Source: Fulvivirga marina
Lineage (GTDB): Bacteria; Bacteroidota; Bacteroidia; Cytophagales; Cyclobacteriaceae
DNA: 64,000 bases
NCBI RefSeq assembly: GCF_016775155.1
Contig: NZ_JAEUGD010000066.1
Span: 780,833-844,832, forward strand
Direction of reading: 5' to 3'
The notes beneath the pieces were generated by a model that ran no database searches, was not told the DNA's origin, and was given only the letters and a program-made list of their open reading frames with translations. Of the stretch, positions 1 through 64,000 are shown piece by piece. Numbering within the stretch: the first letter of the stretch is position 1; each line of letters opens with the position of its first letter. Both the position numbers and the translations under genes were made by a program.

Positions 1-3000
1 TACCTCTTCTATATGAGTGTCGTAATCATCGGCCTGCCTATCTGGCAACTGCTCGTAGAAGTCTGACAGTTTATGTCTTGACAACATCAACTCTGTAACT
101 CCGGTATTTATTGATCTTTGCAGCACCTCCCCGGCTTCCTCGGCCGAGATACTGTCTACTATCTCATCAAATCCTTTTGCTCTGAGTACATTAGCAGCCT
201 CATTGGCCATTCCCACATTTCGTACGTGGTTCCAGTTAATGCTTACCACATTATTTCCAAACTGTTCTGAAATCTGTTTTGCGTATGCATTCAAGAACAG
301 GTTGGCAGCCACATACCCTACTTCACCTTCAGGGGCAGCAATAGAGGCAGTGGATGAACAAAAAATAAAGAAGTCCAGTTGATTTTTTTGCAATAAGTGG
401 TTAAGGGTAATAGCCCCTACTGCTTTTGGCAACATTACTTTTAAATCATCTTCTTTCGATCTGTTATAAATGATCCCTCCAAAATCGGCTCCTCCTGCCG
501 CATGTATTACTCCACTGATCGATCCTACATTCTTTTGTGCGTCTCTAATGACCTCCTCCATTTGCTGACTATCGGCAACTTCAGCCTGGTAATAAAACAC
601 TTCTGAACCAGCCTCCTCTATAGCCAGTAGAGACTCCATGGCTTTAGCCTTGGGATGACTTGCCCTTTTTTGTGAATCTCCCCAATCTTCTTTAGGCAAT
701 AATTCGCTACGTCCGGTAAGGATAAGTTTTACACCACTAACCCGTGATGAGATGTGTCGTGCAAAATTGATTCCCATACCTCCGGTACCTCCTGTGATCA
801 GGTAGGTCTTTCCGTCTTTAAAACTTGCATCTGCTGTTGAGGTTACTGGTAAAGTAACCGGTTTCATACGCTGCACAAACCGGGTCTGATGGCGATAGGC
901 TACAACTACATCGCGACTGTCGGATTTAAACTCGCTCAGAAGTTTCTCTACCAGAGTATCATCCAGTGTTGTTACATCAACATTTCTGCAAGCCAGTTTT
1001 TGAAATTCCTTAGAAATAATCCTTATGGCAGCCAAATGAAGTGTTTTTTCCGGAGAGGCTTGCTCGGTTGCAAAAACCTGATGAAGCCTGTTGGTTAAAG
1101 AGATAAGGGTAATTTGCTCTTGATTATTTAATTCGTCTATTGACTTGGCAATATTGATCAGCGGATAATAGTGAGCATCTAACTGAGAAACAAAAGACTC
1201 CTTCCCTGTTAATTCCACAATGGTCTCATCCATAGACCACATGAATAATATTCTTATGGACGCATCCTTAAAATGACTAAAAAGTACTTTATAATCATCC
1301 TGGTTATTAGCTCTTATGGTAAAGTGTAAATCGTCCGTTTTTTCAAATTCTTCTCCTTTCGAAACAACAACAACCTTTGCCCCGCTTATTCTCAGTTTAT
1401 CAGTTAACGAGTCAGCAGACTCCTCTCCCTCAAATATGATCAGATAGTCATACTCTTGCTGCAATGTATCAGGTCTGTAAGCATCTGCCGTTTCCCAGGC
1501 TGGTGTATAAAAGCATTTCCCAAGATCATTTTCTACTGTGTGAACATTTTGGTTCATCCTTTCAGTAATCAGTCTGTAGGCATCTACTTCTGCAGGGAAC
1601 TGCTGCTGATCAAAAGAATAAACCGGCAGTGATATTTTATGTCTTTCCTGATCCTTATAGAAGGCCTGCCAATTGATATCCGCACCATACTCCCATAGTT
1701 TACCCAAACCGGCATATAAATGATCAAGGTCTGTAGAATCATGGTCCTGATGCTTGCTCACTGTAACCACTTTATGCCCCTTATGACGCGACGTATTAGA
1801 TCTCACAAATACGCTCAATTCTATACCCGGACCAATTTCGATAAAATTGGCATCTCCTTCTGACATTACCGTATCAATCCCGGTCTTGAACTTCACTGTG
1901 CTGACCAAATGCTGTATCCAATATTCAGTTGATAATACAGTTCCTGCTTCCTTTTTTTGCCCGTCTACATTGGAGATCAATGGCAGAGTCAGCGGTTGCA
2001 TGTCTATTGTCTCTAAAACCTTGCGGTAGTCATCCGCTATATGGTTCATATGATGAGAATGGTACGCTGAGGCTCCGGGTATGATCCTGCATGATATTTT
2101 TTCACGCTCAAGTACTTTCATTAACTGCTCTACAGCTTCATGCTCTCCGGCCACCACCTGTAGCTCACTACTATTGGCGGTTGCCAGCGTCACTCCTGCA
2201 TGATCTTTCAGGTACTTGTTCAGTTTCTCTTCGGTTACTGATACGGCCATCATAGCACCGGGAGCTACTGTTTTCATCAATTTTCCCCTTTTGATGATCA
2301 GTTGCATAGCGGCTTCCAGGTCAAATGCACCTGCAATGCAAGCCGCTACATACTCTCCCAGGCTGTGGCCAATAACCATGTCCGGCTGAACGCCCCAACT
2401 CATCACCGATTTTGCCAGGGCATATTCCACGGCAAACAATATTGGGTGAGTATAGTTAGTTTGGTGGATCAGGTCTGAATCATTTTTTGATTCAGAAAAA
2501 AGAATATTTTTCAGCTCTACATCCACATATTTTTGCGCGATCTCGAAGCAGGCATCCAAAGTTTCCCTAAAGACTGGCAGTTCTTGGTAAAGGCTTTTAC
2601 ACATGTTTACATATTCAGCCCCCTGACCAGCAAACATAAAAACAGCCGGTACTGATTTATGTCCGTTGAACAGCGACGGATGCTTCAGCAACTTTTCTGA
2701 TGAAAGAGCTTCGAGTAGTGATGCTTTATCATGAAACACCACTGATTTGCGATATCTGAGATCTGCTCGCCCTTGATTGTAGGTATAGGCAAGGTCAGAT
2801 AGGTTGGTCTGCGGGTTACCCTCCAGATATTGTATCAGTTCGGATACATTACGCTTTAATGCGTCTACAGAATGGGCAGAAAGTTTGACCCAATCAATAG
2901 TGTTGCAGGCGGTGTTGTCTGACACTTCAGGGCACTCTTCCAATACTATATGGGCATTGGTACCTCCCATTCCAAAAGAGCTCACTCCTGCTCTTCTGGG

Positions 3001-4221
3001 GGTTGCTCCTTTTTCCCATGGTTTTAAACTGGTATTGACAAAAAACGGTCCCTGATTAAAATCGATCTTTGGGTTTGGTTTTTTATAATGCAAGCTGGCT
3101 GGAATACTCTTATTTTTTAAGGAAAGCACCGTTTTGATAAAGCCTGCTACTCCGGCAGCTGTATCAAGATGGCCTATGTTCGTTTTTACCGAACCGATTG
3201 CACAGGCTGTTCCGTTTTTTCCAAAGACTTTATTCAGTGCCTCTATTTCGATAGGGTCTCCCAATGGTGTACCTGACCCATGTGCTTCTACCATGTTTAT
3301 GGTTGCAGGGTCAACTTTAGCCATATTATAGGCTTTAAGAATAGCTTTATACTGCCCATGCTCGCTTGGAGCTGTAAAAGACATTTTCTCAGACCCATCA
3401 TTGTTAACTGCTGCTCCCCTGATAACGGCATAAATATGGTCTCCATCCTTAAGGGCATCCTTGTAACGTTTCAGAGCAACCACACCCACTCCCTCTCCTC
3501 TTATTGTTCCGATTGCCTTTTCATCAAACGCACGGCAATGTCCATCATTAGAACTTACCATACCTTCTTCGTAAAAATAACCTCTTTTGGTGCTATGGCT
3601 TAGCGAAACGCCACCGGCAAGGGCTACCTTACATTCCCTCAAAAGTAAACTCATTACTGCGCGTTGAATGGCAACGAGTGAAGTGGAACAGGCTGTATTT
3701 AGAAAAAAAGCCGGCCCCTGAAGGTTCAACAAATAGGATACCCGGGCACATAGGTAGGTTATGTCTTTCAGCTGAGAAGCTGTAAAACTGTCTACATAGT
3801 TTTGCTCATTAGCAAACATAGCATAGGTCTCCCAATTTAAACTGGGCGACCCTCCGGCAAAAAGACCTATCTTATCCTGGTTCTTTCGGATATCTATCCC
3901 TGCATCTTCCAGCGCTTTCCAGCATTCTTCATGAAAAAGCCTGATCTGAGGGTCCATCAGTTGCGCCTCTTCAGGGCGATAACCAAAAAAGTCAGCGTCA
4001 AAGTTTCCCTTACTTTCAACGAAAGAGTTGGCTTTCACATAGTTAGGGTGCTTGTATTCCGTTTCAGGAACACCTGCCTCTGCCAATTCTTCATCCGAAA
4101 AATAGGTTACAGATTCATAGCCATTTTTCAGGTTATTCCAGAATTCGTTAAGGTTCTTAGCGCCAGGAAACCTACCTGACATACCAATAACAGCTATTTC
4201 TATACCACTATAATCTTTCAT
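1..4221 (-). CDS. Type I polyketide synthase module KS-AT-KR, C-terminus beyond left edge
   Basis: This modular PKS starts at the ATG complementary to 4219-4221 and stays open to base 1, so 1407 codons are visible. Domains in order: ketosynthase (about residues 8-430) with TACSTS and Cys178, plus the expected His motifs (VEAHGSGT, KTNIGHLD); acyltransferase with GHSLGE (Ser620) and the specificity motif SAYHSHHM instead of HAFH or YASH; a structural KR half; and a catalytic ketoreductase from about 1130 with LITGGTGGMG and a Ser/Tyr region near 1283-1310. The frame leaves the window just after the KR, where an ACP would be expected. It lies 103 bases after an NRPS gene and probably extends its chain by one ketide. 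The AT motif does not predict malonyl or methylmalonyl, so an unusual extender is possible. No methyltransferase, DH or ER is seen in the visible part. Confidence 0.93.
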   Translation of the reverse strand, partial: MKDYSGIEIAVIGMSGRFPGAKNLNEFWNNLKNGYESVTYFSDEELAEAGVPETEYKHPNYVKANSFVESKGNFDADFFGYRPEEAQLMDPQIRLFHEECWKALEDAGIDIRKNQDKIGLFAGGSPSLNWETYAMFANEQNYVDSFTASQLKDITYLCARVSYLLNLQGPAFFLNTACSTSLVAIQRAVMSLLLRECKVALAGGVSLSHSTKRGYFYEEGMVSSNDGHCRAFDEKAIGTIRGEGVGVVALKRYKDALKDGDHIYAVIRGAAVNNDGSEKMSFTAPSEHGQYKAILKAYNMAKVDPATINMVEAHGSGTPLGDPIEIEALNKVFGKNGTACAIGSVKTNIGHLDTAAGVAGFIKTVLSLKNKSIPASLHYKKPNPKIDFNQGPFFVNTSLKPWEKGATPRRAGVSSFGMGGTNAHIVLEECPEVSDNTACNTIDWVKLSAHSVDALKRNVSELIQYLEGNPQTNLSDLAYTYNQGRADLRYRKSVVFHDKASLLEALSSEKLLKHPSLFNGHKSVPAVFMFAGQGAEYVNMCKSLYQELPVFRETLDACFEIAQKYVDVELKNILFSESKNDSDLIHQTNYTHPILFAVEYALAKSVMSWGVQPDMVIGHSLGEYVAACIAGAFDLEAAMQLIIKRGKLMKTVAPGAMMAVSVTEEKLNKYLKDHAGVTLATANSSELQVVAGEHEAVEQLMKVLEREKISCRIIPGASAYHSHHMNHIADDYRKVLETIDMQPLTLPLISNVDGQKKEAGTVLSTEYWIQHLVSTVKFKTGIDTVMSEGDANFIEIGPGIELSVFVRSNTSRHKGHKVVTVSKHQDHDSTDLDHLYAGLGKLWEYGADINWQAFYKDQERHKISLPVYSFDQQQFPAEVDAYRLITERMNQNVHTVENDLGKCFYTPAWETADAYRPDTLQQEYDYLIIFEGEESADSLTDKLRISGAKVVVVSKGEEFEKTDDLHFTIRANNQDDYKVLFSHFKDASIRILFMWSMDETIVELTGKESFVSQLDAHYYPLINIAKSIDELNNQEQITLISLTNRLHQVFATEQASPEKTLHLAAIRIISKEFQKLACRNVDVTTLDDTLVEKLLSEFKSDSRDVVVAYRHQTRFVQRMKPVTLPVTSTADASFKDGKTYLITGGTGGMGINFARHISSRVSGVKLILTGRSELLPKEDWGDSQKRASHPKAKAMESLLAIEEAGSEVFYYQAEVADSQQMEEVIRDAQKNVGSISGVIHAAGGADFGGIIYNRSKEDDLKVMLPKAVGAITLNHLLQKNQLDFFIFCSSTASIAAPEGEVGYVAANLFLNAYAKQISEQFGNNVVSINWNHVRNVGMANEAANVLRAKGFDEIVDSISAEEAGEVLQRSINTGVTELMLSRHKLSDFYEQLPDRQADDYDTHIEEV

Positions 4222-4324
4222 TATATTTAATTCTCTATGATCACACGGATAGTCATTTTGGCTAAATCATTTTTGTAGCCTGATGACCATTTTCATATCT
4301 TTTTAAATTCTTTTTGAGACTGTA

Positions 4325-7300
4325 TCAGTCTTCCATTTCACCCAATATGTTATGCATTGCATCAACCTCCTCGTTTACTTCCTCAATATCTCTGGCGGAT
4401 TGCTCTTCCTCCGTCTGAAGGTGAGCAACCAGAGATGTTATAGTAGGATGATTAAAAAGCATGGGTACTGAAATTCTACGTTCAAGAGATTCGGTTAACA
4501 ACGTACTGAGTTTAATAAGCATCAACGAGGTGCCTCCTGATTGAAAAAAATTAAAATTGACTCCAATTTCATCCTCTTTTAATAGCAAAACCTGAGACCA
4601 TGCTTTTATAATTGTCCTCTCAAGGGACGTTTTCGGCAGTTTTATCTCTTCATAGGCTTTGTCAATCGGGGCTGGCAAACTTTTTCTATCAACTTTGCCA
4701 CTGGCAATTAGTGGCAGCGACTCCATCCAAATATATTGACCAGGAACCATGTACGGAGGCAATATAGCCTTTAGCGCTTCGCTTATATACTGATAATCCA
4801 GTGGGGTATCTGCTTCATAATAGGCTACAAGTCTTTTATTGGCTCCATCGCCATATATACTTACCACAGCTCGCCCTACTCCTTCAATCCTTCTGATCTG
4901 ACTTTCTATTTCCAATAGCTCTATCCTATTTCCAAATAGCTTAACCTGGTGATCAACTCTACCCAAATACTCGATATTACCATCTTCCCTCCAATAAGCG
5001 AGGTCTCCGGTGCGATAGATGCGGGATTCACCCCCAAGATTACTTTCTATGAAACTGGCGGCTGTCAGGTCATCCTGCTTATAGTAACCTATGGCTAACC
5101 CTTCACCTGCAAGATAAAGCTCACCTATCACACCTAAAGGCACTTTATTTCCATCAGGGTCAAGAATATGACACCTAAGATTATCTATTGGTTTCCCTAT
5201 GGGAACTGTGTTCAAAGGTTGATCTAACGGACATTCATAATGGGTAACATGAATGGTGCCTTCAGTAGGTCCGTACATATTTACCAACCGAATACCGGAT
5301 ACCTCCTTAAATTTCGTTCTAAAATACTCAACCAAACCGGGGAGCAACGCCTCGCCACTTGCAATTACCAGTCTTAAGGAATTAAGTGCTCTAAAAGCTG
5401 CTTCATCTTTCAACAGGTTAAGAAAGATCTCCATCATGGAGGGCACGAAATGAATAACCGTGATGCTTTCTTTTTTCACAAGGTCAGCTATCAACTCAGG
5501 ATCTCTTTCCATTCCGGGGGGCATTATGATAAGCGAGGCTCCCGAAATGGACCACCAAAACAACTCCTGAAGGGACACGTCAAACACTAGTGGTGTTTTC
5601 TGTACCAGAACATCGGCTTCTGTTAATGGGTAATCTTTTTGGTTCCACAGCATGTTGTTCATCAATGCATGATGGTCTACCATTACTCCTTTGGGCTTAC
5701 CTGTTGAGCCTGATGTGAAAATGGTATATGCCACGTTGCTACCAGTAATCTTTATCTGCGGTTGCTTTGTGCTACATTTGATAATATCGTTCGCTGCCAA
5801 ATCCAGATCCACCCATCGACACCCTTCTGGCAAATCTATTTTAAACCTGTCTCTGGACACCACAAGATCAATATCCCCCTCTGAAACAATTTGAGATAAT
5901 CTACTTTCTGGCTGATCCACCCCTAAAGGGATATAGACAGCTCCGGCTTTCATAATACCATAGATAGCCGGTATTAGCCACAGTTCTCTCTCTAATAGAA
6001 ATCCAATGCGCGTGCCCTGAGTGACTTGAAGTTCATTATGAAGAAATGTTGCTATTTGATTTGAAAGATCCTCCACTTCCTGATAGGATAGTGACTGGTC
6101 CTCAAACTTGACGGCAACATGATCCGGGGTACGTTCAACCTGCCTGGTGAAAAGATCCAGAATAGTCTGATCCGCTCTGTCAATCTCTGTAAGGTTGACC
6201 TCTCCAATAACCTTGTTTTCTTTTTCTGGCAATATATTGAGACTCTTTATGGCCTCATCAGGGCACTGAAGGGCTACATCACAAATTTGTTGTATATATT
6301 GAGCCCAACGTTCAATAGTAGCCGGTTTAAAAAGGGAGGCATCATATTCCATTTGCCAATCCAGCCTTTCTTCACGTTCTGTTACGGTTATAGTAAGATC
6401 AAACTGTGCGGTAACATATTGATCGGTTGACAACGGGCTTACCCTCACACCTTCCATTGTTAATTCAGGAAGATCATAATTTCTGTAAGCAAACATTACA
6501 TCAAAAAGTGGATTTTTGCTTTGGTCCCTTTCTATGTCAAGTTTTTCAACCAAGGCTTCATATGGATACTGCTGATTCGAAAAACATTGTAACACCTTAT
6601 TTTTGGTTCTTTTCAAAAGGGATCTGAAACTTTCGTTTGAATCTATTTCCCCTCTGATAACCAGCGTATTGACAAACATTCCAACTAATTTATCCAGTTG
6701 CTCATCATTTCTCCCTGAAACAGGTGTTCCAATAGTTATATCCGTACGTCCTGTCAATTTATACAGGAGTATTTCCACAGCACTCAGCAACAGCATGTAC
6801 AAAGTAGCCCCCTCGTCCTCCAGCAGCTTATTCAAACTGGCTGGCCTATCTGTCACAAAGCGTAGCACCTGTGCCTTTCTGTTACGTCCTATGGATTTGG
6901 GATAGTCCGTTCTTAAATTAAGAGGAGTAACTCCTTCTCTAAACTCATTCAACCAGAAATTCTCCTGTGCTTTTAGCTTGTTTTGCCAATACTGACTTTG
7001 CTCGTAAACGGCAAAATCCACATACCTCAGGTCTGACCGACTGATGGCTTGCTGATGATAAGCGTCCATCAGTCCCTGAATCAGTATACCCTGGGAAATA
7101 CCATCGCATATGATGTGATGAGTATCTATTAATAGCCAATGACTAGTTTCATCTATCCTGACCAACCCTCCTCGTACCAGTAGCTCATTCTTTAGATCAA
7201 AGGGTCTTTGAAAGCGCTGAACACACTCGTTCAAATTATCACTCTCATAATGGTCTATACCAAATGACACCTGCTCATCAATGTATTGAACGGGCTCTCC

Positions 7301-7702
7301 ATTAACAACCTTGAACTTTGTTTTAAGAGAGTCGTGATTTTCAATAAGTTGTAGGAATGCCTGTTCCAGCCGGGTTTGATCCAGATCCCCTTCAATTTTA
7401 AGAATTTGAAGTTGATTATACGCCAAAGAAGATGGCTCCAGTTCAAAGAGGAAATAAAGCCTTTTTTGAGCAGAGGTAAGTGGGTAATGACTACGCACTC
7501 CTGCATACTCAATATGCTCCACCGAAGCAGATTTTGAAAGGCTGCTTAGGTAGTTTATAATATCAGCTTTATGCTCTCTGATCTGCCGGATCAGGGACTC
7601 ATCAGTACCGCCCTCAGGAATACTCACTTTCAGATTACCCCCTTCAACCGTCAGGCCTATGTTATTTTTCTTTAACGTCAGTAATAGCTCTACTACGCCC
7701 AT
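4325..7702 (-). CDS. NRPS, docking-C-A(Ser/Thr-like)-PCP, 1125 aa
   Basis: This single-module NRPS begins with a TubC-type N-terminal docking domain (about residues 1-52), so it probably receives its chain from the enzyme encoded upstream at 7704-20108. The C domain runs from about 70, with YPLTSAQKRLYFL and an intact HHIICDG near 194-203. The A domain has FTSGSTGKPKG near 665, YGPTEGT, and the catalytic Lys in SGKVDRK near 1003. The PCP has FFQSGGTSL near 1050. My reading of the pocket is D-V-Q-H-I-S-M-I-H-K. It combines Ser-like positions (V236, H278, S301) with Thr-like ones (M322, H331), so a small hydroxy or amino side chain is likely, but no residue can be named. The last 28 residues are very acidic and may dock to the next PKS. 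It starts one base after the upstream stop, so translation is probably coupled. Confidence 0.93.
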   Translation of the reverse strand: MGVVELLLTLKKNNIGLTVEGGNLKVSIPEGGTDESLIRQIREHKADIINYLSSLSKSASVEHIEYAGVRSHYPLTSAQKRLYFLFELEPSSLAYNQLQILKIEGDLDQTRLEQAFLQLIENHDSLKTKFKVVNGEPVQYIDEQVSFGIDHYESDNLNECVQRFQRPFDLKNELLVRGGLVRIDETSHWLLIDTHHIICDGISQGILIQGLMDAYHQQAISRSDLRYVDFAVYEQSQYWQNKLKAQENFWLNEFREGVTPLNLRTDYPKSIGRNRKAQVLRFVTDRPASLNKLLEDEGATLYMLLLSAVEILLYKLTGRTDITIGTPVSGRNDEQLDKLVGMFVNTLVIRGEIDSNESFRSLLKRTKNKVLQCFSNQQYPYEALVEKLDIERDQSKNPLFDVMFAYRNYDLPELTMEGVRVSPLSTDQYVTAQFDLTITVTEREERLDWQMEYDASLFKPATIERWAQYIQQICDVALQCPDEAIKSLNILPEKENKVIGEVNLTEIDRADQTILDLFTRQVERTPDHVAVKFEDQSLSYQEVEDLSNQIATFLHNELQVTQGTRIGFLLERELWLIPAIYGIMKAGAVYIPLGVDQPESRLSQIVSEGDIDLVVSRDRFKIDLPEGCRWVDLDLAANDIIKCSTKQPQIKITGSNVAYTIFTSGSTGKPKGVMVDHHALMNNMLWNQKDYPLTEADVLVQKTPLVFDVSLQELFWWSISGASLIIMPPGMERDPELIADLVKKESITVIHFVPSMMEIFLNLLKDEAAFRALNSLRLVIASGEALLPGLVEYFRTKFKEVSGIRLVNMYGPTEGTIHVTHYECPLDQPLNTVPIGKPIDNLRCHILDPDGNKVPLGVIGELYLAGEGLAIGYYKQDDLTAASFIESNLGGESRIYRTGDLAYWREDGNIEYLGRVDHQVKLFGNRIELLEIESQIRRIEGVGRAVVSIYGDGANKRLVAYYEADTPLDYQYISEALKAILPPYMVPGQYIWMESLPLIASGKVDRKSLPAPIDKAYEEIKLPKTSLERTIIKAWSQVLLLKEDEIGVNFNFFQSGGTSLMLIKLSTLLTESLERRISVPMLFNHPTITSLVAHLQTEEEQSARDIEEVNEEVDAMHNILGEMED

Positions 7703-7703
7703 A

Positions 7704-10700
7704 TCAAATCACCATCTCCGTTTTCTTGTCATTATTTTCCTGATCATTGATGTCTGCCCATTTCGACAATTCTATAAAAGCGGCCAGAGCCTGAACAGTC
7801 TGGTGGTTAAACAGCTCCAGGAATGGTATCTCTATTTCAAACTCTTTATTGATCTTACTAATGAGGGTCAATGCTCTCAATGAATTCCCTCCAAGGGCAA
7901 AGAAACTCCTGTCCGTACTAATTTCCGCAGGATCAACAACCAAAATTTCTCCCCATAACTCGCAAAGTTTTTCCTCTATATCACTCTCAGGCTTTACATA
8001 ACTCCAGTCTCTGATATCAGGAGCTGGTAACGCTTTTCTATCCACTTTACCATTGCTCGTTAATGGTATTTCGCTTAGGGCAATATAGTGCTGCGGCAGC
8101 ATGTAAGCAGGAATCTTTGTCATCAGGAACTCAACCAGTTCTTTTTCGGTGAGTTCTCTGGTACTCTTATAGTATGCAGACAGTGTTTGCTGCTCTCCTA
8201 CGCCCTGACTTGTGACTACACATTGCTCAATTTCCGGCTTTGTACTCAGCTGTGCCTCTATCTCTCCCAGCTCTATTCGATAGCCTCTTAGTTTCACCTG
8301 ATGGTCAATTCTGCCAAGGTATTCAATATTACCATCAGGCAGCCACTTGGCCAGATCCCCTGTTTTATAAACTCTTTCACCCACAGCATCCAAATTTATA
8401 AATGCAGCTTCAGTAAGTTCTTTATTGTTGAGGTACCCCTGAGCTAAACCGACACCTGCCAGACACAACTCTCCGGGTACTCCCACAGGGTTTAGCTGCT
8501 CAACTTCATTGATTATATAGCATTTGATATTATCAATGGGCTTACCTATAGGGATGTTGCTGAGCGGAGTATCTAATGGACACTCAAAATGAGTAACATC
8601 AACTGTAGCTTCAGTAGGGCCATAGAGATTGATTAACCTGCATGCTGCGTGCTTATTATAAACAGTTTGTTTAAAAAGCTCTACATGATTAACGGATAGT
8701 GCTTCCCCGCTTACAAAAATTTGCCTTATTGATTTCAGCCTGTTTTGTTCCGAAATACTCTTTATTGTATTCAAAAATGCTTGCAACATTGATGGAACAA
8801 AATGGATCGTGGTAATGCCATACTCTTCAATCGTATTGAGTATTTTTTCTGGTTGTTTCTCATCGCCAAGTGGTAATACAACCAGCGCCGCCCCTGTAAA
8901 TGACCACCAGAATAGTTCCCAAACAGACACGTCAAATGCCAAAGGTGTTTTCTGGATGAGGGTATCGTTGCTATCGATCGAGTAGGCTTTTTGCATCCAG
9001 AAAATCCTATTGTACAAGGCCTTATGATCTATCATTACTCCTTTGGGCGTTCCGGTAGAGCCCGAAGTAAATATCACGTAGGCAAGGTCTGTTCCTGACA
9101 ATGCAACAGGCTCGAAAATTCCTTCATAATCAGTTACATGGTCAGCTATTGTGGTTAAGTCGAGTACGCTTACCATATCAACCAGTTGATCCGCCTCCGG
9201 ATGGTCAGAAACAAGCATCTTTAACCTGGCTTCACCTACAATTCTCCTGCTTCTTTCCAATGGGTTGTCCAGTGACATAGGTACATAAACTGCCCCTGCC
9301 TTGATGATTCCATAGATCAATGGAATAGTCCAAAGGTTCTTATTTGCCAGATACCCTACAAAATCGCCTTTCTTAACATCAAACTCATGCTGTAGGTAAG
9401 CAGCTATTTTATCAGAAAGAGTATCAAGCTCTGCATAGGTAAGCGATTCATTAAGGTAATGTACGGCCTGATTGTCCGGATACTGCTTTACAGATAGTTT
9501 GAATGGATCCAGGATCAATTCATCTGGTATACCTGCTGCCGTTTGGTTAAACTGCTCCGCTACCCTGCTCTTTTCTTTATCGGTAAGTATGGACACCTCC
9601 GAAACCGAAGTCTCATCATGAGCTACCACTTGCCTGATGATGTGCTCTATACAGCTAAAGTAGCTTTGAATGGTCTGCTCAGAAAACAGTTGAGACTTAT
9701 AGTCGATCGTCAGCTCAAGCTGATTATCATTTTTAATAAAGACCAATGAAAGATCAAAATTGGCATTATTCCTACTTATTTGATAATCAGAAACTTTTAA
9801 TCCCGGCAGATCAACACTTTTTGTATCCGTATTTTGAAAATCAAAAAGCACATCAAATAACGGATTGCGGGTTATATCTCTTGGTATATCAAGTGCATCC
9901 ACCAGATCTTCAAACTGAACATCCAGATGTTCATAGTTTTTAAGTATTCTTTCCTTGATGTGTTGCAGGAATTCAGCAAATGTTGACTTTACATCAACTT
10001 CACTTCGCAGCACCACTGTATTCACAAAAATACCCATTGACTCCGACAGTTCAGCAGGTCTTGAGTCCAGTACGGGAGAGCCCACTATCAAGTCTTTCTG
10101 CCCGCTAACTTTATGAAGGAAAATCAAGAAGGAAGCCATTAGGGTCATCTGCAAAGTAGCCTCATGTTTCCTGCTTAAGGTTTCCAGTGCCTTTACCAGA
10201 CTTTCATCCATATTGCCAGTGTACCTGCTGCCTTCATAAGTTGGAGCAGACGGTCTTGAATAGTCCAGAGGTAAATTCAATGTCGGAATTTCTCCTTCAA
10301 ACTGCTCCATCCAATACTGCATGCTCTCCTCTTTGGCGGGTTCATTGGTCTGCCAAAACGCATAATCCTTGTATTGGAACTCACTGAATGCGATTTCATC
10401 TCCCTGATATGCTGATATAAACTGATTAATAAGTAAACCCAGTGACATCAGGTCTGTAATGATATGATGCATATCCAGCACCAGATAGTGACGATCTTCA
10501 TCAACTGATATAACCGCCACTCGCATTAAAGGTCCTTCACTCAGATTATAGGGCTTAATAAACTCATTGATCTTTTCATCGACACTTTCCTGTCCGCATT
10601 TTACAGCTTCTATAACAAACTTTGTTTGTTCTTCAATGCGCTGATAATAGCTGCCATTTTCTTCATGGAAAGTAGTACGCAGAATTTCATGTTTATCAAT

Positions 10701-13700
10701 AATTTGCTTAAACGCCCTATCCACCAGTTCAACGTTCAACACTCCTCTGATCTCTTTAGCAGTGGATATATTGTAATTGGTTGATTCTGGAGACAGCTTG
10801 TTCAATACGTACATGCGTTCCTGCTGTGCAGACAATGGGTAATTTGTTTGCTGAGGTGCTTTTTTAATACCAGCTTGTCTCTCAGTCAGGGTTTCCAAAT
10901 GTGCAGCCAGCTCCTTTAGTGTTGGTGTTTTAAAGAGTTGGGCAAGTGGCACTTTGTGACCTGCTACCTTTTCTATCTCAGTTATCAGGAAGGTTGCTCT
11001 AAAGGAATCACCTCCTAAGTCAAAGTAATTGTCATTAATGCTTGCTTTATCGATCTTCAGGTTTCTGCACCAAACAGGCATTAAAACCTTTTCCATCTCT
11101 GTTGAAGGTTCTTCATATACATTACCTGTATTGATCACTTTACCTGGTTCTGGCAACAGGTTACGATTCAGCTTACCATTTGGCGTTAAAGGGATATCAT
11201 CAAGAAATATATAATAAGCAGGTAACATATACTCAGGAAGATTGGTGCTCAATTGCTTACGTATATCCTGCACCGGCATTTCGCTGCCTACCAGATAAGC
11301 GCAAAGGTATGGTTCTCCATCATCAGACTTCCGAACTACTACGGCAGCACTATCTATGCCCTCAATAGTTGAGAGTACTTGCGATATTTCTCCCAACTCT
11401 ATTCGGTTCCCTTTAATCTTCACCTGATCATCGATACGCCCGATAAATTCCAATTGGCTGTCTTTGTTTAGCCTTACCAGGTCACCAGTTTTATACAACC
11501 TCGAAGAGGTAACAGATTCGTTATAGATGAATTTCTCCTCAGTAAGCTCATTATTTACATATCCTCGAGCCAGTCCCATTCCTCCAATATGTAGTTGTCC
11601 GGGGACTCCAAAGGGTACAGGCTGTAGTGCCTCATTCAACACATGAAGCTCAATATTATCTATTGGCCTGCCTATAGGCACTGAAAGCTCCAATGGCTGA
11701 CCTGTACAGTCATAGTAAGACACATCTACCGTAGCCTCTGTGGGGCCATATAGATTGATCAATTGACATTTGTGATCCTTAAACAGGGCATTAAAAGCTT
11801 TTACATGCGAAGGAAGCAGTGCTTCTCCACTGCAGAAAATATACTTTAAGTGCAGCTCTGCTGCGAGACCTTCTTTTTCAACATGATTGAGGAACATCTC
11901 AAACATAGAGGGTACAAAGTGAACCACCGAGACCTGTTGTGATATCAGGTGCTCACAGACATCAGAAGGCGACTTCTCTTCATCTTGCACCATGAGTGAA
12001 AGGCTTGCGCCTCCAAAAGGCCACCAAAACAGCTCCCAAAGGGATACGTCAAACCCAATAGGGGTTTTTTGAACCAATTGATCAGTGCTGTTCAACGGGT
12101 AGTTTTTTTGCATCCAGTGCAACCTGTTCACTAAAGGAAGATGCTCCACCATAACACCCTTGGGTCTGCCCGTAGAACCTGATGTATAGATCATATAAGC
12201 CAGGTCAACACCATCTATTTTCTCATTGAGATCAGTCGTATCATACTGGCGATAGGTCTCCTCTTCAATTAAAACAGTTTCCACAGCCTTCAAAGCTTCA
12301 GGAAGGTCATCGGTCACCAACACTTTTTTGGCTTTCGAATCTTCCAGTATGTAAAGCATACGTTCAGCCGGTGTATTCACTGGTATGGGAAGGTAAACAG
12401 CTCCCATCTTCATGATTGCATAGATGCCGACCATCATCTCCAGAGATCTACCCATGTGAACCCCTACAATATCGCCTTTTCCAACTCCTTCACTTTTAAG
12501 CTTTCGTGCCAGTTGGTTTGCTTTATTATTAAGTTCTCCGTAAGTCAGGTTAGAGCCATTAAAGGATAGCGCAACCTGATCCGGTGATTGTCTCACCTGC
12601 TTTTCAAAAATTGTGATCACTGACTGCACATCTGGCAATGCTGTCTCCGTGGCGTTAAGTTTTCTGAATATCTCCAGATGAGTTTCAGGAGCCTTTAAGG
12701 CTAGTACTTCTTTATCATTAATAACGGATTCTAAAGAAGCTATAAACTGATCAAACATGGCCTGGATAGTATCTTCATCAAAAAGATCCTCAACATAATC
12801 CCAAACCAGCTCAAGTCCCCCGCTTAGCTCCGCTGCTGTACAGTCAATAAAAACCTGAGAAGTCTGAGACACTGCCATACCCGCATCACGCTGATCTCCC
12901 CAGAATCCCAGGATAGCGTCTTCTTCCGTAGCAACAATATCCCCACCAAACAGTGCACTGGTAAACACGTAAGGCATGATAGCGCTTGTACCCATTTTTC
13001 TATGCCTTCTCAGCTCTCTGATGAAATCAATTCCATCATAGAAACGATTATCCAATGACTCCAGCAGCTTGTTCCTAACACTTCCTACCTGATTGCCGAA
13101 TTGCTCATTGGGATCAATGTTTAAACCCAATATTACCAGTGTAGTGAAATCGCCAACCACACGATCTATATCTTCATGGAAAGGGTAGCGATTAAACAAT
13201 GTCAGGTTAATCGCCAGATCGGGAGAGTTACTCCAGAATGAAAGGACTCTGGCATATGCAGTACATAACAATACCGATGGTGTACTATGGTAGGCCTTAG
13301 AAACGGCTTTTAGCTTATCCCACTCGGCACTGGTAAAGAGTTTCCTCTTTCTGTTAAACCTCGGTCGTGCTATCTCTGAAGGGTTGCATTTATAGGGCAA
13401 CTCAGGTGCAGTTGGAAAATCATCCAATTGATCCAACCAATATTTTTTAGACTTTACGAATTTCTCTCCTGAGCGTAGCTCATGGAAATTGTTCATATAA
13501 TCCCTGTAAGTATAGCTTAATTTCGGAAGCTCCACTGAAGGGTCTTTCAGTAACATGCCCCACTCTTTCACAAAGATCATGATGCTGGCAGCATCGCAGA
13601 TCAGGTGATCAAAACAGAAGAAAAGGTAGTTTCTTTCATCTGAAAGCTTGAACACAGAAATTTCAAATAGCGGCCAAACGGTTTCATCAAACAACCGGTT

Positions 13701-16700
13701 ACCCAGCCTTTGGCGTTCAGCTTCTATGTGTTTAGTCTGTTCTTCATCATTAAAAGACCTTAGATCTTTCACTTGTATATCGTAGTGATCTGTGTTATGG
13801 AATTTCTGTGTTCCATCCGGAAGCATGACTACTTTCAGCATCGCATGCCTGTTTAATATGCGGTTGAAGGTGTCATTTAACAGCTTTACATCTACACTCA
13901 ATTCACTTTCCTGATAGACGTTGGTGGAAATACCCCCCATTTCAAAGTGGTCACTCCGTCCCATCAGATAGGCCATCTGTATGGGTGAAATAGGAAATGG
14001 ATCGTAAAAACCGTCTGTTGCCTCCACGTCAATTGCTTCTGGCTTTTCTGCCTCTATAGGCACACCTCCTCCTAACAATTCAGCAATTTTTCTCGCTGTT
14101 CTCAGTTCAAAAAACGTGGTAACCGGAACATCGTAACCAAACTTTTGCTGCATCAGGGATATTGACGAAATTGCTTTTATGGAGTCTCCTCCCAACTCAA
14201 AGAAGTCGTCTTCTACTCCGATACCAGACATACCAAAGGTAGTCTCAAAAGTAGCTATCACATTAGCTTCTACATCACTGGATGGTGCTACATAGGCCGT
14301 GTCAATTTCCGGACGCTGCCCTGAGTTAAGCAAACTATCTTCCCGTGTTTCAGTAACATCCGAAAAATTAAGTTCATCGATAAACTGACGGACCTCGGCA
14401 AGATCGTAAGCTGAAATAGCTACCCTTGGTTCATCATTGGATAAAATTGTGAACAGGGCATGTAAACCTTCTGCTGGTTTAACTGAAAGTAGCTCTTCAA
14501 AGCCTATTTCCTGTCCTTTTATAGAGAATTGGTGGTTTTTAGAAGCCTCTGCAGCTATTCCCGTTCCCTTCCAGTCGTTCCAGTTTACGGTATAAGCATT
14601 AATGTTTTTAGATCGCAATGAATGAACATAGGCATCTAAAAACTCATGACCTGCATTATAAGCTACCTGACCAAACTTCAGGCGTGAGAATATATTACCT
14701 GTGGATGAAAAGTATAAAGCAAAATCCGGGTTTTCACCTTCGATCAGTCGTTCCAGCATCAGTGCACCCAGCACTTTAGGGTCCAGGTATTGAGCTGAAT
14801 CTATCGCATTTCTACCCTGAATTATTCCTCCATTGTCAATGCTTCCAGCAATATGGAACAAACCGTTCAACGCTCCAAACAACTGTTGCGCTTCTGCATA
14901 AGCCTGTTTCAGCAACTCCTGATCGCAGACATCGGCTTGCTTTATTAACAGCCTGGCACCATTCATCTCGGCCTCCTGCAGTTGTCTGATCTTTTGTTTT
15001 ATTTCCTCGCAGGTATCTCCTGAGTCGAGAAGTTCATCCCACTGTTCGCTTTTAGGAAAATCCTTTTTATCGATCAATAAGAAATTAGCCGGAGCCATCT
15101 GAGAAAATGCTTCAACAATTTGCAGAGACATTCCTCCCAGTCCGCCAGTTAGCAGATAAAAACCCTGACTCTTTACTGACATCTGGTTCCCCGTATCTTT
15201 GAGTGCTACAGGAACATATTTCTGAGCGTAGATGTGATCATTTCTATAACTCAATCCCTCTTGGCCTTTGACAAAAGATGTGTTGAGACTCGTCTGCAAT
15301 AGTCCAGTCTTTTCCTGTTCATTAGTCCCACAGAGGTCTTCCCCTGCAAAGTCGATAACCTGTACATTAATATTAGGGTACTCAACAGGTATCACCCTCG
15401 CAGGACCAAGTATAATAGCTTTTTCAGGCTGTACCTTCTGTCCTTCCAATACCGGGTACATATCTGTAGTAATCACTCTGATCAACAGCTTTCCGGAAAA
15501 ATGCTTAGACCATGCCTGCGAAAAATTCAACAATGAATTGTAACCTATATATAAATCTTTACCGGCATCTGGTGCATAGGAACTCCAGTAGTGATGTACT
15601 GTATCAATATCAATACCTTGTTCTTTAACATATTGTACCAGGTGATCAAAATGCTCTGGTTGATCAGGGTTTATAGTAAAGGTATTGTTGTTATGAGCAA
15701 AGCTATCTCCCTTTTTCACCCATACAACTTGTTTTACATTTGAATATATGGCCTTTTCAATGGCTTCTGAATATACATCTTCATCTACAAAAACTATAGC
15801 GGCAGGCACTTCAATATTTTGCTGAACGTCTGTCTTTGTCTGTTTCCAAACGGGCTTATAGAACCACTCGTCAAGGCCATTCTTTTTAAAGCGCTGTACA
15901 TCTTTATTCAGTCGGTAAGTTTTATCAATTCGTTCCTGAATATCAGCAGTGGACAGTATTACCTGATTATGTTCGCTATCTGAAATTATGCGTTCAAAAG
16001 CATCCAGTATTTCATTATGATCTATAGCTAACGGCTGGTCTGCCTGCTTATCTTCAAATCCCAAAAGGTGATCCCAATTGATAGACAGCCACCTTCCTTT
16101 AACCTTATCTTTTACCCAATAACTGAAGGCATCCATAAAGTTATTACCTGCCGCATAGGCTGAGAAAGGTCCCATGAGTGAGGTTAGGGATGAGCTAAAG
16201 ATGCAAAAATCCAGTTCGTGCTCCTTAAAGACCTCGTACAGGTTGATAGTTCCTTTGATCTTGATATCAAACTGTACCTGAAGAGATGAAGCAGGTACTT
16301 CATTAATGATCAAGCCCATAGAATCTCCGGTCATCGTACCTGCTACGTTGATAACTCCGTTGATCTGTCCTACTTCCTTTTCGATCATTTTTACAACTTC
16401 TTCTAAAGAAGATTGCTCCGTGATATCAGCAGAGTAGGTATGTATTCTCCCTCCTTTATCTTCAATCTCTCTGATCTGTTGAATTTTTGAGGCCAGGCCG
16501 GGTGCGATTTCTTCTACTTTATCCCAATCAGCCCTTGACGGATATTGCGTTCTGCTCACTAATACAATATCGGCCTGATTTTGCTCTGAAAGATATTTTG
16601 CATACAAATAGCCTATATTGCTTCTGTTACAAAGACCTCCCAGGATCACTATCACCTTCTTTTCCTCAAAAAGTTGGTCCAGTGCTTTCTTTCGTTTAAC

Positions 16701-19700
16701 CACTGGCTGCTTTCTGTACTGCAATCTCCATTTTCCAGTGCCCCTGAAACCAAGAGTAAGGTCTTTAGGTTGCGATGTTTTTAGTTCTTCGAGTAAAACA
16801 TCCGTGCCAATCGCCTCTTCATTATCGACATCAATATTAATGCATTTTATGGCATCGAATTCGATCGGAATTACTCTACTAGCTCCATATATAGAAGCAG
16901 CTATGGGGTTTAGTGGTTCTGCTCCACTAATCTGATGTACATTTTGGGTCAGTGTATAGATTACAACCTTTTGCTCTTTACCTGCATGTCGGTAGAAGGA
17001 TTTTGCAAAAGAGGTCAGGCACTGGAATCCTGCTGTTATATGAGAGTCAACCGAAGCTGTTTCTACACCACTAGTACTGATACTCCAAAGGTGAACAACT
17101 TTCTCGGGTATAGAGTTATCCGCTTTCAGTTCCTTCAATAGAAAATCATACTGTTTTTCTATCGCAGGGTTGACCTGATAGTGATTTCTCCCTACTCGTT
17201 CAAATTTTCTACCTTCGGTAACTTTTATAACCTGTTGATTTTGTACTTCGAGAGAACTAATCAGTTTTTCAGCGTGGGCAGACCCATCACTAAATACCAG
17301 CCAGCTGTATATTCCGTCAAACGCCTGTTTGCCTGAGGTATAAACTTTCTCCCATGTCGGTAGGTAAAACCACTCGTCTGCATTTATATTTTTTGAGAGC
17401 CCTATGGCAGTAACTGGTACAGGAGCCAACTCAGGTGTTTTCTTTTGATGATCCTTAAACCAATATCTTTTTCTATCAAAGGCATACCCTGGCATAGATA
17501 TGCGTTGCTTCTCTCCCTTTTTATGTAGTGGGCTCCAGTTAATTTCGAGCCCTTGTAACCATAGACGTTGCAGCTTATTCAGTAAGAATCTATGGTCAGT
17601 GACAGCCATAGCTTCCGGTCTGATGAGGTTTGTAGCATAATGTCCCTTATCTAAATCCAGGTAGCGTTGAATGGTTGATGTCAGGTCAGCTCCCGGACCT
17701 ACCTCTATCATAACAGCATTTGGGAGTTCCAAAGCTTTACTCAAACTATCGGAGAACCTTACTTTTTCACATAACTGCTTCTCCCAATAAGTTGTATTAG
17801 TAATTTCCTGTCCTGCCCAATCTCCTGTATTATTGGAGATCAAAGGAATCTCTGTCGGCTGAATTGAAATGCTTTCAAGAACACCTCGAAGTTCAGGAAG
17901 CAATGGCGACATCATAGAGCTATGAAGAGCAAATTGCCCCGGAAGCATTAATGAAAGTATCCTGTCTTCTTTTAGTTTGGCTTCCAGCCTGGCAATCTCC
18001 CCCTTAGGTCCTGAAAGTACACATGAGTCGCCATTGTCGATGGCTACTTCTATTTGTGGCATCAGGTACTCCTCAATTTTCTCTGTACTTAAAGGAACAC
18101 TAAGCATACCGCCCGGCATACTTTTCTCCACCAGTTTTCCTCTGGCTACGACAAGGCGTGTTGCCTCTTCAAATGAAATACTGCCGCCTATGGAGGCAGC
18201 TACCAGTTCACCGAAACTATAGCCAAGAAGCGCATCAGGCTCTACACCAAACGCAACCAATAGTTTGGCCAGTGCCCGCTCAAATACAAAAGTAGCGACC
18301 TGAGCAATTTCAAAGGTGTTGATTTTCTCTTTGGCCTCTGGCTCATTTCCTTTTTGAGGGTAAACAATTGACTTTAGGTCTACATCCAGGTATTTATTCA
18401 CCTGAGCAAAGCCTTCATCCATCGCTTGCCTGAAAATATCATATTTAAGGTAAAGGTCCAGTCCCATATTGACATACTGGCCTCCCAACCCTTGAAAGAC
18501 AAATACAATAGACCTTGACACATTGCCTTTTGCTCTTACAATTTTTTTCTCCGTCAATTCTGGAGCTAATGCATTGAAAAGCTCATCCAGGTCTTTACTC
18601 ACCACAGCACGCCTGTACTCATATGACCCGCGCCCAATCTGAGTAGTGTATGCCAAATCTGAAAGGGAGAGGCTTCCATTTCTTTCTTTGACAAACTGAC
18701 GAAGCTGATCGGTTTGTTTTATTAATGACTGCTCCGACTTGGCTGATAATAGAACCACGGACTCTTCCTCATCCTTATACTCCGGTTTTTGACTATCATA
18801 TTCTTCCAATATAATGTGAGCATTGGTACCACCAATTCCAAACGAGCTTACTGCCGCTCGTCTTGGTCCTGTGCCTGCTTCCCAGACAGTAAGTTTATCA
18901 TTTACCCGGAAAGGGCTATTTTCAAAGTCTATCTTTTCGTTTGGCTCACTAAAATTAATGCTGGGTGGTATCTCTCTGTTTTTCAAAGACAACACAGTTT
19001 TTATAAAACCGGCTACTCCGGCAGCAGCATCCAGATGTCCTGCATTAGATTTAATAGAACCTATACCACAATATTTCTCTCCATTAAAGTGATAAGCCTT
19101 CTTCAAACTTTCTACCTCTACAGGGTCTCCAAGCTGAGTACCTGAGCCATGGGTCTCGATATAATTAATGGTAGTTGGGTCTACTTCTGAAATAGCCAAA
19201 GCACTTTGAATTACAGCAGACTGACCTTCTACACTAGGTGCAGAATAACCCGCCTTGGCATTACCGTCATTATTAATGGCAGATCCTTTAATGACCGCCA
19301 TGATCTGGTCTCCGTCGCTAATGGCATCATCAAGACGCTTCAGTACAACCACACCTACCCCATCGCTTCCCATGAAACCAGTACCATTTTGATCAAAGGG
19401 CCTGCAATGTCCATCAGGGGAAATAATCATCCCTTCCTGGGCAAGCATACCGTATTTACGGGGCAGTTCTAAAGATGGAAATAAAGTACTAACACCTCCG
19501 GCCAGTGCCATATCACATTCACCAGCTAATAATGACTGAACGGCCATGTGTATGGCTACAAGAGAGGTAGAGCAGGCAGTCTGCACGGTCATTGCAGGAC
19601 CTTTCAGGTCAAGTTTATATGCTACCCGGGTGGCCAGGTACTCACGGGCGTTAAGACCTGATATTTCAAATATTTCAGAAAAATTTTTGAACTCAGGCAG

Positions 19701-20108
19701 AAAGTTAGCAACCCAGAAAGGGTTAAATCCAGCTCCTGCAAATAGCCCGGTAACCGGTTTATTGGCACCTCCATACCCGGCATCTTCGAGTGCATGGTAT
19801 ACGCATTCATGAAATAATCTCAATTGCGGATCCATGAAGTTTGCCTCTCTGTCGGTATAGTCAAAAAACGAGGCATCAAACAGCTCTACATCTTCTAATA
19901 CACCTTTCGCCTTCACATATTTAGGATCGTTGATCAAATCCTCACTTATGCCATTGGCTCTGAGTTCTTCATCTGAAAAGAAGCTAATCAGCTCCTTACC
20001 CTCACGGAGGTTGGTCCACAGTTCATTCAGATCTTTTGAGCCAGGAAAACGACCTGACATACCCACTACTGCTATTTCTAAACCTGTATAGTTCTCTTTA
20101 TTATCCAT
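7704..20108 (-). CDS. Hybrid PKS-NRPS, KS-AT-KR-KR-ACP-Cy-A(Ser)-PCP-C-A(Ser)-PCP, 4134 aa
   Basis: Domains by approximate residue: KS 8-435 (TACSTS, Cys179; IETHGSGT; KSNAGHLD); AT 535-880 with GYSFGE (Ser631) and FALHSSMM; first KR 1145-1410 with SSSLTSLMGPFSAY; second KR 1645-1930 with LLTGGLGGM and SSTGNIFSRLKFGQVAY; ACP near 1972 (FFELGGDSIK); Cy domain 2030-2480 with FPISPIQMAYLMGR and the DxxxxD motif DHLICD near 2166; A domain 2520-2990 (pocket D-V-W-H-F-S-L-V-D-K, Ser); PCP near 3030; C domain from about 3090 with HHIITDL; A domain to about 4030 (same Ser code); PCP near 4075. It should extend the Asn starter by one ketide, then add a Ser that the Cy domain can close to an oxazoline, then another Ser. 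No oxidase domain is visible. The tandem KRs, altered AT motif and altered C motif are unusual. It starts 44 bases after the upstream NRPS stop. Confidence 0.95.
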   Translation of the reverse strand: MDNKENYTGLEIAVVGMSGRFPGSKDLNELWTNLREGKELISFFSDEELRANGISEDLINDPKYVKAKGVLEDVELFDASFFDYTDREANFMDPQLRLFHECVYHALEDAGYGGANKPVTGLFAGAGFNPFWVANFLPEFKNFSEIFEISGLNAREYLATRVAYKLDLKGPAMTVQTACSTSLVAIHMAVQSLLAGECDMALAGGVSTLFPSLELPRKYGMLAQEGMIISPDGHCRPFDQNGTGFMGSDGVGVVVLKRLDDAISDGDQIMAVIKGSAINNDGNAKAGYSAPSVEGQSAVIQSALAISEVDPTTINYIETHGSGTQLGDPVEVESLKKAYHFNGEKYCGIGSIKSNAGHLDAAAGVAGFIKTVLSLKNREIPPSINFSEPNEKIDFENSPFRVNDKLTVWEAGTGPRRAAVSSFGIGGTNAHIILEEYDSQKPEYKDEEESVVLLSAKSEQSLIKQTDQLRQFVKERNGSLSLSDLAYTTQIGRGSYEYRRAVVSKDLDELFNALAPELTEKKIVRAKGNVSRSIVFVFQGLGGQYVNMGLDLYLKYDIFRQAMDEGFAQVNKYLDVDLKSIVYPQKGNEPEAKEKINTFEIAQVATFVFERALAKLLVAFGVEPDALLGYSFGELVAASIGGSISFEEATRLVVARGKLVEKSMPGGMLSVPLSTEKIEEYLMPQIEVAIDNGDSCVLSGPKGEIARLEAKLKEDRILSLMLPGQFALHSSMMSPLLPELRGVLESISIQPTEIPLISNNTGDWAGQEITNTTYWEKQLCEKVRFSDSLSKALELPNAVMIEVGPGADLTSTIQRYLDLDKGHYATNLIRPEAMAVTDHRFLLNKLQRLWLQGLEINWSPLHKKGEKQRISMPGYAFDRKRYWFKDHQKKTPELAPVPVTAIGLSKNINADEWFYLPTWEKVYTSGKQAFDGIYSWLVFSDGSAHAEKLISSLEVQNQQVIKVTEGRKFERVGRNHYQVNPAIEKQYDFLLKELKADNSIPEKVVHLWSISTSGVETASVDSHITAGFQCLTSFAKSFYRHAGKEQKVVIYTLTQNVHQISGAEPLNPIAASIYGASRVIPIEFDAIKCINIDVDNEEAIGTDVLLEELKTSQPKDLTLGFRGTGKWRLQYRKQPVVKRKKALDQLFEEKKVIVILGGLCNRSNIGYLYAKYLSEQNQADIVLVSRTQYPSRADWDKVEEIAPGLASKIQQIREIEDKGGRIHTYSADITEQSSLEEVVKMIEKEVGQINGVINVAGTMTGDSMGLIINEVPASSLQVQFDIKIKGTINLYEVFKEHELDFCIFSSSLTSLMGPFSAYAAGNNFMDAFSYWVKDKVKGRWLSINWDHLLGFEDKQADQPLAIDHNEILDAFERIISDSEHNQVILSTADIQERIDKTYRLNKDVQRFKKNGLDEWFYKPVWKQTKTDVQQNIEVPAAIVFVDEDVYSEAIEKAIYSNVKQVVWVKKGDSFAHNNNTFTINPDQPEHFDHLVQYVKEQGIDIDTVHHYWSSYAPDAGKDLYIGYNSLLNFSQAWSKHFSGKLLIRVITTDMYPVLEGQKVQPEKAIILGPARVIPVEYPNINVQVIDFAGEDLCGTNEQEKTGLLQTSLNTSFVKGQEGLSYRNDHIYAQKYVPVALKDTGNQMSVKSQGFYLLTGGLGGMSLQIVEAFSQMAPANFLLIDKKDFPKSEQWDELLDSGDTCEEIKQKIRQLQEAEMNGARLLIKQADVCDQELLKQAYAEAQQLFGALNGLFHIAGSIDNGGIIQGRNAIDSAQYLDPKVLGALMLERLIEGENPDFALYFSSTGNIFSRLKFGQVAYNAGHEFLDAYVHSLRSKNINAYTVNWNDWKGTGIAAEASKNHQFSIKGQEIGFEELLSVKPAEGLHALFTILSNDEPRVAISAYDLAEVRQFIDELNFSDVTETREDSLLNSGQRPEIDTAYVAPSSDVEANVIATFETTFGMSGIGVEDDFFELGGDSIKAISSISLMQQKFGYDVPVTTFFELRTARKIAELLGGGVPIEAEKPEAIDVEATDGFYDPFPISPIQMAYLMGRSDHFEMGGISTNVYQESELSVDVKLLNDTFNRILNRHAMLKVVMLPDGTQKFHNTDHYDIQVKDLRSFNDEEQTKHIEAERQRLGNRLFDETVWPLFEISVFKLSDERNYLFFCFDHLICDAASIMIFVKEWGMLLKDPSVELPKLSYTYRDYMNNFHELRSGEKFVKSKKYWLDQLDDFPTAPELPYKCNPSEIARPRFNRKRKLFTSAEWDKLKAVSKAYHSTPSVLLCTAYARVLSFWSNSPDLAINLTLFNRYPFHEDIDRVVGDFTTLVILGLNIDPNEQFGNQVGSVRNKLLESLDNRFYDGIDFIRELRRHRKMGTSAIMPYVFTSALFGGDIVATEEDAILGFWGDQRDAGMAVSQTSQVFIDCTAAELSGGLELVWDYVEDLFDEDTIQAMFDQFIASLESVINDKEVLALKAPETHLEIFRKLNATETALPDVQSVITIFEKQVRQSPDQVALSFNGSNLTYGELNNKANQLARKLKSEGVGKGDIVGVHMGRSLEMMVGIYAIMKMGAVYLPIPVNTPAERMLYILEDSKAKKVLVTDDLPEALKAVETVLIEEETYRQYDTTDLNEKIDGVDLAYMIYTSGSTGRPKGVMVEHLPLVNRLHWMQKNYPLNSTDQLVQKTPIGFDVSLWELFWWPFGGASLSLMVQDEEKSPSDVCEHLISQQVSVVHFVPSMFEMFLNHVEKEGLAAELHLKYIFCSGEALLPSHVKAFNALFKDHKCQLINLYGPTEATVDVSYYDCTGQPLELSVPIGRPIDNIELHVLNEALQPVPFGVPGQLHIGGMGLARGYVNNELTEEKFIYNESVTSSRLYKTGDLVRLNKDSQLEFIGRIDDQVKIKGNRIELGEISQVLSTIEGIDSAAVVVRKSDDGEPYLCAYLVGSEMPVQDIRKQLSTNLPEYMLPAYYIFLDDIPLTPNGKLNRNLLPEPGKVINTGNVYEEPSTEMEKVLMPVWCRNLKIDKASINDNYFDLGGDSFRATFLITEIEKVAGHKVPLAQLFKTPTLKELAAHLETLTERQAGIKKAPQQTNYPLSAQQERMYVLNKLSPESTNYNISTAKEIRGVLNVELVDRAFKQIIDKHEILRTTFHEENGSYYQRIEEQTKFVIEAVKCGQESVDEKINEFIKPYNLSEGPLMRVAVISVDEDRHYLVLDMHHIITDLMSLGLLINQFISAYQGDEIAFSEFQYKDYAFWQTNEPAKEESMQYWMEQFEGEIPTLNLPLDYSRPSAPTYEGSRYTGNMDESLVKALETLSRKHEATLQMTLMASFLIFLHKVSGQKDLIVGSPVLDSRPAELSESMGIFVNTVVLRSEVDVKSTFAEFLQHIKERILKNYEHLDVQFEDLVDALDIPRDITRNPLFDVLFDFQNTDTKSVDLPGLKVSDYQISRNNANFDLSLVFIKNDNQLELTIDYKSQLFSEQTIQSYFSCIEHIIRQVVAHDETSVSEVSILTDKEKSRVAEQFNQTAAGIPDELILDPFKLSVKQYPDNQAVHYLNESLTYAELDTLSDKIAAYLQHEFDVKKGDFVGYLANKNLWTIPLIYGIIKAGAVYVPMSLDNPLERSRRIVGEARLKMLVSDHPEADQLVDMVSVLDLTTIADHVTDYEGIFEPVALSGTDLAYVIFTSGSTGTPKGVMIDHKALYNRIFWMQKAYSIDSNDTLIQKTPLAFDVSVWELFWWSFTGAALVVLPLGDEKQPEKILNTIEEYGITTIHFVPSMLQAFLNTIKSISEQNRLKSIRQIFVSGEALSVNHVELFKQTVYNKHAACRLINLYGPTEATVDVTHFECPLDTPLSNIPIGKPIDNIKCYIINEVEQLNPVGVPGELCLAGVGLAQGYLNNKELTEAAFINLDAVGERVYKTGDLAKWLPDGNIEYLGRIDHQVKLRGYRIELGEIEAQLSTKPEIEQCVVTSQGVGEQQTLSAYYKSTRELTEKELVEFLMTKIPAYMLPQHYIALSEIPLTSNGKVDRKALPAPDIRDWSYVKPESDIEEKLCELWGEILVVDPAEISTDRSFFALGGNSLRALTLISKINKEFEIEIPFLELFNHQTVQALAAFIELSKWADINDQENNDKKTEMVI

Positions 20109-20152
20109 TTAATGTTCTGAATTCGATAGGTAAGAATTAATTGCTCCTTCTG

Positions 20153-23100
20153 TTATTTCTTGTTCAGTAATGCTCTTCTTTGTCTTAACTTGTTTGGCGC
20201 AGTTCTTTCATTTGCCTGAGGTTTTTCTGCTTCTTTTTTGGCTAAACCATTCAACATTTTAGCAAGTTCATGAACAGTAGACTTCTCGAAGAGGGTGATC
20301 ACGTTGACCTTAGAACCAAAGGCATCACTTAACTTATTAGCTATTCTGGTAAGGTCAAATGACTTTGCTCCGAGATCAAACAGATTGTCATAAATGCCGA
20401 TTTCGTCGATCTTCAGTGCTTCTCGGCATATTTCAGTGACTTTGAGCTCTATCGCCGAAGTGGGTTGTACAAAGTTACTACCCAGTTTTGGCCTGTTGTA
20501 AGAAGTCTTCGGCAATGCCAGGACATCAACTTTACCATTGCTGGTAAGTGGAATGCTGTCAATCTGCACAAAGTGAGACGGGATCATGTATTCCGGCAAC
20601 TCTCTTCTCAGGAATGTTCTGAGTTCAGAAACATTAGGTTCTATATTGGATACCAGATATGCAGTGAGCGTTTCGCCTCCTTCTTCTGTCTCTTCTTTCA
20701 CTACAATGGCCTCATCAATTTCAAATGCTTTGGCATACTCAATTTCTTCAAGAACTTTTCTTACATGCTTTTCGGTTGACCCGAATGCTGTGATCTCTTC
20801 CATACATTCTTCACGCGTGGCCTGGCCCAGGCGAACATCCCAGCTCAATGGTGCGGTATAGAAGTTAAAACCTCTCTCTTTTATGTGGGTGTATATACCT
20901 ATATCATTAATGAGACAATTAGAAGAGCAGAAACCGGTATCTTTTGGCTGTATCCAGCCCTTGCTTAGCAGGTAGCTTCTAATATCACTGATCGGTGTAT
21001 TGTAGTACCGGAAAAAGTCTACAAACTGTACTCCTTCCAGTTTATCATTCACACTCACGTTAAGTAATCTAGAGTACTTGTTGTCTTTTGAGTGGAATTG
21101 ATTTCTAAATATTGTCAATTGCTTTTCGATATCATCTTCCTCAAATACCCTTGCCTCAAATATACCCTCAAGCCTCATGTCATATATCTGCCCTCTTGAC
21201 AAACCTGATATTATATACTTAATCCCATATTCATTCGCCAACTGTACACCAAAAGTATTGATGGCATGCCAGCAACCATGACACGAACTACAGCTTTGCC
21301 TCAAGCTTTCTGCAAATACTTTCTTCATATTATCAGAAGAAATAGTAAAATGCTTGATGCCCAATTTCTCTGTAGTTTTCTCTATATTTTTAAAGGCAGT
21401 TTGTGAAATATAACCATTATCAAAGGTATAGGTCATCACTTTCAGACCGTAGTCTATAAGCTTATACAGAACATAGGTACTGTCCTTACCACCACTATAA
21501 AGCAGCAGGCAGTCATACTCCTGACTGTTGCTTTTCATCTCTGCTGCTACTGCCTCAAAGTCTTCCTCTTTTCTAAAGTAGCTCTCTATTTGTGTTCTGT
21601 AGTGATCAAATTCATTACAGATATTGCAAACGCCTTTGTCATCATATTCTATCCCTGGATAATTTTCCGGCAATAAGCAGCTAGTACACCTGTGCAACTC
21701 TCTTAACTTTTCAGTAGCATTTGCTATACTAAAATCAGGTTCCTTCTCTTCAGTGTTCTGACCATATTGCAAAAGCTTATTTTCAATCTCGCCAAGCTCT
21801 ATTCTGTAGCCGTTTAATTTGATCTGTTTGTCATCTCTACCCAAAAATTCGAGATTTCCGCCGGACAGTACCCGGGCAAGGTCTCCTGTCTTGTATAGTT
21901 TATCTTCACCTGCTCCAAATGGGCTTTGCACGAAACGGGAGGCAGTCATCTCCTCATTATTCACATACCCATCAGCAACTCCTGCACCTCCTATGTAAAT
22001 CTCTCCGGTCTGTCCACAAACAACAGGTTGCATCTGCTCATTCAACACATATATTTGATTATTTACAGATGCATGACCGATCGGAACTGACTTTCTCACA
22101 TCGGTTTTCGGATCATATTTATGAATCATACAACCTACAGTACCTTCTGTAGGTCCGTACTCGTTATACATTTCAATCTCACCATGAAACAGGTCATGGA
22201 TTTGCCTTGCAAGGCTTGTTTTGAAGTCTTCTCCCCCTACTATAAATCTCTTTATCCTCGATGATTTTCCATTTTGCTCTTTCTTCTGCTCCATCTTCTC
22301 TTTGAGCAACCTTAGATGTGAAGGCGTTAGTTTTATCACATCACATTGGTTCTCTTCATATACCCTTTCAATGAGAAAATCATTATTATCGGCATGGTAT
22401 ACTACTATTGAATTTCCTGAGACCAACGGCACAAAGATCGATGTAAGTGTAAGGTCAAAGGCTGGTGATGTAAATAATGGGAAACTTACAGATTCTTCCT
22501 TTACATAATTTTGGATCGAACCTAGTATATAGTTTTTAAAACCACTGCTCTTAACTTTAACTCCTTTGGGCTGCCCAGTGGTACCTGAAGTATAAATTAT
22601 ATAAGCAATATCATCAGGATTGCTTTCTACTGCTTTAAATGTGGAAGACTCCAGTGCTTTAAGAGACACACATACTACTTCCAGATTAAGTTGTAAATAA
22701 TTGGCTTTGGATAGATTTTTCAAATCAGTCAATACCATCCTGGCTCCGCTATTGGCAATAATGTACTTAACACGATCGTCTGGCGTATTTGGAGCGATAG
22801 GTAAGAAAGTGGCGTTTAGTTTCAGGCAGGCAAGCATGGCTGTCACCACTTCAACAGAGGTATCAAAATATAAAACAACAGTATCCTGAGCTTTGATGCC
22901 TTTCTCCTGCAGCATTTCAGCCAATGCCCCGACTTTACCATCCAGCTCAGAGTAGCTGATCATGCCACTATCACCTTTAATAGCGGGTTTTATAGCTCTG
23001 TTACTGACCTGTTCTTCATACTTTCTGATCAAAGATACAGGCTCCCACTCCTTTTGTACCGTATCACCATCGATCTGTTGGATATTGCTCAAAACCTGAT

Positions 23101-24427
23101 AGATTTCGGCTACTTTCTTGTCAGGGTTTTTAATGATAAAGTCAACTATTGAAATGAAGTATGCTTCAATTCGTTGCAGAGATTCCTCAGTAAATGAGTG
23201 CTCATTATAGGTAAAAGTTACCTGAATATTCTTAAACATGGATATTACTACAGAAAGCAGGTAATGCGTCTGATAATCCATATAATGGTCAGTAATTTTT
23301 AATGCACTGGTATTTTCAGTAAGTGACTGATCGAGCGGGTAATTTTCTATTACCACAATAGAGTCGAAGAATCCCTGCTTTGCTCCTTGTACGTATTCAC
23401 CTATACCTGTAAGTGAAGACATCTCGTAAGGAGCTCTTTGGTTTAACGAAGCCTGTACATCACTAAGAACCTGAGCAATGGACTTATTACCGTTGTTTTC
23501 AACAACTAACGGTAATGTATTAATGTATAGTCCTACCGTGTTTTCTATACCCTTTATTGTGTTAGGCCTGGTAGACACCGTCGTTCCTATTGTAACATCC
23601 TCATTGTTAAACTGAGCCAGTAATAAAGCCCACACAGAGTACAATACCGTGGCACTGGTAACCTTCTCTTGCCTTGAAAACTCTTTCAGCCTCTCAACAA
23701 TATTATCATCAAAGTCAAAAATGTGTTTTCTGGTCAGTGATTCTCCAGACTTACTAACTACTTTGTTATGATTTGCAAATGGAATTTCAGGTTTGCCGGC
23801 AAAAGTTTGCAGATAATCCTTCCAAAACGACTCTTCATTTGAAGAATCTAATTTTTTCCACCATTGAATGTATTCTTTAAACTTGGACTTAGACGCAAAT
23901 TGAACTTGTTCACCTTTGCTCAAGGCCTGGTATGCTTCAAAAAACTCTCGAAGTATTACTCCGGTACTCCATCCATCGTATAAAATATGATGGTTGCTTA
24001 CCAATATTCTATATTCGTCAGATTTTACCTTGATCAGTTTTACTCTAAATGGTACTTCATTGAGATTAAACCCCTGGTTAAGATCATCTTTTCTTAATAC
24101 TGCAATTTTGGCATCTAATTCTTCCCCTTCTGTTTCAGTGAGGTCAACCACTTCGAGTTTTAGTTCAGATTGTTTGAGAACCGCCATCACTGGTTTCTTC
24201 AAACCTTCCCATCTAAATACTGTCCTGAGTATTTCATTTGATTTCTGAATTTCACTCCATGCCTTTTCGAATATTTCAGGATCCAAAGTTTCTCCCTCAA
24301 CTCTTAGGTAAAGCTGTTCTGCATACTGGCGAGATTCCTTGGGATTGCTCAAATAATGCACCAGCAATCCTTCTTGAAAAGGTGTTACTTCTAAAAGGTC
24401 TTCAATGTTTTGTTTATCTAATTTCAT
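20153..24427 (-). CDS. NRPS C-A(Asn)-PCP with PP-loop ATPase embedded in the A domain, 1424 aa
   Basis: The C domain has VTPFQEGLLVHYL near residue 14 and HHILYDG near 145. The A domain has YTSGTTGQPKG near 611, YGPTEGT near 756 and A8 (RDDKQIKLNGYRIELGEIE) near 862-882. The pocket reads D-L-T-K-I-G-E-V-G-K, one change from the Asn code DLTKLGEVGK. After A8 the chain departs from the A fold for about 340 residues (890-1235). This insert has paired CxxC motifs (C914/C917 and C934/C937), the PP-loop SGGKDS at 978-983, and further Cys motifs CSSCHGC (near 1045) and FCSSNC (near 1165). A9-A10 then resume, with TSNGKVD near 1293. The PCP (LFDLGAKSF) is near 1354. The insert resembles N-acetyl-sugar amidotransferases of the WbpG/PseA type. 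By family logic it would adenylate a carbonyl oxygen and replace it with N or S, or dehydrate an amide. No E or TE domain is present. It is probably the first enzyme of the left assembly line. Confidence 0.92.
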   Translation of the reverse strand: MKLDKQNIEDLLEVTPFQEGLLVHYLSNPKESRQYAEQLYLRVEGETLDPEIFEKAWSEIQKSNEILRTVFRWEGLKKPVMAVLKQSELKLEVVDLTETEGEELDAKIAVLRKDDLNQGFNLNEVPFRVKLIKVKSDEYRILVSNHHILYDGWSTGVILREFFEAYQALSKGEQVQFASKSKFKEYIQWWKKLDSSNEESFWKDYLQTFAGKPEIPFANHNKVVSKSGESLTRKHIFDFDDNIVERLKEFSRQEKVTSATVLYSVWALLLAQFNNEDVTIGTTVSTRPNTIKGIENTVGLYINTLPLVVENNGNKSIAQVLSDVQASLNQRAPYEMSSLTGIGEYVQGAKQGFFDSIVVIENYPLDQSLTENTSALKITDHYMDYQTHYLLSVVISMFKNIQVTFTYNEHSFTEESLQRIEAYFISIVDFIIKNPDKKVAEIYQVLSNIQQIDGDTVQKEWEPVSLIRKYEEQVSNRAIKPAIKGDSGMISYSELDGKVGALAEMLQEKGIKAQDTVVLYFDTSVEVVTAMLACLKLNATFLPIAPNTPDDRVKYIIANSGARMVLTDLKNLSKANYLQLNLEVVCVSLKALESSTFKAVESNPDDIAYIIYTSGTTGQPKGVKVKSSGFKNYILGSIQNYVKEESVSFPLFTSPAFDLTLTSIFVPLVSGNSIVVYHADNNDFLIERVYEENQCDVIKLTPSHLRLLKEKMEQKKEQNGKSSRIKRFIVGGEDFKTSLARQIHDLFHGEIEMYNEYGPTEGTVGCMIHKYDPKTDVRKSVPIGHASVNNQIYVLNEQMQPVVCGQTGEIYIGGAGVADGYVNNEEMTASRFVQSPFGAGEDKLYKTGDLARVLSGGNLEFLGRDDKQIKLNGYRIELGEIENKLLQYGQNTEEKEPDFSIANATEKLRELHRCTSCLLPENYPGIEYDDKGVCNICNEFDHYRTQIESYFRKEEDFEAVAAEMKSNSQEYDCLLLYSGGKDSTYVLYKLIDYGLKVMTYTFDNGYISQTAFKNIEKTTEKLGIKHFTISSDNMKKVFAESLRQSCSSCHGCWHAINTFGVQLANEYGIKYIISGLSRGQIYDMRLEGIFEARVFEEDDIEKQLTIFRNQFHSKDNKYSRLLNVSVNDKLEGVQFVDFFRYYNTPISDIRSYLLSKGWIQPKDTGFCSSNCLINDIGIYTHIKERGFNFYTAPLSWDVRLGQATREECMEEITAFGSTEKHVRKVLEEIEYAKAFEIDEAIVVKEETEEGGETLTAYLVSNIEPNVSELRTFLRRELPEYMIPSHFVQIDSIPLTSNGKVDVLALPKTSYNRPKLGSNFVQPTSAIELKVTEICREALKIDEIGIYDNLFDLGAKSFDLTRIANKLSDAFGSKVNVITLFEKSTVHELAKMLNGLAKKEAEKPQANERTAPNKLRQRRALLNKK

Positions 24428-24585
24428 TATTAGTTGCTCGTTTTAATGTTTTTAAGCAGTATTTACTCTGATGAATAATTACATATGTGTGGACATAATC
24501 CACTCGCTACTTGCACCTCAGCATTCGAAAACTATCTCGAAAACAAACTGTGCAGGCTAATAAAAGAATTGTGATATATCAGTGG

Positions 24586-26991
24586 TTATCTTTCGTCCTT
24601 TAATATCCTTACAGGATTTACCAAGGCCACTTTGAATACATGATGCCCCATAGATAGTGCTGATATCAAAATAGTAATCAGTATCGGGTACATAAAAAAC
24701 CAAATACCAATATCAACACGGGTGGCAAAATTATCCAACCAGCTATCTGCGATATACAAACTTACTGGTAAAGCAATGAGCATGGTCACTCCAATTTGCT
24801 TTAGGAAATGCAATACAAAGAGCTTTGTTATCTCCCGCATACCTGCACCGTTAACTTTTCGAATGGCTACCTCTCTTGTACGTTTCCTTGTTTCGTTTGA
24901 AGCCAACCCAAGAAGTCCAACGCCAGACATAAGTATGGCAAGTAATGCGAATAGTTCAATTAGGTTTGCAAACTGAATGTCCGATTCAAATTGTTGCTTA
25001 TAAAAAGTATCTGCGTAAAACAGATCAAGAACTCTATCTGGAAAATTGGCTTTATATGTACGCTCTATCAACTGAGCAACCTCTCTTACATTCTTGCCCG
25101 GTGACGCTTTAATAGATGTATTATATGCAAGACCATCATTGCGTAGAGACACAAAAACACATGGTTGTACGGCATTTTTTATTGACTCATGGTGGTAGTC
25201 TTCAACAATTCCTACGATTTTGAAGGTCCTATACTCTTCATGCCATGGTAAAACAACCGTCTTATTGAGCAGGTTGTTATAATCTCCTGTATAAAGTTCC
25301 TTTGCCAAAGTTTCATTGATCATGATACTTTCAATATCCGCATCTCTATCATCATCAAAAGCACGTCCTGCCTTAAGTTCAACACCATATACATTTAGAT
25401 ATTGTGAGGTGATAGTTTGTGCATAGCAAAAAATTGCATTTTCAGCAGGATCATCCTGTAACCTTACAGAAACGTCACGGGTGTATTTAACACCGGGAAT
25501 AAATTCAGAAAAGCCCACATTCTCTATCAGTGAACTGGCCATCAGGTCAGACCTGAATTTATTCAAAGTACTCCTGCTATCCTCATAACCCATTCTGGGT
25601 GTATTGAGTACAACCACATCTTTATTTTCGAAACCCAGATCAACCTGATTGATATAGTTAAGTTGCCTGTTAATAGTCAGAGCCCCAGATATCAACACAA
25701 AAGAAATTGCAAATTGAAGCATAGAGAGTGCTTTGCCGAAATTCTTATTTTTCTTGCTTCTGAAATATTCGCCTTTTAAGTACTTAAGCGGGTTGAGAGA
25801 GGTAAAAACCAATGCTGGTATTAATCCTGAAAATATAAATGAAAGTAATATCACACCTCCCAGCAAGAAGTAATAGTTAGGGTTTGACCAGTCTATGGAA
25901 AAATTGAAATCCAATGCCTGGGTTTCTGCAAATCTTGAAAATATCAGTGTGAGGATTATTGCCAGTGCTATTCCTGAAAAGTTTAGAATAAGCGATTCAA
26001 TAGCGTATTTTCTCAATACGTTGAATTTAGAGGCACCATGCAACTTTCGAACAAACACATCTCCAATTCGCTCAGCATTTATTGAATTAGTAAGGCTAAC
26101 GTAGTTAAAGCCTGAGATAAGGAGGACAAAAGCAGCAACAATAACTAAAATATAAATATTTGTCATATTCCCATTGGCCTGATGTTCAAAATCCACATCA
26201 GATCTTAAGTGGATATCGCTGAGTTTCATCAAATCCATTTTCCAGGAATACTCAACGCTACTCTGCTCATCGGACACCTGCGAGAACTCATCACTAAAAG
26301 CTTGCAACTTAGCCTCAAAACTCTCTATATCAACACCAGGCTCCAGTAATAAATATGTATGGTAGGCGTAACCTGCCCAATTTTCAGCCATTCGTTCAAA
26401 ATTAGGTCTCACAACAAGCATATCATGTTGCAGATGTGTAGTTGGGGGCAGGTCTTTATAAACGCCTTTAATTTCACAAGACCGCCCCAAAACAGTAATC
26501 ATTTTATTGATAGGATCTTCCTCTCCAAAATATTTTCTCGCTAGAGACTCCGACATAAATATATCAAGCCTGTTGAGGTTCGAAAAACTACCTTTGACAA
26601 GATCAAGCGAGAACATCCTGAAAAATGAGCTGTCAGTGGTAAATACATTCTCTTCCAGAAAGCGATTTTCTTCATACTCTACTGTGGCATTATTTACAAT
26701 TTGAACCCGGGTAAAGTCAAGTACTTCCGGATATCTTTTCTGTAACTCAGGTCCTATCGGGTAAAAGGATATTGCTGTAGAGTTTTGATACACGTCACTA
26801 TAAAAATGATCTAGTTGTACTCTATAAATATTTTCATGGCCCTTATTGAACTTGTCGTAACTGGTTTCATATAAAATGTTATGTAATACCAGAATACAAG
26901 CCGCTACTCCCACCCCGTACCCTACGATATTCAATAAAGTAAGTACCCACCTTTTTTTAATACTTCTAAAAAATGATAGCATATGCCTCAT
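24586..26991 (-). CDS. FtsX/MacB-type ABC transporter permease, 801 aa
   Basis: This is a membrane permease of the Bacteroidota type, about 800 residues with two MacB_PCD plus FtsX repeats. An N-terminal membrane segment (VLTLLNIVGYGVGVAACILV) is followed by a large periplasmic domain. A hydrophobic cluster near residues 280-440 follows, then a second periplasmic domain and a C-terminal set of hydrophobic segments (LIELFALLAILMSGVGLLGL and after). The phrase TRKRTREVAIRKVNGAG is typical of FtsX-family permeases. No ATPase gene is adjacent, so the partner must lie elsewhere. Its place between the extender-unit genes and the assembly line suggests product export or self-protection. It is a paralogue of the permease at 53713-56106. 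A second in-frame Met at codon 4 is an alternative start. Confidence 0.88.
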   Translation of the reverse strand: MRHMLSFFRSIKKRWVLTLLNIVGYGVGVAACILVLHNILYETSYDKFNKGHENIYRVQLDHFYSDVYQNSTAISFYPIGPELQKRYPEVLDFTRVQIVNNATVEYEENRFLEENVFTTDSSFFRMFSLDLVKGSFSNLNRLDIFMSESLARKYFGEEDPINKMITVLGRSCEIKGVYKDLPPTTHLQHDMLVVRPNFERMAENWAGYAYHTYLLLEPGVDIESFEAKLQAFSDEFSQVSDEQSSVEYSWKMDLMKLSDIHLRSDVDFEHQANGNMTNIYILVIVAAFVLLISGFNYVSLTNSINAERIGDVFVRKLHGASKFNVLRKYAIESLILNFSGIALAIILTLIFSRFAETQALDFNFSIDWSNPNYYFLLGGVILLSFIFSGLIPALVFTSLNPLKYLKGEYFRSKKNKNFGKALSMLQFAISFVLISGALTINRQLNYINQVDLGFENKDVVVLNTPRMGYEDSRSTLNKFRSDLMASSLIENVGFSEFIPGVKYTRDVSVRLQDDPAENAIFCYAQTITSQYLNVYGVELKAGRAFDDDRDADIESIMINETLAKELYTGDYNNLLNKTVVLPWHEEYRTFKIVGIVEDYHHESIKNAVQPCVFVSLRNDGLAYNTSIKASPGKNVREVAQLIERTYKANFPDRVLDLFYADTFYKQQFESDIQFANLIELFALLAILMSGVGLLGLASNETRKRTREVAIRKVNGAGMREITKLFVLHFLKQIGVTMLIALPVSLYIADSWLDNFATRVDIGIWFFMYPILITILISALSMGHHVFKVALVNPVRILKDER

Positions 26992-27026
26992 ATATTAGTT
27001 TTTAATTATCTCTTAAAATTTACCGG

Positions 27027-28568
27027 TCAGTTTATCAGAGCACTAGACCTCAATTGTTTTCTATCAATCTTTCCACTTGCCAGTCTTGGTAATTCGGTGA
27101 CCTCCAAATAGCGATTAGGGGTCATATATGCCGGCAGGCTAGACTTTGCGTAATTCTTAATTTCATCAAGATCAGCATTTTCTCTGACGATTATATGAGC
27201 CACTATAAACACAACATTTTCGCTCTTCTTATCCAACACCACTGCACACTCTTTAACGTTTGGGTGTCTCAACAGTAGGTTCTCAATTTCACCAAGTTCT
27301 ATTCTTATTCCTCTAACTTTTACCTGGTCATCATTTCTTCCGTAAAAGTACACAAGTCCGTCAGAAGTCATGGTCCCCAGATCACCTGTTTTATAAATTC
27401 TCTTTCCTATGCCCGTGTGATATACAAAGTGTTGATTGGTTAGAGCAGGTTGATTTATATACCCTTTCGCCAGATTAATTCCTGAAATGGCTATTTCTCC
27501 TGTATCCCCTTCGTTCAAAACCTCATCCCCATCTATAATATGTAATCCTGTATTGGCAATAGACCTCCCTATTGGAATATTCTGCCCCAGATCATGAGAC
27601 GGAACATTGAAGTAAGTAACATCTACGGTAGCCTCTGTAGGTCCATAAAAGTTCACCAACCTGGTATTCTCGTAAGTAAACAGGCTATAAAACTTCTCAG
27701 CAAGAGTAACTCCCAAAGACTCCCCACTACAAAATACATATTTCAGGCTGGAAAGACTTTCAAGCTCAGGTGGGCCAATGTAATTGAGAAAAACATTAAG
27801 CAAAGAAGGGATAAAGTGCATAAAGCTCACTTTATTCTCTTGTACTGCACTTACAATTGCCTGCGGAAATTTCTCATACCCATGCTCGAGAATGAAAAGG
27901 CTGGCTCCACCAAAGTACCAAAGAAATATCTCCCATACAGAAACATCAAATATGTATGGTGTCTTTTGGATAAGCACATCCTCCGGCACCAGGTCATATT
28001 CCTCTTTCATCCATTGCAGTCTGTTAATTGCAGACTTGTGTTCAATCATCACTCCCTTAGGGTCCCCTGTTGAGCCTGAAGTAAAAATTACATAAGCCAG
28101 ATCATCCGGGTTGCTGATGTATTCAAGGTCAGAATTTCCAATATTTACTTCAGATTCTGCCTCTTCTAATATCACCTGAACGCATGCTTCTGTAAGCTCA
28201 AGGGTAGCTGAAGACTCGTTAGTCAATAACAGGTTAGCCCCTGCCAATGATAATATCCTGCAATTCCTTGAATTTGGAGCTGAAGGGTCCAAAGGTAAAT
28301 ATGGTGCTCCCGAAAACAATATACCCAATATCCCCACCAGCATATCAACTGATCTCTCCATTACAATGCCCACGGGTATGTTTCTTTCAGCTCCTCTTAG
28401 CCTTAAGGCACTCCCTAACCTTTTTGCACGCACAAGCAACTCTCCATAGGTCATGGTATTTCCCATGGCATCGCTGACGGCTATTTTTTTCGGAAACTCG
28501 ATTGCAGTGTCTTCGAATACCCTATGTAAGGTGGTATTGAGAGACGCTATGTTTTTTGTCGAAATCAT
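27027..28568 (-). CDS. Stand-alone Ser adenylation enzyme for aminomalonyl-ACP, 513 aa
   Basis: This is a free-standing adenylation domain without C or PCP, matching the role of ZmaJ in zwittermicin A and ClbH's Ser-activating function in colibactin. Visible motifs are FTSGSTGDPKG, FDVSVWEIF, YGPTEAT, YKTGDLG, RNDDQVKVRGIRIELGEIE and the catalytic Lys in LASGKIDRK. The pocket reads D-V-W-H-F-S-F-V-D-K, closely matching Ser codes. It should adenylate L-Ser and load it onto the small ACP encoded at 29705-29986, after which two dehydrogenases oxidise the side chain to aminomalonyl-ACP. Its start lies 47 bases inside the upstream acyl-CoA dehydrogenase gene. The assignment rests on the code plus the neighbouring cassette; biochemical specificity is inferred. 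Confidence 0.9.
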   Translation of the reverse strand: MISTKNIASLNTTLHRVFEDTAIEFPKKIAVSDAMGNTMTYGELLVRAKRLGSALRLRGAERNIPVGIVMERSVDMLVGILGILFSGAPYLPLDPSAPNSRNCRILSLAGANLLLTNESSATLELTEACVQVILEEAESEVNIGNSDLEYISNPDDLAYVIFTSGSTGDPKGVMIEHKSAINRLQWMKEEYDLVPEDVLIQKTPYIFDVSVWEIFLWYFGGASLFILEHGYEKFPQAIVSAVQENKVSFMHFIPSLLNVFLNYIGPPELESLSSLKYVFCSGESLGVTLAEKFYSLFTYENTRLVNFYGPTEATVDVTYFNVPSHDLGQNIPIGRSIANTGLHIIDGDEVLNEGDTGEIAISGINLAKGYINQPALTNQHFVYHTGIGKRIYKTGDLGTMTSDGLVYFYGRNDDQVKVRGIRIELGEIENLLLRHPNVKECAVVLDKKSENVVFIVAHIIVRENADLDEIKNYAKSSLPAYMTPNRYLEVTELPRLASGKIDRKQLRSSALIN

Positions 28569-29712
28569 TTAATTTTTCCTGTCTAGACTTAATTGCGTAA
28601 TGCTTACCAAGAAACTGAACCAGTACGGGGTTACTACCTTCAACTACTTCCATAATCTTCGCGTCCCGATATAGCCTTGGGAGAATATTATCTTCAAAGC
28701 AGCCGGCAGCCCCCATAACCTGAATAGCTTCAGGAATATGTGTTGCAGCCATTTTACTGGCATAATACTTTGCTGCCATCACAGCTTCCATCGATTTAGA
28801 AAGATCGTGCTCAATTGACTCTGCCGCCTGGTTACAAAAGAATTTAGCAGACTCATAGGCCATCCCCATGTTGGCCAATAGCTCTTGAATTATGGGCTGA
28901 TCTACCAGTTTTTTCCCAAAGGTCATGCGGTCATTGGCATAAGCGCTTGCCACCTCCATACCACCCTTCAAAATTCCCAGAGAAGCAAATGCCACGCTTA
29001 ATCTTCCATAGCGTAAAGCATAAGGGGCGATGAAACTGAGCGCCATACCGGGTTTACCAACAAGGTGGTCTTCTCTGATCAGACAGTTATCAAATTGTAA
29101 TCTGGCCAGATGCGCTCCCCTGAAGCCAAGCATTGACTTGATCGGCTCAATCTCAAAACCTGGTGTACCCTTCTCCACAAGGTATACCGTACCCGCACCT
29201 TCCTGTTTTCCAAAAACCAGAAATACATCGGCAACGGCTCCAAAAGTGATCCACTTCTTTGTTCCGGTTAACCTAATCCCTTCATCTGTTTTGGTGTAGG
29301 TGGTATTTACTGATTGGATATCACTACCTACCTCAGGCTCAGTAAGGGCAAAAGCACCGATTATTTCTCCAGAGGTTAACCTGGGTAACCACTTTGCTTT
29401 TTGAGATTCAGTCCCCCACTTTTCAATAGTTTTGGTCACCATAAAGTGAACGTTGAAGAGCCCGGTGAGGGATGGAGAAAACTGCCCGGCCAATAAGTTA
29501 AGCATTCCATAGGTAAGAGCGTCCCATCCAGAACCACCATACTCCCTTGAAACATACCCTCCAAGAATGCCTTCAGAAGCCAGCATATCTATAGACTGCT
29601 GGTCCACTCCTTCGTTTAATTCCCATTCCCCGGATCGTTCACTGAGGTTTTTGAGTAAGCTGCTGAAACATGCTACCTGTTCACGCTGAGAAGCGTTCAA
29701 ATACTCAAACAT
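28522..29712 (-). CDS. Acyl-CoA dehydrogenase-like enzyme of the aminomalonyl-ACP cassette (ZmaI/ClbF type), 396 aa
   Basis: This is an FAD-dependent acyl-CoA dehydrogenase of normal length. Family landmarks are the FALTEPEVGSD motif near residue 117, KKWITFG, FGKKLVDQPIIQE, QVMGAAGC, and MEVVEGSN carrying the likely catalytic Glu. In zwittermicin and colibactin, homologous enzymes act on carrier-protein-bound intermediates: the Ser side chain is oxidised first by a 3-hydroxyacyl-CoA dehydrogenase and then by this type of enzyme to give aminomalonyl-ACP. It sits directly between the ACP gene (8-base overlap) and the Ser adenylation gene (47-base overlap), the expected partners. It could instead serve the hydroxymalonyl route, but that route has its own paralogue at 32600-33745. 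Confidence 0.9.
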   Translation of the reverse strand: MFEYLNASQREQVACFSSLLKNLSERSGEWELNEGVDQQSIDMLASEGILGGYVSREYGGSGWDALTYGMLNLLAGQFSPSLTGLFNVHFMVTKTIEKWGTESQKAKWLPRLTSGEIIGAFALTEPEVGSDIQSVNTTYTKTDEGIRLTGTKKWITFGAVADVFLVFGKQEGAGTVYLVEKGTPGFEIEPIKSMLGFRGAHLARLQFDNCLIREDHLVGKPGMALSFIAPYALRYGRLSVAFASLGILKGGMEVASAYANDRMTFGKKLVDQPIIQELLANMGMAYESAKFFCNQAAESIEHDLSKSMEAVMAAKYYASKMAATHIPEAIQVMGAAGCFEDNILPRLYRDAKIMEVVEGSNPVLVQFLGKHYAIKSRQEKLNDFDKKHSVSQYHLT

Positions 29713-29986
29713 TACTAGTCATCTTTGCAGTGACAAATTCATTTATTTTTGAAATTGTGCTGAAAGTATCAAGGCTTAGGTCCTGAATAGTAACTTTGAT
29801 ATTGAACTGTTTTTCAATAAAAGTCATCAGTTCAATGGCAAATAGGGAATTAACCAACCCTGATTCAAAAATATTTTCATGTTCATCAATTTCATCAATA
29901 CCTGTATGAGCTGATATAAATGCCACAACCTGATTATTGATCTCTGGATTAACTTCTGTCATTTTTTTATTGTCAGTTATATTCAT
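29705..29986 (-). CDS. Small acyl carrier protein, probably carrying Ser/aminomalonyl, 93 aa
   Basis: This discrete ACP has the phosphopantetheine attachment motif FESGLVNSLFAIEL with Ser47, in place of the usual DSL. The same G-x-V-N-S pattern occurs in the second small ACP of this unit. The motif and context match ZmaH/ClbE-type ACPs, on which Ser is oxidised to aminomalonyl. It overlaps the upstream dehydrogenase gene by 14 bases and the downstream one by 8. An alternative start at codon 9 would remove one overlap. Which extender it carries is inferred from the Ser adenylation gene lying two genes downstream. Confidence 0.9.
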   Translation of the reverse strand: MNITDNKKMTEVNPEINNQVVAFISAHTGIDEIDEHENIFESGLVNSLFAIELMTFIEKQFNIKVTIQDLSLDTFSTISKINEFVTAKMTSNV

Positions 29987-30836
29987 AAAAACCTTTTTTT
30001 ACTTTTTTACCCAGTTTTCCACCTGCTACCATCTTTTTCAAAAGTGGGCAACATCTGTACTTTGGATCCTGGAAACTCTCATAAAGCACCTCAAGTGAGT
30101 ACATCACTGTATCCAATCCTATGAGGTCTGCTGTCTCCAATGGCCCCATTTTGTGCCCAAAACATTCTTTAAATATTTTATCCACATCTGCTGGCTTAGC
30201 CAACTGATCCTGTACTACAAACGCAGCTTCATTCATAAAAAGATGTGATATTCTGTTAGAAACAAAACCCGGCAGATCGTTTACCAAAACGAGCTCTTTA
30301 TTCATTGCCTCTAGCAATGTCCTGGTAACGGCAATAGTATCCTCTGAAGTGTAATCTCCTTGTATAACCTCAACCGTTAGTTTTAGGTATGACGGGTTCA
30401 TAAAATGGATGCCGATAACCTGAGTGGGGCGATTAGTATACCCTCCGATTTCGGTTATCGAGATACATGAAGTATTGGCCGCAAAGCATATCTCATCACG
30501 ACAAATAGTATCTAGCTGCTGATAAAGTGCTTTCTTAAGTTCTCTCTTTTCAGTAATGTTCTCAATAATAAAATCGCAATCCTTAACATCTTGTAACTCA
30601 CTGGTAACATTGAGTCTGGAAGCAATTTCACTTTCATCGGATATAGCTTTCAGCCTTTTATCTATAATAGGAGCAAATCTAAGTGTTTGTGATATTTCCT
30701 GACTGGCCTTTTTTAGAGCCGCTTCACTATTATCAACAAGCACTACATTGAATCCATGAAACAACAGGTCGCAAACCACACCAAGACCGATGTTGCCAGC
30801 TCCAATTACTCCGATTGTTTTCACCTCTTTTAGCAT
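29973..30836 (-). CDS. 3-Hydroxyacyl-CoA dehydrogenase family, shared extender-unit oxidase (ZmaG/FkbK/ClbD type), 287 aa
   Basis: This is an NAD(P)-dependent 3-hydroxyacyl-CoA dehydrogenase of standard length. The Rossmann motif GVIGAGNIGLG lies near residue 9, with the family motifs HFMNPSYLKL, GFVSNRISHLFMNEA and GPLETADLIGLD after it. In FK506/FK520, zwittermicin and colibactin, homologues oxidise the primary alcohol of glyceryl-ACP or seryl-ACP to the aldehyde level. Only one copy is visible while the ACP and acyl-CoA dehydrogenase genes are each present twice. It therefore probably serves both the hydroxymalonyl and the aminomalonyl branch, as proposed for ZmaG. It is followed by the ACP gene with a 14-base overlap. 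Confidence 0.92.
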   Translation of the reverse strand: MLKEVKTIGVIGAGNIGLGVVCDLLFHGFNVVLVDNSEAALKKASQEISQTLRFAPIIDKRLKAISDESEIASRLNVTSELQDVKDCDFIIENITEKRELKKALYQQLDTICRDEICFAANTSCISITEIGGYTNRPTQVIGIHFMNPSYLKLTVEVIQGDYTSEDTIAVTRTLLEAMNKELVLVNDLPGFVSNRISHLFMNEAAFVVQDQLAKPADVDKIFKECFGHKMGPLETADLIGLDTVMYSLEVLYESFQDPKYRCCPLLKKMVAGGKLGKKVKKGFYEYN

Positions 30837-30850
30837 TGTGTTATTTTATA

Positions 30851-31717
30851 TTATTCTTGGTTAATTAATGAATCTTGATAGGCACTTTCATATTCCAATA
30901 GTTCAAAATCACGTTTCAGGATATGTTTTGCCTTATTCCACAAATCTTCGTTATAGTATTGTGTAAAATGATCATGCTTTGACTTATTTCTATGCGGTAG
31001 CCTAATATCCAGATCCAACTGCTCGCAAACTTCATCAACATCTTCCATCAAATTCTCAAACCGCACAATTTTATCAACCAAGCAGCGTCCTTCTTCATCA
31101 TATAGAAAATCCGAGACAGTTTGAAAATATACATCCCCAAAGAGATTGAGTTTTTGATTACTCATTCGAAACTCGTACAAGTAATGGATGAAAGATTCAA
31201 ACGAATGAAACTTTTCAAAGTATTTACTCAGCATTATATCTTTTCGCTGCTTTAAAAAGAAGTACATGGACACTAGCCAATCATGTGGGTGCCTGACTAC
31301 TGCAAACTTGTAATAGCCAGAAAAAACCTCTGATGACAATTGATGCTTTACTTCCTGCGCAGTATCATGATACATAAGCCTGGAGTATATCCTGGGGTAT
31401 TCTTTATTGAGGTACGACAAAGCCAGCTTATTAAAAATTGCTGCCTTACCTCCGGTATAAATATAATTGAGCTTCTCAGTACCCCTTTTCGACAAGGTGT
31501 TCAACACCCATATCAGGCTTTGCTTCTCTAAGTAATTCAGATCTTCATGTTTGTGCTTTTTTTCCAGTTTCCGGAAAAGCCACAACATATGCTTTTTTGA
31601 CCATCCTTTTAGATTAAGGTCGTAATGTATATATGGCAATAACGCATACGACAGGCTAATACCTGCAGCTTTGGGAACATGAAAAAATATAAATTTATGA
31701 GAGTGTGAGATTAGCAT
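30851..31717 (-). CDS. Sulfotransferase-family protein, 288 aa (copy A of a tandem pair)
   Basis: It begins MLISHSHKFIFFHVPKAAGIS, a family-type start in which KAAGIS occupies the 5'-phosphosulfate-binding position. A later segment, FAVVRHPHDWLVSMYFF, fits the 3'-phosphate-binding motif with Arg and Ser. The family transfers sulfate from PAPS to a hydroxyl or amine. It overlaps the upstream paralogue by 23 bases and lies inside the extender-unit operon, so a sulfated polyketide-peptide is possible. The acceptor cannot be read from the sequence. Related proteins also act on polysaccharides, so the assignment to the product is inferred from position. Confidence 0.8.
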   Translation of the reverse strand: MLISHSHKFIFFHVPKAAGISLSYALLPYIHYDLNLKGWSKKHMLWLFRKLEKKHKHEDLNYLEKQSLIWVLNTLSKRGTEKLNYIYTGGKAAIFNKLALSYLNKEYPRIYSRLMYHDTAQEVKHQLSSEVFSGYYKFAVVRHPHDWLVSMYFFLKQRKDIMLSKYFEKFHSFESFIHYLYEFRMSNQKLNLFGDVYFQTVSDFLYDEEGRCLVDKIVRFENLMEDVDEVCEQLDLDIRLPHRNKSKHDHFTQYYNEDLWNKAKHILKRDFELLEYESAYQDSLINQE

Positions 31718-32585
31718 TTACTTGTTCTCTTTTTTGTTGTAAGCTTAGTTCCTCGGAGTACTTCAGAAGCTTCAAGTCTCTGTTCATGATAAATTTGGCT
31801 TTCTCATAAGTTTCATCAGTATAGTGATTCAAATAATGGTCATGTTTCGAACTGTTCTTATGAGGTAAATTCGCTTCGAAACCAAGGATTTTCCCCACCT
31901 TGGCAAAGTCTTCATGAATACTTTCCATTTTGATAATGTAGTCAACCATACAGTTATCGTTATCATCAAACAGGTAATCGGATAAAGTCTCCCAATATAT
32001 CTCTCCAAAAATATTCTGAGTCTTACTATCACTCTTGCATCGATGCAGATAATCAATGTAACCTTCAAAAGAGCCTAACCTCACTATGTATTTATGTAAA
32101 TAGGTCCCCTTCTTTTGCAGGCAGTAGTAATATAAAGAAACCAGCCACTCCAAAGGGTTTCTTACAACAGCGAACTTAAAATAATCATTAAATATCGATG
32201 TAGGTATTTTCTCTCGTACAGCCTTGGCCGTATCATGAAGTAAAAATTCAGAGTATACTTTAGGATACGTTTCATTGAGATATGATGGCGATAGTTTAGC
32301 AAAAATGCCTGGATCAGCATCATTATACATATCTGTAAACTGCCTGTCGCTTACCTTTCCAATATGACCTATAAGTTCATTAACGACACATGCCTCACCC
32401 TCCGACAAGCTTTCATGCGATGTTTTGTCTTTGATTTTTTCAAAGAAAGAAGCCACGAGCTCCTTCAACTCACCATCAATACAAAGGTTGTAATGAACGT
32501 AAGGTATTAATGCATGAGAAATACTGGACCCCGCCACTTTGGGTATATGTACGAAAATGAATTTATGTGAATGAGATATAAGCAT
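31695..32585 (-). CDS. Sulfotransferase-family protein, 296 aa (copy B of a tandem pair)
   Basis: This is a paralogue of the next gene. It has the same first ten residues (MLISHSHKFI), KVAGSSIS as the likely 5'-phosphosulfate loop, and FAVVRNPLEWLVSLYYY as the likely 3'-phosphate motif. Both copies share a C-terminal pattern, LPHKNSSKHDHY here and LPHRNKSKHDHF in copy A. The pair looks like a local duplication with considerable divergence, which would allow two different acceptors. It starts 15 bases after the acyl-CoA dehydrogenase stop, clearly inside the operon. The substrate is unknown. Confidence 0.8.
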   Translation of the reverse strand: MLISHSHKFIFVHIPKVAGSSISHALIPYVHYNLCIDGELKELVASFFEKIKDKTSHESLSEGEACVVNELIGHIGKVSDRQFTDMYNDADPGIFAKLSPSYLNETYPKVYSEFLLHDTAKAVREKIPTSIFNDYFKFAVVRNPLEWLVSLYYYCLQKKGTYLHKYIVRLGSFEGYIDYLHRCKSDSKTQNIFGEIYWETLSDYLFDDNDNCMVDYIIKMESIHEDFAKVGKILGFEANLPHKNSSKHDHYLNHYTDETYEKAKFIMNRDLKLLKYSEELSLQQKREQVNANLTLS

Positions 32586-32599
32586 TGCTGAATTATAAA

Positions 32600-33745
32600 T
32601 TATTTATGAAACCTTGTCAGACCATGTCTGGCAATTACTTGCTGTAAGATCTGGGTAGAGCCTTCAATTACTTCAAAAACTTTAGCTTCCCTGTAGAGTT
32701 GTTCTACAATGAACTCCGTCGAAAACCCATTGGCACCATGTACCTGAAGGGCGTCATTAGCAACACTATTAGCTATTTTAGAAGCAAATTGTTTGGCAAT
32801 AGTAGTTTGAATGGTAGCATCTTCATGCTGTTCCGCTCTAAGGGCGGCAGCCTTTGTGCAAAGTGCTCTACCTGCTTCTACATTGACTACGGCGTTAGAA
32901 ATCATTTCCTGCACCAGTTGGTGGTTATATATACCTGTCCCAAACTGCTTTCGTTTCCTGGCATATTTTACCATAGCATGTAAAGCCTCCTGAGCAACCG
33001 CCAATCCTGCCCATGCTATGCTGTACCTGCCATGATCCAATGCTGTATTCACAATGTAAGCAAATCCCCCTCCTTCATTCCCCAACAAATGACTTTCTGG
33101 CACAAAAACATTATCAAACTCTATCTCCCCTGTATAAGCTGCTCTTCCAGCCATTAAATCCATTATTTGGCTTCTGCTTATACCTTCAGTATTACTATCT
33201 ACCAAAAACGCGGAAACCTGATCCTCGCAAGATGCTATCACCAACAGTAGATCAGCTCTTGCTCCCATCGTTATCCACTTTTTCTTTCCATTGATCAGGT
33301 ACCCCTTGTCGGCTTTGGTGTAGCTGGTCACCACATTTCTGGCATCTGACCCTATTGAAGGTTCAGAAAGAGCGAAAGCTGCCAAAGTATCCCCCGAAGC
33401 CATTTTCGGCAGAAACTTCTCCTTTTGTTCTATACTTCCCCAACGCAACAAACTCTCACCCACCAAGGAGCAGTGTACAGTCAGTACCGATCTTACCGCC
33501 GGGCTTACTCTGCCTATCTCCTCTGTTAACCGTCCGTAATCTAAAGGGCCTAATCCCAGTCCTCCATAGGCTTTTGGAAAGTTTCCGGCAAGGTACCCTT
33601 TATTAGCAAGTTTCTTAATTAAGGTTTCTGGAATAAGCTGCTCCTTATCAAACTCAGAAGTATAAGGCCTTATTTCTTTATCCACAAACTGTCTAACCCT
33701 GCCCACCTGAAAAGCAGCCTCTGTTTGTGCAACTGTCTCTGACAT
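32600..33745 (-). CDS. Acyl-CoA dehydrogenase-like enzyme of the hydroxymalonyl-ACP cassette (FkbI/ZmaE type), 381 aa
   Basis: This is an FAD-dependent acyl-CoA dehydrogenase with FALSEPSIGSD near residue 121, KKWITMG, KRKQFGTGIYNHQLVQE, QVHGANGF, and EVIEGSTQI carrying the likely catalytic Glu. It directly follows a discrete ACP gene and an FkbH-like gene, the order seen in methoxymalonyl/hydroxymalonyl-ACP cassettes. There the enzyme completes oxidation of glyceryl-ACP to hydroxymalonyl-ACP together with a 3-hydroxyacyl-CoA dehydrogenase. No O-methyltransferase (FkbG type) is present in the window, so the unit is predicted to remain hydroxymalonyl. It is only moderately similar to the paralogue at 28522-29712. 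Confidence 0.9.
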   Translation of the reverse strand: MSETVAQTEAAFQVGRVRQFVDKEIRPYTSEFDKEQLIPETLIKKLANKGYLAGNFPKAYGGLGLGPLDYGRLTEEIGRVSPAVRSVLTVHCSLVGESLLRWGSIEQKEKFLPKMASGDTLAAFALSEPSIGSDARNVVTSYTKADKGYLINGKKKWITMGARADLLLVIASCEDQVSAFLVDSNTEGISRSQIMDLMAGRAAYTGEIEFDNVFVPESHLLGNEGGGFAYIVNTALDHGRYSIAWAGLAVAQEALHAMVKYARKRKQFGTGIYNHQLVQEMISNAVVNVEAGRALCTKAAALRAEQHEDATIQTTIAKQFASKIANSVANDALQVHGANGFSTEFIVEQLYREAKVFEVIEGSTQILQQVIARHGLTRFHK

Positions 33746-33759
33746 AGAATCTATTGTTA

Positions 33760-34014
33760 TTATTCAGTTACGCCCAACTTTCGGTCAAGCAGCGCTATTA
33801 TATTATTAACCGAACTGAAGTTTTTAATATCCATCTCGTCAGTTTCTATCTTCACATTAAACTCTGATTCAATATAGTTAAGCAGTTTCATAGCAAATAA
33901 AGAGTTTACATACCCTAGTTGAAATATGTTATCATCATCTTTAAGGTCCGCTTCATCCTCAAATACAATGAGGTTTGACTCGATAAACTGTCGAACTTGT
34001 TCTTTTTGATTCAT
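33760..34014 (-). CDS. Small acyl carrier protein, probably carrying glyceryl/hydroxymalonyl, 84 aa
   Basis: This discrete ACP has the attachment motif FQLGYVNSLFAMKL with Ser38. It lies between the FkbH-like gene (43 bases upstream) and the acyl-CoA dehydrogenase (14 bases downstream). That position matches FkbJ or ZmaD, the carrier on which a glyceryl group from 1,3-bisphosphoglycerate is oxidised to hydroxymalonyl. It shares the VNS motif with the other small ACP, so the two probably arose by duplication and specialised for different extenders. The carrier assignment is inferred from context. Confidence 0.9.
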   Translation of the reverse strand: MNQKEQVRQFIESNLIVFEDEADLKDDDNIFQLGYVNSLFAMKLLNYIESEFNVKIETDEMDIKNFSSVNNIIALLDRKLGVTE

Positions 34015-34057
34015 ATTGTATTTAAATTTTCCTCTTTTAGCTGATCCTATAACGTCG

Positions 34058-35128
34058 TTATTTGACCATAAGTGTTGAATTCTCTATAATATCTTCTGGT
34101 AATTCTACCTTGATGTAATGTGGAAATGGCTGAATCTGCGTAAGGTCATTCTCAAAAACGATATTACCCTGACCATCATTCTCCAGCTCAGAGAAATTGG
34201 AGAAACGATAAGTCACATACATCATCTTATTCCTGTCGGTTTGCTTAAAATCGGCCCGAAGCTTTTTACCCTCAGATTTTGCCTGGTTCATAATGTAAGT
34301 CATAAGTACTGTGCCTACGCTTCTGGAAAGCACCCTGCATGACATTAACATCATCTTCAAATGCCAGTGCCCTTCAGTAATTTCAACAAGCGCCAGACCT
34401 ATTTTACCATAAGAACCGTATTTGTCCGTTAACTCACAGATATATAGCTTATGACCATCTGATGTCATATAGGATTGTAACTCCTCGTAACTATAAGTCC
34501 TTCCGGTAGCATTGAGTTGATTGGTTCTTTCAGTAAGTTCAACGGCTCGTTGTAGGTCTTCTTCCTTTGCCTCGCTTATAGCAAACTCCATATTCAACGT
34601 AGCCAAAAATCCCTCCTGAGGCCCTTTATACCCTTCCTCATCCTTCTTTCTTACCATCTCTTCCTGATACATCAACCTTCTTCTCCCTGAGTCTTCAGTG
34701 ATGAAACGAGGTAGGAACCTCGGATTTTCAATAAGAGATTTGAAGTCAACCGCATCAAAGGTTTCTACTTCAGTGTGTACGCTACTCACCTCATCACGTT
34801 CAAACGGCTGATCGTCTATAAAGACGATTGTATCTATACCTATATTAAGGTTTTCCCTGATTCTTGAAATAGACCCAGACTTGGTATCCCAATGTATCTC
34901 AGGGTACAAAAAGTATTCACTAATACCAAATGTTTTTAGTTGCTCCCAGGCATCCTCATAGTTATTTTTACTGGCGATTGAGTGTAATATACCACGCCTG
35001 TCAAGTTCCTTTATAACTTCGATCAGGCCTGGCTTAAGTTTCACATCCTCGGGTTCCGTTAATACACCTTCCCAAATGGTATTATCCAGATCCCATACAA
35101 TGCACTTTACTTCTTTGCTAAATGTCAT
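34058..35128 (-). CDS. FkbH-like HAD/acyltransferase making glyceryl-ACP, 356 aa
   Basis: The N-terminal half is a HAD-type phosphatase with WDLDNTIWEG (Asp13, Asp15) and FIDDQPFERDEV. The C-terminal half looks like the acetyltransferase-like half of FkbH proteins, with GSYGKIGLALVE and MLMSCRVLSRSVGTVL. Length is normal for the family. FkbH/ZmaN enzymes take 1,3-bisphosphoglycerate, remove the phosphate and load glyceryl onto a discrete ACP, the committed step to methoxymalonyl- or hydroxymalonyl-ACP. The ACP and acyl-CoA dehydrogenase genes follow directly. It is preceded by a 277-base untranslated stretch and a NusG-paralogue gene, so it appears to be the first biosynthetic gene of the left unit. 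Confidence 0.93.
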   Translation of the reverse strand: MTFSKEVKCIVWDLDNTIWEGVLTEPEDVKLKPGLIEVIKELDRRGILHSIASKNNYEDAWEQLKTFGISEYFLYPEIHWDTKSGSISRIRENLNIGIDTIVFIDDQPFERDEVSSVHTEVETFDAVDFKSLIENPRFLPRFITEDSGRRRLMYQEEMVRKKDEEGYKGPQEGFLATLNMEFAISEAKEEDLQRAVELTERTNQLNATGRTYSYEELQSYMTSDGHKLYICELTDKYGSYGKIGLALVEITEGHWHLKMMLMSCRVLSRSVGTVLMTYIMNQAKSEGKKLRADFKQTDRNKMMYVTYRFSNFSELENDGQGNIVFENDLTQIQPFPHYIKVELPEDIIENSTLMVK

Positions 35129-35405
35129 TTTTCTAATTTTTAAAAAAGACCGAATTACAATTCTATACTTCTCTCACTAAGAACCAGAAGTCAGGATTAA
35201 TAAACACTGACAATATCTCTTACTATTGATCTTCCGAACTTGACGCGTAACTGACTCGAAAAACATTTATCCTCATCTATCTAATAAACAACAATTAAGT
35301 TTTTTAAGCAGCACTTAATTTCAACAAGCACAGCTCCGCTCATTGAGTAACATAAGTCCTCACTAAGCATAATAAAGTTATTTAAATCCTGTAAATTATC
35401 CTATA
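35129..35405 (-). promoter_or_regulatory. Leader between the NusG-paralogue gene and the extender-unit operon
   Basis: These 277 AT-rich bases hold no ORF I can support. A short inverted repeat TTAAG/CTTAA lies near 35300-35315 on the minus strand. I found no convincing -7/-33 promoter here (the best -7 match, CAATTCTA at 35158-35165 on the plus strand, has one mismatch and no good -33). By analogy with UpxY and LoaP operons, this leader is where an antitermination signal would be expected, but I cannot identify one. Confidence 0.3.
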
Positions 35406-35939
35406 TCAAACTAAACGTTCCTTTAGGGTAGCTCTACTCTCAGAGCCTATATTCCTCAAATATCCAACAGATACAGAGGCAATAATATAGGAATTTACAG
35501 AACTAATTTTGACCGCTAACTTTCCATCTCCTCTATCTCCAACAAGCACTCCTTTGACTCCTTTAAGCAGCCCACTGGTGACCGTTACAGCTTCTCCAAT
35601 GATAAAGCTTTTATGAGAAACAGCAAAATCTCGTCGGGCTAATTTCTTAATCAGTTCCACCTGCTCTGCAGATAGTGTATCAGGCTCACCATCAGTGGTA
35701 ATCAACCTGATAAAGCCAGGCACGTTATAAAGCTTAATTAAGTCTTCTGCCCCATTTAGCGAAATAAATAAATAACTGGGAAAAACAGGCGTCTCAATTT
35801 TCTTTTTACGATCATGCCATTGCCTGAGTTCGATCTTCTTTGGTAAATAAGAGATAATACCTTTGGCTCTAAGCCTCTCATACACCTTATTTTCAAACCT
35901 TGTCCGAACGTATGCAACATACCACTTGCTAGGCTCCAA
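35406..35939 (-). CDS. NusG-paralogue transcription antiterminator (UpxY/LoaP-like), 177 aa
   Basis: The N-terminal NGN domain (about residues 5-105) includes WYVAYVRTRFENKVYERL and VFPSYLFI. A KOW segment (GEAVTVTSGLLKGVKGVLVG) lies near residues 115-135. The length matches specialised NusG paralogues rather than housekeeping NusG. UpxY in Bacteroides and LoaP in Bacillus-type hosts let RNA polymerase read through long capsule or polyketide operons. It is the first gene after a predicted promoter and lies just ahead of more than 35 kb of same-strand biosynthetic genes, so its likely role is antitermination across that operon. An alternative is a capsule operon regulator that happens to lie here; no capsule genes are visible to its left. 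Confidence 0.85.
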   Translation of the reverse strand: MEPSKWYVAYVRTRFENKVYERLRAKGIISYLPKKIELRQWHDRKKKIETPVFPSYLFISLNGAEDLIKLYNVPGFIRLITTDGEPDTLSAEQVELIKKLARRDFAVSHKSFIIGEAVTVTSGLLKGVKGVLVGDRGDGKLAVKISSVNSYIIASVSVGYLRNIGSESRATLKERLV

Positions 35940-35977
35940 TATGTAATTTGTTAAGGTTGTCAGAGTTGATTACTCTT

Positions 35978-36006
35978 CAAAGTTATACCTCCGAACAAAA
36001 AACAAA
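35978..36006 (-). promoter_or_regulatory. Predicted Bacteroidota-type promoter of the NusG-paralogue operon
   Basis: Read on the minus strand, TTTG at 36003-36006 fits a -33 element and TAACTTTG at 35978-35985 fits the -7 consensus TAnnTTTG, with 17 bases between them. Transcription would start near 35970, giving a leader of about 30 bases before the ATG at 35939. The region is AT-rich, so a chance match is possible. The match, spacing and position together make it a reasonable call. Confidence 0.55.
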
Positions 36007-36017
36007 AAAGGTTTATA

Positions 36018-36073
36018 TCAAAATATTTGACTTTCAAATATTTGAGGAATTTAATCCACAGTTGAAATATTTC
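36018..36073. repeat. Three AAATATTT-centred palindromes upstream of the promoter
   Basis: TCAAATATTTGA at 36034-36045 is a perfect 12-base palindrome. A near copy with one extra A lies at 36018-36030 (identical AAATATTTGA at 36021 and 36036, 15 bases apart), and GAAATATTTC at 36064-36073 is a third. They lie immediately upstream of the predicted -33 element, where an activator or repressor could bind. No regulator gene is visible in the window to pair with them. Confidence 0.45.
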
Positions 36074-36535
36074 GATCGAAGAAATAGACCCTCCATTATC
36101 AAATACAAGCCTTTTTTGCTTCAGGAAAACACAAAAAACAAAACTGTTTACGGTATCAATCGAGAGAACATACCATTAATTCATGAAACCTTGTGAGGTT
36201 ATAATTGAGAATAAATCATGTAATAAAATTCACATTTTTTAACCATTTTCAGTCACAACAAACACCTCGAAGTATCAAATAGAACTTTCGATAGCCCAAA
36301 TGAAGATTACCTTCGATTTGAACCATGTGCATAAACTTTCTGTTTTTGAAGAAAAATCACACCAAAGGTTCATCTTTTAAAATTCGCTATTTCTCTAACA
36401 GCCAGGACATACACTAGCTTTTTTATAGACCTAGAAAAGATCAAGGTAATCCATAAAGACCAACCAAAACAAATCTGTCTATCAGCTTATACTGTAATTA
36501 ATACCCAGGCCGGAAGCAAGCCTTGACTTTATAAG
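36074..36535. other. Intergenic stretch between the two biosynthetic units
   Basis: These roughly 460 AT-rich bases separate the NusG-paralogue promoter region from the end of the right unit. I see no tRNA, rRNA, insertion sequence or supportable gene. An 82-codon plus-strand frame at 35948-36196 has no family features and overlaps the promoter region, so it is not called. Confidence 0.5.
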
Positions 36536-36588
36536 AAAACCCCTTCTTGTTTACAGTCCTTTTTAAAAGTTATTGCTCAGGAAGGGAT
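36536..36588 (-). terminator. Candidate terminator of the right unit
   Basis: Just after the M1 peptidase stop, the minus strand reads CCCTTCCTG (complement of 36578-36586), a spacer of about 30 bases, then CAAGAAGGG and GTTTTCTTAT. The stem has six pairs, one mismatch and two more pairs, and a T-rich tail follows. The loop is long, which weakens the call. Confidence 0.4.
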
Positions 36589-36608
36589 TAGTGATAAGCG
36601 GTGGAAGA

Positions 36609-38282
36609 CTATAGCGTGCCGTTCACAAAATTGACATAGCCATTGTTTCTATCAAACTCAACCGTGTTGTTATCTTTCAACTCAATAGACTGAAGGGAGG
36701 TTGTAGGTCTGAGCCTAAGTGTATCGGAATTATGAATAACATTTAAATCAAGTTTAAATTCATTACCAACACCAACCCATTTATAATTTAAACTAACTTT
36801 ATTTCTATTATTATTTTTATTATCAATTTTATAATACAATTCTGGGATTTTATAATTTTTAAGATAAGGATCAAAAAGCCATGTGTAATCTGAACCTGTA
36901 TATGCATTTACATGAGCTAAAAAGTCATTGGTCCGTACTCCTTTGTATTGATTCTTTTTATAAAAAGATGCCAGCATATCAAAAAACAGAGCATCATCAG
37001 ACATCTGATACCGTAATGTGTGCAATAGCATAGAGCCCTTACTATAAATATCTCCATCTTTCGAACTCACAAATGAATTGTAATTCACCCCGGATGGCTT
37101 TAAAATAGGCCTCTGGTTGTGTATGCCTCTTTTTTGAAAATTAAGAATCTTAAAGTACATGTCCTTTCCATACATATGCTCCATAAAAAGCGCCTCATTG
37201 TAAGTAGCAAACCCTTCATGCAACCATATGTCTCCATAGTCCGTGACACTCAAACTGTTGCCCCACCACTCATGCGCTATTTCATGGATCAATACACTGG
37301 AATAATCTACAAAGGTGTTTTTATAAGAAAGTCCTACCACAATAGCTGATTGATGTTCCATACCTACACCTTTGGGTAGCGGTGATTCAACAATTTTAAA
37401 CTCATCATTCCAATACGGGTATGGGCCGTAAAGACCTTCAAAATACTGAAGAATATCCTTACACTGGTTGAAATATGTCTGTGCTTTTTTATAATGATAG
37501 TCTAACACATAAAAATGTAGCTTTTGGCTTTTTCCTCCACTTTCATAAGGCAGCTCAAGATGTTTGAATTTACCCACATTGAAAGAAAGGTTATAGACAT
37601 TGATGGAGTTGGTCACCTTCCATTCAAAAGTTTCCTTTCCACTCGAAACTCGCTGTGCAACAAGTTGACCATTGGAAACTGCAACCAGACCTTGAGGTAC
37701 TGTAATTGAAATTTTGGTGCTGTCAGCTTCATCCTCCAGATCGTATTTACAGGGTATGATCCAGTGAGCGCCTATACCTTGCGTAATGGAAGTTACCCAA
37801 TGGTTATCCAGTGAATCCTTTTTCCAGTGAACAGGCCCCTTATCCAATAGTTTCGGAGGCTTGCCACTATAGAAAATCTCCAACTCTGACATTAAATTAA
37901 TTTTCGCCTTTTCATTTAACAGCACTGTCAGAACATCTTTCTTGTGCTTCCATTTCACCTCTTTGCTCTGGTTATAAACGATCTTGTTGACTTTAAGATC
38001 ACGGTGCAGGTCTACGAGGATATTGTCGATATCTTCATTGGCTTTGAAACGGATGGTCATGCTTCCGTCTATAAACTTTTTATCAGGATTAACATCAAGT
38101 TTTAGGTCATAATAATTTACATCATAACCTACCCAATGGATGTCATTTGCCTTACTGATATACTTTGCATCTGCCTTGGGGAATTTACCATCTTTAAAAG
38201 TCGTGTGGTATTTAATAAACGGCATGGTATTGCATCCCAAAAACAAGGCCGAAAAAACTAAAGCAATGAGTTGTATTTTCAT
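36609..38282 (-). CDS. M1-family metallopeptidase, predicted lipoprotein, 557 aa
   Basis: The N-terminus is a lipoprotein signal (MKIQLIALVFSALFLGC), placing the enzyme on a cell-envelope membrane facing out of the cytoplasm. The zinc site is HEIAHEWWGN (His333, Glu334, His337) with Glu356 after 18 residues, the M1 gluzincin pattern. GVGMEHQSA replaces the canonical GxMEN motif. YSKGSMLLHTL probably carries the transition-state Tyr. The family removes N-terminal residues from peptides. As the last gene of the right unit, 20 bases after the thioesterase NRPS, it could trim or activate the peptide outside the cytoplasm, degrade it for self-protection, or be an unrelated housekeeping peptidase. 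It is not an S12 peptidase of the ClbP/ZmaM type. Confidence 0.88.
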   Translation of the reverse strand: MKIQLIALVFSALFLGCNTMPFIKYHTTFKDGKFPKADAKYISKANDIHWVGYDVNYYDLKLDVNPDKKFIDGSMTIRFKANEDIDNILVDLHRDLKVNKIVYNQSKEVKWKHKKDVLTVLLNEKAKINLMSELEIFYSGKPPKLLDKGPVHWKKDSLDNHWVTSITQGIGAHWIIPCKYDLEDEADSTKISITVPQGLVAVSNGQLVAQRVSSGKETFEWKVTNSINVYNLSFNVGKFKHLELPYESGGKSQKLHFYVLDYHYKKAQTYFNQCKDILQYFEGLYGPYPYWNDEFKIVESPLPKGVGMEHQSAIVVGLSYKNTFVDYSSVLIHEIAHEWWGNSLSVTDYGDIWLHEGFATYNEALFMEHMYGKDMYFKILNFQKRGIHNQRPILKPSGVNYNSFVSSKDGDIYSKGSMLLHTLRYQMSDDALFFDMLASFYKKNQYKGVRTNDFLAHVNAYTGSDYTWLFDPYLKNYKIPELYYKIDNKNNNRNKVSLNYKWVGVGNEFKLDLNVIHNSDTLRLRPTTSLQSIELKDNNTVEFDRNNGYVNFVNGTL

Positions 38283-38302
38283 GGTTAAAGTAATAGGGGT
38301 TT

Positions 38303-41300
38303 TTAAGTGATAATATGTGACTCTGACTGAAACTTGTGAGACCTTCTTGACATTAAGTCTGTAACCTCTTTAACATTCTCCGGCTGTAAGAGTCTATGGT
38401 GAGAAGTTTCAATGTAGTGACAATGAAAGCCCCCGGAAGTGAAGGGCCTCCATCTTTCCATCTCAGTGCTGTTAATATTAAGTGAAGCTTCAATAGCAAT
38501 TATGTCTGCAGCAACACTCCCTGACGGGCTATATTTATTCAGCAACTGGTAATTGTGGTACACCAGCTTCTTAATTCTTTCCATATCAGGCAGCTTTATT
38601 TGTTCAAGCCATGCCTGAAGCTCTCTTTCAAGAATTTTATCTATTTCACCTTGCTGTAACTGGCTGTTCCCGCGTCCCGTTCCACGGTCAATGATAAACA
38701 AGTCAACCGTGTAACCAAGGCTCTCCAGAATCTTGGTCATTTCATATGCCACCGGCACTCCCATGGAATAACCGGCTACGATTACATGCCTTGGATCTCT
38801 GTTGATACGCACTATTTCATCAGCCATGGAGCTGGCCATCTCTTCTATACTTATATCAAAGGTGGCTTCATGATCAAAACCTTTATATTGCAGGCCATAG
38901 ATATTGAACTGTTGTTCAAGATGCCTGGCCAAGTTCATAAATACGGTAGAGGAACCAATGATTGGCGGCACAAAAAAGATCTCCGGACGATTATCAATAA
39001 TACTACCGAGTTTGCAAAGCAAATCTTTAGATTGATTATTCTGCTCAAGTACAAGCGCTAACTCACTAATCGAAGCATTGTTAAACAAGTCTTTAAGTGT
39101 GAGATCATAGCCCAGCTCCTTATACACGGCAGAGATGATCTGTGTGGCTTTGATTGAGTTTCCTCCACTTTCAAAGAAGTTATCGTCAGTACTAACTGAG
39201 GTTTTTAAAATATTTTGCCAGATTGTTAACAAGCTCCTTTCAAGCTCATTTTTTGGTTCCTTTACCTGTTTGCTTTTATGAGATGCTATCTTTTCTTTTT
39301 GGAGTAGCTTCCTGTCTACTTTACCAGAAGGTAACAGCGGCAATTCGTCAAGCTTAAAGAAGTAGGTAGGAATCATATAGACTGGTAATTTACCTTTCAG
39401 ATAGTTTTTAAACTCATAGCCTCTGCCTGTCTTTTCTGACATCATAGGAGGCAATGGAAGTGCCTCTTCGTCTATTTTTCCATTGACAGTTTTAGGAAAA
39501 TCATCCACCTTGATAAAATAAGCAGGAACCATATATGGGGGCAATTTACCTGATAAAGCTTCTCTTAATTCACCTGTATCCGGCTCATTTTTAGAAGAAA
39601 TGAAGTAAGTCACCAGCTGCTTTACATCATCCCCATCAACTTTTGTTGTGGTATAGGTATTTGCCGCAAAGCCCAGTTCTTTCAATGCGTGATCAACGGC
39701 CATAGGTTCCACCCTGTACCCTCTAACTTTGGCCTGTCTGTCTTTCCTGCCACAAAACACCAGTAATCCCTGATCATTCTTACGCGCCAAATCTCCGGTT
39801 CGGTACATTCTACTTTCACCAAAAGGGTTAGGAAGGAAGTTTTCATGAGTTTCCTGTTCTCTATTCAGGTACCCTCGGGTTACCCCCACACCAGCAATAT
39901 ACATTTCTCCTACTTCGCCATGAGCAACGGGCTTCATTTGATCATTCAAAAGGTATATCTGGTGATTTGGAATACTCTTTCCTATCACATTGCTCATTGA
40001 TGTATGCACTATCCGGGCAAAAGAGGCACAAACCGTAGTTTCTGTAGGACCATATGTATTATATAGCTTTACTTTATCTACAAGCTGATCAATAAATGAG
40101 GGTCTGAGCTCATCTCCTCCACTTATAATAATTTCAGGGAGCACGGTCAACTCGTCTACTCTATTGTTGATTTCATTGACTACCAGTGGAGTGGTACTTA
40201 AAACAGCGTGGGGGTAAGTATTGATAGCATCTATGATGGCATCAATATCACGTCCTCCATTGGGCAGCACTATAAGAGTTGCCCCCGTACACAACGTAGG
40301 AAATATCTCTTCTACAGCGGTATCAAAGGCAAGGGATGATTGTTGGAGCACACTGTTTTTAACTTCAAGCTGAAAATACGCTTTAAAAGTGCTTATGTAA
40401 TCAACAACAGAACGGTGCTCCACCATTACTCCTTTGGGCTTGCCTGTAGTACCAGAGGTATAACATACATAGCAGAGGTCTCCATCATTAGCGGTATTAA
40501 ATGAGTGATCTTCCTCATCGGTTTCAGGCACTGTACCATCATAGACTAAAACAGGAACGCCCTCCATACCTCTAGTTCTATTTTCCGTATCGCTAATTAA
40601 TAATTTGGCCTCTGTATCAGCGAGTATGTAATTGAGTTGAGCATCAGGGGTCGACGGATCAACAGGAACGTACACTGCTCCAACTTTGATCAAAGCAAGG
40701 ATAGCCACTATGGTATTCTCCGACCTGTTCATTAATATACTTACCAGATCACCTTTGCCTACCTTTAGCTCAAGCGCCAGGTATTTGGCAAGCTTATTCA
40801 CCTCGGAATCAAACTGTTCGTAGGTTAATTGTTCGCCTTGTGAGATTACAGCAATTCGATTGGGGTAAAGTTGTACTGCCTCATCAAACATCTGCATTAT
40901 GCTTGAACCATGTTCAACAGGTTGTATCTCGTCCTCAAAACCTTCAGCGTCTTTTATCTCAACCGGTAAAGGTGCGGGGGAAGAAGTATCCACCTTAGTG
41001 CTTTTCTCTACATAAAACGCCACAAGGTGATCATTATCGTAATCATCCTTTTTTGGAACAACAGCCACTTCTTGTATTGCAGGGTGCCCCAACAGTGCTG
41101 TTTCTATTTCCCCTGGTTCAATACGCGCCCCCCACAAACTTAGCTGATTGTCAAACCTTCCTAAGTATTCTATCATCCCGCTTTCATTCCACCTGCCGCG
41201 ATCTCCTGTTTTATAAAGTCTTGCATTAGCTACTCCCGAATGTTCATCCGCAATGAACCTTTCATTTGTTTTTTCAATACTGTTTAAATACCCTTCGGCA

Positions 41301-43918
41301 AGAGCAACCCCACCAATGGCTATTTCTCCTGCAACACCGACAGGAAGAAGCTGAGCCTTTTCATCAATAATGTACAGCTTTACGTTTGGCAGGGGTTTAC
41401 CAATCGGTATTATATCATCATCTGCTTTGGCCTCATAACAGGAAACTTCAATTGAAGCTTCTGTAGGTCCATAGAGGTTAATCAAAGGAATGTTCATTAC
41501 GGCGTAATACCTCTTCACTGTTTCTTTCAGCAATGCCTCCCCGCTGGAGAATACAAACCTCAAAGATGAACTAAGTGCATCGAGATTATCCAGCCCGAGA
41601 AACTGATTTAAAAGTGTTGGCGAAAAGTGTACGTATGTGATCCCATACTTCAGGATATTATTGTAAACTCGTTCTGAAGAGTTATCATCCGCAATAAACA
41701 ACTTGGCTCCATAGCAGAGAGGCATATACAGCTCCCCAATGGAAACATCAAAAACATAGGGTGTTTTTTGATAGATCAGATCTGCCTCAGAAAAGTTATA
41801 AGCATTCCAAAGCCAGCTCATTCTATTGATCAACCCCCTGTTCTTAATAAGAACACCTTTTGGCTGTCCGGTGGAACCTGATGTGTAGAGTATTGCAAAT
41901 ATATCATCTGGAAGAACCTGCACCTCAGGGTTAGCCGGCTCGTGCTCACCAACACCAGAGCAAATCATTGTAAAATCAATGCCTTTAATCTCAGTATTAA
42001 TTTTCTGCATGCACTGCTCAATCTGTTCATCACAAATGATCAATTTGGGTTTTGCATCATCTACAATGTACTGCATCCTTTCCTGTGGGTAATCCGGATC
42101 AACAGGCACATATACTATTCCTAATTTAATAAGCCCGACTAAACATATAAGTCTGTCAACATCAGGGCGCATAACTACCACTACATGGTCATGTTTATGT
42201 AGCGAATAGTTATCTCTGACCCTTTGGGCAAATTGATTTGCGGCCTGATTTATTTCCCTGAAAGTGTAACTCTTGTACTCAGAAACCACGGCTACCTGAT
42301 CGGGTCGCTTCTCCGCCTGTGCCTCGATCAGGGATTTAATGCTTGTTTCATATTGTATGCTGCTATCCTGGCAGTTAAATTGCTTTGAGATCTGCTGCAC
42401 CTCACCCTCTGTTAGCATACCAATCCTCTCAATCGGCAGATCAGGGTTTGTTGCAATGTTTTGTAAAAGCATGCGAAGATGACCGGCCATCCGCATCATT
42501 TTCTCTTTTTTAAACAGTCCTTTGTTGTAGTTAATGATTACTCCCAGCGACTGATTTTTGTCTCTGATAAAAGAGAAAGTAAGGTCAAATTTATTGACTC
42601 CGTTATCAACACTTTCTATGGTGTCTGACGTTTTTTTATCTGCAGAACTAATGTATCTCGAGGAGTCGACATAGGAAAGCATTACATCAAACAAGGGATT
42701 CTGGTTAAGATTCCTTTTTACGTTAAGTTCATCAACCAGAAGATCAAACGGATAATACTGGTGTTCAAAGCCCGCAAGTACTACATCCCGTACACTTTTC
42801 AGAAACTCAGTAAAGCATGTATTTTCTGCAATGTGGTTTCTTAAAACTATGGTATTGCCATAGTATCCAACCTGATTTTCCAGTTCTGGGGTATCTCTGC
42901 CTGTTACAGGAGTCCCTATAAGGATATCTTTTTGATTGGTATACTTATGCAATAAAACATTGACTATACCCACCAGTACAGTAAACAAAGTAGAATCATG
43001 CTTATTGGCCAACCCGGTCAATTTCCTGACATGATCGCTTCCTATATCAAATGAAACGGCACCTCCCTGATAGTTTTTAACTTTCTCCCTTTTACTGTCC
43101 ACGGGCAATTCAATTTCTAGAAGCTCCCCTGAAAGGTTTTGCAGCCAGTAGTTACGGGATTCATGAAGTTTACCTTCTTTTAACTGCTTTAGTTGCCAGG
43201 ATGTATAGTCCTTATATTGAAATGCCAATGGAGGTAGAAACAGTGATTTACCGTCTTTAAAATGGTAATAATACTCCAGAAAATCATTCAAAAGAACCTT
43301 CATGGACCACTCATCTGTAACGATGTGATGGAGAACCAATATTAAAACGAAACTATCGTCAGGTCGCTCTACCAATGTTGCTCTGACGGGGGAAACGCTC
43401 AAATTCAAAGGTTGAAACATCTCTTGCTTTACCAGCTCATCAATATCTGTTTCTGACCTTTTTGACCTTTCAATAGCAAAATTGAAATCTTTTATCTCAT
43501 GTACTTTTTGCCGAGGTTCCCCTTCGATAGTATGAATGGTGGTGCGTAAGACCTCATGTCTATCCAATAGTTTATCAAAAGCACGTTCAAATGCATCTAT
43601 GTCTAATGAGGAAAACGAATATACCACCGGCACGTTATAAACGCCGTCCACCTCAACGACCTGATCCAATATCCAAAGTCTGCGCTGTGCAAAGGAAATA
43701 GGATAATGATCCTGCTGCTTAACCTGGCTTATTACATGCTCAGGTTTACGCACCTGATTAAAGAAATCCAGAATTTCACTTTTCTTTTCCTTGATCTCAT
43801 TTAATATTTTATCGGTCAGATCCTTTTTAGATGCTTTGATCTTCATGCTTCCCTGGTCAACGGAAAGAATAATGTTGTGATTATTCCTTAATGACGTAAT
43901 AAACTGATCAATTCTCAT
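38303..43918 (-). CDS. Terminal NRPS with nested A domain, docking-C-A(Ser-like)[A(Lys-like)]-PCP-TE, 1871 aa
   Basis: TubC-type docking at residues 1-58. C domain from about 70 with HHIVTDEWS near 197. The outer A domain runs to A8 (RFDNQLSLWGARIEPGEIE) near 920-940, pocket D-V-G-H-F-S-L-I-E-K: Ser-like but with W239 changed to Gly and D331 to Glu. A full second A domain follows at about 1000-1495 with YTSGTTGKPKG, FDTAVEE, YGPTETT and a modified A8, pocket D-T-E-S-I-G-T-V-C-K, close to the Lys code DAESIGSVCK. It ends with its own A9-A10 (LPPYMVP, TVNGKID). A second A9-A10 then appears at 1508-1538 (LPVYMIP, LPSGKVDRK), evidently belonging to the outer domain. One PCP (FFESGGNSIK) lies near 1588. 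The type I thioesterase has GYSMG (Ser1718) and TSHHRLL. The TE would release the peptide. The start overlaps the upstream stop by four bases. Confidence 0.92.
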   Translation of the reverse strand: MRIDQFITSLRNNHNIILSVDQGSMKIKASKKDLTDKILNEIKEKKSEILDFFNQVRKPEHVISQVKQQDHYPISFAQRRLWILDQVVEVDGVYNVPVVYSFSSLDIDAFERAFDKLLDRHEVLRTTIHTIEGEPRQKVHEIKDFNFAIERSKRSETDIDELVKQEMFQPLNLSVSPVRATLVERPDDSFVLILVLHHIVTDEWSMKVLLNDFLEYYYHFKDGKSLFLPPLAFQYKDYTSWQLKQLKEGKLHESRNYWLQNLSGELLEIELPVDSKREKVKNYQGGAVSFDIGSDHVRKLTGLANKHDSTLFTVLVGIVNVLLHKYTNQKDILIGTPVTGRDTPELENQVGYYGNTIVLRNHIAENTCFTEFLKSVRDVVLAGFEHQYYPFDLLVDELNVKRNLNQNPLFDVMLSYVDSSRYISSADKKTSDTIESVDNGVNKFDLTFSFIRDKNQSLGVIINYNKGLFKKEKMMRMAGHLRMLLQNIATNPDLPIERIGMLTEGEVQQISKQFNCQDSSIQYETSIKSLIEAQAEKRPDQVAVVSEYKSYTFREINQAANQFAQRVRDNYSLHKHDHVVVVMRPDVDRLICLVGLIKLGIVYVPVDPDYPQERMQYIVDDAKPKLIICDEQIEQCMQKINTEIKGIDFTMICSGVGEHEPANPEVQVLPDDIFAILYTSGSTGQPKGVLIKNRGLINRMSWLWNAYNFSEADLIYQKTPYVFDVSIGELYMPLCYGAKLFIADDNSSERVYNNILKYGITYVHFSPTLLNQFLGLDNLDALSSSLRFVFSSGEALLKETVKRYYAVMNIPLINLYGPTEASIEVSCYEAKADDDIIPIGKPLPNVKLYIIDEKAQLLPVGVAGEIAIGGVALAEGYLNSIEKTNERFIADEHSGVANARLYKTGDRGRWNESGMIEYLGRFDNQLSLWGARIEPGEIETALLGHPAIQEVAVVPKKDDYDNDHLVAFYVEKSTKVDTSSPAPLPVEIKDAEGFEDEIQPVEHGSSIMQMFDEAVQLYPNRIAVISQGEQLTYEQFDSEVNKLAKYLALELKVGKGDLVSILMNRSENTIVAILALIKVGAVYVPVDPSTPDAQLNYILADTEAKLLISDTENRTRGMEGVPVLVYDGTVPETDEEDHSFNTANDGDLCYVCYTSGTTGKPKGVMVEHRSVVDYISTFKAYFQLEVKNSVLQQSSLAFDTAVEEIFPTLCTGATLIVLPNGGRDIDAIIDAINTYPHAVLSTTPLVVNEINNRVDELTVLPEIIISGGDELRPSFIDQLVDKVKLYNTYGPTETTVCASFARIVHTSMSNVIGKSIPNHQIYLLNDQMKPVAHGEVGEMYIAGVGVTRGYLNREQETHENFLPNPFGESRMYRTGDLARKNDQGLLVFCGRKDRQAKVRGYRVEPMAVDHALKELGFAANTYTTTKVDGDDVKQLVTYFISSKNEPDTGELREALSGKLPPYMVPAYFIKVDDFPKTVNGKIDEEALPLPPMMSEKTGRGYEFKNYLKGKLPVYMIPTYFFKLDELPLLPSGKVDRKLLQKEKIASHKSKQVKEPKNELERSLLTIWQNILKTSVSTDDNFFESGGNSIKATQIISAVYKELGYDLTLKDLFNNASISELALVLEQNNQSKDLLCKLGSIIDNRPEIFFVPPIIGSSTVFMNLARHLEQQFNIYGLQYKGFDHEATFDISIEEMASSMADEIVRINRDPRHVIVAGYSMGVPVAYEMTKILESLGYTVDLFIIDRGTGRGNSQLQQGEIDKILERELQAWLEQIKLPDMERIKKLVYHNYQLLNKYSPSGSVAADIIAIEASLNINSTEMERWRPFTSGGFHCHYIETSHHRLLQPENVKEVTDLMSRRSHKFQSESHIIT

Positions 43919-46900
43919 AGTGTAAACTCGATAATATCGTCCTGACTCTCAGAATGTATTTCTATCTGATTCGCCGTAATAATGTAATCCGAAAGGTCCT
44001 TTATAGTCTGTTTGTTAAATATTTCTCTCACGGGTACATGCACCTTCAATTCTCTATACACCTTGTTTACCATCATGGTAGCAAGCAGTGAATGCCCCCC
44101 TAGTTCAAAAAAGCTTCGTGTCACGCTTATTTTATTTTCAGGCAGCCCCAATAGACCAGACCATATGGTCACTAAGGTTTCCTCAATATGATTTGAGGGC
44201 TCCTCGATGTACCCTGAAATAGCAAACTCAGGATGCGGCAGCGCTTTTTTATCTATTTTCCCGGTCTGCGTCAGTGGCATCTCTTCCAGATACACATAGT
44301 ATGATGGTAACATGTAACCTGGTAAAGACGCCAGTAAAAAATCTCGTATTTCAGCAGTACTTACTTCCTGTCGGGCAGTGTAATAGGCCACAAGCACCTT
44401 TTCACCATGATGATCTGTAAGGATCACTTTTGTATTTATAATATCACTATGCCCTCCCAGACAATGTTCAATTTCTCCTAACTCAATTCTTAATCCTCTT
44501 ATCTTGACCTGATCATCATTCCTTCCCATGAACATGATGTTACCATCCGGAAGCCACTTGGTAACATCTCCTGTTCTATAAAGTCTGTCTCCTTGCATGG
44601 CAAGGGTATTGGTTATAAATTTTTCCCTGGTGAGCGTTTCATTGTTAAGATACCCCACGGCCAATTGTTCTCCTCCAATGTAGAGTTCTCCGGTAACACC
44701 GACGGGTACAGGCTTCAAATCATCATTAAGTATGTATAGTTGAGCGTTAGCAACCGGCTTACCTATCGGCACTGATTTTAGCTCCTGATTGTCTCCTCTT
44801 TTAAACTCAAACATGGAAACAGTAACTGTGGCCTCAGTAGGCCCGTAGGTATTGAAGAACCTGCAATGCCTGCTCCACTCTTCAGCCAAATGGTAATCAC
44901 AAACCTCCCCTCCAACTACCACTCTTCTCAGGCTGCCATGTACCCCTGGGGTAATGGTTTTTAGAAAACTAGGGGTAGTATGCATATGGGTGATTTCATT
45001 GCTTTGCAGGTATGATTCAAACAGCTCATGATCCAGCCTGTATTGATCCGGAAGCAACACCAGTGTGGCTCCGGTAGTTAAGGCCATAAATATTTGCTCA
45101 ACCGAGGCATCAAAGGTAAAGTCACTGAACTGTAAAACCTTCTCACCTTCCTCCAATGGGTAAGCTTTGACCTGGCTTTCGATAAACTTATTCAGGCTAT
45201 CATGTGCTATCACTACACCTTTGGGCTGTCCCGTGGAACCTGACGTGTATAACACATAGGCTGGCTGACTGGCAGATATTTCTACCCCTTTGAGGTCAGC
45301 CAAAGCTGACGGGTCAGCCAGGTTATTCATTTGTATGATCTCAATACCAGAACCTTCAAAATTAGCGAGATTACTATCTCCTATCACATGTTTAGCCTGT
45401 ACATCTGTGATAATATATTCTATCCTTGACGCAGGATACATCGGAGATATAGGAAGATAAGCACAGCCTGCTTTCAGAACCCCAAGCATCGCCACGATCA
45501 TATCCATATTTTTCTCATGGCAAATAGGCACTATTGTTCCTGGCTCTATCCCCAGATGGCTCAGGATATGCGCCACCTGGCTTGAACGTTCATCAAGTTG
45601 ACGATAGGTCATTCTTGCATTATCATATACCAGAGCCATGTTATCAGGGGCCTGTAATACACTTGCAGAAAATGCCTCCAAAACATTATTAAAGGTTAAC
45701 TTTGTAACTGGCTTTTGCTGTATACCGCTAAACTCATTGAGTAACTGATCCTGCTCCACCTGCTCCATGAAATCAATATTGCCCAATCTGATTTCCGGAT
45801 TATGGCAAATAACATCGATGATATTTTCCATATATTTTGCAAAACGGCCTACTGTATCTTCTTCAAAAAGATCTGCATTATATATGAAGTTAAGGTGTAT
45901 CTGGTCATCAGATTCAGTGGCAGATAAATTGAGATCAAACTTCGCCAATGGATTCCCCGCTCTAAATTGACCAATCTTAATATCTGACATCTCCACTTCA
46001 GTTTGTTCGAAGCTCTGATAAGAGAACATAACTTCGAATAACGGGTTTCTTCCCGGATCCCTCTCAATTCTGAGTTTATCCACCAGCTCTTCATATGGAT
46101 AATACTGATTATCAAAATAAGCAACTACCTGATCCCTCATTTCACTGAGAAAATCTCTGTAAGTCAACTCCCTCTTAGGGAAACTGCGCAACGGTAATGT
46201 ATTTACAAAAAGACCTACCACCTGCTCGATGTCAGTATGCTCTCTTCCCGCTACCGGAGTACCTATAACCAGGTCCTCCTGATTGCTCAACTTACTTAAC
46301 AATACAGAGTACATCGATAGCAGGGTCATAAACATGGTACTTCCCTCCAACTGCGAGATCTGTCTAAGTTTATGTGTTGCTTCTTCGGACAGGTTGAAAC
46401 CTACTACCCCTCCACGAGAACTTTTATACTTTGGTCGTTGATGGTCTGCAGGAAGTTCCAGCACAGGCACTTCATCTGAAAATACATTGAGCCAAAACTC
46501 TTGTTGAGCTGTCAGAGCTACTTTTTGTTCCTCCTGCTGTCTCCATTCCGCATAATCTTTATAAGTTAGCTTCACCTCGGGTAAGTCTTCACCATTGTAC
46601 AGCGACACAAAATCTCTAAGCAGGATTTTTTGTGAGATACCATCACTGACAATATGATGAATATCAACCATAAGGAGGTGTTCATTATCTCTATCAGTAA
46701 ATGAAACCAGACCCGCCCTGAGCAGTGAGCACTCGCTCAAATCAAATGGTCGGACGAAACTCTTTATCGCTCCTATGGCTTCATCATGCAGACATGTCTG
46801 GTACTTAATATTCAAATCAACGCTATCATGAACTTGCTGTACAATCTCTTCATCTACCTCAACAAATGACGTCCTGAATGCATCATGCCTGCTAATCAAA

Positions 46901-49900
46901 GACTGAAAGACGTACTCCATTCTTGCTCTATCCAGATCACCCTGTAGTCTGTACATTTGAGGCATATTATAAGTCACAGCACTTTTGTCGAACTGCTGGA
47001 GAAAATACATCCGCTGCTGAGCAGAAGACAACCTGTAATGAGGCTTCTTTCCTAGGACCGGAATAGGTTTATGAATTGTACTGTCGGATTCACGAATGTA
47101 CTGACTAATTCCCCTAATATCCTGACGCTTGAATATTTCAGCCAATGGCACTTCAACCTGTAGAAACTTTTGTATGGCGTTGACCATAACCATCATTTTC
47201 AGGGAATGTCCACCTAGCTCAAAGAAGCTTTGATCAGTACTTATGGCTTTTCCATCAATCTTCAGCACCTCAGCCCATATAGCCACCAGTTGCCTCTCTA
47301 AATCATCCATTGGCTGCTGATGCCCCTCTGTGTTTACACTGGAAGCAGAAATTAGTTCTTTCTTATCTACCTTTCCGGTCTGCGTCAAAGGCATTTGACT
47401 CAAATGCACATAGTTGGAAGGTAGCATATAGGCAGGCAGACGTTCCAGCAGGAAGCTCCTTATATCGACAGGCATTAATTCACTACCAGAAACGTAAAAT
47501 GCGGTTATGATTTTTTCACCATGATGCTCTGTTATTAATACTTTGCTATGCTCAACCTGAGTATGCTGCCCAAGGTGGTACTCTATCTCTCCCAGCTCTA
47601 TTCTCAAGCCTCTGACCTTTACCTGATCATCATCCCTGCCGACAAAGAGTAAATTACCATCAGGAAGCCACTTCACAATATCACCCGTAGCATATAGTCT
47701 GCTGCTTTTAGTCTTATCAAAAGGGTTGGGGACAAACTTTTCTTCATTCATCAACTTATCCCTATTCAAATATCCTCTTGACAGTTGTGCTCCACCTACA
47801 TAAAGTTGCCCGGCAACACCTACCGGTACCAGCTCCATCCGCTCGTCAAGTACATAAAATTGTGTGTTAGGTACAGGTTTACCTATAGGTACCGATTTTA
47901 AGCGGGGAGATAGATCAGCCTTAAATTCATATGCACAAACGGTAATGGTGGTCTCAGTCGGACCATATTTGTTAATGAAACGACAATGTCTACTCCAGGC
48001 TTTTGCTAAATCATACTCACAAATCTCACCTCCTACTACTACCCTCCTTAGACTGTCATAACTATCTGGCGAAATGGTCTTCAGGTAGCTAGGTGTGGTG
48101 TGAAGGTGTGTAATGCTATTTTTCCTCAGAAAAGATTTAAATTTCAAACTATTCAACCTGTCCTCTTCCGGAAGCAATACCAAAGCTGCCCCTGATGTAA
48201 GCGCAATAAATATCTGTTCGATAGAAGCATCAAATGTAGGATCACTGAATTGCAATATTCTTTCCTGATTCTCCAACCCATAGTATTTGATCTGGTTTGA
48301 TATATAGTTGCTAAGGCTTCCGTGCTCAACCATCACTCCTTTAGGCTGCCCAGTGGAGCCTGATGTATAGGTTATATAAACCGGCTGCTCTGACCTGATT
48401 TTAGCATTACCCAACATAGATACTTCCGTATCCATTGGTGAAACCATCTCATCCAAAATGATCACTTTTGTTCCATCAATACCTCCCCCCTTGGTACTCT
48501 TTTTATTGCTAATTATACCTACAGCACCTGAATCTTGTAATATGTATTGTATTCTTTGCTTTGGATATTTTGACGATAAGGGCAGATAAACACAACCTGA
48601 TTTGATCACACCTAAAATGGCTACAATCATATCAATACTCTTCTCTAAGTACACCGCCACTACTGACTCTTGCTTTAAGCCCGACTCTGCCAGGTAATGC
48701 GCAACCTGGTCAGATCGTTCATCCAGTTGCTGATAGGTAATAGTGTGTTTGTCATTATCTATAACGGCTATGCTTTGCGGCTCATGAGTTGCTGTCAACT
48801 TGAACGCCTCAACGACAGTTTCATAATCCACACTGGCGTCAGTGTTATTAAAACCCGATATAAGGTTTGATATTTCTTCATCACTAAGCAGTTCTGCCTG
48901 ACGTACCGGAGTATTACATTCGGTAACGATATCATACAGAAGTTTTTCATAGTGATTCAGTAATTGGTTTATGGTATCCTCTCTGAAGAGATCCTTTCTG
49001 TAGACCATGCCCAATTGAATACCATCATCGCCTTCGTTCACTACAAGATTAAGATCAAATTTAGCCCTGCTCCTATCTGTACCGGCACGCTCAAGTGTCA
49101 GTCCTTCCAGAGTTATAGCCTCAGCCTGCGGTGTATTTTGCAGCGAAAACATAACCTGAAAAATCGCATTCTGATTGACGTCCCGCTCGACTTCCAGAGC
49201 ATCAACTATCTTCTCAAAGGGCACCTCCTGGTTTTCATAAGCCTCCAATGTTGTTCGCCTGACCTGTTGAAGAAACTCTGAGAATGAGTGCTCTTCAGCT
49301 ATTTGTGTCCTGAGTGGCAGGGTGTTAACAAAAAAGCCTATCAGCCCTTCAAACTCTTGTTGTAGCCTTCCCGCTATTGGCGTACCAATACATATATCTG
49401 TCTGGTTTGTGTACTTATAAAGCAATACCTTGAAAACTGCCAGCAGAGACATGAAAAGTGTAGCATCATGCTGTTTCGATAATTTATTTAACCCTTTAAG
49501 TATTTGTAGGGGCAGCTTTTTAGAAGCCACCGCACCGATAGCTCCGTGATGACGCGAACGCTCAAAATCAGTGGGTAAATGAAGTGTAGAAACATCTTCT
49601 AGTTTCGACTTCCAATACCCTATTTTTGCTTTCAGATTGTCCCCGGATAAATACGACCTTTGCCAAAGGGCATAATGGGCATAGGTACACTGTAAGGGTT
49701 TCAGTTTCGGCTTCTGTCCCTTTTTCAGACTATTATAGATTTCTACTAACTCATTGACCATTATAGATATTGACCATCCATCAAAAGCTATGTGGTGTAG
49801 CAAAAGCAGAAGCATATGATTTTGTTCAGATGACCTGATCAAAGTGACCTTAAGCATATAGTCTTTAGAGAGGTCAAATGGGGTTTTAATAAGGGAATTG

Positions 49901-52900
49901 ATATAGGCATCTTTATCCTGTCCGTGCAGCTCAAACTCATCAACTTTGTTAATTGACCAGTCAGCAGCATCTTTAAAATGCTGATATCCTATACCCTCTT
50001 CTTCTTTGATCACGGTGCGCAACACATCATGGCGCTCTATGATGCTGACAAAGGCCTTTTGCAAAACATCAGTATCAAGTTGTCCTTTGACATGAAACAC
50101 CCAAGGCATGTGATAATCCAAACTTCCCTGGAGCCTGTCTATAAACCAAAGCCGCTCCTGAGCAAAAGACAAAGGAACAGGGCCATCGATTTTTTGAGCG
50201 ACTCTCACTTCATCTGTATCGCCCTTTTCCAGTGATCGTAAGTGTTTTGCCAGATCATTAAGCTTGGGATATTCAAAAACATCACCAATAGGCACTTTGA
50301 TAGAGAGCGTTTTGCGAATGGCCGATACCACTCTGGTAGCCAGCAGCGAGTGTCCTCCAAGATCAAAGAAATCGCTTTCCGCACTTATCAGGTTTGCGTC
50401 CTGTCGAAGTAGCTCTGACCATATCTCCAACAATTTCAACTCTGTTTCACCGGCCGGAGCCACATATCGCTCAGACTCAATGGCACTTTCCGGCTCAGGA
50501 AGTTTGCTTCTGTCGAGTTTTCCGTTGGCATTAAGGGGAATATCTGACATGCTTACGTAAGCAGTGGGTATCATATACCCAGGCAAGCGTTTGGCGAGGT
50601 TGTTTCTAATCTGATCGCTGGTAATGTCTGACTTAGAAACATGGTATGCTACCAGGTGTGGTTCCCCATGAAGATTTTTTAAAGTCACACTGCACTTCTC
50701 CACTCCGGAAATTTGAGCTATAGCGTTTTCTACCTCGCCCAATTCTACCCTATAACCTCTTAATTTAACCTGATTATCCGCTCTACCTATAAACTCAATA
50801 GTGCCATCAGGTAAAACCCTTCCCATATCTCCTGACCTGTAGCTTCTTACAGCTGATTTACCTCCGGACTCTAAAAAGGCTTTTGCCGTCTTTTCACGAT
50901 CACCCCAATATCCCAGTGCGAGATACTTACTATGGAATACAAGCTCTCCTTCTTCGTATACATCTGTCAACTCCAGATCAGGCCTTCTGATATCGACTCT
51001 GGTATGAGCAACCGGATAACCCACAGGTACATACCCCTTTCCTGTCTTTGTATTTTTATCTATAAAATATTGTAACGCCAGTGTTGACTCTGTTGGCCCG
51101 AGTCCATTAATCATCAGGCAGCTATCAGAGAAATGGCTTTTGTACCTTTCTACATCTTCCACCAATACAGGTTCACCACCCAATACGACCAATCGCAAGC
51201 TTAGACATGACGGTTTTTCCTTAAGCGTATCGGTAAAAAAACGGTAAACTGACGGTGTGGAATGGTAAATGGTAATTCCATGCTTATCGATAAGTTCGCC
51301 AAACCTGGAGAAATCATCATTTCTTATATCAAAAGGAAAAAGTGTTGCTCCGTTTAGCAAGGCTCCATATATGCTCATTTTGGATGCATCTGAGCAATAG
51401 TTCGACAGCCCGGTCAGTTTATCATCATGGCTTATATGCAAGGCATTGGTGTATGTTCTGCAAAAGTGTAAAGCATTGCGGTGAGACTGCATTACGCCCT
51501 TTGGCTTACCTGTTGAGCCTGAGGTATAAAGTATATAAGCCAAATCTGTCGGTTTCACCTCCACATCTTGGGCATAAGATGATATTGGCGCGGGCAGCTT
51601 ATCGAGACTTATCATCCGTAAGCTTCTACCCACCTGCGATATTACCTCCTGAGCCAGTGCTTCATTTCCATGCTCAGTGACAATAGTATCCGCTTTGCTG
51701 TCATCAAGTATCTCAATAATTCGGTCTACCGGATACGAAGTATCAATAGGAACATAGGGCCGCCCAGCCTTAAGTACTCCCAGCATACCGACGATCATAC
51801 TGGCTCCATGGTCAAACAACAGTGCCGCAGGCACCTGATCGTCCTGTACCAGACCATCCGCCAACTGATGTGAAAGCCTGTCTAATTCTTTATAGCTTAT
51901 AGTATCCTCTTCTGTACAAATAGCAATATGGTGTCCATACTTCCCTGCAATTTCGGAAAACCTTCCATGTATCGTCTGGTTGATCTCTTCCTCTTCAAAC
52001 GGATCAAAACTTTTCTTGACCTGAACTGAATTGGTGACATCTGGCAGTGTCGACTGACTAAAAATGTTAAATTCACCAATGTGCGTTTCGGGTGAGGATA
52101 CAATCTGATTTACCAGCAATGCATACTGACTGAATACATATTCAATGGTTTCTCTTTTGAATAAGCCTCCATTATAAACACAATTCAGGTATAGTTTACC
52201 CTCGTATTCTCTGGCATAGAGATTAAGATCAAACTTGGCTGTCAGCAGATCATTGTCCTGGTATGAGTTGATCTCTATCCCTTCAAGGTGTCCGTAAGTA
52301 TCTTGCTTAAAATTGATCAGGTTAAAGAACACATCAAAAAGAGGGTTCCTGTTCAGGTCTCTCTTAATATTCAGTTGTCCCAATAGATTTTCGAACTGAT
52401 AATCCTGATTTTGGAACGCTTCTACAGTGTTATCACGAACCTCATGAAGAAACTGCATGAACGGCTTGTCATAACCTGGCTTATTCCTCAAAGCCAATGT
52501 ATTTAAGAAGAGGCCTACTACATTTTGAAGGCCTTCGCGCTGACGGTTAACTACCGGAGACCCTACAATAACATCACTTTGTCTGCTCCAACGCGCTAAA
52601 ACAACATTGTACGCTGCCAATAAAAATGAAAATAGTGTTACTCCCTGATGGGTAGCAATGAGATTTTTTACTTTGTCTGTAGTCTCTTTGTCGAGTTCAA
52701 ACTGATAGCTTTCTCCTTTGGGGTTAAGTGCTGCTTTTGTTCTATCAAAATCGAGAGGAAGGTTCAATGGCTTCGACTCTGACAATTGCCTCTTCCAATA
52801 GGCTATTTTTTTATCAAAGTAACCTTCATCAAAGGTTTTACGCTGCCAAAATGCATAATCAGCATACTGCACTGTCAGTTCAGGCAATCTGACGGTTTTG

Positions 52901-53613
52901 TTTAAAACCATGGCATTGTATATCTCCTGAAACTCCCTGAAAAGTATAGCCATAGACATACCATCGCAGGCAATGTGGTGTACCGTCATGATGAGAAACA
53001 CTTCCGAACCGGTGCGTTCCAGCAGATCTACCCGTAACATAAAATCCCGTGTAAGATCAAAAGGTTGTTTTTTCAGTCTCTCAATTTCCTGTTTTAACTT
53101 CTGTTCATCAAACTGCTGCCCCTGATGCAGGTTAATACTCCATGTGTCTGATGGCTGAGTTGCCTGGTATGCCGTTTCATCATTTATAATCAGGTAGGTA
53201 CGGAGGGCTCTCTGCCTGTCAAGAAGTACCTTAAAGGATTTTTCCAGATACTCATAACTTACCTTTCCATTAAGCTTAAACACGGATGATACGTGGTACT
53301 GCGATGAACCTTCCAGTTGATCAATAAACCAAATCCTTTCCTGGGCAAAGGACAAGGGAGCTTGCGAAGGGTTATAGCCTCCGGAATTGATAATTTCTGT
53401 TATTTCAGGTACGGGCTTTTCTGTGGTATATTCTTGAAAATACCTTTTGAGCAATGATTGCTCAGCTTTAAGTCTTTGTATAAAACTTTCATTTAGTTTC
53501 TCTCCCTTGGGCACTTTAATAGATAGCTCATCATTCTCATATAGTATCTTCACCCCCAACTCGTTAGCTTCCCGGAGAATATCTATTACAGTAGAAAAAT
53601 TAAATTCTGACAT
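43915..53613 (-). CDS. Three-module NRPS, docking-(C-A-PCP)x3, 3232 aa
   Basis: TubC-like docking at residues 1-58. C domains have HHIACDG near 212, HHIAFDG near 1275 and HHIVSDG near 2318. PCPs have LGGHS near 1085, 2133 and 3172. The first A domain is divergent: the usual FDAS region reads YCSDASKMSIYGALL, followed by IYHSTPSVYR and GLGPTEST (no Tyr before GPTE). Its pocket reads roughly D-A-M-H-V-G-G-L-A-K and I do not predict a substrate. The second and third read D-A-E-H-V-G-K-I-T-K and D-A-E-H-V-G-T-V-T-K. They are close paralogues, and Glu239 hints at a basic side chain. All three A domains keep the A10 Lys. No E, MT or TE domain is seen. It should extend the Asn-containing chain by three residues and pass it to the terminal NRPS, whose start codon overlaps this stop. 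Confidence 0.94.
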   Translation of the reverse strand: MSEFNFSTVIDILREANELGVKILYENDELSIKVPKGEKLNESFIQRLKAEQSLLKRYFQEYTTEKPVPEITEIINSGGYNPSQAPLSFAQERIWFIDQLEGSSQYHVSSVFKLNGKVSYEYLEKSFKVLLDRQRALRTYLIINDETAYQATQPSDTWSINLHQGQQFDEQKLKQEIERLKKQPFDLTRDFMLRVDLLERTGSEVFLIMTVHHIACDGMSMAILFREFQEIYNAMVLNKTVRLPELTVQYADYAFWQRKTFDEGYFDKKIAYWKRQLSESKPLNLPLDFDRTKAALNPKGESYQFELDKETTDKVKNLIATHQGVTLFSFLLAAYNVVLARWSRQSDVIVGSPVVNRQREGLQNVVGLFLNTLALRNKPGYDKPFMQFLHEVRDNTVEAFQNQDYQFENLLGQLNIKRDLNRNPLFDVFFNLINFKQDTYGHLEGIEINSYQDNDLLTAKFDLNLYAREYEGKLYLNCVYNGGLFKRETIEYVFSQYALLVNQIVSSPETHIGEFNIFSQSTLPDVTNSVQVKKSFDPFEEEEINQTIHGRFSEIAGKYGHHIAICTEEDTISYKELDRLSHQLADGLVQDDQVPAALLFDHGASMIVGMLGVLKAGRPYVPIDTSYPVDRIIEILDDSKADTIVTEHGNEALAQEVISQVGRSLRMISLDKLPAPISSYAQDVEVKPTDLAYILYTSGSTGKPKGVMQSHRNALHFCRTYTNALHISHDDKLTGLSNYCSDASKMSIYGALLNGATLFPFDIRNDDFSRFGELIDKHGITIYHSTPSVYRFFTDTLKEKPSCLSLRLVVLGGEPVLVEDVERYKSHFSDSCLMINGLGPTESTLALQYFIDKNTKTGKGYVPVGYPVAHTRVDIRRPDLELTDVYEEGELVFHSKYLALGYWGDREKTAKAFLESGGKSAVRSYRSGDMGRVLPDGTIEFIGRADNQVKLRGYRVELGEVENAIAQISGVEKCSVTLKNLHGEPHLVAYHVSKSDITSDQIRNNLAKRLPGYMIPTAYVSMSDIPLNANGKLDRSKLPEPESAIESERYVAPAGETELKLLEIWSELLRQDANLISAESDFFDLGGHSLLATRVVSAIRKTLSIKVPIGDVFEYPKLNDLAKHLRSLEKGDTDEVRVAQKIDGPVPLSFAQERLWFIDRLQGSLDYHMPWVFHVKGQLDTDVLQKAFVSIIERHDVLRTVIKEEEGIGYQHFKDAADWSINKVDEFELHGQDKDAYINSLIKTPFDLSKDYMLKVTLIRSSEQNHMLLLLLHHIAFDGWSISIMVNELVEIYNSLKKGQKPKLKPLQCTYAHYALWQRSYLSGDNLKAKIGYWKSKLEDVSTLHLPTDFERSRHHGAIGAVASKKLPLQILKGLNKLSKQHDATLFMSLLAVFKVLLYKYTNQTDICIGTPIAGRLQQEFEGLIGFFVNTLPLRTQIAEEHSFSEFLQQVRRTTLEAYENQEVPFEKIVDALEVERDVNQNAIFQVMFSLQNTPQAEAITLEGLTLERAGTDRSRAKFDLNLVVNEGDDGIQLGMVYRKDLFREDTINQLLNHYEKLLYDIVTECNTPVRQAELLSDEEISNLISGFNNTDASVDYETVVEAFKLTATHEPQSIAVIDNDKHTITYQQLDERSDQVAHYLAESGLKQESVVAVYLEKSIDMIVAILGVIKSGCVYLPLSSKYPKQRIQYILQDSGAVGIISNKKSTKGGGIDGTKVIILDEMVSPMDTEVSMLGNAKIRSEQPVYITYTSGSTGQPKGVMVEHGSLSNYISNQIKYYGLENQERILQFSDPTFDASIEQIFIALTSGAALVLLPEEDRLNSLKFKSFLRKNSITHLHTTPSYLKTISPDSYDSLRRVVVGGEICEYDLAKAWSRHCRFINKYGPTETTITVCAYEFKADLSPRLKSVPIGKPVPNTQFYVLDERMELVPVGVAGQLYVGGAQLSRGYLNRDKLMNEEKFVPNPFDKTKSSRLYATGDIVKWLPDGNLLFVGRDDDQVKVRGLRIELGEIEYHLGQHTQVEHSKVLITEHHGEKIITAFYVSGSELMPVDIRSFLLERLPAYMLPSNYVHLSQMPLTQTGKVDKKELISASSVNTEGHQQPMDDLERQLVAIWAEVLKIDGKAISTDQSFFELGGHSLKMMVMVNAIQKFLQVEVPLAEIFKRQDIRGISQYIRESDSTIHKPIPVLGKKPHYRLSSAQQRMYFLQQFDKSAVTYNMPQMYRLQGDLDRARMEYVFQSLISRHDAFRTSFVEVDEEIVQQVHDSVDLNIKYQTCLHDEAIGAIKSFVRPFDLSECSLLRAGLVSFTDRDNEHLLMVDIHHIVSDGISQKILLRDFVSLYNGEDLPEVKLTYKDYAEWRQQEEQKVALTAQQEFWLNVFSDEVPVLELPADHQRPKYKSSRGGVVGFNLSEEATHKLRQISQLEGSTMFMTLLSMYSVLLSKLSNQEDLVIGTPVAGREHTDIEQVVGLFVNTLPLRSFPKRELTYRDFLSEMRDQVVAYFDNQYYPYEELVDKLRIERDPGRNPLFEVMFSYQSFEQTEVEMSDIKIGQFRAGNPLAKFDLNLSATESDDQIHLNFIYNADLFEEDTVGRFAKYMENIIDVICHNPEIRLGNIDFMEQVEQDQLLNEFSGIQQKPVTKLTFNNVLEAFSASVLQAPDNMALVYDNARMTYRQLDERSSQVAHILSHLGIEPGTIVPICHEKNMDMIVAMLGVLKAGCAYLPISPMYPASRIEYIITDVQAKHVIGDSNLANFEGSGIEIIQMNNLADPSALADLKGVEISASQPAYVLYTSGSTGQPKGVVIAHDSLNKFIESQVKAYPLEEGEKVLQFSDFTFDASVEQIFMALTTGATLVLLPDQYRLDHELFESYLQSNEITHMHTTPSFLKTITPGVHGSLRRVVVGGEVCDYHLAEEWSRHCRFFNTYGPTEATVTVSMFEFKRGDNQELKSVPIGKPVANAQLYILNDDLKPVPVGVTGELYIGGEQLAVGYLNNETLTREKFITNTLAMQGDRLYRTGDVTKWLPDGNIMFMGRNDDQVKIRGLRIELGEIEHCLGGHSDIINTKVILTDHHGEKVLVAYYTARQEVSTAEIRDFLLASLPGYMLPSYYVYLEEMPLTQTGKIDKKALPHPEFAISGYIEEPSNHIEETLVTIWSGLLGLPENKISVTRSFFELGGHSLLATMMVNKVYRELKVHVPVREIFNKQTIKDLSDYIITANQIEIHSESQDDIIEFTL

Positions 53614-53712
53614 TTTATACTTTGACTATTTTTTATTCAATGACTAAACCTGTCAAGCTTATGCTCAACAACTCACAACTTTTATCAAAAAGGGCCTCTC
53701 AAAAAGAGACCA

Positions 53713-56106
53713 TTACTCATGCTTCAAACTGATAACCGGATTTTGTCTGGCTGACTTAACGGTATGAAAGCTTACAGTAAGCAGAGCTATTAAGAGTGTA
53801 AATATTCCTCCTAGCAAAAAGGCCCACCAGGGAATGTTTATTTTATAGACAAATCCTTGTAACCAGGTATCAGCGGCATACCACGCTAAAGGAGAAGCAA
53901 GTATGAATGCAAGTATTACCAGTATCACGATCTCTTTGGTCAATAACCCAAGTACACTGGTTGTGGAAGAGCCCAGTACTTTTCTTATCCCAATCTCCTT
54001 GGTTCTCTGTGCCATGCTAAAGGCGGAAAGACCCAATAACCCCAGACAGGAAATGATAATGGCGATCAGGGCTAAACTGATAAATAGTTTTCCGAATCTC
54101 TCTTCTGCTACGTATTGAGCATTGTAGTCCTCATCAAAGAAAAAGTATAGGAAGGGCTTATTGGGTATAAGCTCGCGCCACTCTTTTTCAAGAGCTTTCA
54201 TGGTACCGGCAATATCGTTACCCTGCAGATCAAAAGACATAAAGGTGAATAGCCCGGGTAATATTCTGATGGTCAGTGGCTGTACTTTGTTATGGAATGA
54301 CTCAAAATGAAAGTCTTTAACCACACCTATGATCAATCCGGTATCACGTCCCTGGCTAAATTCTTTTCCTATTACATCTTCTGGATTATCATACCCCAGG
54401 CTTTCTACCGCCGACTCATTAAGGATCATGGCCTCGCGCAAGTCTGTAGCAAAGTCTTTAGAGAACCCGCGGCCTGCTATAACTTCTATACCGTACTGTT
54501 GTAAAAAATTATAATCAACAAAATAAACGTCTGACAAGAAGCTTTCTGTCTGGTTATTAATATCAGGTATCTCTGTATCGAATTTTCGATTGACTCTACC
54601 GGGTATAGCTGACGATATAGACACCTGCTCTACTCCCTGAACGGTACTAAACTTTTGTTTCAGGGACTCTTCATGTTCAATTACGCTTTTATCAAAGTGA
54701 AAATCCACAACCAGTTTCCTGTTCTTATCAAAGCCTAAATCCTGATTTTTCATGTAATCAAGCTGTGAATAAACCACAACCGTAGAAATGATAAGGATGA
54801 TAGAGATAGCAAACTGCATGATCACAAGAGCCTTTCGAAGACCACTCCCTTTTGTGCCAGAAACCTGGGTCCCTTTCAGGCTACTGATCGGGTTGAAGCC
54901 AGATAATACTATCGCAGGGTATATGGCTGAAACTACACCACTGAGTACGGCAATGAAAAACAGCATAAGCACCTGCTTGTAGTTATCGAGGATATTGGTA
55001 CTGATCTCTTTGCCTATAATTTGATTGAAAGTAGGCAGCAGAAGTGCCGCTATTACAAGTGCCAGCACGAAGGCTATCATTGAAAAGTATAGTGCGTCTG
55101 AAAGGAATTGAAAAACCAATTGCTCCTTCTGTGCTCCCAAAGCCTTTCTCACTCCTATTTCTTTGGCCCTTTTTACTGACATGGCAGTAGAAAGATTAAT
55201 GAAATTGAAGCAGGCAATAAATAGTACTAAGCCTGCTACGATAGAAAATATGTATATCTTGTCAATGTCACCTGTTACAGCTGAACCATAACGGCTACCT
55301 CTTGGAAGTGCATGCAGATAAAGGTCTTTTAAGGGTTCAATGAGATAAGTATAAGTTACACCCTCTTTTTGAATGTACTTTTCGGGATACTCTTTCAGCT
55401 TTGCATTAAAAGCTTCGGCATCTACCTGCTGATTGAATAACAGGTAGGTGTAAAACCCAAAACGTGTCCAGTTATTATTCATTCTGGGGTTCCACTCCTG
55501 TAGCAGGGTAGTCATTGATAACAAAATATCGACTTTGAAATGCGAGTTCTCAGGCATATCCTCAAAGACAGCGGTAACCTGGGCAGGCTCAGTTCCATCC
55601 AGCATCAATGTTTTACCTATACAGTCAGTTGTTCCAAAATTTCTCATGGCAGCTGACCTGGAAATGGCCAGACTAAAAGGCTTTGTCAGGGCTGTTTTAG
55701 GGTTTCCATGAACAAATGAAAATGTAAATACAGTGAACATGGAAGAATCTGCGTAGGCAATATTCTCTTCTGTATATTGATCTCTTGATTCATTTTTCAG
55801 GATCAGATAATCAAGAAATACCCTGGCAAATGACTCTACCTCGGGAAATTCATCAGTTATCATTGGTCCCATCGGAGCTGAACTGCTCTCGTTAGTCACT
55901 CCGGTGGGATTCTCTATATCTGTTACCAGTCGGTATATGCGATCAGCATTGTCATGGTATCGATCATAGTTAAGCTCAAAATCGATAAAAATAAATGCAA
56001 AAAAGCATACACATATCCCAACAACCAGTCCTGTCAGGTTAATGATTGAAAAGCCAATATTATTCTTAATAAACTTAAAAGACGATTTGAAATAGCTAAA
56101 CAGCAT
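53713..56106 (-). CDS. FtsX/MacB-type ABC transporter permease, 797 aa
   Basis: It has the same family and layout as the permease at 24586-26991: an N-terminal membrane segment (GFSIINLTGLVVGICVCFF), a periplasmic domain, a central set of hydrophobic segments with SVKRAKEIGVRKALGA, a second periplasmic domain, and a C-terminal set with AQRTKEIGIRKVLGSS. Both signature phrases are typical of FtsX permeases. There is no ATPase neighbour. It overlaps the GT9 stop by 11 bases and lies 99 bases ahead of the three-module NRPS, so it is part of the right unit and a candidate exporter or self-protection protein for the peptide. Confidence 0.88.
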   Translation of the reverse strand: MLFSYFKSSFKFIKNNIGFSIINLTGLVVGICVCFFAFIFIDFELNYDRYHDNADRIYRLVTDIENPTGVTNESSSAPMGPMITDEFPEVESFARVFLDYLILKNESRDQYTEENIAYADSSMFTVFTFSFVHGNPKTALTKPFSLAISRSAAMRNFGTTDCIGKTLMLDGTEPAQVTAVFEDMPENSHFKVDILLSMTTLLQEWNPRMNNNWTRFGFYTYLLFNQQVDAEAFNAKLKEYPEKYIQKEGVTYTYLIEPLKDLYLHALPRGSRYGSAVTGDIDKIYIFSIVAGLVLFIACFNFINLSTAMSVKRAKEIGVRKALGAQKEQLVFQFLSDALYFSMIAFVLALVIAALLLPTFNQIIGKEISTNILDNYKQVLMLFFIAVLSGVVSAIYPAIVLSGFNPISSLKGTQVSGTKGSGLRKALVIMQFAISIILIISTVVVYSQLDYMKNQDLGFDKNRKLVVDFHFDKSVIEHEESLKQKFSTVQGVEQVSISSAIPGRVNRKFDTEIPDINNQTESFLSDVYFVDYNFLQQYGIEVIAGRGFSKDFATDLREAMILNESAVESLGYDNPEDVIGKEFSQGRDTGLIIGVVKDFHFESFHNKVQPLTIRILPGLFTFMSFDLQGNDIAGTMKALEKEWRELIPNKPFLYFFFDEDYNAQYVAEERFGKLFISLALIAIIISCLGLLGLSAFSMAQRTKEIGIRKVLGSSTTSVLGLLTKEIVILVILAFILASPLAWYAADTWLQGFVYKINIPWWAFLLGGIFTLLIALLTVSFHTVKSARQNPVISLKHE

Positions 56107-57007
56107 ATTGTTGAGTTTTATGAAGGTTTAAGTTATTTTTCTCCATCTGAGAGACCAGGGCCCCCCTTACTTCTTCTACCGTGATGAGTTTCATGCATTC
56201 ATGATTGTAAACACAGCGATATTTCCAAAGGTAATAGTAGCAAGGCGAGCATGGCACATTCTTATAAATATTGATGTTGTTGCTATGACCCCAAAACACC
56301 GGACTGGAATCTCCAAACAATACAACTCCGGGTGTACCGAAAGCATTAGATACATGAGACATACCTGCATCCACGCCAATAAATCCGTCTGCCTGACTCA
56401 TCAGTGAAAATGCTTCTCTCAGAGTTGTCTTGCCTCTCCAGTCAATAGCCCCCTCCACTTTGGCTTCATCTTTAAAACCAATTTGTATAAAAGTATATTC
56501 AGGCAAAGATTTTACCAGTTCGTTCCACTTTTCAATTTCCCAAAGGTGGTTTGGTGCTACTCTGGAATGAACGTGCATTAACACTACCTTCTTATACTCC
56601 TTAAGCTTTTCTTTTGCCCAGGCTTGCTCCTCGGCCAGTAGATAAATTTCATTATCATCCTTTTCCAAGGTAATATCAAATATATCAGCAGCGATATGTT
56701 TAATGCTTTTCGAATATAGGTTTGGAGGATCTACATGCTGAAAAGAAAATACGGTATAATTAACCAGTTTCTTATTAAACAAATAAGCATACAAATGGTA
56801 TGGGTACTTCCACATAGATTTCCAATGCAGATAACGCAGAGAATCAATATGAGGATTATTGGCCAGCACCTCTAAATGATTCTTTTTCATACAATATACG
56901 ACTATATCTCTTTCCGGATCCTGTTCTTTCAAGGCTCTGATAGTAGGTGTGCAGACCAAAACATCGCCTATACCTCCCCATGAAATAAGTACCAATTCAT
57001 TCCTCAT
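56096..57007 (-). CDS. Glycosyltransferase family 9 (heptosyltransferase-like), 303 aa, copy A
   Basis: The N-terminus, LVLISWGGIGDVLVCTPTIRALK, is the GT9 nucleotide-fold start seen in ADP-heptose:LPS heptosyltransferases. The C-terminal half has DGFIGVDAGMSHVSNAFGTP and LFGDSSPVFWGH. A Cys-rich segment (CSPCYYY, CVYNHEC) follows, as in many GT9 members. The acceptor may be the peptide or a surface glycan. It is a close paralogue of the protein at 57205-58122. The start overlaps the small gene upstream by 11 bases and the stop overlaps the permease gene by 11, so the genes are tightly coupled. Confidence 0.87.
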   Translation of the reverse strand: MRNELVLISWGGIGDVLVCTPTIRALKEQDPERDIVVYCMKKNHLEVLANNPHIDSLRYLHWKSMWKYPYHLYAYLFNKKLVNYTVFSFQHVDPPNLYSKSIKHIAADIFDITLEKDDNEIYLLAEEQAWAKEKLKEYKKVVLMHVHSRVAPNHLWEIEKWNELVKSLPEYTFIQIGFKDEAKVEGAIDWRGKTTLREAFSLMSQADGFIGVDAGMSHVSNAFGTPGVVLFGDSSPVFWGHSNNINIYKNVPCSPCYYYLWKYRCVYNHECMKLITVEEVRGALVSQMEKNNLNLHKTQQYAV

Positions 57008-57203
57008 TGATCACCCATTTTAATTGGTCTATTACCATACTATTTACTCTTTTTTCAACATCAAGAAACCTGCAAATTCTCTCATTCCTTTGAAAAAAGG
57101 GCTTATTGAGCTGATCGTTGATCCCTTCATTGATCTTATCAAGCCTTTGTTGAAAATGGGCTATTCTTTCTTTAACTTCTTCTGTGTCCTTATGATTTTT
57201 CAT
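56997..57203 (-). CDS. Small hypothetical protein between two GT9 genes, 68 aa
   Basis: I do not recognise a family. The protein is highly charged and probably helical, with a heptad-like stretch (VKERIAHFQQRLDKINEGIN), no signal peptide and no membrane segment. It is called because the frame fills the gap exactly: it starts two bases after the upstream GT9 stop and overlaps the downstream GT9 start by 11 bases, as other genes here do. It could be an accessory or scaffold protein for the glycosyltransferases, which is speculation. Confidence 0.6.
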   Translation of the reverse strand: MKNHKDTEEVKERIAHFQQRLDKINEGINDQLNKPFFQRNERICRFLDVEKRVNSMVIDQLKWVINEE

Positions 57204-57204
57204 A

Positions 57205-58122
57205 TTAGAAATGCGCTGTTTTAATTTTTGACTGGTCTGCTCTCCCTACTTGTTTGATGAGTGCCTGCCTCACCTCATCTACACTTATCATATCCATGCA
57301 CTCATGATTATAAATACATTTGTTTTTAAACAAGTAGTAAAAGCATGGTGAGCAGGAAACTCCTTTGTAAATATTGAGGTTGTTATCATGCCCCCAGAAC
57401 ACAGGGGTTGAATCACCAAACAGCACTACCCCTTTTGTCCCAAAAGCATTGGTGACATGTGAGAGACTGGAGTCAACACCAACAAAAGAAGATGCATATT
57501 TGAGCAAAGCAAAAGCCTCTCGAAGTGTGCTTTTCCCTCTCCAGTCGATGGCTCCTTCTACTTTCTGTTCATCCGTGTTTCCCACCTGGATAAAGTCATA
57601 TTCCGGTAAACTCTCTACCAGAGCATTCCACTTTTCCAACTCCCAATGATGATTTTGCGATGATCTTGAGTGGACATGCACAATCACCGGAGTTTTAAAT
57701 AGGCTAAGTCTTTCTTTTGCATTTCTCTCTTCTTCTTCCGTAAGGAAAATCTCCACCTTATCGTCTTCAAGCTTCAGGTCAAAAATATCTGCCACAATAT
57801 TCTTCACACTTTTGCGATAAATATGGGTAGGCGCCACCGGCTGAAAGAAGAGGTAAGTGTATGTTTCTCTATGCTTCCGCTTATGTAAATACTTATAAAA
57901 ATGTACAGGGTGCTTCATTAAGGTTCTTGTCTTTAAGCTCCTCAATGAATCAATATAAGGATTATGTTTAAATACACTATAATGTTTTGGCCCAAGGTGG
58001 TATAAGATGATCTTTCTTTTAGGGTCTTGTCTCTTAAGCTCTCTCAAAGTTGGCGTGCAGACTATAGCATCACCAATGCCTCCCCATGAAACCAAAACAA
58101 GTTCACTTTTCTTTTTTTCCAT
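57205..58122 (-). CDS. Glycosyltransferase family 9 (heptosyltransferase-like), 305 aa, copy B
   Basis: This is a paralogue of the GT9 at 56096-57007 with the same landmarks: LVLVSWGGIGDAIVCTPTLRELK, GVDSSLSHVTNAFGTKGVVLFGDS, VFWGHDNN and CSPCFYY followed by CIYNHEC. A local duplication with the small gene between the copies is the simplest history. GT9 enzymes are best known from LPS core synthesis and are rare in NRPS clusters. Placement between the oxygenase and the permease suggests glycosylation of the peptide or of an envelope target that protects the producer. Donor and acceptor are unknown. Confidence 0.87.
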   Translation of the reverse strand: MEKKKSELVLVSWGGIGDAIVCTPTLRELKRQDPKRKIILYHLGPKHYSVFKHNPYIDSLRSLKTRTLMKHPVHFYKYLHKRKHRETYTYLFFQPVAPTHIYRKSVKNIVADIFDLKLEDDKVEIFLTEEEERNAKERLSLFKTPVIVHVHSRSSQNHHWELEKWNALVESLPEYDFIQVGNTDEQKVEGAIDWRGKSTLREAFALLKYASSFVGVDSSLSHVTNAFGTKGVVLFGDSTPVFWGHDNNLNIYKGVSCSPCFYYLFKNKCIYNHECMDMISVDEVRQALIKQVGRADQSKIKTAHF

Positions 58123-58150
58123 ACTTTAGATTCAATTCAATTATACGTCA

Positions 58151-59371
58151 TTAAACTATTCTGGACCCTGTTACAGGTGTATAGCCAAAAGCATTTTGTG
58201 CCAGTTGCTGCATTTTCCCATCGAGTTTCTCCAGCTCTTTATACTCAAATACATACCTCAAAAACTCTTTGGTCAACTTACCTTCAGCATCTGTCCAGCC
58301 GCAAGCCAACAATTCATTAAAAAACTGTTTGTCAGCATGATACATATCCAAATTCACTCCTACCCAGAGATCTCTCTTGAAATACCCCCGGATAAACCAC
58401 CTGTCTTTTTTGTTAAAATCAGGAATATACCCTGTTCTGGTATGGCACGTCCTGCTGTTGTTAAGTATCAAAAGGCTTCCAGGCTGCAGTATGGTACCCA
58501 CAGAATTATCTTCTATGAACTGCTCCAAACTGTGCATCCAATCTACAGAATCCTGATCAATACAATCAATACCGTTAAAATTCAGGTTCAATTCAACCAT
58601 ACCTTCTTTAATAGCCAGTGGCGACATTGATGAGTGATGCGGAGTACCCATAGGGATACCTTCAGCCTCCATCTTAAGATAAAGGTCGGGTGCCTTTAAT
58701 CTGAACTTGCCTTCCATTTTACCCGCTTCTTCATACCATTTAGTTCCTTTCAGCTGGTTAGCTGAAAACACTAATGTTTTTGCATTCTGTGCACTTCTAA
58801 TACCTGCTAATATCAGGAAATCAGGTCTTTTTCGGTGCCAGGTACTTTCGCAATGAAAGGGGAAATCATTAGAGTATCCTCCCGCACCACGCTGATCCTT
58901 AAGCTTTAACACGGGTACAATGTTGTCAATTAATGGAGCCATTCCCCAACCTTCCTGACGAAAATTAAATGGCTCGGTGTTCGTCAGATTTCCAAATGCC
59001 ATGAGCATAGCTTCGGTAACAAAGGTTTTCTTATACTCCGGAGAAAGTGATCCTCCCTTCTCAGGTGTATCAGGCAAATCGGGATCCATAGGCAATCCGC
59101 TAATCAATACAGCCCCATACCCCTCATAAAGCTCATGGTCAATAAGCTTTCTACTCTCTGAGGAGAGTAAGTCAGACAGCTTCTTTGCCTCAGAAATGAA
59201 CTTTTCCTGCTCATTCATCCTGTAAGGGTTATAAGGTATCTTCAGGGAAGCCTCGAAAAGCCTCCCCCTCTCGTCTGCAGAAACAGTGACAATGGCTTGT
59301 TCGGGTAAGTCCTCAATATTCTCTCTTGAATAATTAAAAGGGACGGCAGTTCGGTAATCGATCCAGTTCAT
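58151..59371 (-). CDS. Fe(II)/2-oxoglutarate oxygenase, AsnO/VioC-like amino-acid beta-hydroxylase, 406 aa
   Basis: This is a TauD/clavaminate-synthase-type oxygenase. The iron ligands are visible: His173 and Glu175 in FPFHCESTWHRKRPDF, and distal His310 in NNSRTCHTRTGYIPDF. The 2-oxoglutarate-binding Arg is probably in DRWFIRGYF (near 324-328). The RPDFLIL and DRW(F/L) context matches free amino-acid hydroxylases such as AsnO, which makes 3-hydroxyasparagine for CDA, and VioC. The adjacent NRPS carries an Asn-type A domain, so beta-hydroxylation of Asn, free or PCP-bound, is the leading guess. Another residue of the peptide is also possible. It lies 24 bases after a sulfotransferase gene. 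Confidence 0.85.
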   Translation of the reverse strand: MNWIDYRTAVPFNYSRENIEDLPEQAIVTVSADERGRLFEASLKIPYNPYRMNEQEKFISEAKKLSDLLSSESRKLIDHELYEGYGAVLISGLPMDPDLPDTPEKGGSLSPEYKKTFVTEAMLMAFGNLTNTEPFNFRQEGWGMAPLIDNIVPVLKLKDQRGAGGYSNDFPFHCESTWHRKRPDFLILAGIRSAQNAKTLVFSANQLKGTKWYEEAGKMEGKFRLKAPDLYLKMEAEGIPMGTPHHSSMSPLAIKEGMVELNLNFNGIDCIDQDSVDWMHSLEQFIEDNSVGTILQPGSLLILNNSRTCHTRTGYIPDFNKKDRWFIRGYFKRDLWVGVNLDMYHADKQFFNELLACGWTDAEGKLTKEFLRYVFEYKELEKLDGKMQQLAQNAFGYTPVTGSRIV

Positions 59372-59395
59372 ATAGTTATGATAAATAATATCTCT

Positions 59396-60082
59396 TTAGT
59401 AGTCGTAGTTTAAATACCTGATCTCTCTTGCAAAGATTTTGGAAACCCACTCTGCTTCGCTTTCAGACAATACTTCGGTGTACCTCCTTCGGTCTTTCCT
59501 TGTATGCGATTTAGCCCTTTCCAAAGGCAGCTCAATGGGTGTATCAAGGCCTAAAACATCTCCAATATGCTTTAGCGACTCCTCCATTTCTTCGTATTTA
59601 TAAATTTTATCTACTACAGGTATTGAGTCAATAGTATAAAGATTAAACCCTCTTATTTTCGACCCCATACCTGTTTCAATAAATTCTTTAACAGTATTTT
59701 GTTTATGTAAATGTCTCGTCCAATAGTACCATGATATTATCTTATCATATGGGTTCCTTTCAAAGCAAAACTTATAGTAACTATTCCACACATCTACATC
59801 TACAAACCTCATAATGTCTGATGCCGCCATGTGATCATAGAAGACCGTACGTTTCCGGGTATATATAAATTCCAGCCAGTCAAGTTTAGAATATTTACTG
59901 AATGGCACCCTGATATTTTGTGGTCCTCTATAACCTAGCTTTTTTCTGATCTTTTCATCCGTATGGACTGAGGAAATTATATCATGCTCACCACAAAACT
60001 TAGACAAGGCAATCTCAACACTAGTACTTGCTGTTTTCTGAGTTTTGATAAATATAAATCTATGTTTATGGGAAATGATCAT
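59396..60082 (-). CDS. Sulfotransferase-family protein, 228 aa
   Basis: It starts MIISHKHRFIFIKTQKTASTS, with KTASTS as the likely PAPS 5'-phosphosulfate loop. FCFERNPYDKIISWYYW is the probable 3'-phosphate segment with Arg and Ser. It is shorter than, and divergent from, the tandem pair at 30851-32585 but starts in the same way. It sits between the Asn-type NRPS and the oxygenase, with one base separating it from the NRPS stop. That suggests sulfation of a hydroxyl on the peptide, perhaps the one the oxygenase installs. The acceptor is inferred only. Confidence 0.82.
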   Translation of the reverse strand: MIISHKHRFIFIKTQKTASTSVEIALSKFCGEHDIISSVHTDEKIRKKLGYRGPQNIRVPFSKYSKLDWLEFIYTRKRTVFYDHMAASDIMRFVDVDVWNSYYKFCFERNPYDKIISWYYWTRHLHKQNTVKEFIETGMGSKIRGFNLYTIDSIPVVDKIYKYEEMEESLKHIGDVLGLDTPIELPLERAKSHTRKDRRRYTEVLSESEAEWVSKIFAREIRYLNYDY

Positions 60083-60083
60083 A

Positions 60084-63000
60084 TTAAAGCTTTATGGTTT
60101 CATACTCCTCCTGATCAACCAACTCATTTTGTCTGTTGAGCTCAATGAATTGCGATAGCTTCGCGACAGTAGTCAACTCAAAGAATGCCGTTACCGACAC
60201 ATCTATTTTAAGGCGCTTTCTGATAACTGAAATGATACTTATCGCCAGCAACGAATTACCTCCAATACTGAAGAACTCATCATTAACTCCTACCGTTTCC
60301 AACTCAAGAAACTCTTTCCATATATCCATCAGTTCCTGTTGCAATTCATTTTCAGCCGCTTGATAGTCATCGGTAGAAATACTATGCTTTTCTAATTCCA
60401 GCAGCGTTTTTCTATCCACTTTTCCATTAATGGTCAATGGTATCTCTTCGACTTCTATTATCCTGTCAGGGATCATATAGGCCGGCAGGTTGTCTTTCAG
60501 GTAAGTCATTAACTTTTCTCTTGAGTATTGGCCTTGCGTGACGACATAACCAGAAAGATATGTGCTATCTGTGCTCTTATTTATTGAAGTTAAAACAACA
60601 GCCTGGTTAACTCCTTCAGCGCTATTAATTACTTTCTCTACTTCACCCAGTTCAACCCTATAGCCTCTGACTTTCACCTGATGGTCTTTTCTACCTAAAA
60701 ATTCCAGATTCCCATCGCCTCTCATTTTCACCAAATCGCCAGACTTAAACAGTTGACCCTCTGCGAAAGGATTGTCTACAAACCTTTCCTGGGTCAGCAC
60801 ATCGTTATTCCAGTAACCCCTGGCCACCTGAACTCCGCCAATGTACAACTCTCCAACCGCACCCTTCATCACCGGCTCCATGCTTTCATTCAGTACATAT
60901 AACTGAACGTTAGCCATTGGCTTACCAATGGGAATATTAGTATAGTCATCAAAGCTTTCATTTTGAAGGCTAAACACTGCACATCCTACCGTAGCTTCGG
61001 TCGGACCATATTCATTGTATACCCGAATATCCTGACCTACAACGTTAAGCACTTTCAAATGCCTGTTGGTCAATTGCTCACCTCCTACTACATAATTACG
61101 GGTACCTGCAAATACTGACGGATCCTGCTCCAATAACAGCAGGTGTGCCGGCGTGAGCTTAATAAAGCCAAACGGATCATTCTGCCTGGTAATCTCCCGG
61201 TCAAAAACTTCAGCCTCCTTCGGTGATATAATGATGCTTTTACCACTTACCAACGGTGTAAATACTGCAGTCAGCGATGCATCAAATACACTTGACATGA
61301 AGCTATAGCTACCACTAGTGGCATCATCAGTCATATACAACTCCTTACTATTTAAAACATAGTTTGCAAGGTTTCTATGTTCAACCATTACCCCTTTTGG
61401 CTTTCCGGTAGAACCTGAAGTGTAAATGATGTAAGCCAATTGATCAGACTGTGCTCCCGGAAGTTCACCTGAATGATCTTTTATTTCACTTTCAGCCAGG
61501 TGGATCACTCGTAAATCCGTACGCTTTATAAGATGATCATAAGCAGGGTCTGCAATAATGGCCTTAGCCGACAGATCTTCAAGAATATAAGCAATTCGCT
61601 CTTCGGGCTGCTCAGGATCTATGGGTACATATACCAACCCAGCCTTCATGATTGCCAACACCGATATCACAAGGTCTGAACTTCTGTCCATCAACACAGG
61701 TACGGGAGAGTTTTCGGCACCTCCCAAATAACTCAGGAGATTATGCGCCAGCTCGTCCGACTTTTTATCAAGCTCGGCATAGGTCATCGTGTGTCCTTTA
61801 TAAACAACTGCCTGTTCCTGAGGATGTAATCTTGCCTGCTCCCTAAAGAAGTCTGGTATGGTCTTATCCAGCGGATAATCTGCTGAAGTTTGATTAAAGT
61901 CAAAAAGCAGCTGATTTCTCTCGGCCGGAGTAAGCAGCTTCAATTCATTGATCTTGCTGCTGTCCCTGTTTATGATTTGCGTCAATACCTGATGGAACTT
62001 CTCAGTGATCAGCTTCACCGTTGCCGGGTCCAGTAAATTGGTATTGTAAAAGAAGTGGGCATTGATCTCTTCAAAAGCACCTATGGTAATATAAAGTGGA
62101 TAGTTAGACTGCTCCTGCACATAAACTTCTTCTACCTTCAGCTTCCAGTCCTGCGCATCCAATACTTTGGACAACGGGAAGTTTTGGAATGCCATAATAC
62201 TATCAAACAGGTCGCCCTGCACCCCTACCAGCCCCTGGATCTCATTCAAAGACTGGTATTGATAATTCCTTGAGTTAACCTGATCATTCTGAATACCTGT
62301 CAACCAGGGCAGAATTTCATCTGACTTTTGCAATGATGAACGTAACGGTAATGTATTGATGTACATACCTACTCTTTTTTCAACCGAAGGAATATCTTCC
62401 GGCCTACCCGAGACAACCACACCAAATGTGACATCGCGCTGACCTGTAAATTGATGCAATAAATAGGCCCAGGTTCCCTGCATCAGTGTATTAACCGTAA
62501 GTCTGTGACGTCTTGCAAATGACCTGATAGCCTCAGTGGTTTGTTTATCTATGTTCAGATTTATCTCCTTATAGGTTCCTGCTCCTTTGTTACGCAGTGA
62601 AGATGATTCGATAAATGGCAACAGTGTACCTACTTCTATCTCTTCCAGATAGCTTTGCCAATATTCGGCGGCTCCTGAATTATCCTGCGACTCTATGAAT
62701 CTTATATAATCTTCATATTTATCCTCCTCTTTGATTTGATGGTTTACTCCATTAACGGAGATATCGTAGTAAGTCAAAAACTCCTCCATCAGTATGGGCA
62801 GTGACCACCCATCATGCAGCAAGTGGTGAGATGTCCACAACATGCGCGTATGAGTTTCATTTAGTCTTATAAGCGTCACCCTCATCAATGGGGCTTTATC
62901 GAAACGAAAACCTTGCTGCAAATCTGCCTCTTCGATCTTCTCAACTCTACCAATCAGCTCATCCTGCTCAAGTGAGGTAAGGTCTATCACCTCGATAGGT

Positions 63001-64000
63001 AGTGAAGCTGTTTTATGTACACACTGTACCGGTATACTGAACACATCGTGATGGAAGGTGCTACGGAAAATAGTATGCTTTTGCAACAGGTACTCCCAGG
63101 TCTGCTTGTGGGCCTGTTCATCCAGATTGACGATATCGCATTTCAACTGGTTACGGTAAGTAGCGGCATTCTCATCATAAAGGCTATGAAATAGCATACC
63201 TGATTGTAATGCACTTAGTCTATAACAGCTCTGTATCGACGATCTTCTGGTAGCTCCATTGTCAAGATGGCCATCCAGGAATTCGTCAAAGTCATCGATG
63301 CTAACCTCTTTAGATAGTCCGAAATCTGCCGGACTAAACTGAGGGTCTACCCCTTTCAGGGCAGCAGCATTTGACAAGAAATGTTCGATGCTTGCGGTCA
63401 GCTTATCAGTCAAAGAAGCCATGTCAACCTCTCCATATTTTGCAGGATCGTATAGCAGCTCAAGCTGTAGCTTTTCGCCTTCAATTCTGCATGCAATGAT
63501 AAGCTGCTCATGACCATAGCTTCCAGGTGCGGCATCAAAACAGGCTCTTTCAGACGCCAGACTTACAGGACCTTCCTCCTGTTGGTATGCTCCATAAAAT
63601 TTAAACCTGATATCCCACGGGTTATTTCCGCTACCCTTTTTGTCAGCATAAGCTGAGTAGGTAAGTGCCATTTCCGGGTTCTGCCTGTTAAACGACTTCA
63701 CCAACTTAAGAGCATGTCCAGCATCATTAGCTGTGGTTTTCAGCATAAATGGGTACGCTGAATGAAGTTGTCCCGTTGCTCCTGAGTCGCTCTCAACACC
63801 AATAACCAACTGCTCATCACCTTTCCACTGGCCCAGTGTACCGTAGATAGCTGATAATAGTATCTCGGTGTCGTTTGCATGGTATACCTCTCGATAAAGG
63901 TTTAACGATGTTGACAGATTTTCATCAGCGATAGATTGTTTATATACCTGATAGGTTTTTTCACTTTTCGCCTGACCGGCTTCCTTGCCCTGGATCTGGC
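60084..64000 (-). CDS. NRPS (E-like)-C-A(Asn)-PCP, N-terminus beyond right edge
   Basis: The frame is open to base 64000; reading upstream of a TTG at 63807-63809 continues without a stop, so that TTG is not the start. The visible part opens with the C-terminal half of an epimerase-like domain (to about 63300), in which the usual RTVGWFT region is replaced by GQLHSAYPFML. A condensation domain follows with YRLSALQSGMLFHSL and HHLLHDG (near 62810). The A domain has YTSGSTGKPKG (near 61410) and YGPTEAT, pocket D-A-T-K-V-G-E-V-G-K, close to the Asn code DLTKLGEVGK. A10 Lys is in TINGKVDRK, and the PCP has FFSIGGNSL near 60260. There is no TE, so the chain passes on, probably to the three-module NRPS at 43915-53613. 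It begins the visible part of the right unit. Confidence 0.93.
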   Translation of the reverse strand, partial: QIQGKEAGQAKSEKTYQVYKQSIADENLSTSLNLYREVYHANDTEILLSAIYGTLGQWKGDEQLVIGVESDSGATGQLHSAYPFMLKTTANDAGHALKLVKSFNRQNPEMALTYSAYADKKGSGNNPWDIRFKFYGAYQQEEGPVSLASERACFDAAPGSYGHEQLIIACRIEGEKLQLELLYDPAKYGEVDMASLTDKLTASIEHFLSNAAALKGVDPQFSPADFGLSKEVSIDDFDEFLDGHLDNGATRRSSIQSCYRLSALQSGMLFHSLYDENAATYRNQLKCDIVNLDEQAHKQTWEYLLQKHTIFRSTFHHDVFSIPVQCVHKTASLPIEVIDLTSLEQDELIGRVEKIEEADLQQGFRFDKAPLMRVTLIRLNETHTRMLWTSHHLLHDGWSLPILMEEFLTYYDISVNGVNHQIKEEDKYEDYIRFIESQDNSGAAEYWQSYLEEIEVGTLLPFIESSSLRNKGAGTYKEINLNIDKQTTEAIRSFARRHRLTVNTLMQGTWAYLLHQFTGQRDVTFGVVVSGRPEDIPSVEKRVGMYINTLPLRSSLQKSDEILPWLTGIQNDQVNSRNYQYQSLNEIQGLVGVQGDLFDSIMAFQNFPLSKVLDAQDWKLKVEEVYVQEQSNYPLYITIGAFEEINAHFFYNTNLLDPATVKLITEKFHQVLTQIINRDSSKINELKLLTPAERNQLLFDFNQTSADYPLDKTIPDFFREQARLHPQEQAVVYKGHTMTYAELDKKSDELAHNLLSYLGGAENSPVPVLMDRSSDLVISVLAIMKAGLVYVPIDPEQPEERIAYILEDLSAKAIIADPAYDHLIKRTDLRVIHLAESEIKDHSGELPGAQSDQLAYIIYTSGSTGKPKGVMVEHRNLANYVLNSKELYMTDDATSGSYSFMSSVFDASLTAVFTPLVSGKSIIISPKEAEVFDREITRQNDPFGFIKLTPAHLLLLEQDPSVFAGTRNYVVGGEQLTNRHLKVLNVVGQDIRVYNEYGPTEATVGCAVFSLQNESFDDYTNIPIGKPMANVQLYVLNESMEPVMKGAVGELYIGGVQVARGYWNNDVLTQERFVDNPFAEGQLFKSGDLVKMRGDGNLEFLGRKDHQVKVRGYRVELGEVEKVINSAEGVNQAVVLTSINKSTDSTYLSGYVVTQGQYSREKLMTYLKDNLPAYMIPDRIIEVEEIPLTINGKVDRKTLLELEKHSISTDDYQAAENELQQELMDIWKEFLELETVGVNDEFFSIGGNSLLAISIISVIRKRLKIDVSVTAFFELTTVAKLSQFIELNRQNELVDQEEYETIKL

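Follow-up and report, generated by a model that had tools for sequence, protein, structure and literature searches.

Introduction

Interrupted adenylation (A) domains of nonribosomal peptide synthetases (NRPSs) carry methyltransferase, oxidase or ketoreductase inserts, and we know of no described A-domain insert that is neither a methyltransferase nor a redox domain. N-acetyl sugar amidotransferases (NASATs), such as WbpG, WbuX and LpNASAT (structure 8wex), have a glutaminase as what we take to be their partner gene type. YcfA is the thioamide former of 6-thioguanine; it is free-standing and acts on a nucleotide.

NASATs are marked by a tetracysteine motif, as defined in PMC10607449, which is a zinc site in LpNASAT. 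The [4Fe-4S] PP-loop sulfurtransferases LarE, TtuA and NcsA/Ncs6 act on tRNA or on a cofactor precursor. According to PMC9283937, SGGXDS together with CXXC-C is a described mark of [4Fe-4S] LarE, and the cluster of TtuA is bound by three cysteines. ArtA (NitB), which forms the nitrile in auranthine according to PMC13060819, is called argininosuccinate-synthetase-like in the reference list of that paper; it is a separate protein. Here we describe a PP-loop domain inside an A domain encoded by Fulvivirga marina, in a DNA stretch of 64,000 nucleotides (the window).

Results

Architecture of the interrupted module

The interrupted A domain belongs to an NRPS protein of 1424 residues (Table 1). Pfam AMP-binding matches residues 471-821 of this protein and NCBIfam AA-adenyl-dom residues 491-888; the WbuX-type NASAT model TIGR03573 then matches residues 913-1228 (E 9.7e-42), after which LPEYMIPSH...NGKVD (A9-A10) resumes in the same frame as the A core. 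As in other interrupted A domains with an insert at the A8-A9 site, the A domain resumes and the A10 lysine is kept, but here the insert is a PP-loop ATPase rather than a methyltransferase or redox domain. The insert is related over its whole length to NASATs, although its score of 143.6 bits lies below the curated TIGR03573 cut-off of 203.2. Read by motif position, the nine-residue code of the host is DLTKIGEVG, a pattern that we take to denote Asn. Since HHILYDG is present in the condensation domain, LPEYMIPSH and NGKVD follow the insert and LGAKS is found in the carrier protein domain, the module looks intact at the sequence level.

These results agree with a preliminary description of this DNA, which had placed a PP-loop ATPase domain inside an Asn-type A domain, at the A8-A9 junction, and had suggested a profile search against amidotransferase models. 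The paired cysteines and SGGKDS fell at the very residues assigned to them there, and the resumption of A9-A10 was confirmed. Its reservation that the A8 and A9-A10 pieces might belong to separate domains falls away: two separate proteins or domains are excluded by the single frame and by the A10 lysine, which is found behind the insert in every one of the 67 tails of readable length (54 by pattern, 13 by eye).

Table 1. Positions of the interrupted module and of neighbouring genes in the window
Feature	Positions	Strand	Basis
NRPS module C-A(PP-loop)-PCP, 1424 aa	20153..24427	-	ORF without stop, Pfam
Condensation domain, residues 9-443, motif HHILYDG	23099..24403	-	Pfam Condensation, sequence
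A-domain core to A8, residues 471 to ~890, code DLTKIGEVG	21758..23017	-	Pfam, NCBIfam
Inserted PP-loop domain, residues 910-1232 (323 residues)	20732..21700	-	NCBIfam, sequence comparison
NASAT-type tetracysteine C914, C917, C934, C937	21617..21688	-	Sequence
PP-loop SGGKDS, residues 978-983	21479..21496	-	Sequence
Triad CXXC, C1049 and C1052	21272..21283	-	Conservation 77/77
Triad third cysteine C1171 (SSNC)	20915..20917	-	Conservation 77/77
A9-A10 part, residues 1236-1299, A10 lysine in NGKVD	20531..20722	-	Pfam AMP-binding_C, sequence
PCP, residues 1329-1392, LGAKS	20252..20443	-	Pfam PP-binding, sequence
Last C-A-PCP protein, code DVQHISMIH	4325..7702	-	
PKS-NRPS: KS, AT and KR-like stretches followed by two C-A-PCP modules of Ser-like code	7704..20108	-	
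Stand-alone A domain, code DVWHFSFVD	27027..28568	-	Pfam, code reading
Acyl-CoA-dehydrogenase-like gene	28522..29712	-	Pfam
Carrier protein, 93 aa	29705..29986	-	PP-binding 32.0 bits
3-Hydroxyacyl-CoA-dehydrogenase-like gene	29973..30836	-	Pfam
Second acyl-CoA-dehydrogenase-like gene	32600..33745	-	Pfam
Second carrier protein, 84 aa	33760..34014	-	PP-binding 34.1 bits
FkbH-like gene	34058..35128	-	TIGR01686, 278.5 bits

Conserved residues of the insert

SGGKDS is kept in all 77 sequences compared, as are three positions of the tetracysteine, the fourth being kept in 75 of 77. The insert contains the NASAT motifs SGGXDS and CXXCXn[GN]XCXXC and conforms to the NASAT fold. It differs from NASATs by an additional CXXC...C triad: positions 140, 143 and 262 in insert numbering (C1049, C1052 and C1171) are cysteine in 77/77, so that every one of these sequences bears the sulfurtransferase signature SGGXDS plus CXXC...C. 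None of the 11 NASATs compared, all from the window's family, has the triad cysteines, the respective positions being E/D, T/S/Q and I/R/L/T/V, and in an alignment the solved NASAT 8wex lacks cysteine at these positions as well. The triad is present in two of three odd stand-alone proteins. HMMER aligned the CXXC of the insert onto the CXXC of 8cnz (mmLarE-[4Fe-4S]); the LarE model gave no match above its cut-off in 12 relatives, and the C-terminal halves of LarE, TtuA and NcsA/Ncs6 differ from that of the insert, in which a cluster is putative. The QueC profile scored 28.5 bits against 22, over only 72 residues of the PP-loop, and the sequence similarity of both ArtA and QueC to the insert is confined to part of the PP-loop core. 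The preliminary description had named amidine, cyclic imine, thioamide and nitrile as conceivable products. The invariant triad, which sets the insert apart from true NASATs, tilts the outcome away from the amidine and towards the thioamide, and the other three keep a lower probability.

Spread of the insertion

Matches to the insert at E<=1e-10 are present in 30 of 148 genomes of the window's family and matches at E<1e-70 in nine, including the window's own genome. Each of the nine sits within an A domain of an NRPS, at the identical site, and the insertion is therefore not an accident of assembly; its recurrence in other genomes excludes an assembly artefact as its source. At E<=1e-40, a profile matched two of 395 genomes of the phylum, one of them the window's own; G345 is a further match of the phylum profile search.

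A scan of GTDB contigs, in which loci were picked by likeness to the insert and not by host code, extended the search for homologous NRPSs. Among the best 80 of 82 loci, the insert lies within an A domain in 60, spread over at least 15 phyla (two loci unplaced), and in a protein without an A core in five (L050, L053, L064, L074 and L078; Pfam searches covered L053 and L064). L093 is cut by a contig end, L105 and L106 are stand-alone relatives, and the other 12 are other or weak PP-loop matches. Taking the scan and the nine family genomes together, at least 69 A domains carry the insertion, with L036 and L086 lying on the same contig and L059 and L102 belonging to one species. Thus, the arrangement is widespread in many bacterial phyla.

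Host A domains

We found 194 A domains, of which 170 were counted after 23 short or gapped ones and L036, the duplicate of L086, had been dropped. The readable codes of 67 insert-bearing A domains comprise 61 Asn-like, three Gln-like (DAQDIGVVD in L033 and L040, DPQDLGLID in L041) and three DxRH codes (L054, L065 and L073), the meaning of the last being unread. Among the 103 insert-free A domains of the same loci there are one Asn-like, which lies in the window, four DxRH and 98 others. The contrast gives a Fisher p of 6e-42, which we take as a description since the sequences are related. With the amino acids that we assume for these codes, the hosts appear mostly to select carboxamide amino acids, 64 of the 67 codes standing for Asn or Gln.

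Separate histories of insert and host

In a tree of 57 rows the NRPS-linked inserts form one clade (support 100/99), as they also do in a quick tree of 91 rows. In the 57-row tree, the stand-alone L105/L106 branch stands next to this clade (98/89) and the NASATs lie outside. For the host A cores, on the other hand, a single clade was rejected (AU p 5.9e-5, three changes; subset of 38 rows that included 14 hosts), the Gln and DxRH hosts deriving from other A-core lineages. The window's A core sits with Asn cores (support 99), whereas for its insert there is a weak grouping with those of Gln hosts (90/72 in the 57-row tree), and a single clade of 17 Asn-host inserts was rejected (AU p 0.020; 30 rows, test set after inspection of the tree). 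Inserts of one clade in host cores that do not form one mean that the insert has met different A domains. The simplest reading would be that one A core has replaced another around a shared insert, and that specificity for a carboxamide side chain was retained.

Partner genes

In none of the nine family genomes is there a GATase (PF00117) match up to 35 kb from the insert on its contig, some contigs ending sooner; the closest one, in G066, is at a distance of about 38 kb. The insert inside an NRPS therefore differs from NASATs in that no glutaminase partner was found near it, which extends to nine genomes the earlier remark that no HisH-like partner is visible. None of the 13 neighbour families found in at least four loci (several named by eye) resembles a sulfur gene. 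For a cysteine desulfurase beside the insert, the nearest Aminotran_5 match (a wider family) among those listed is weak and about 10 kb off, in G123.

An AsnB-type gene lies directly upstream in all three loci with DxRH hosts in cis (L054, L065 and L073), and both stand-alone loci, L105 and L106, have an AsnB gene first, then one for a carrier protein and then the PP-loop gene; Pfam Asn_synthase is found in all five AsnB-type genes. A blastp search of these five against all ORFs of 77 loci, most with flanks of at most 10 kb, found no further AsnB, so that within these flanks the Asn-host, Gln-host and five trans loci have none. Since Asn and Gln already carry a carboxamide, the PP-loop domain probably works on a carboxamide, which AsnB supplies in the DxRH and stand-alone loci, although the trans loci do not fit neatly. 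The stand-alone relatives (L105 7749-11041, L106 7727-11029) have the same seven cysteines and adjoin NRPS genes. In the trans loci, from Streptomyces and Pseudomonas, what remains of an A subdomain (AMP-binding_C in L053) and an incomplete C-like domain lie on either side of the PP-loop, and an A domain of DARH code adjoins the PP-loop protein.

Gene clusters of the relatives and of the window

The main Asn lineage comprises 60 loci, and neighbour counts are lower bounds because the flanks are at most 10 kb and often cut. Naming neighbour families by Pfam matches of single representatives and calling codes Pro-like by the crude rule of Y or F at the fourth position, we counted at least 37 loci with HupE/UreJ-like genes, 37 with A domains of Pro-like and 34 with A domains of His-like code, 28 with small carrier proteins, 26 with acyl-CoA dehydrogenases, 21 with TonB receptors and 13 with OCD. 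Pro-like, Asn* (the insert-bearing Asn domain) and His-like domains occur together in at least 24 of the 60 loci; 11 have, within these flanks, none of Pro-like, His-like and HupE. Assuming the usual amino-acid meanings of the Pro-like and His-like codes, we infer that the main-lineage product is a pyrrole-Asn*-His metallophore. Many of the relatives sit in what look, from their genes, like metallophore clusters. ZnuA- and ABC-3-like genes (L045 17346-19907) beside the L045 cluster, next to Asn* and His-like NRPS genes, hint at a zinc metallophore.

L044 and L058 have a neighbouring A domain with a Cys-like code. In L102 (9302-9829) and 12 similar loci of Bacteroidota, a gene for a small His-rich protein without a Pfam match separates the NRPS from the TonB receptor. 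The divergent promoters of 14 of 16 Bacteroidota loci gave no clear common palindrome that could serve as a metal-regulator box.

The cluster in the window differs again and combines a Ser-like A domain (DVWHFSFVD, which we take to be a Ser-like code), FkbH and acyl-CoA dehydrogenases with a following PKS-NRPS line, and in the stretch read the congener G142 has the same gene order. We infer that the Ser-like A domain, carriers, dehydrogenases and FkbH make aminomalonyl- and hydroxymalonyl-type units. The two sets of carrier protein and acyl-CoA dehydrogenase (27027-35128, minus strand), as for unusual three-carbon extenders, were seen with one KS-AT. Several other features of the minus strand were observed. 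The PKS part (7704-20108) has apparently two successive KR-like stretches, each after a similar EWFY..W. In 38303-43918, a full A domain (DTESIGTVC, ending in NGKID) is nested in the C-terminal subdomain of another (DVGHFSLIE), whose own LPVYMIP...SGKVD comes after the nested domain and before PCP and TE; this is an A-in-A interruption. Three Sulfotransfer_2 genes lie in the NRPS region (30851-31717, 31695-32585 and 59396-60082), and a UpxY-type antiterminator (35406-35939) heads a gene run.

Discussion

Starting from the observed architecture, homology and conservation, the host codes and the separate histories of insert and host, we propose a role for the insert in on-line tailoring. With ATP it would activate the carboxamide in the side chain of the residue chosen by its own A domain, Asn in the window and Gln in some relatives, as adenylate, as PCP-bound residue or within the growing chain. 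The A domains that the insert has met differ and are mostly those for carboxamide amino acids, and the side-chain amide is therefore very probably the substrate; the earlier suggestion that the insert acts on the Asn amide gains in probability from the 64 of 67 host codes. The amide oxygen would be adenylated at the PP-loop and then replaced by sulfide held on a [4Fe-4S] cluster at C1049, C1052 and C1171. The product would be thio-asparagine, a thioamide of the side chain, and the tetracysteine would be a structural zinc site. We favour this reading over the others, with about even odds for the putative cluster, the sulfur and the thioamide product. The broader view, of a new NRPS domain class in which an Fe-S PP-loop thioamide synthase, embedded in Asn/Gln A domains, writes thio-asparagine or thio-glutamine on the assembly line, in many phyla into shared small metal-scavenging peptides (pyrrole-type starter, Asn*, His), is put forward tentatively.

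Other outcomes of amide activation have to be weighed against a thioamide. A nitrile synthetase, in which the PP-loop adenylates the primary amide and a cyano amino acid arises from Asn or Gln on elimination of AMP, would need neither a second substrate nor a partner; we consider it unlikely but credible, as it leaves the invariant triad unexplained, ArtA and QueC resemble the insert over part of the PP-loop core only, and a nitrile is a poor ligand for metallophore-like clusters. Relationship to NASATs might instead suggest that ammonia replaces the amide oxygen and yields a side-chain amidine of Asn or Gln. This seems improbable to us, given that in all 77 sequences cysteines occupy the CXXC positions, where NASATs have E/D and T/S/Q, and that no GATase match lies within 35 kb in 9/9 genomes, although free ammonia could serve. 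Amide activation by a PP-loop would also permit ring closure, in which a nucleophile from the residue itself or from a neighbour attacks to form a cyclic amidine or other heterocycle, and for Gln a five-membered ring is possible. Asn is the main host, however, and its own alpha-nitrogen would close a four-membered ring; the neighbouring modules vary (His-, Cys-, Val-, Dab- and Ser-like codes, in meanings that we assume) and the triad is again unexplained, so that we think this route quite improbable.

Two readings dispense with the side-chain amide altogether. The domain might act on the backbone, for example on an aminoacyl or peptidyl thioester, with the link to Asn and Gln due to descent only: most of the sequences are related, and a single Asn type accounts for 61 of 67 hosts. 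It is nevertheless very improbable in view of the Gln and DxRH hosts from other A-core lineages, the weak grouping of the window insert with Gln-host inserts (90/72) when its A core is placed among the Asn cores (99), and the rejection of Asn-host inserts as a single clade (AU p 0.020). That the insert is catalytically dead or purely structural can hardly be entertained, with SGGKDS, the triad and three tetracysteine positions kept in 77/77 and the fourth in 75/77.

Interrupted A domains are known, and a PP-loop insert is a new type of interruption; our searches of the open-access literature, with subscription journals mostly outside it, turned up no NRPS with such an insert. The insert differs from YcfA in being embedded in an NRPS. 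If the insert activates amides, it would be an ATP-dependent domain that adds a new tailoring reaction to the assembly line, and it would mark out a class of peptides in which predictors working from the code see plain Asn or Gln. It would also offer a system in which to study how one PP-loop scaffold picks amidine, nitrile or thioamide. Finally, the relatives suggest an unrecognised and widely spread metallophore family, whose members may be findable by mass.
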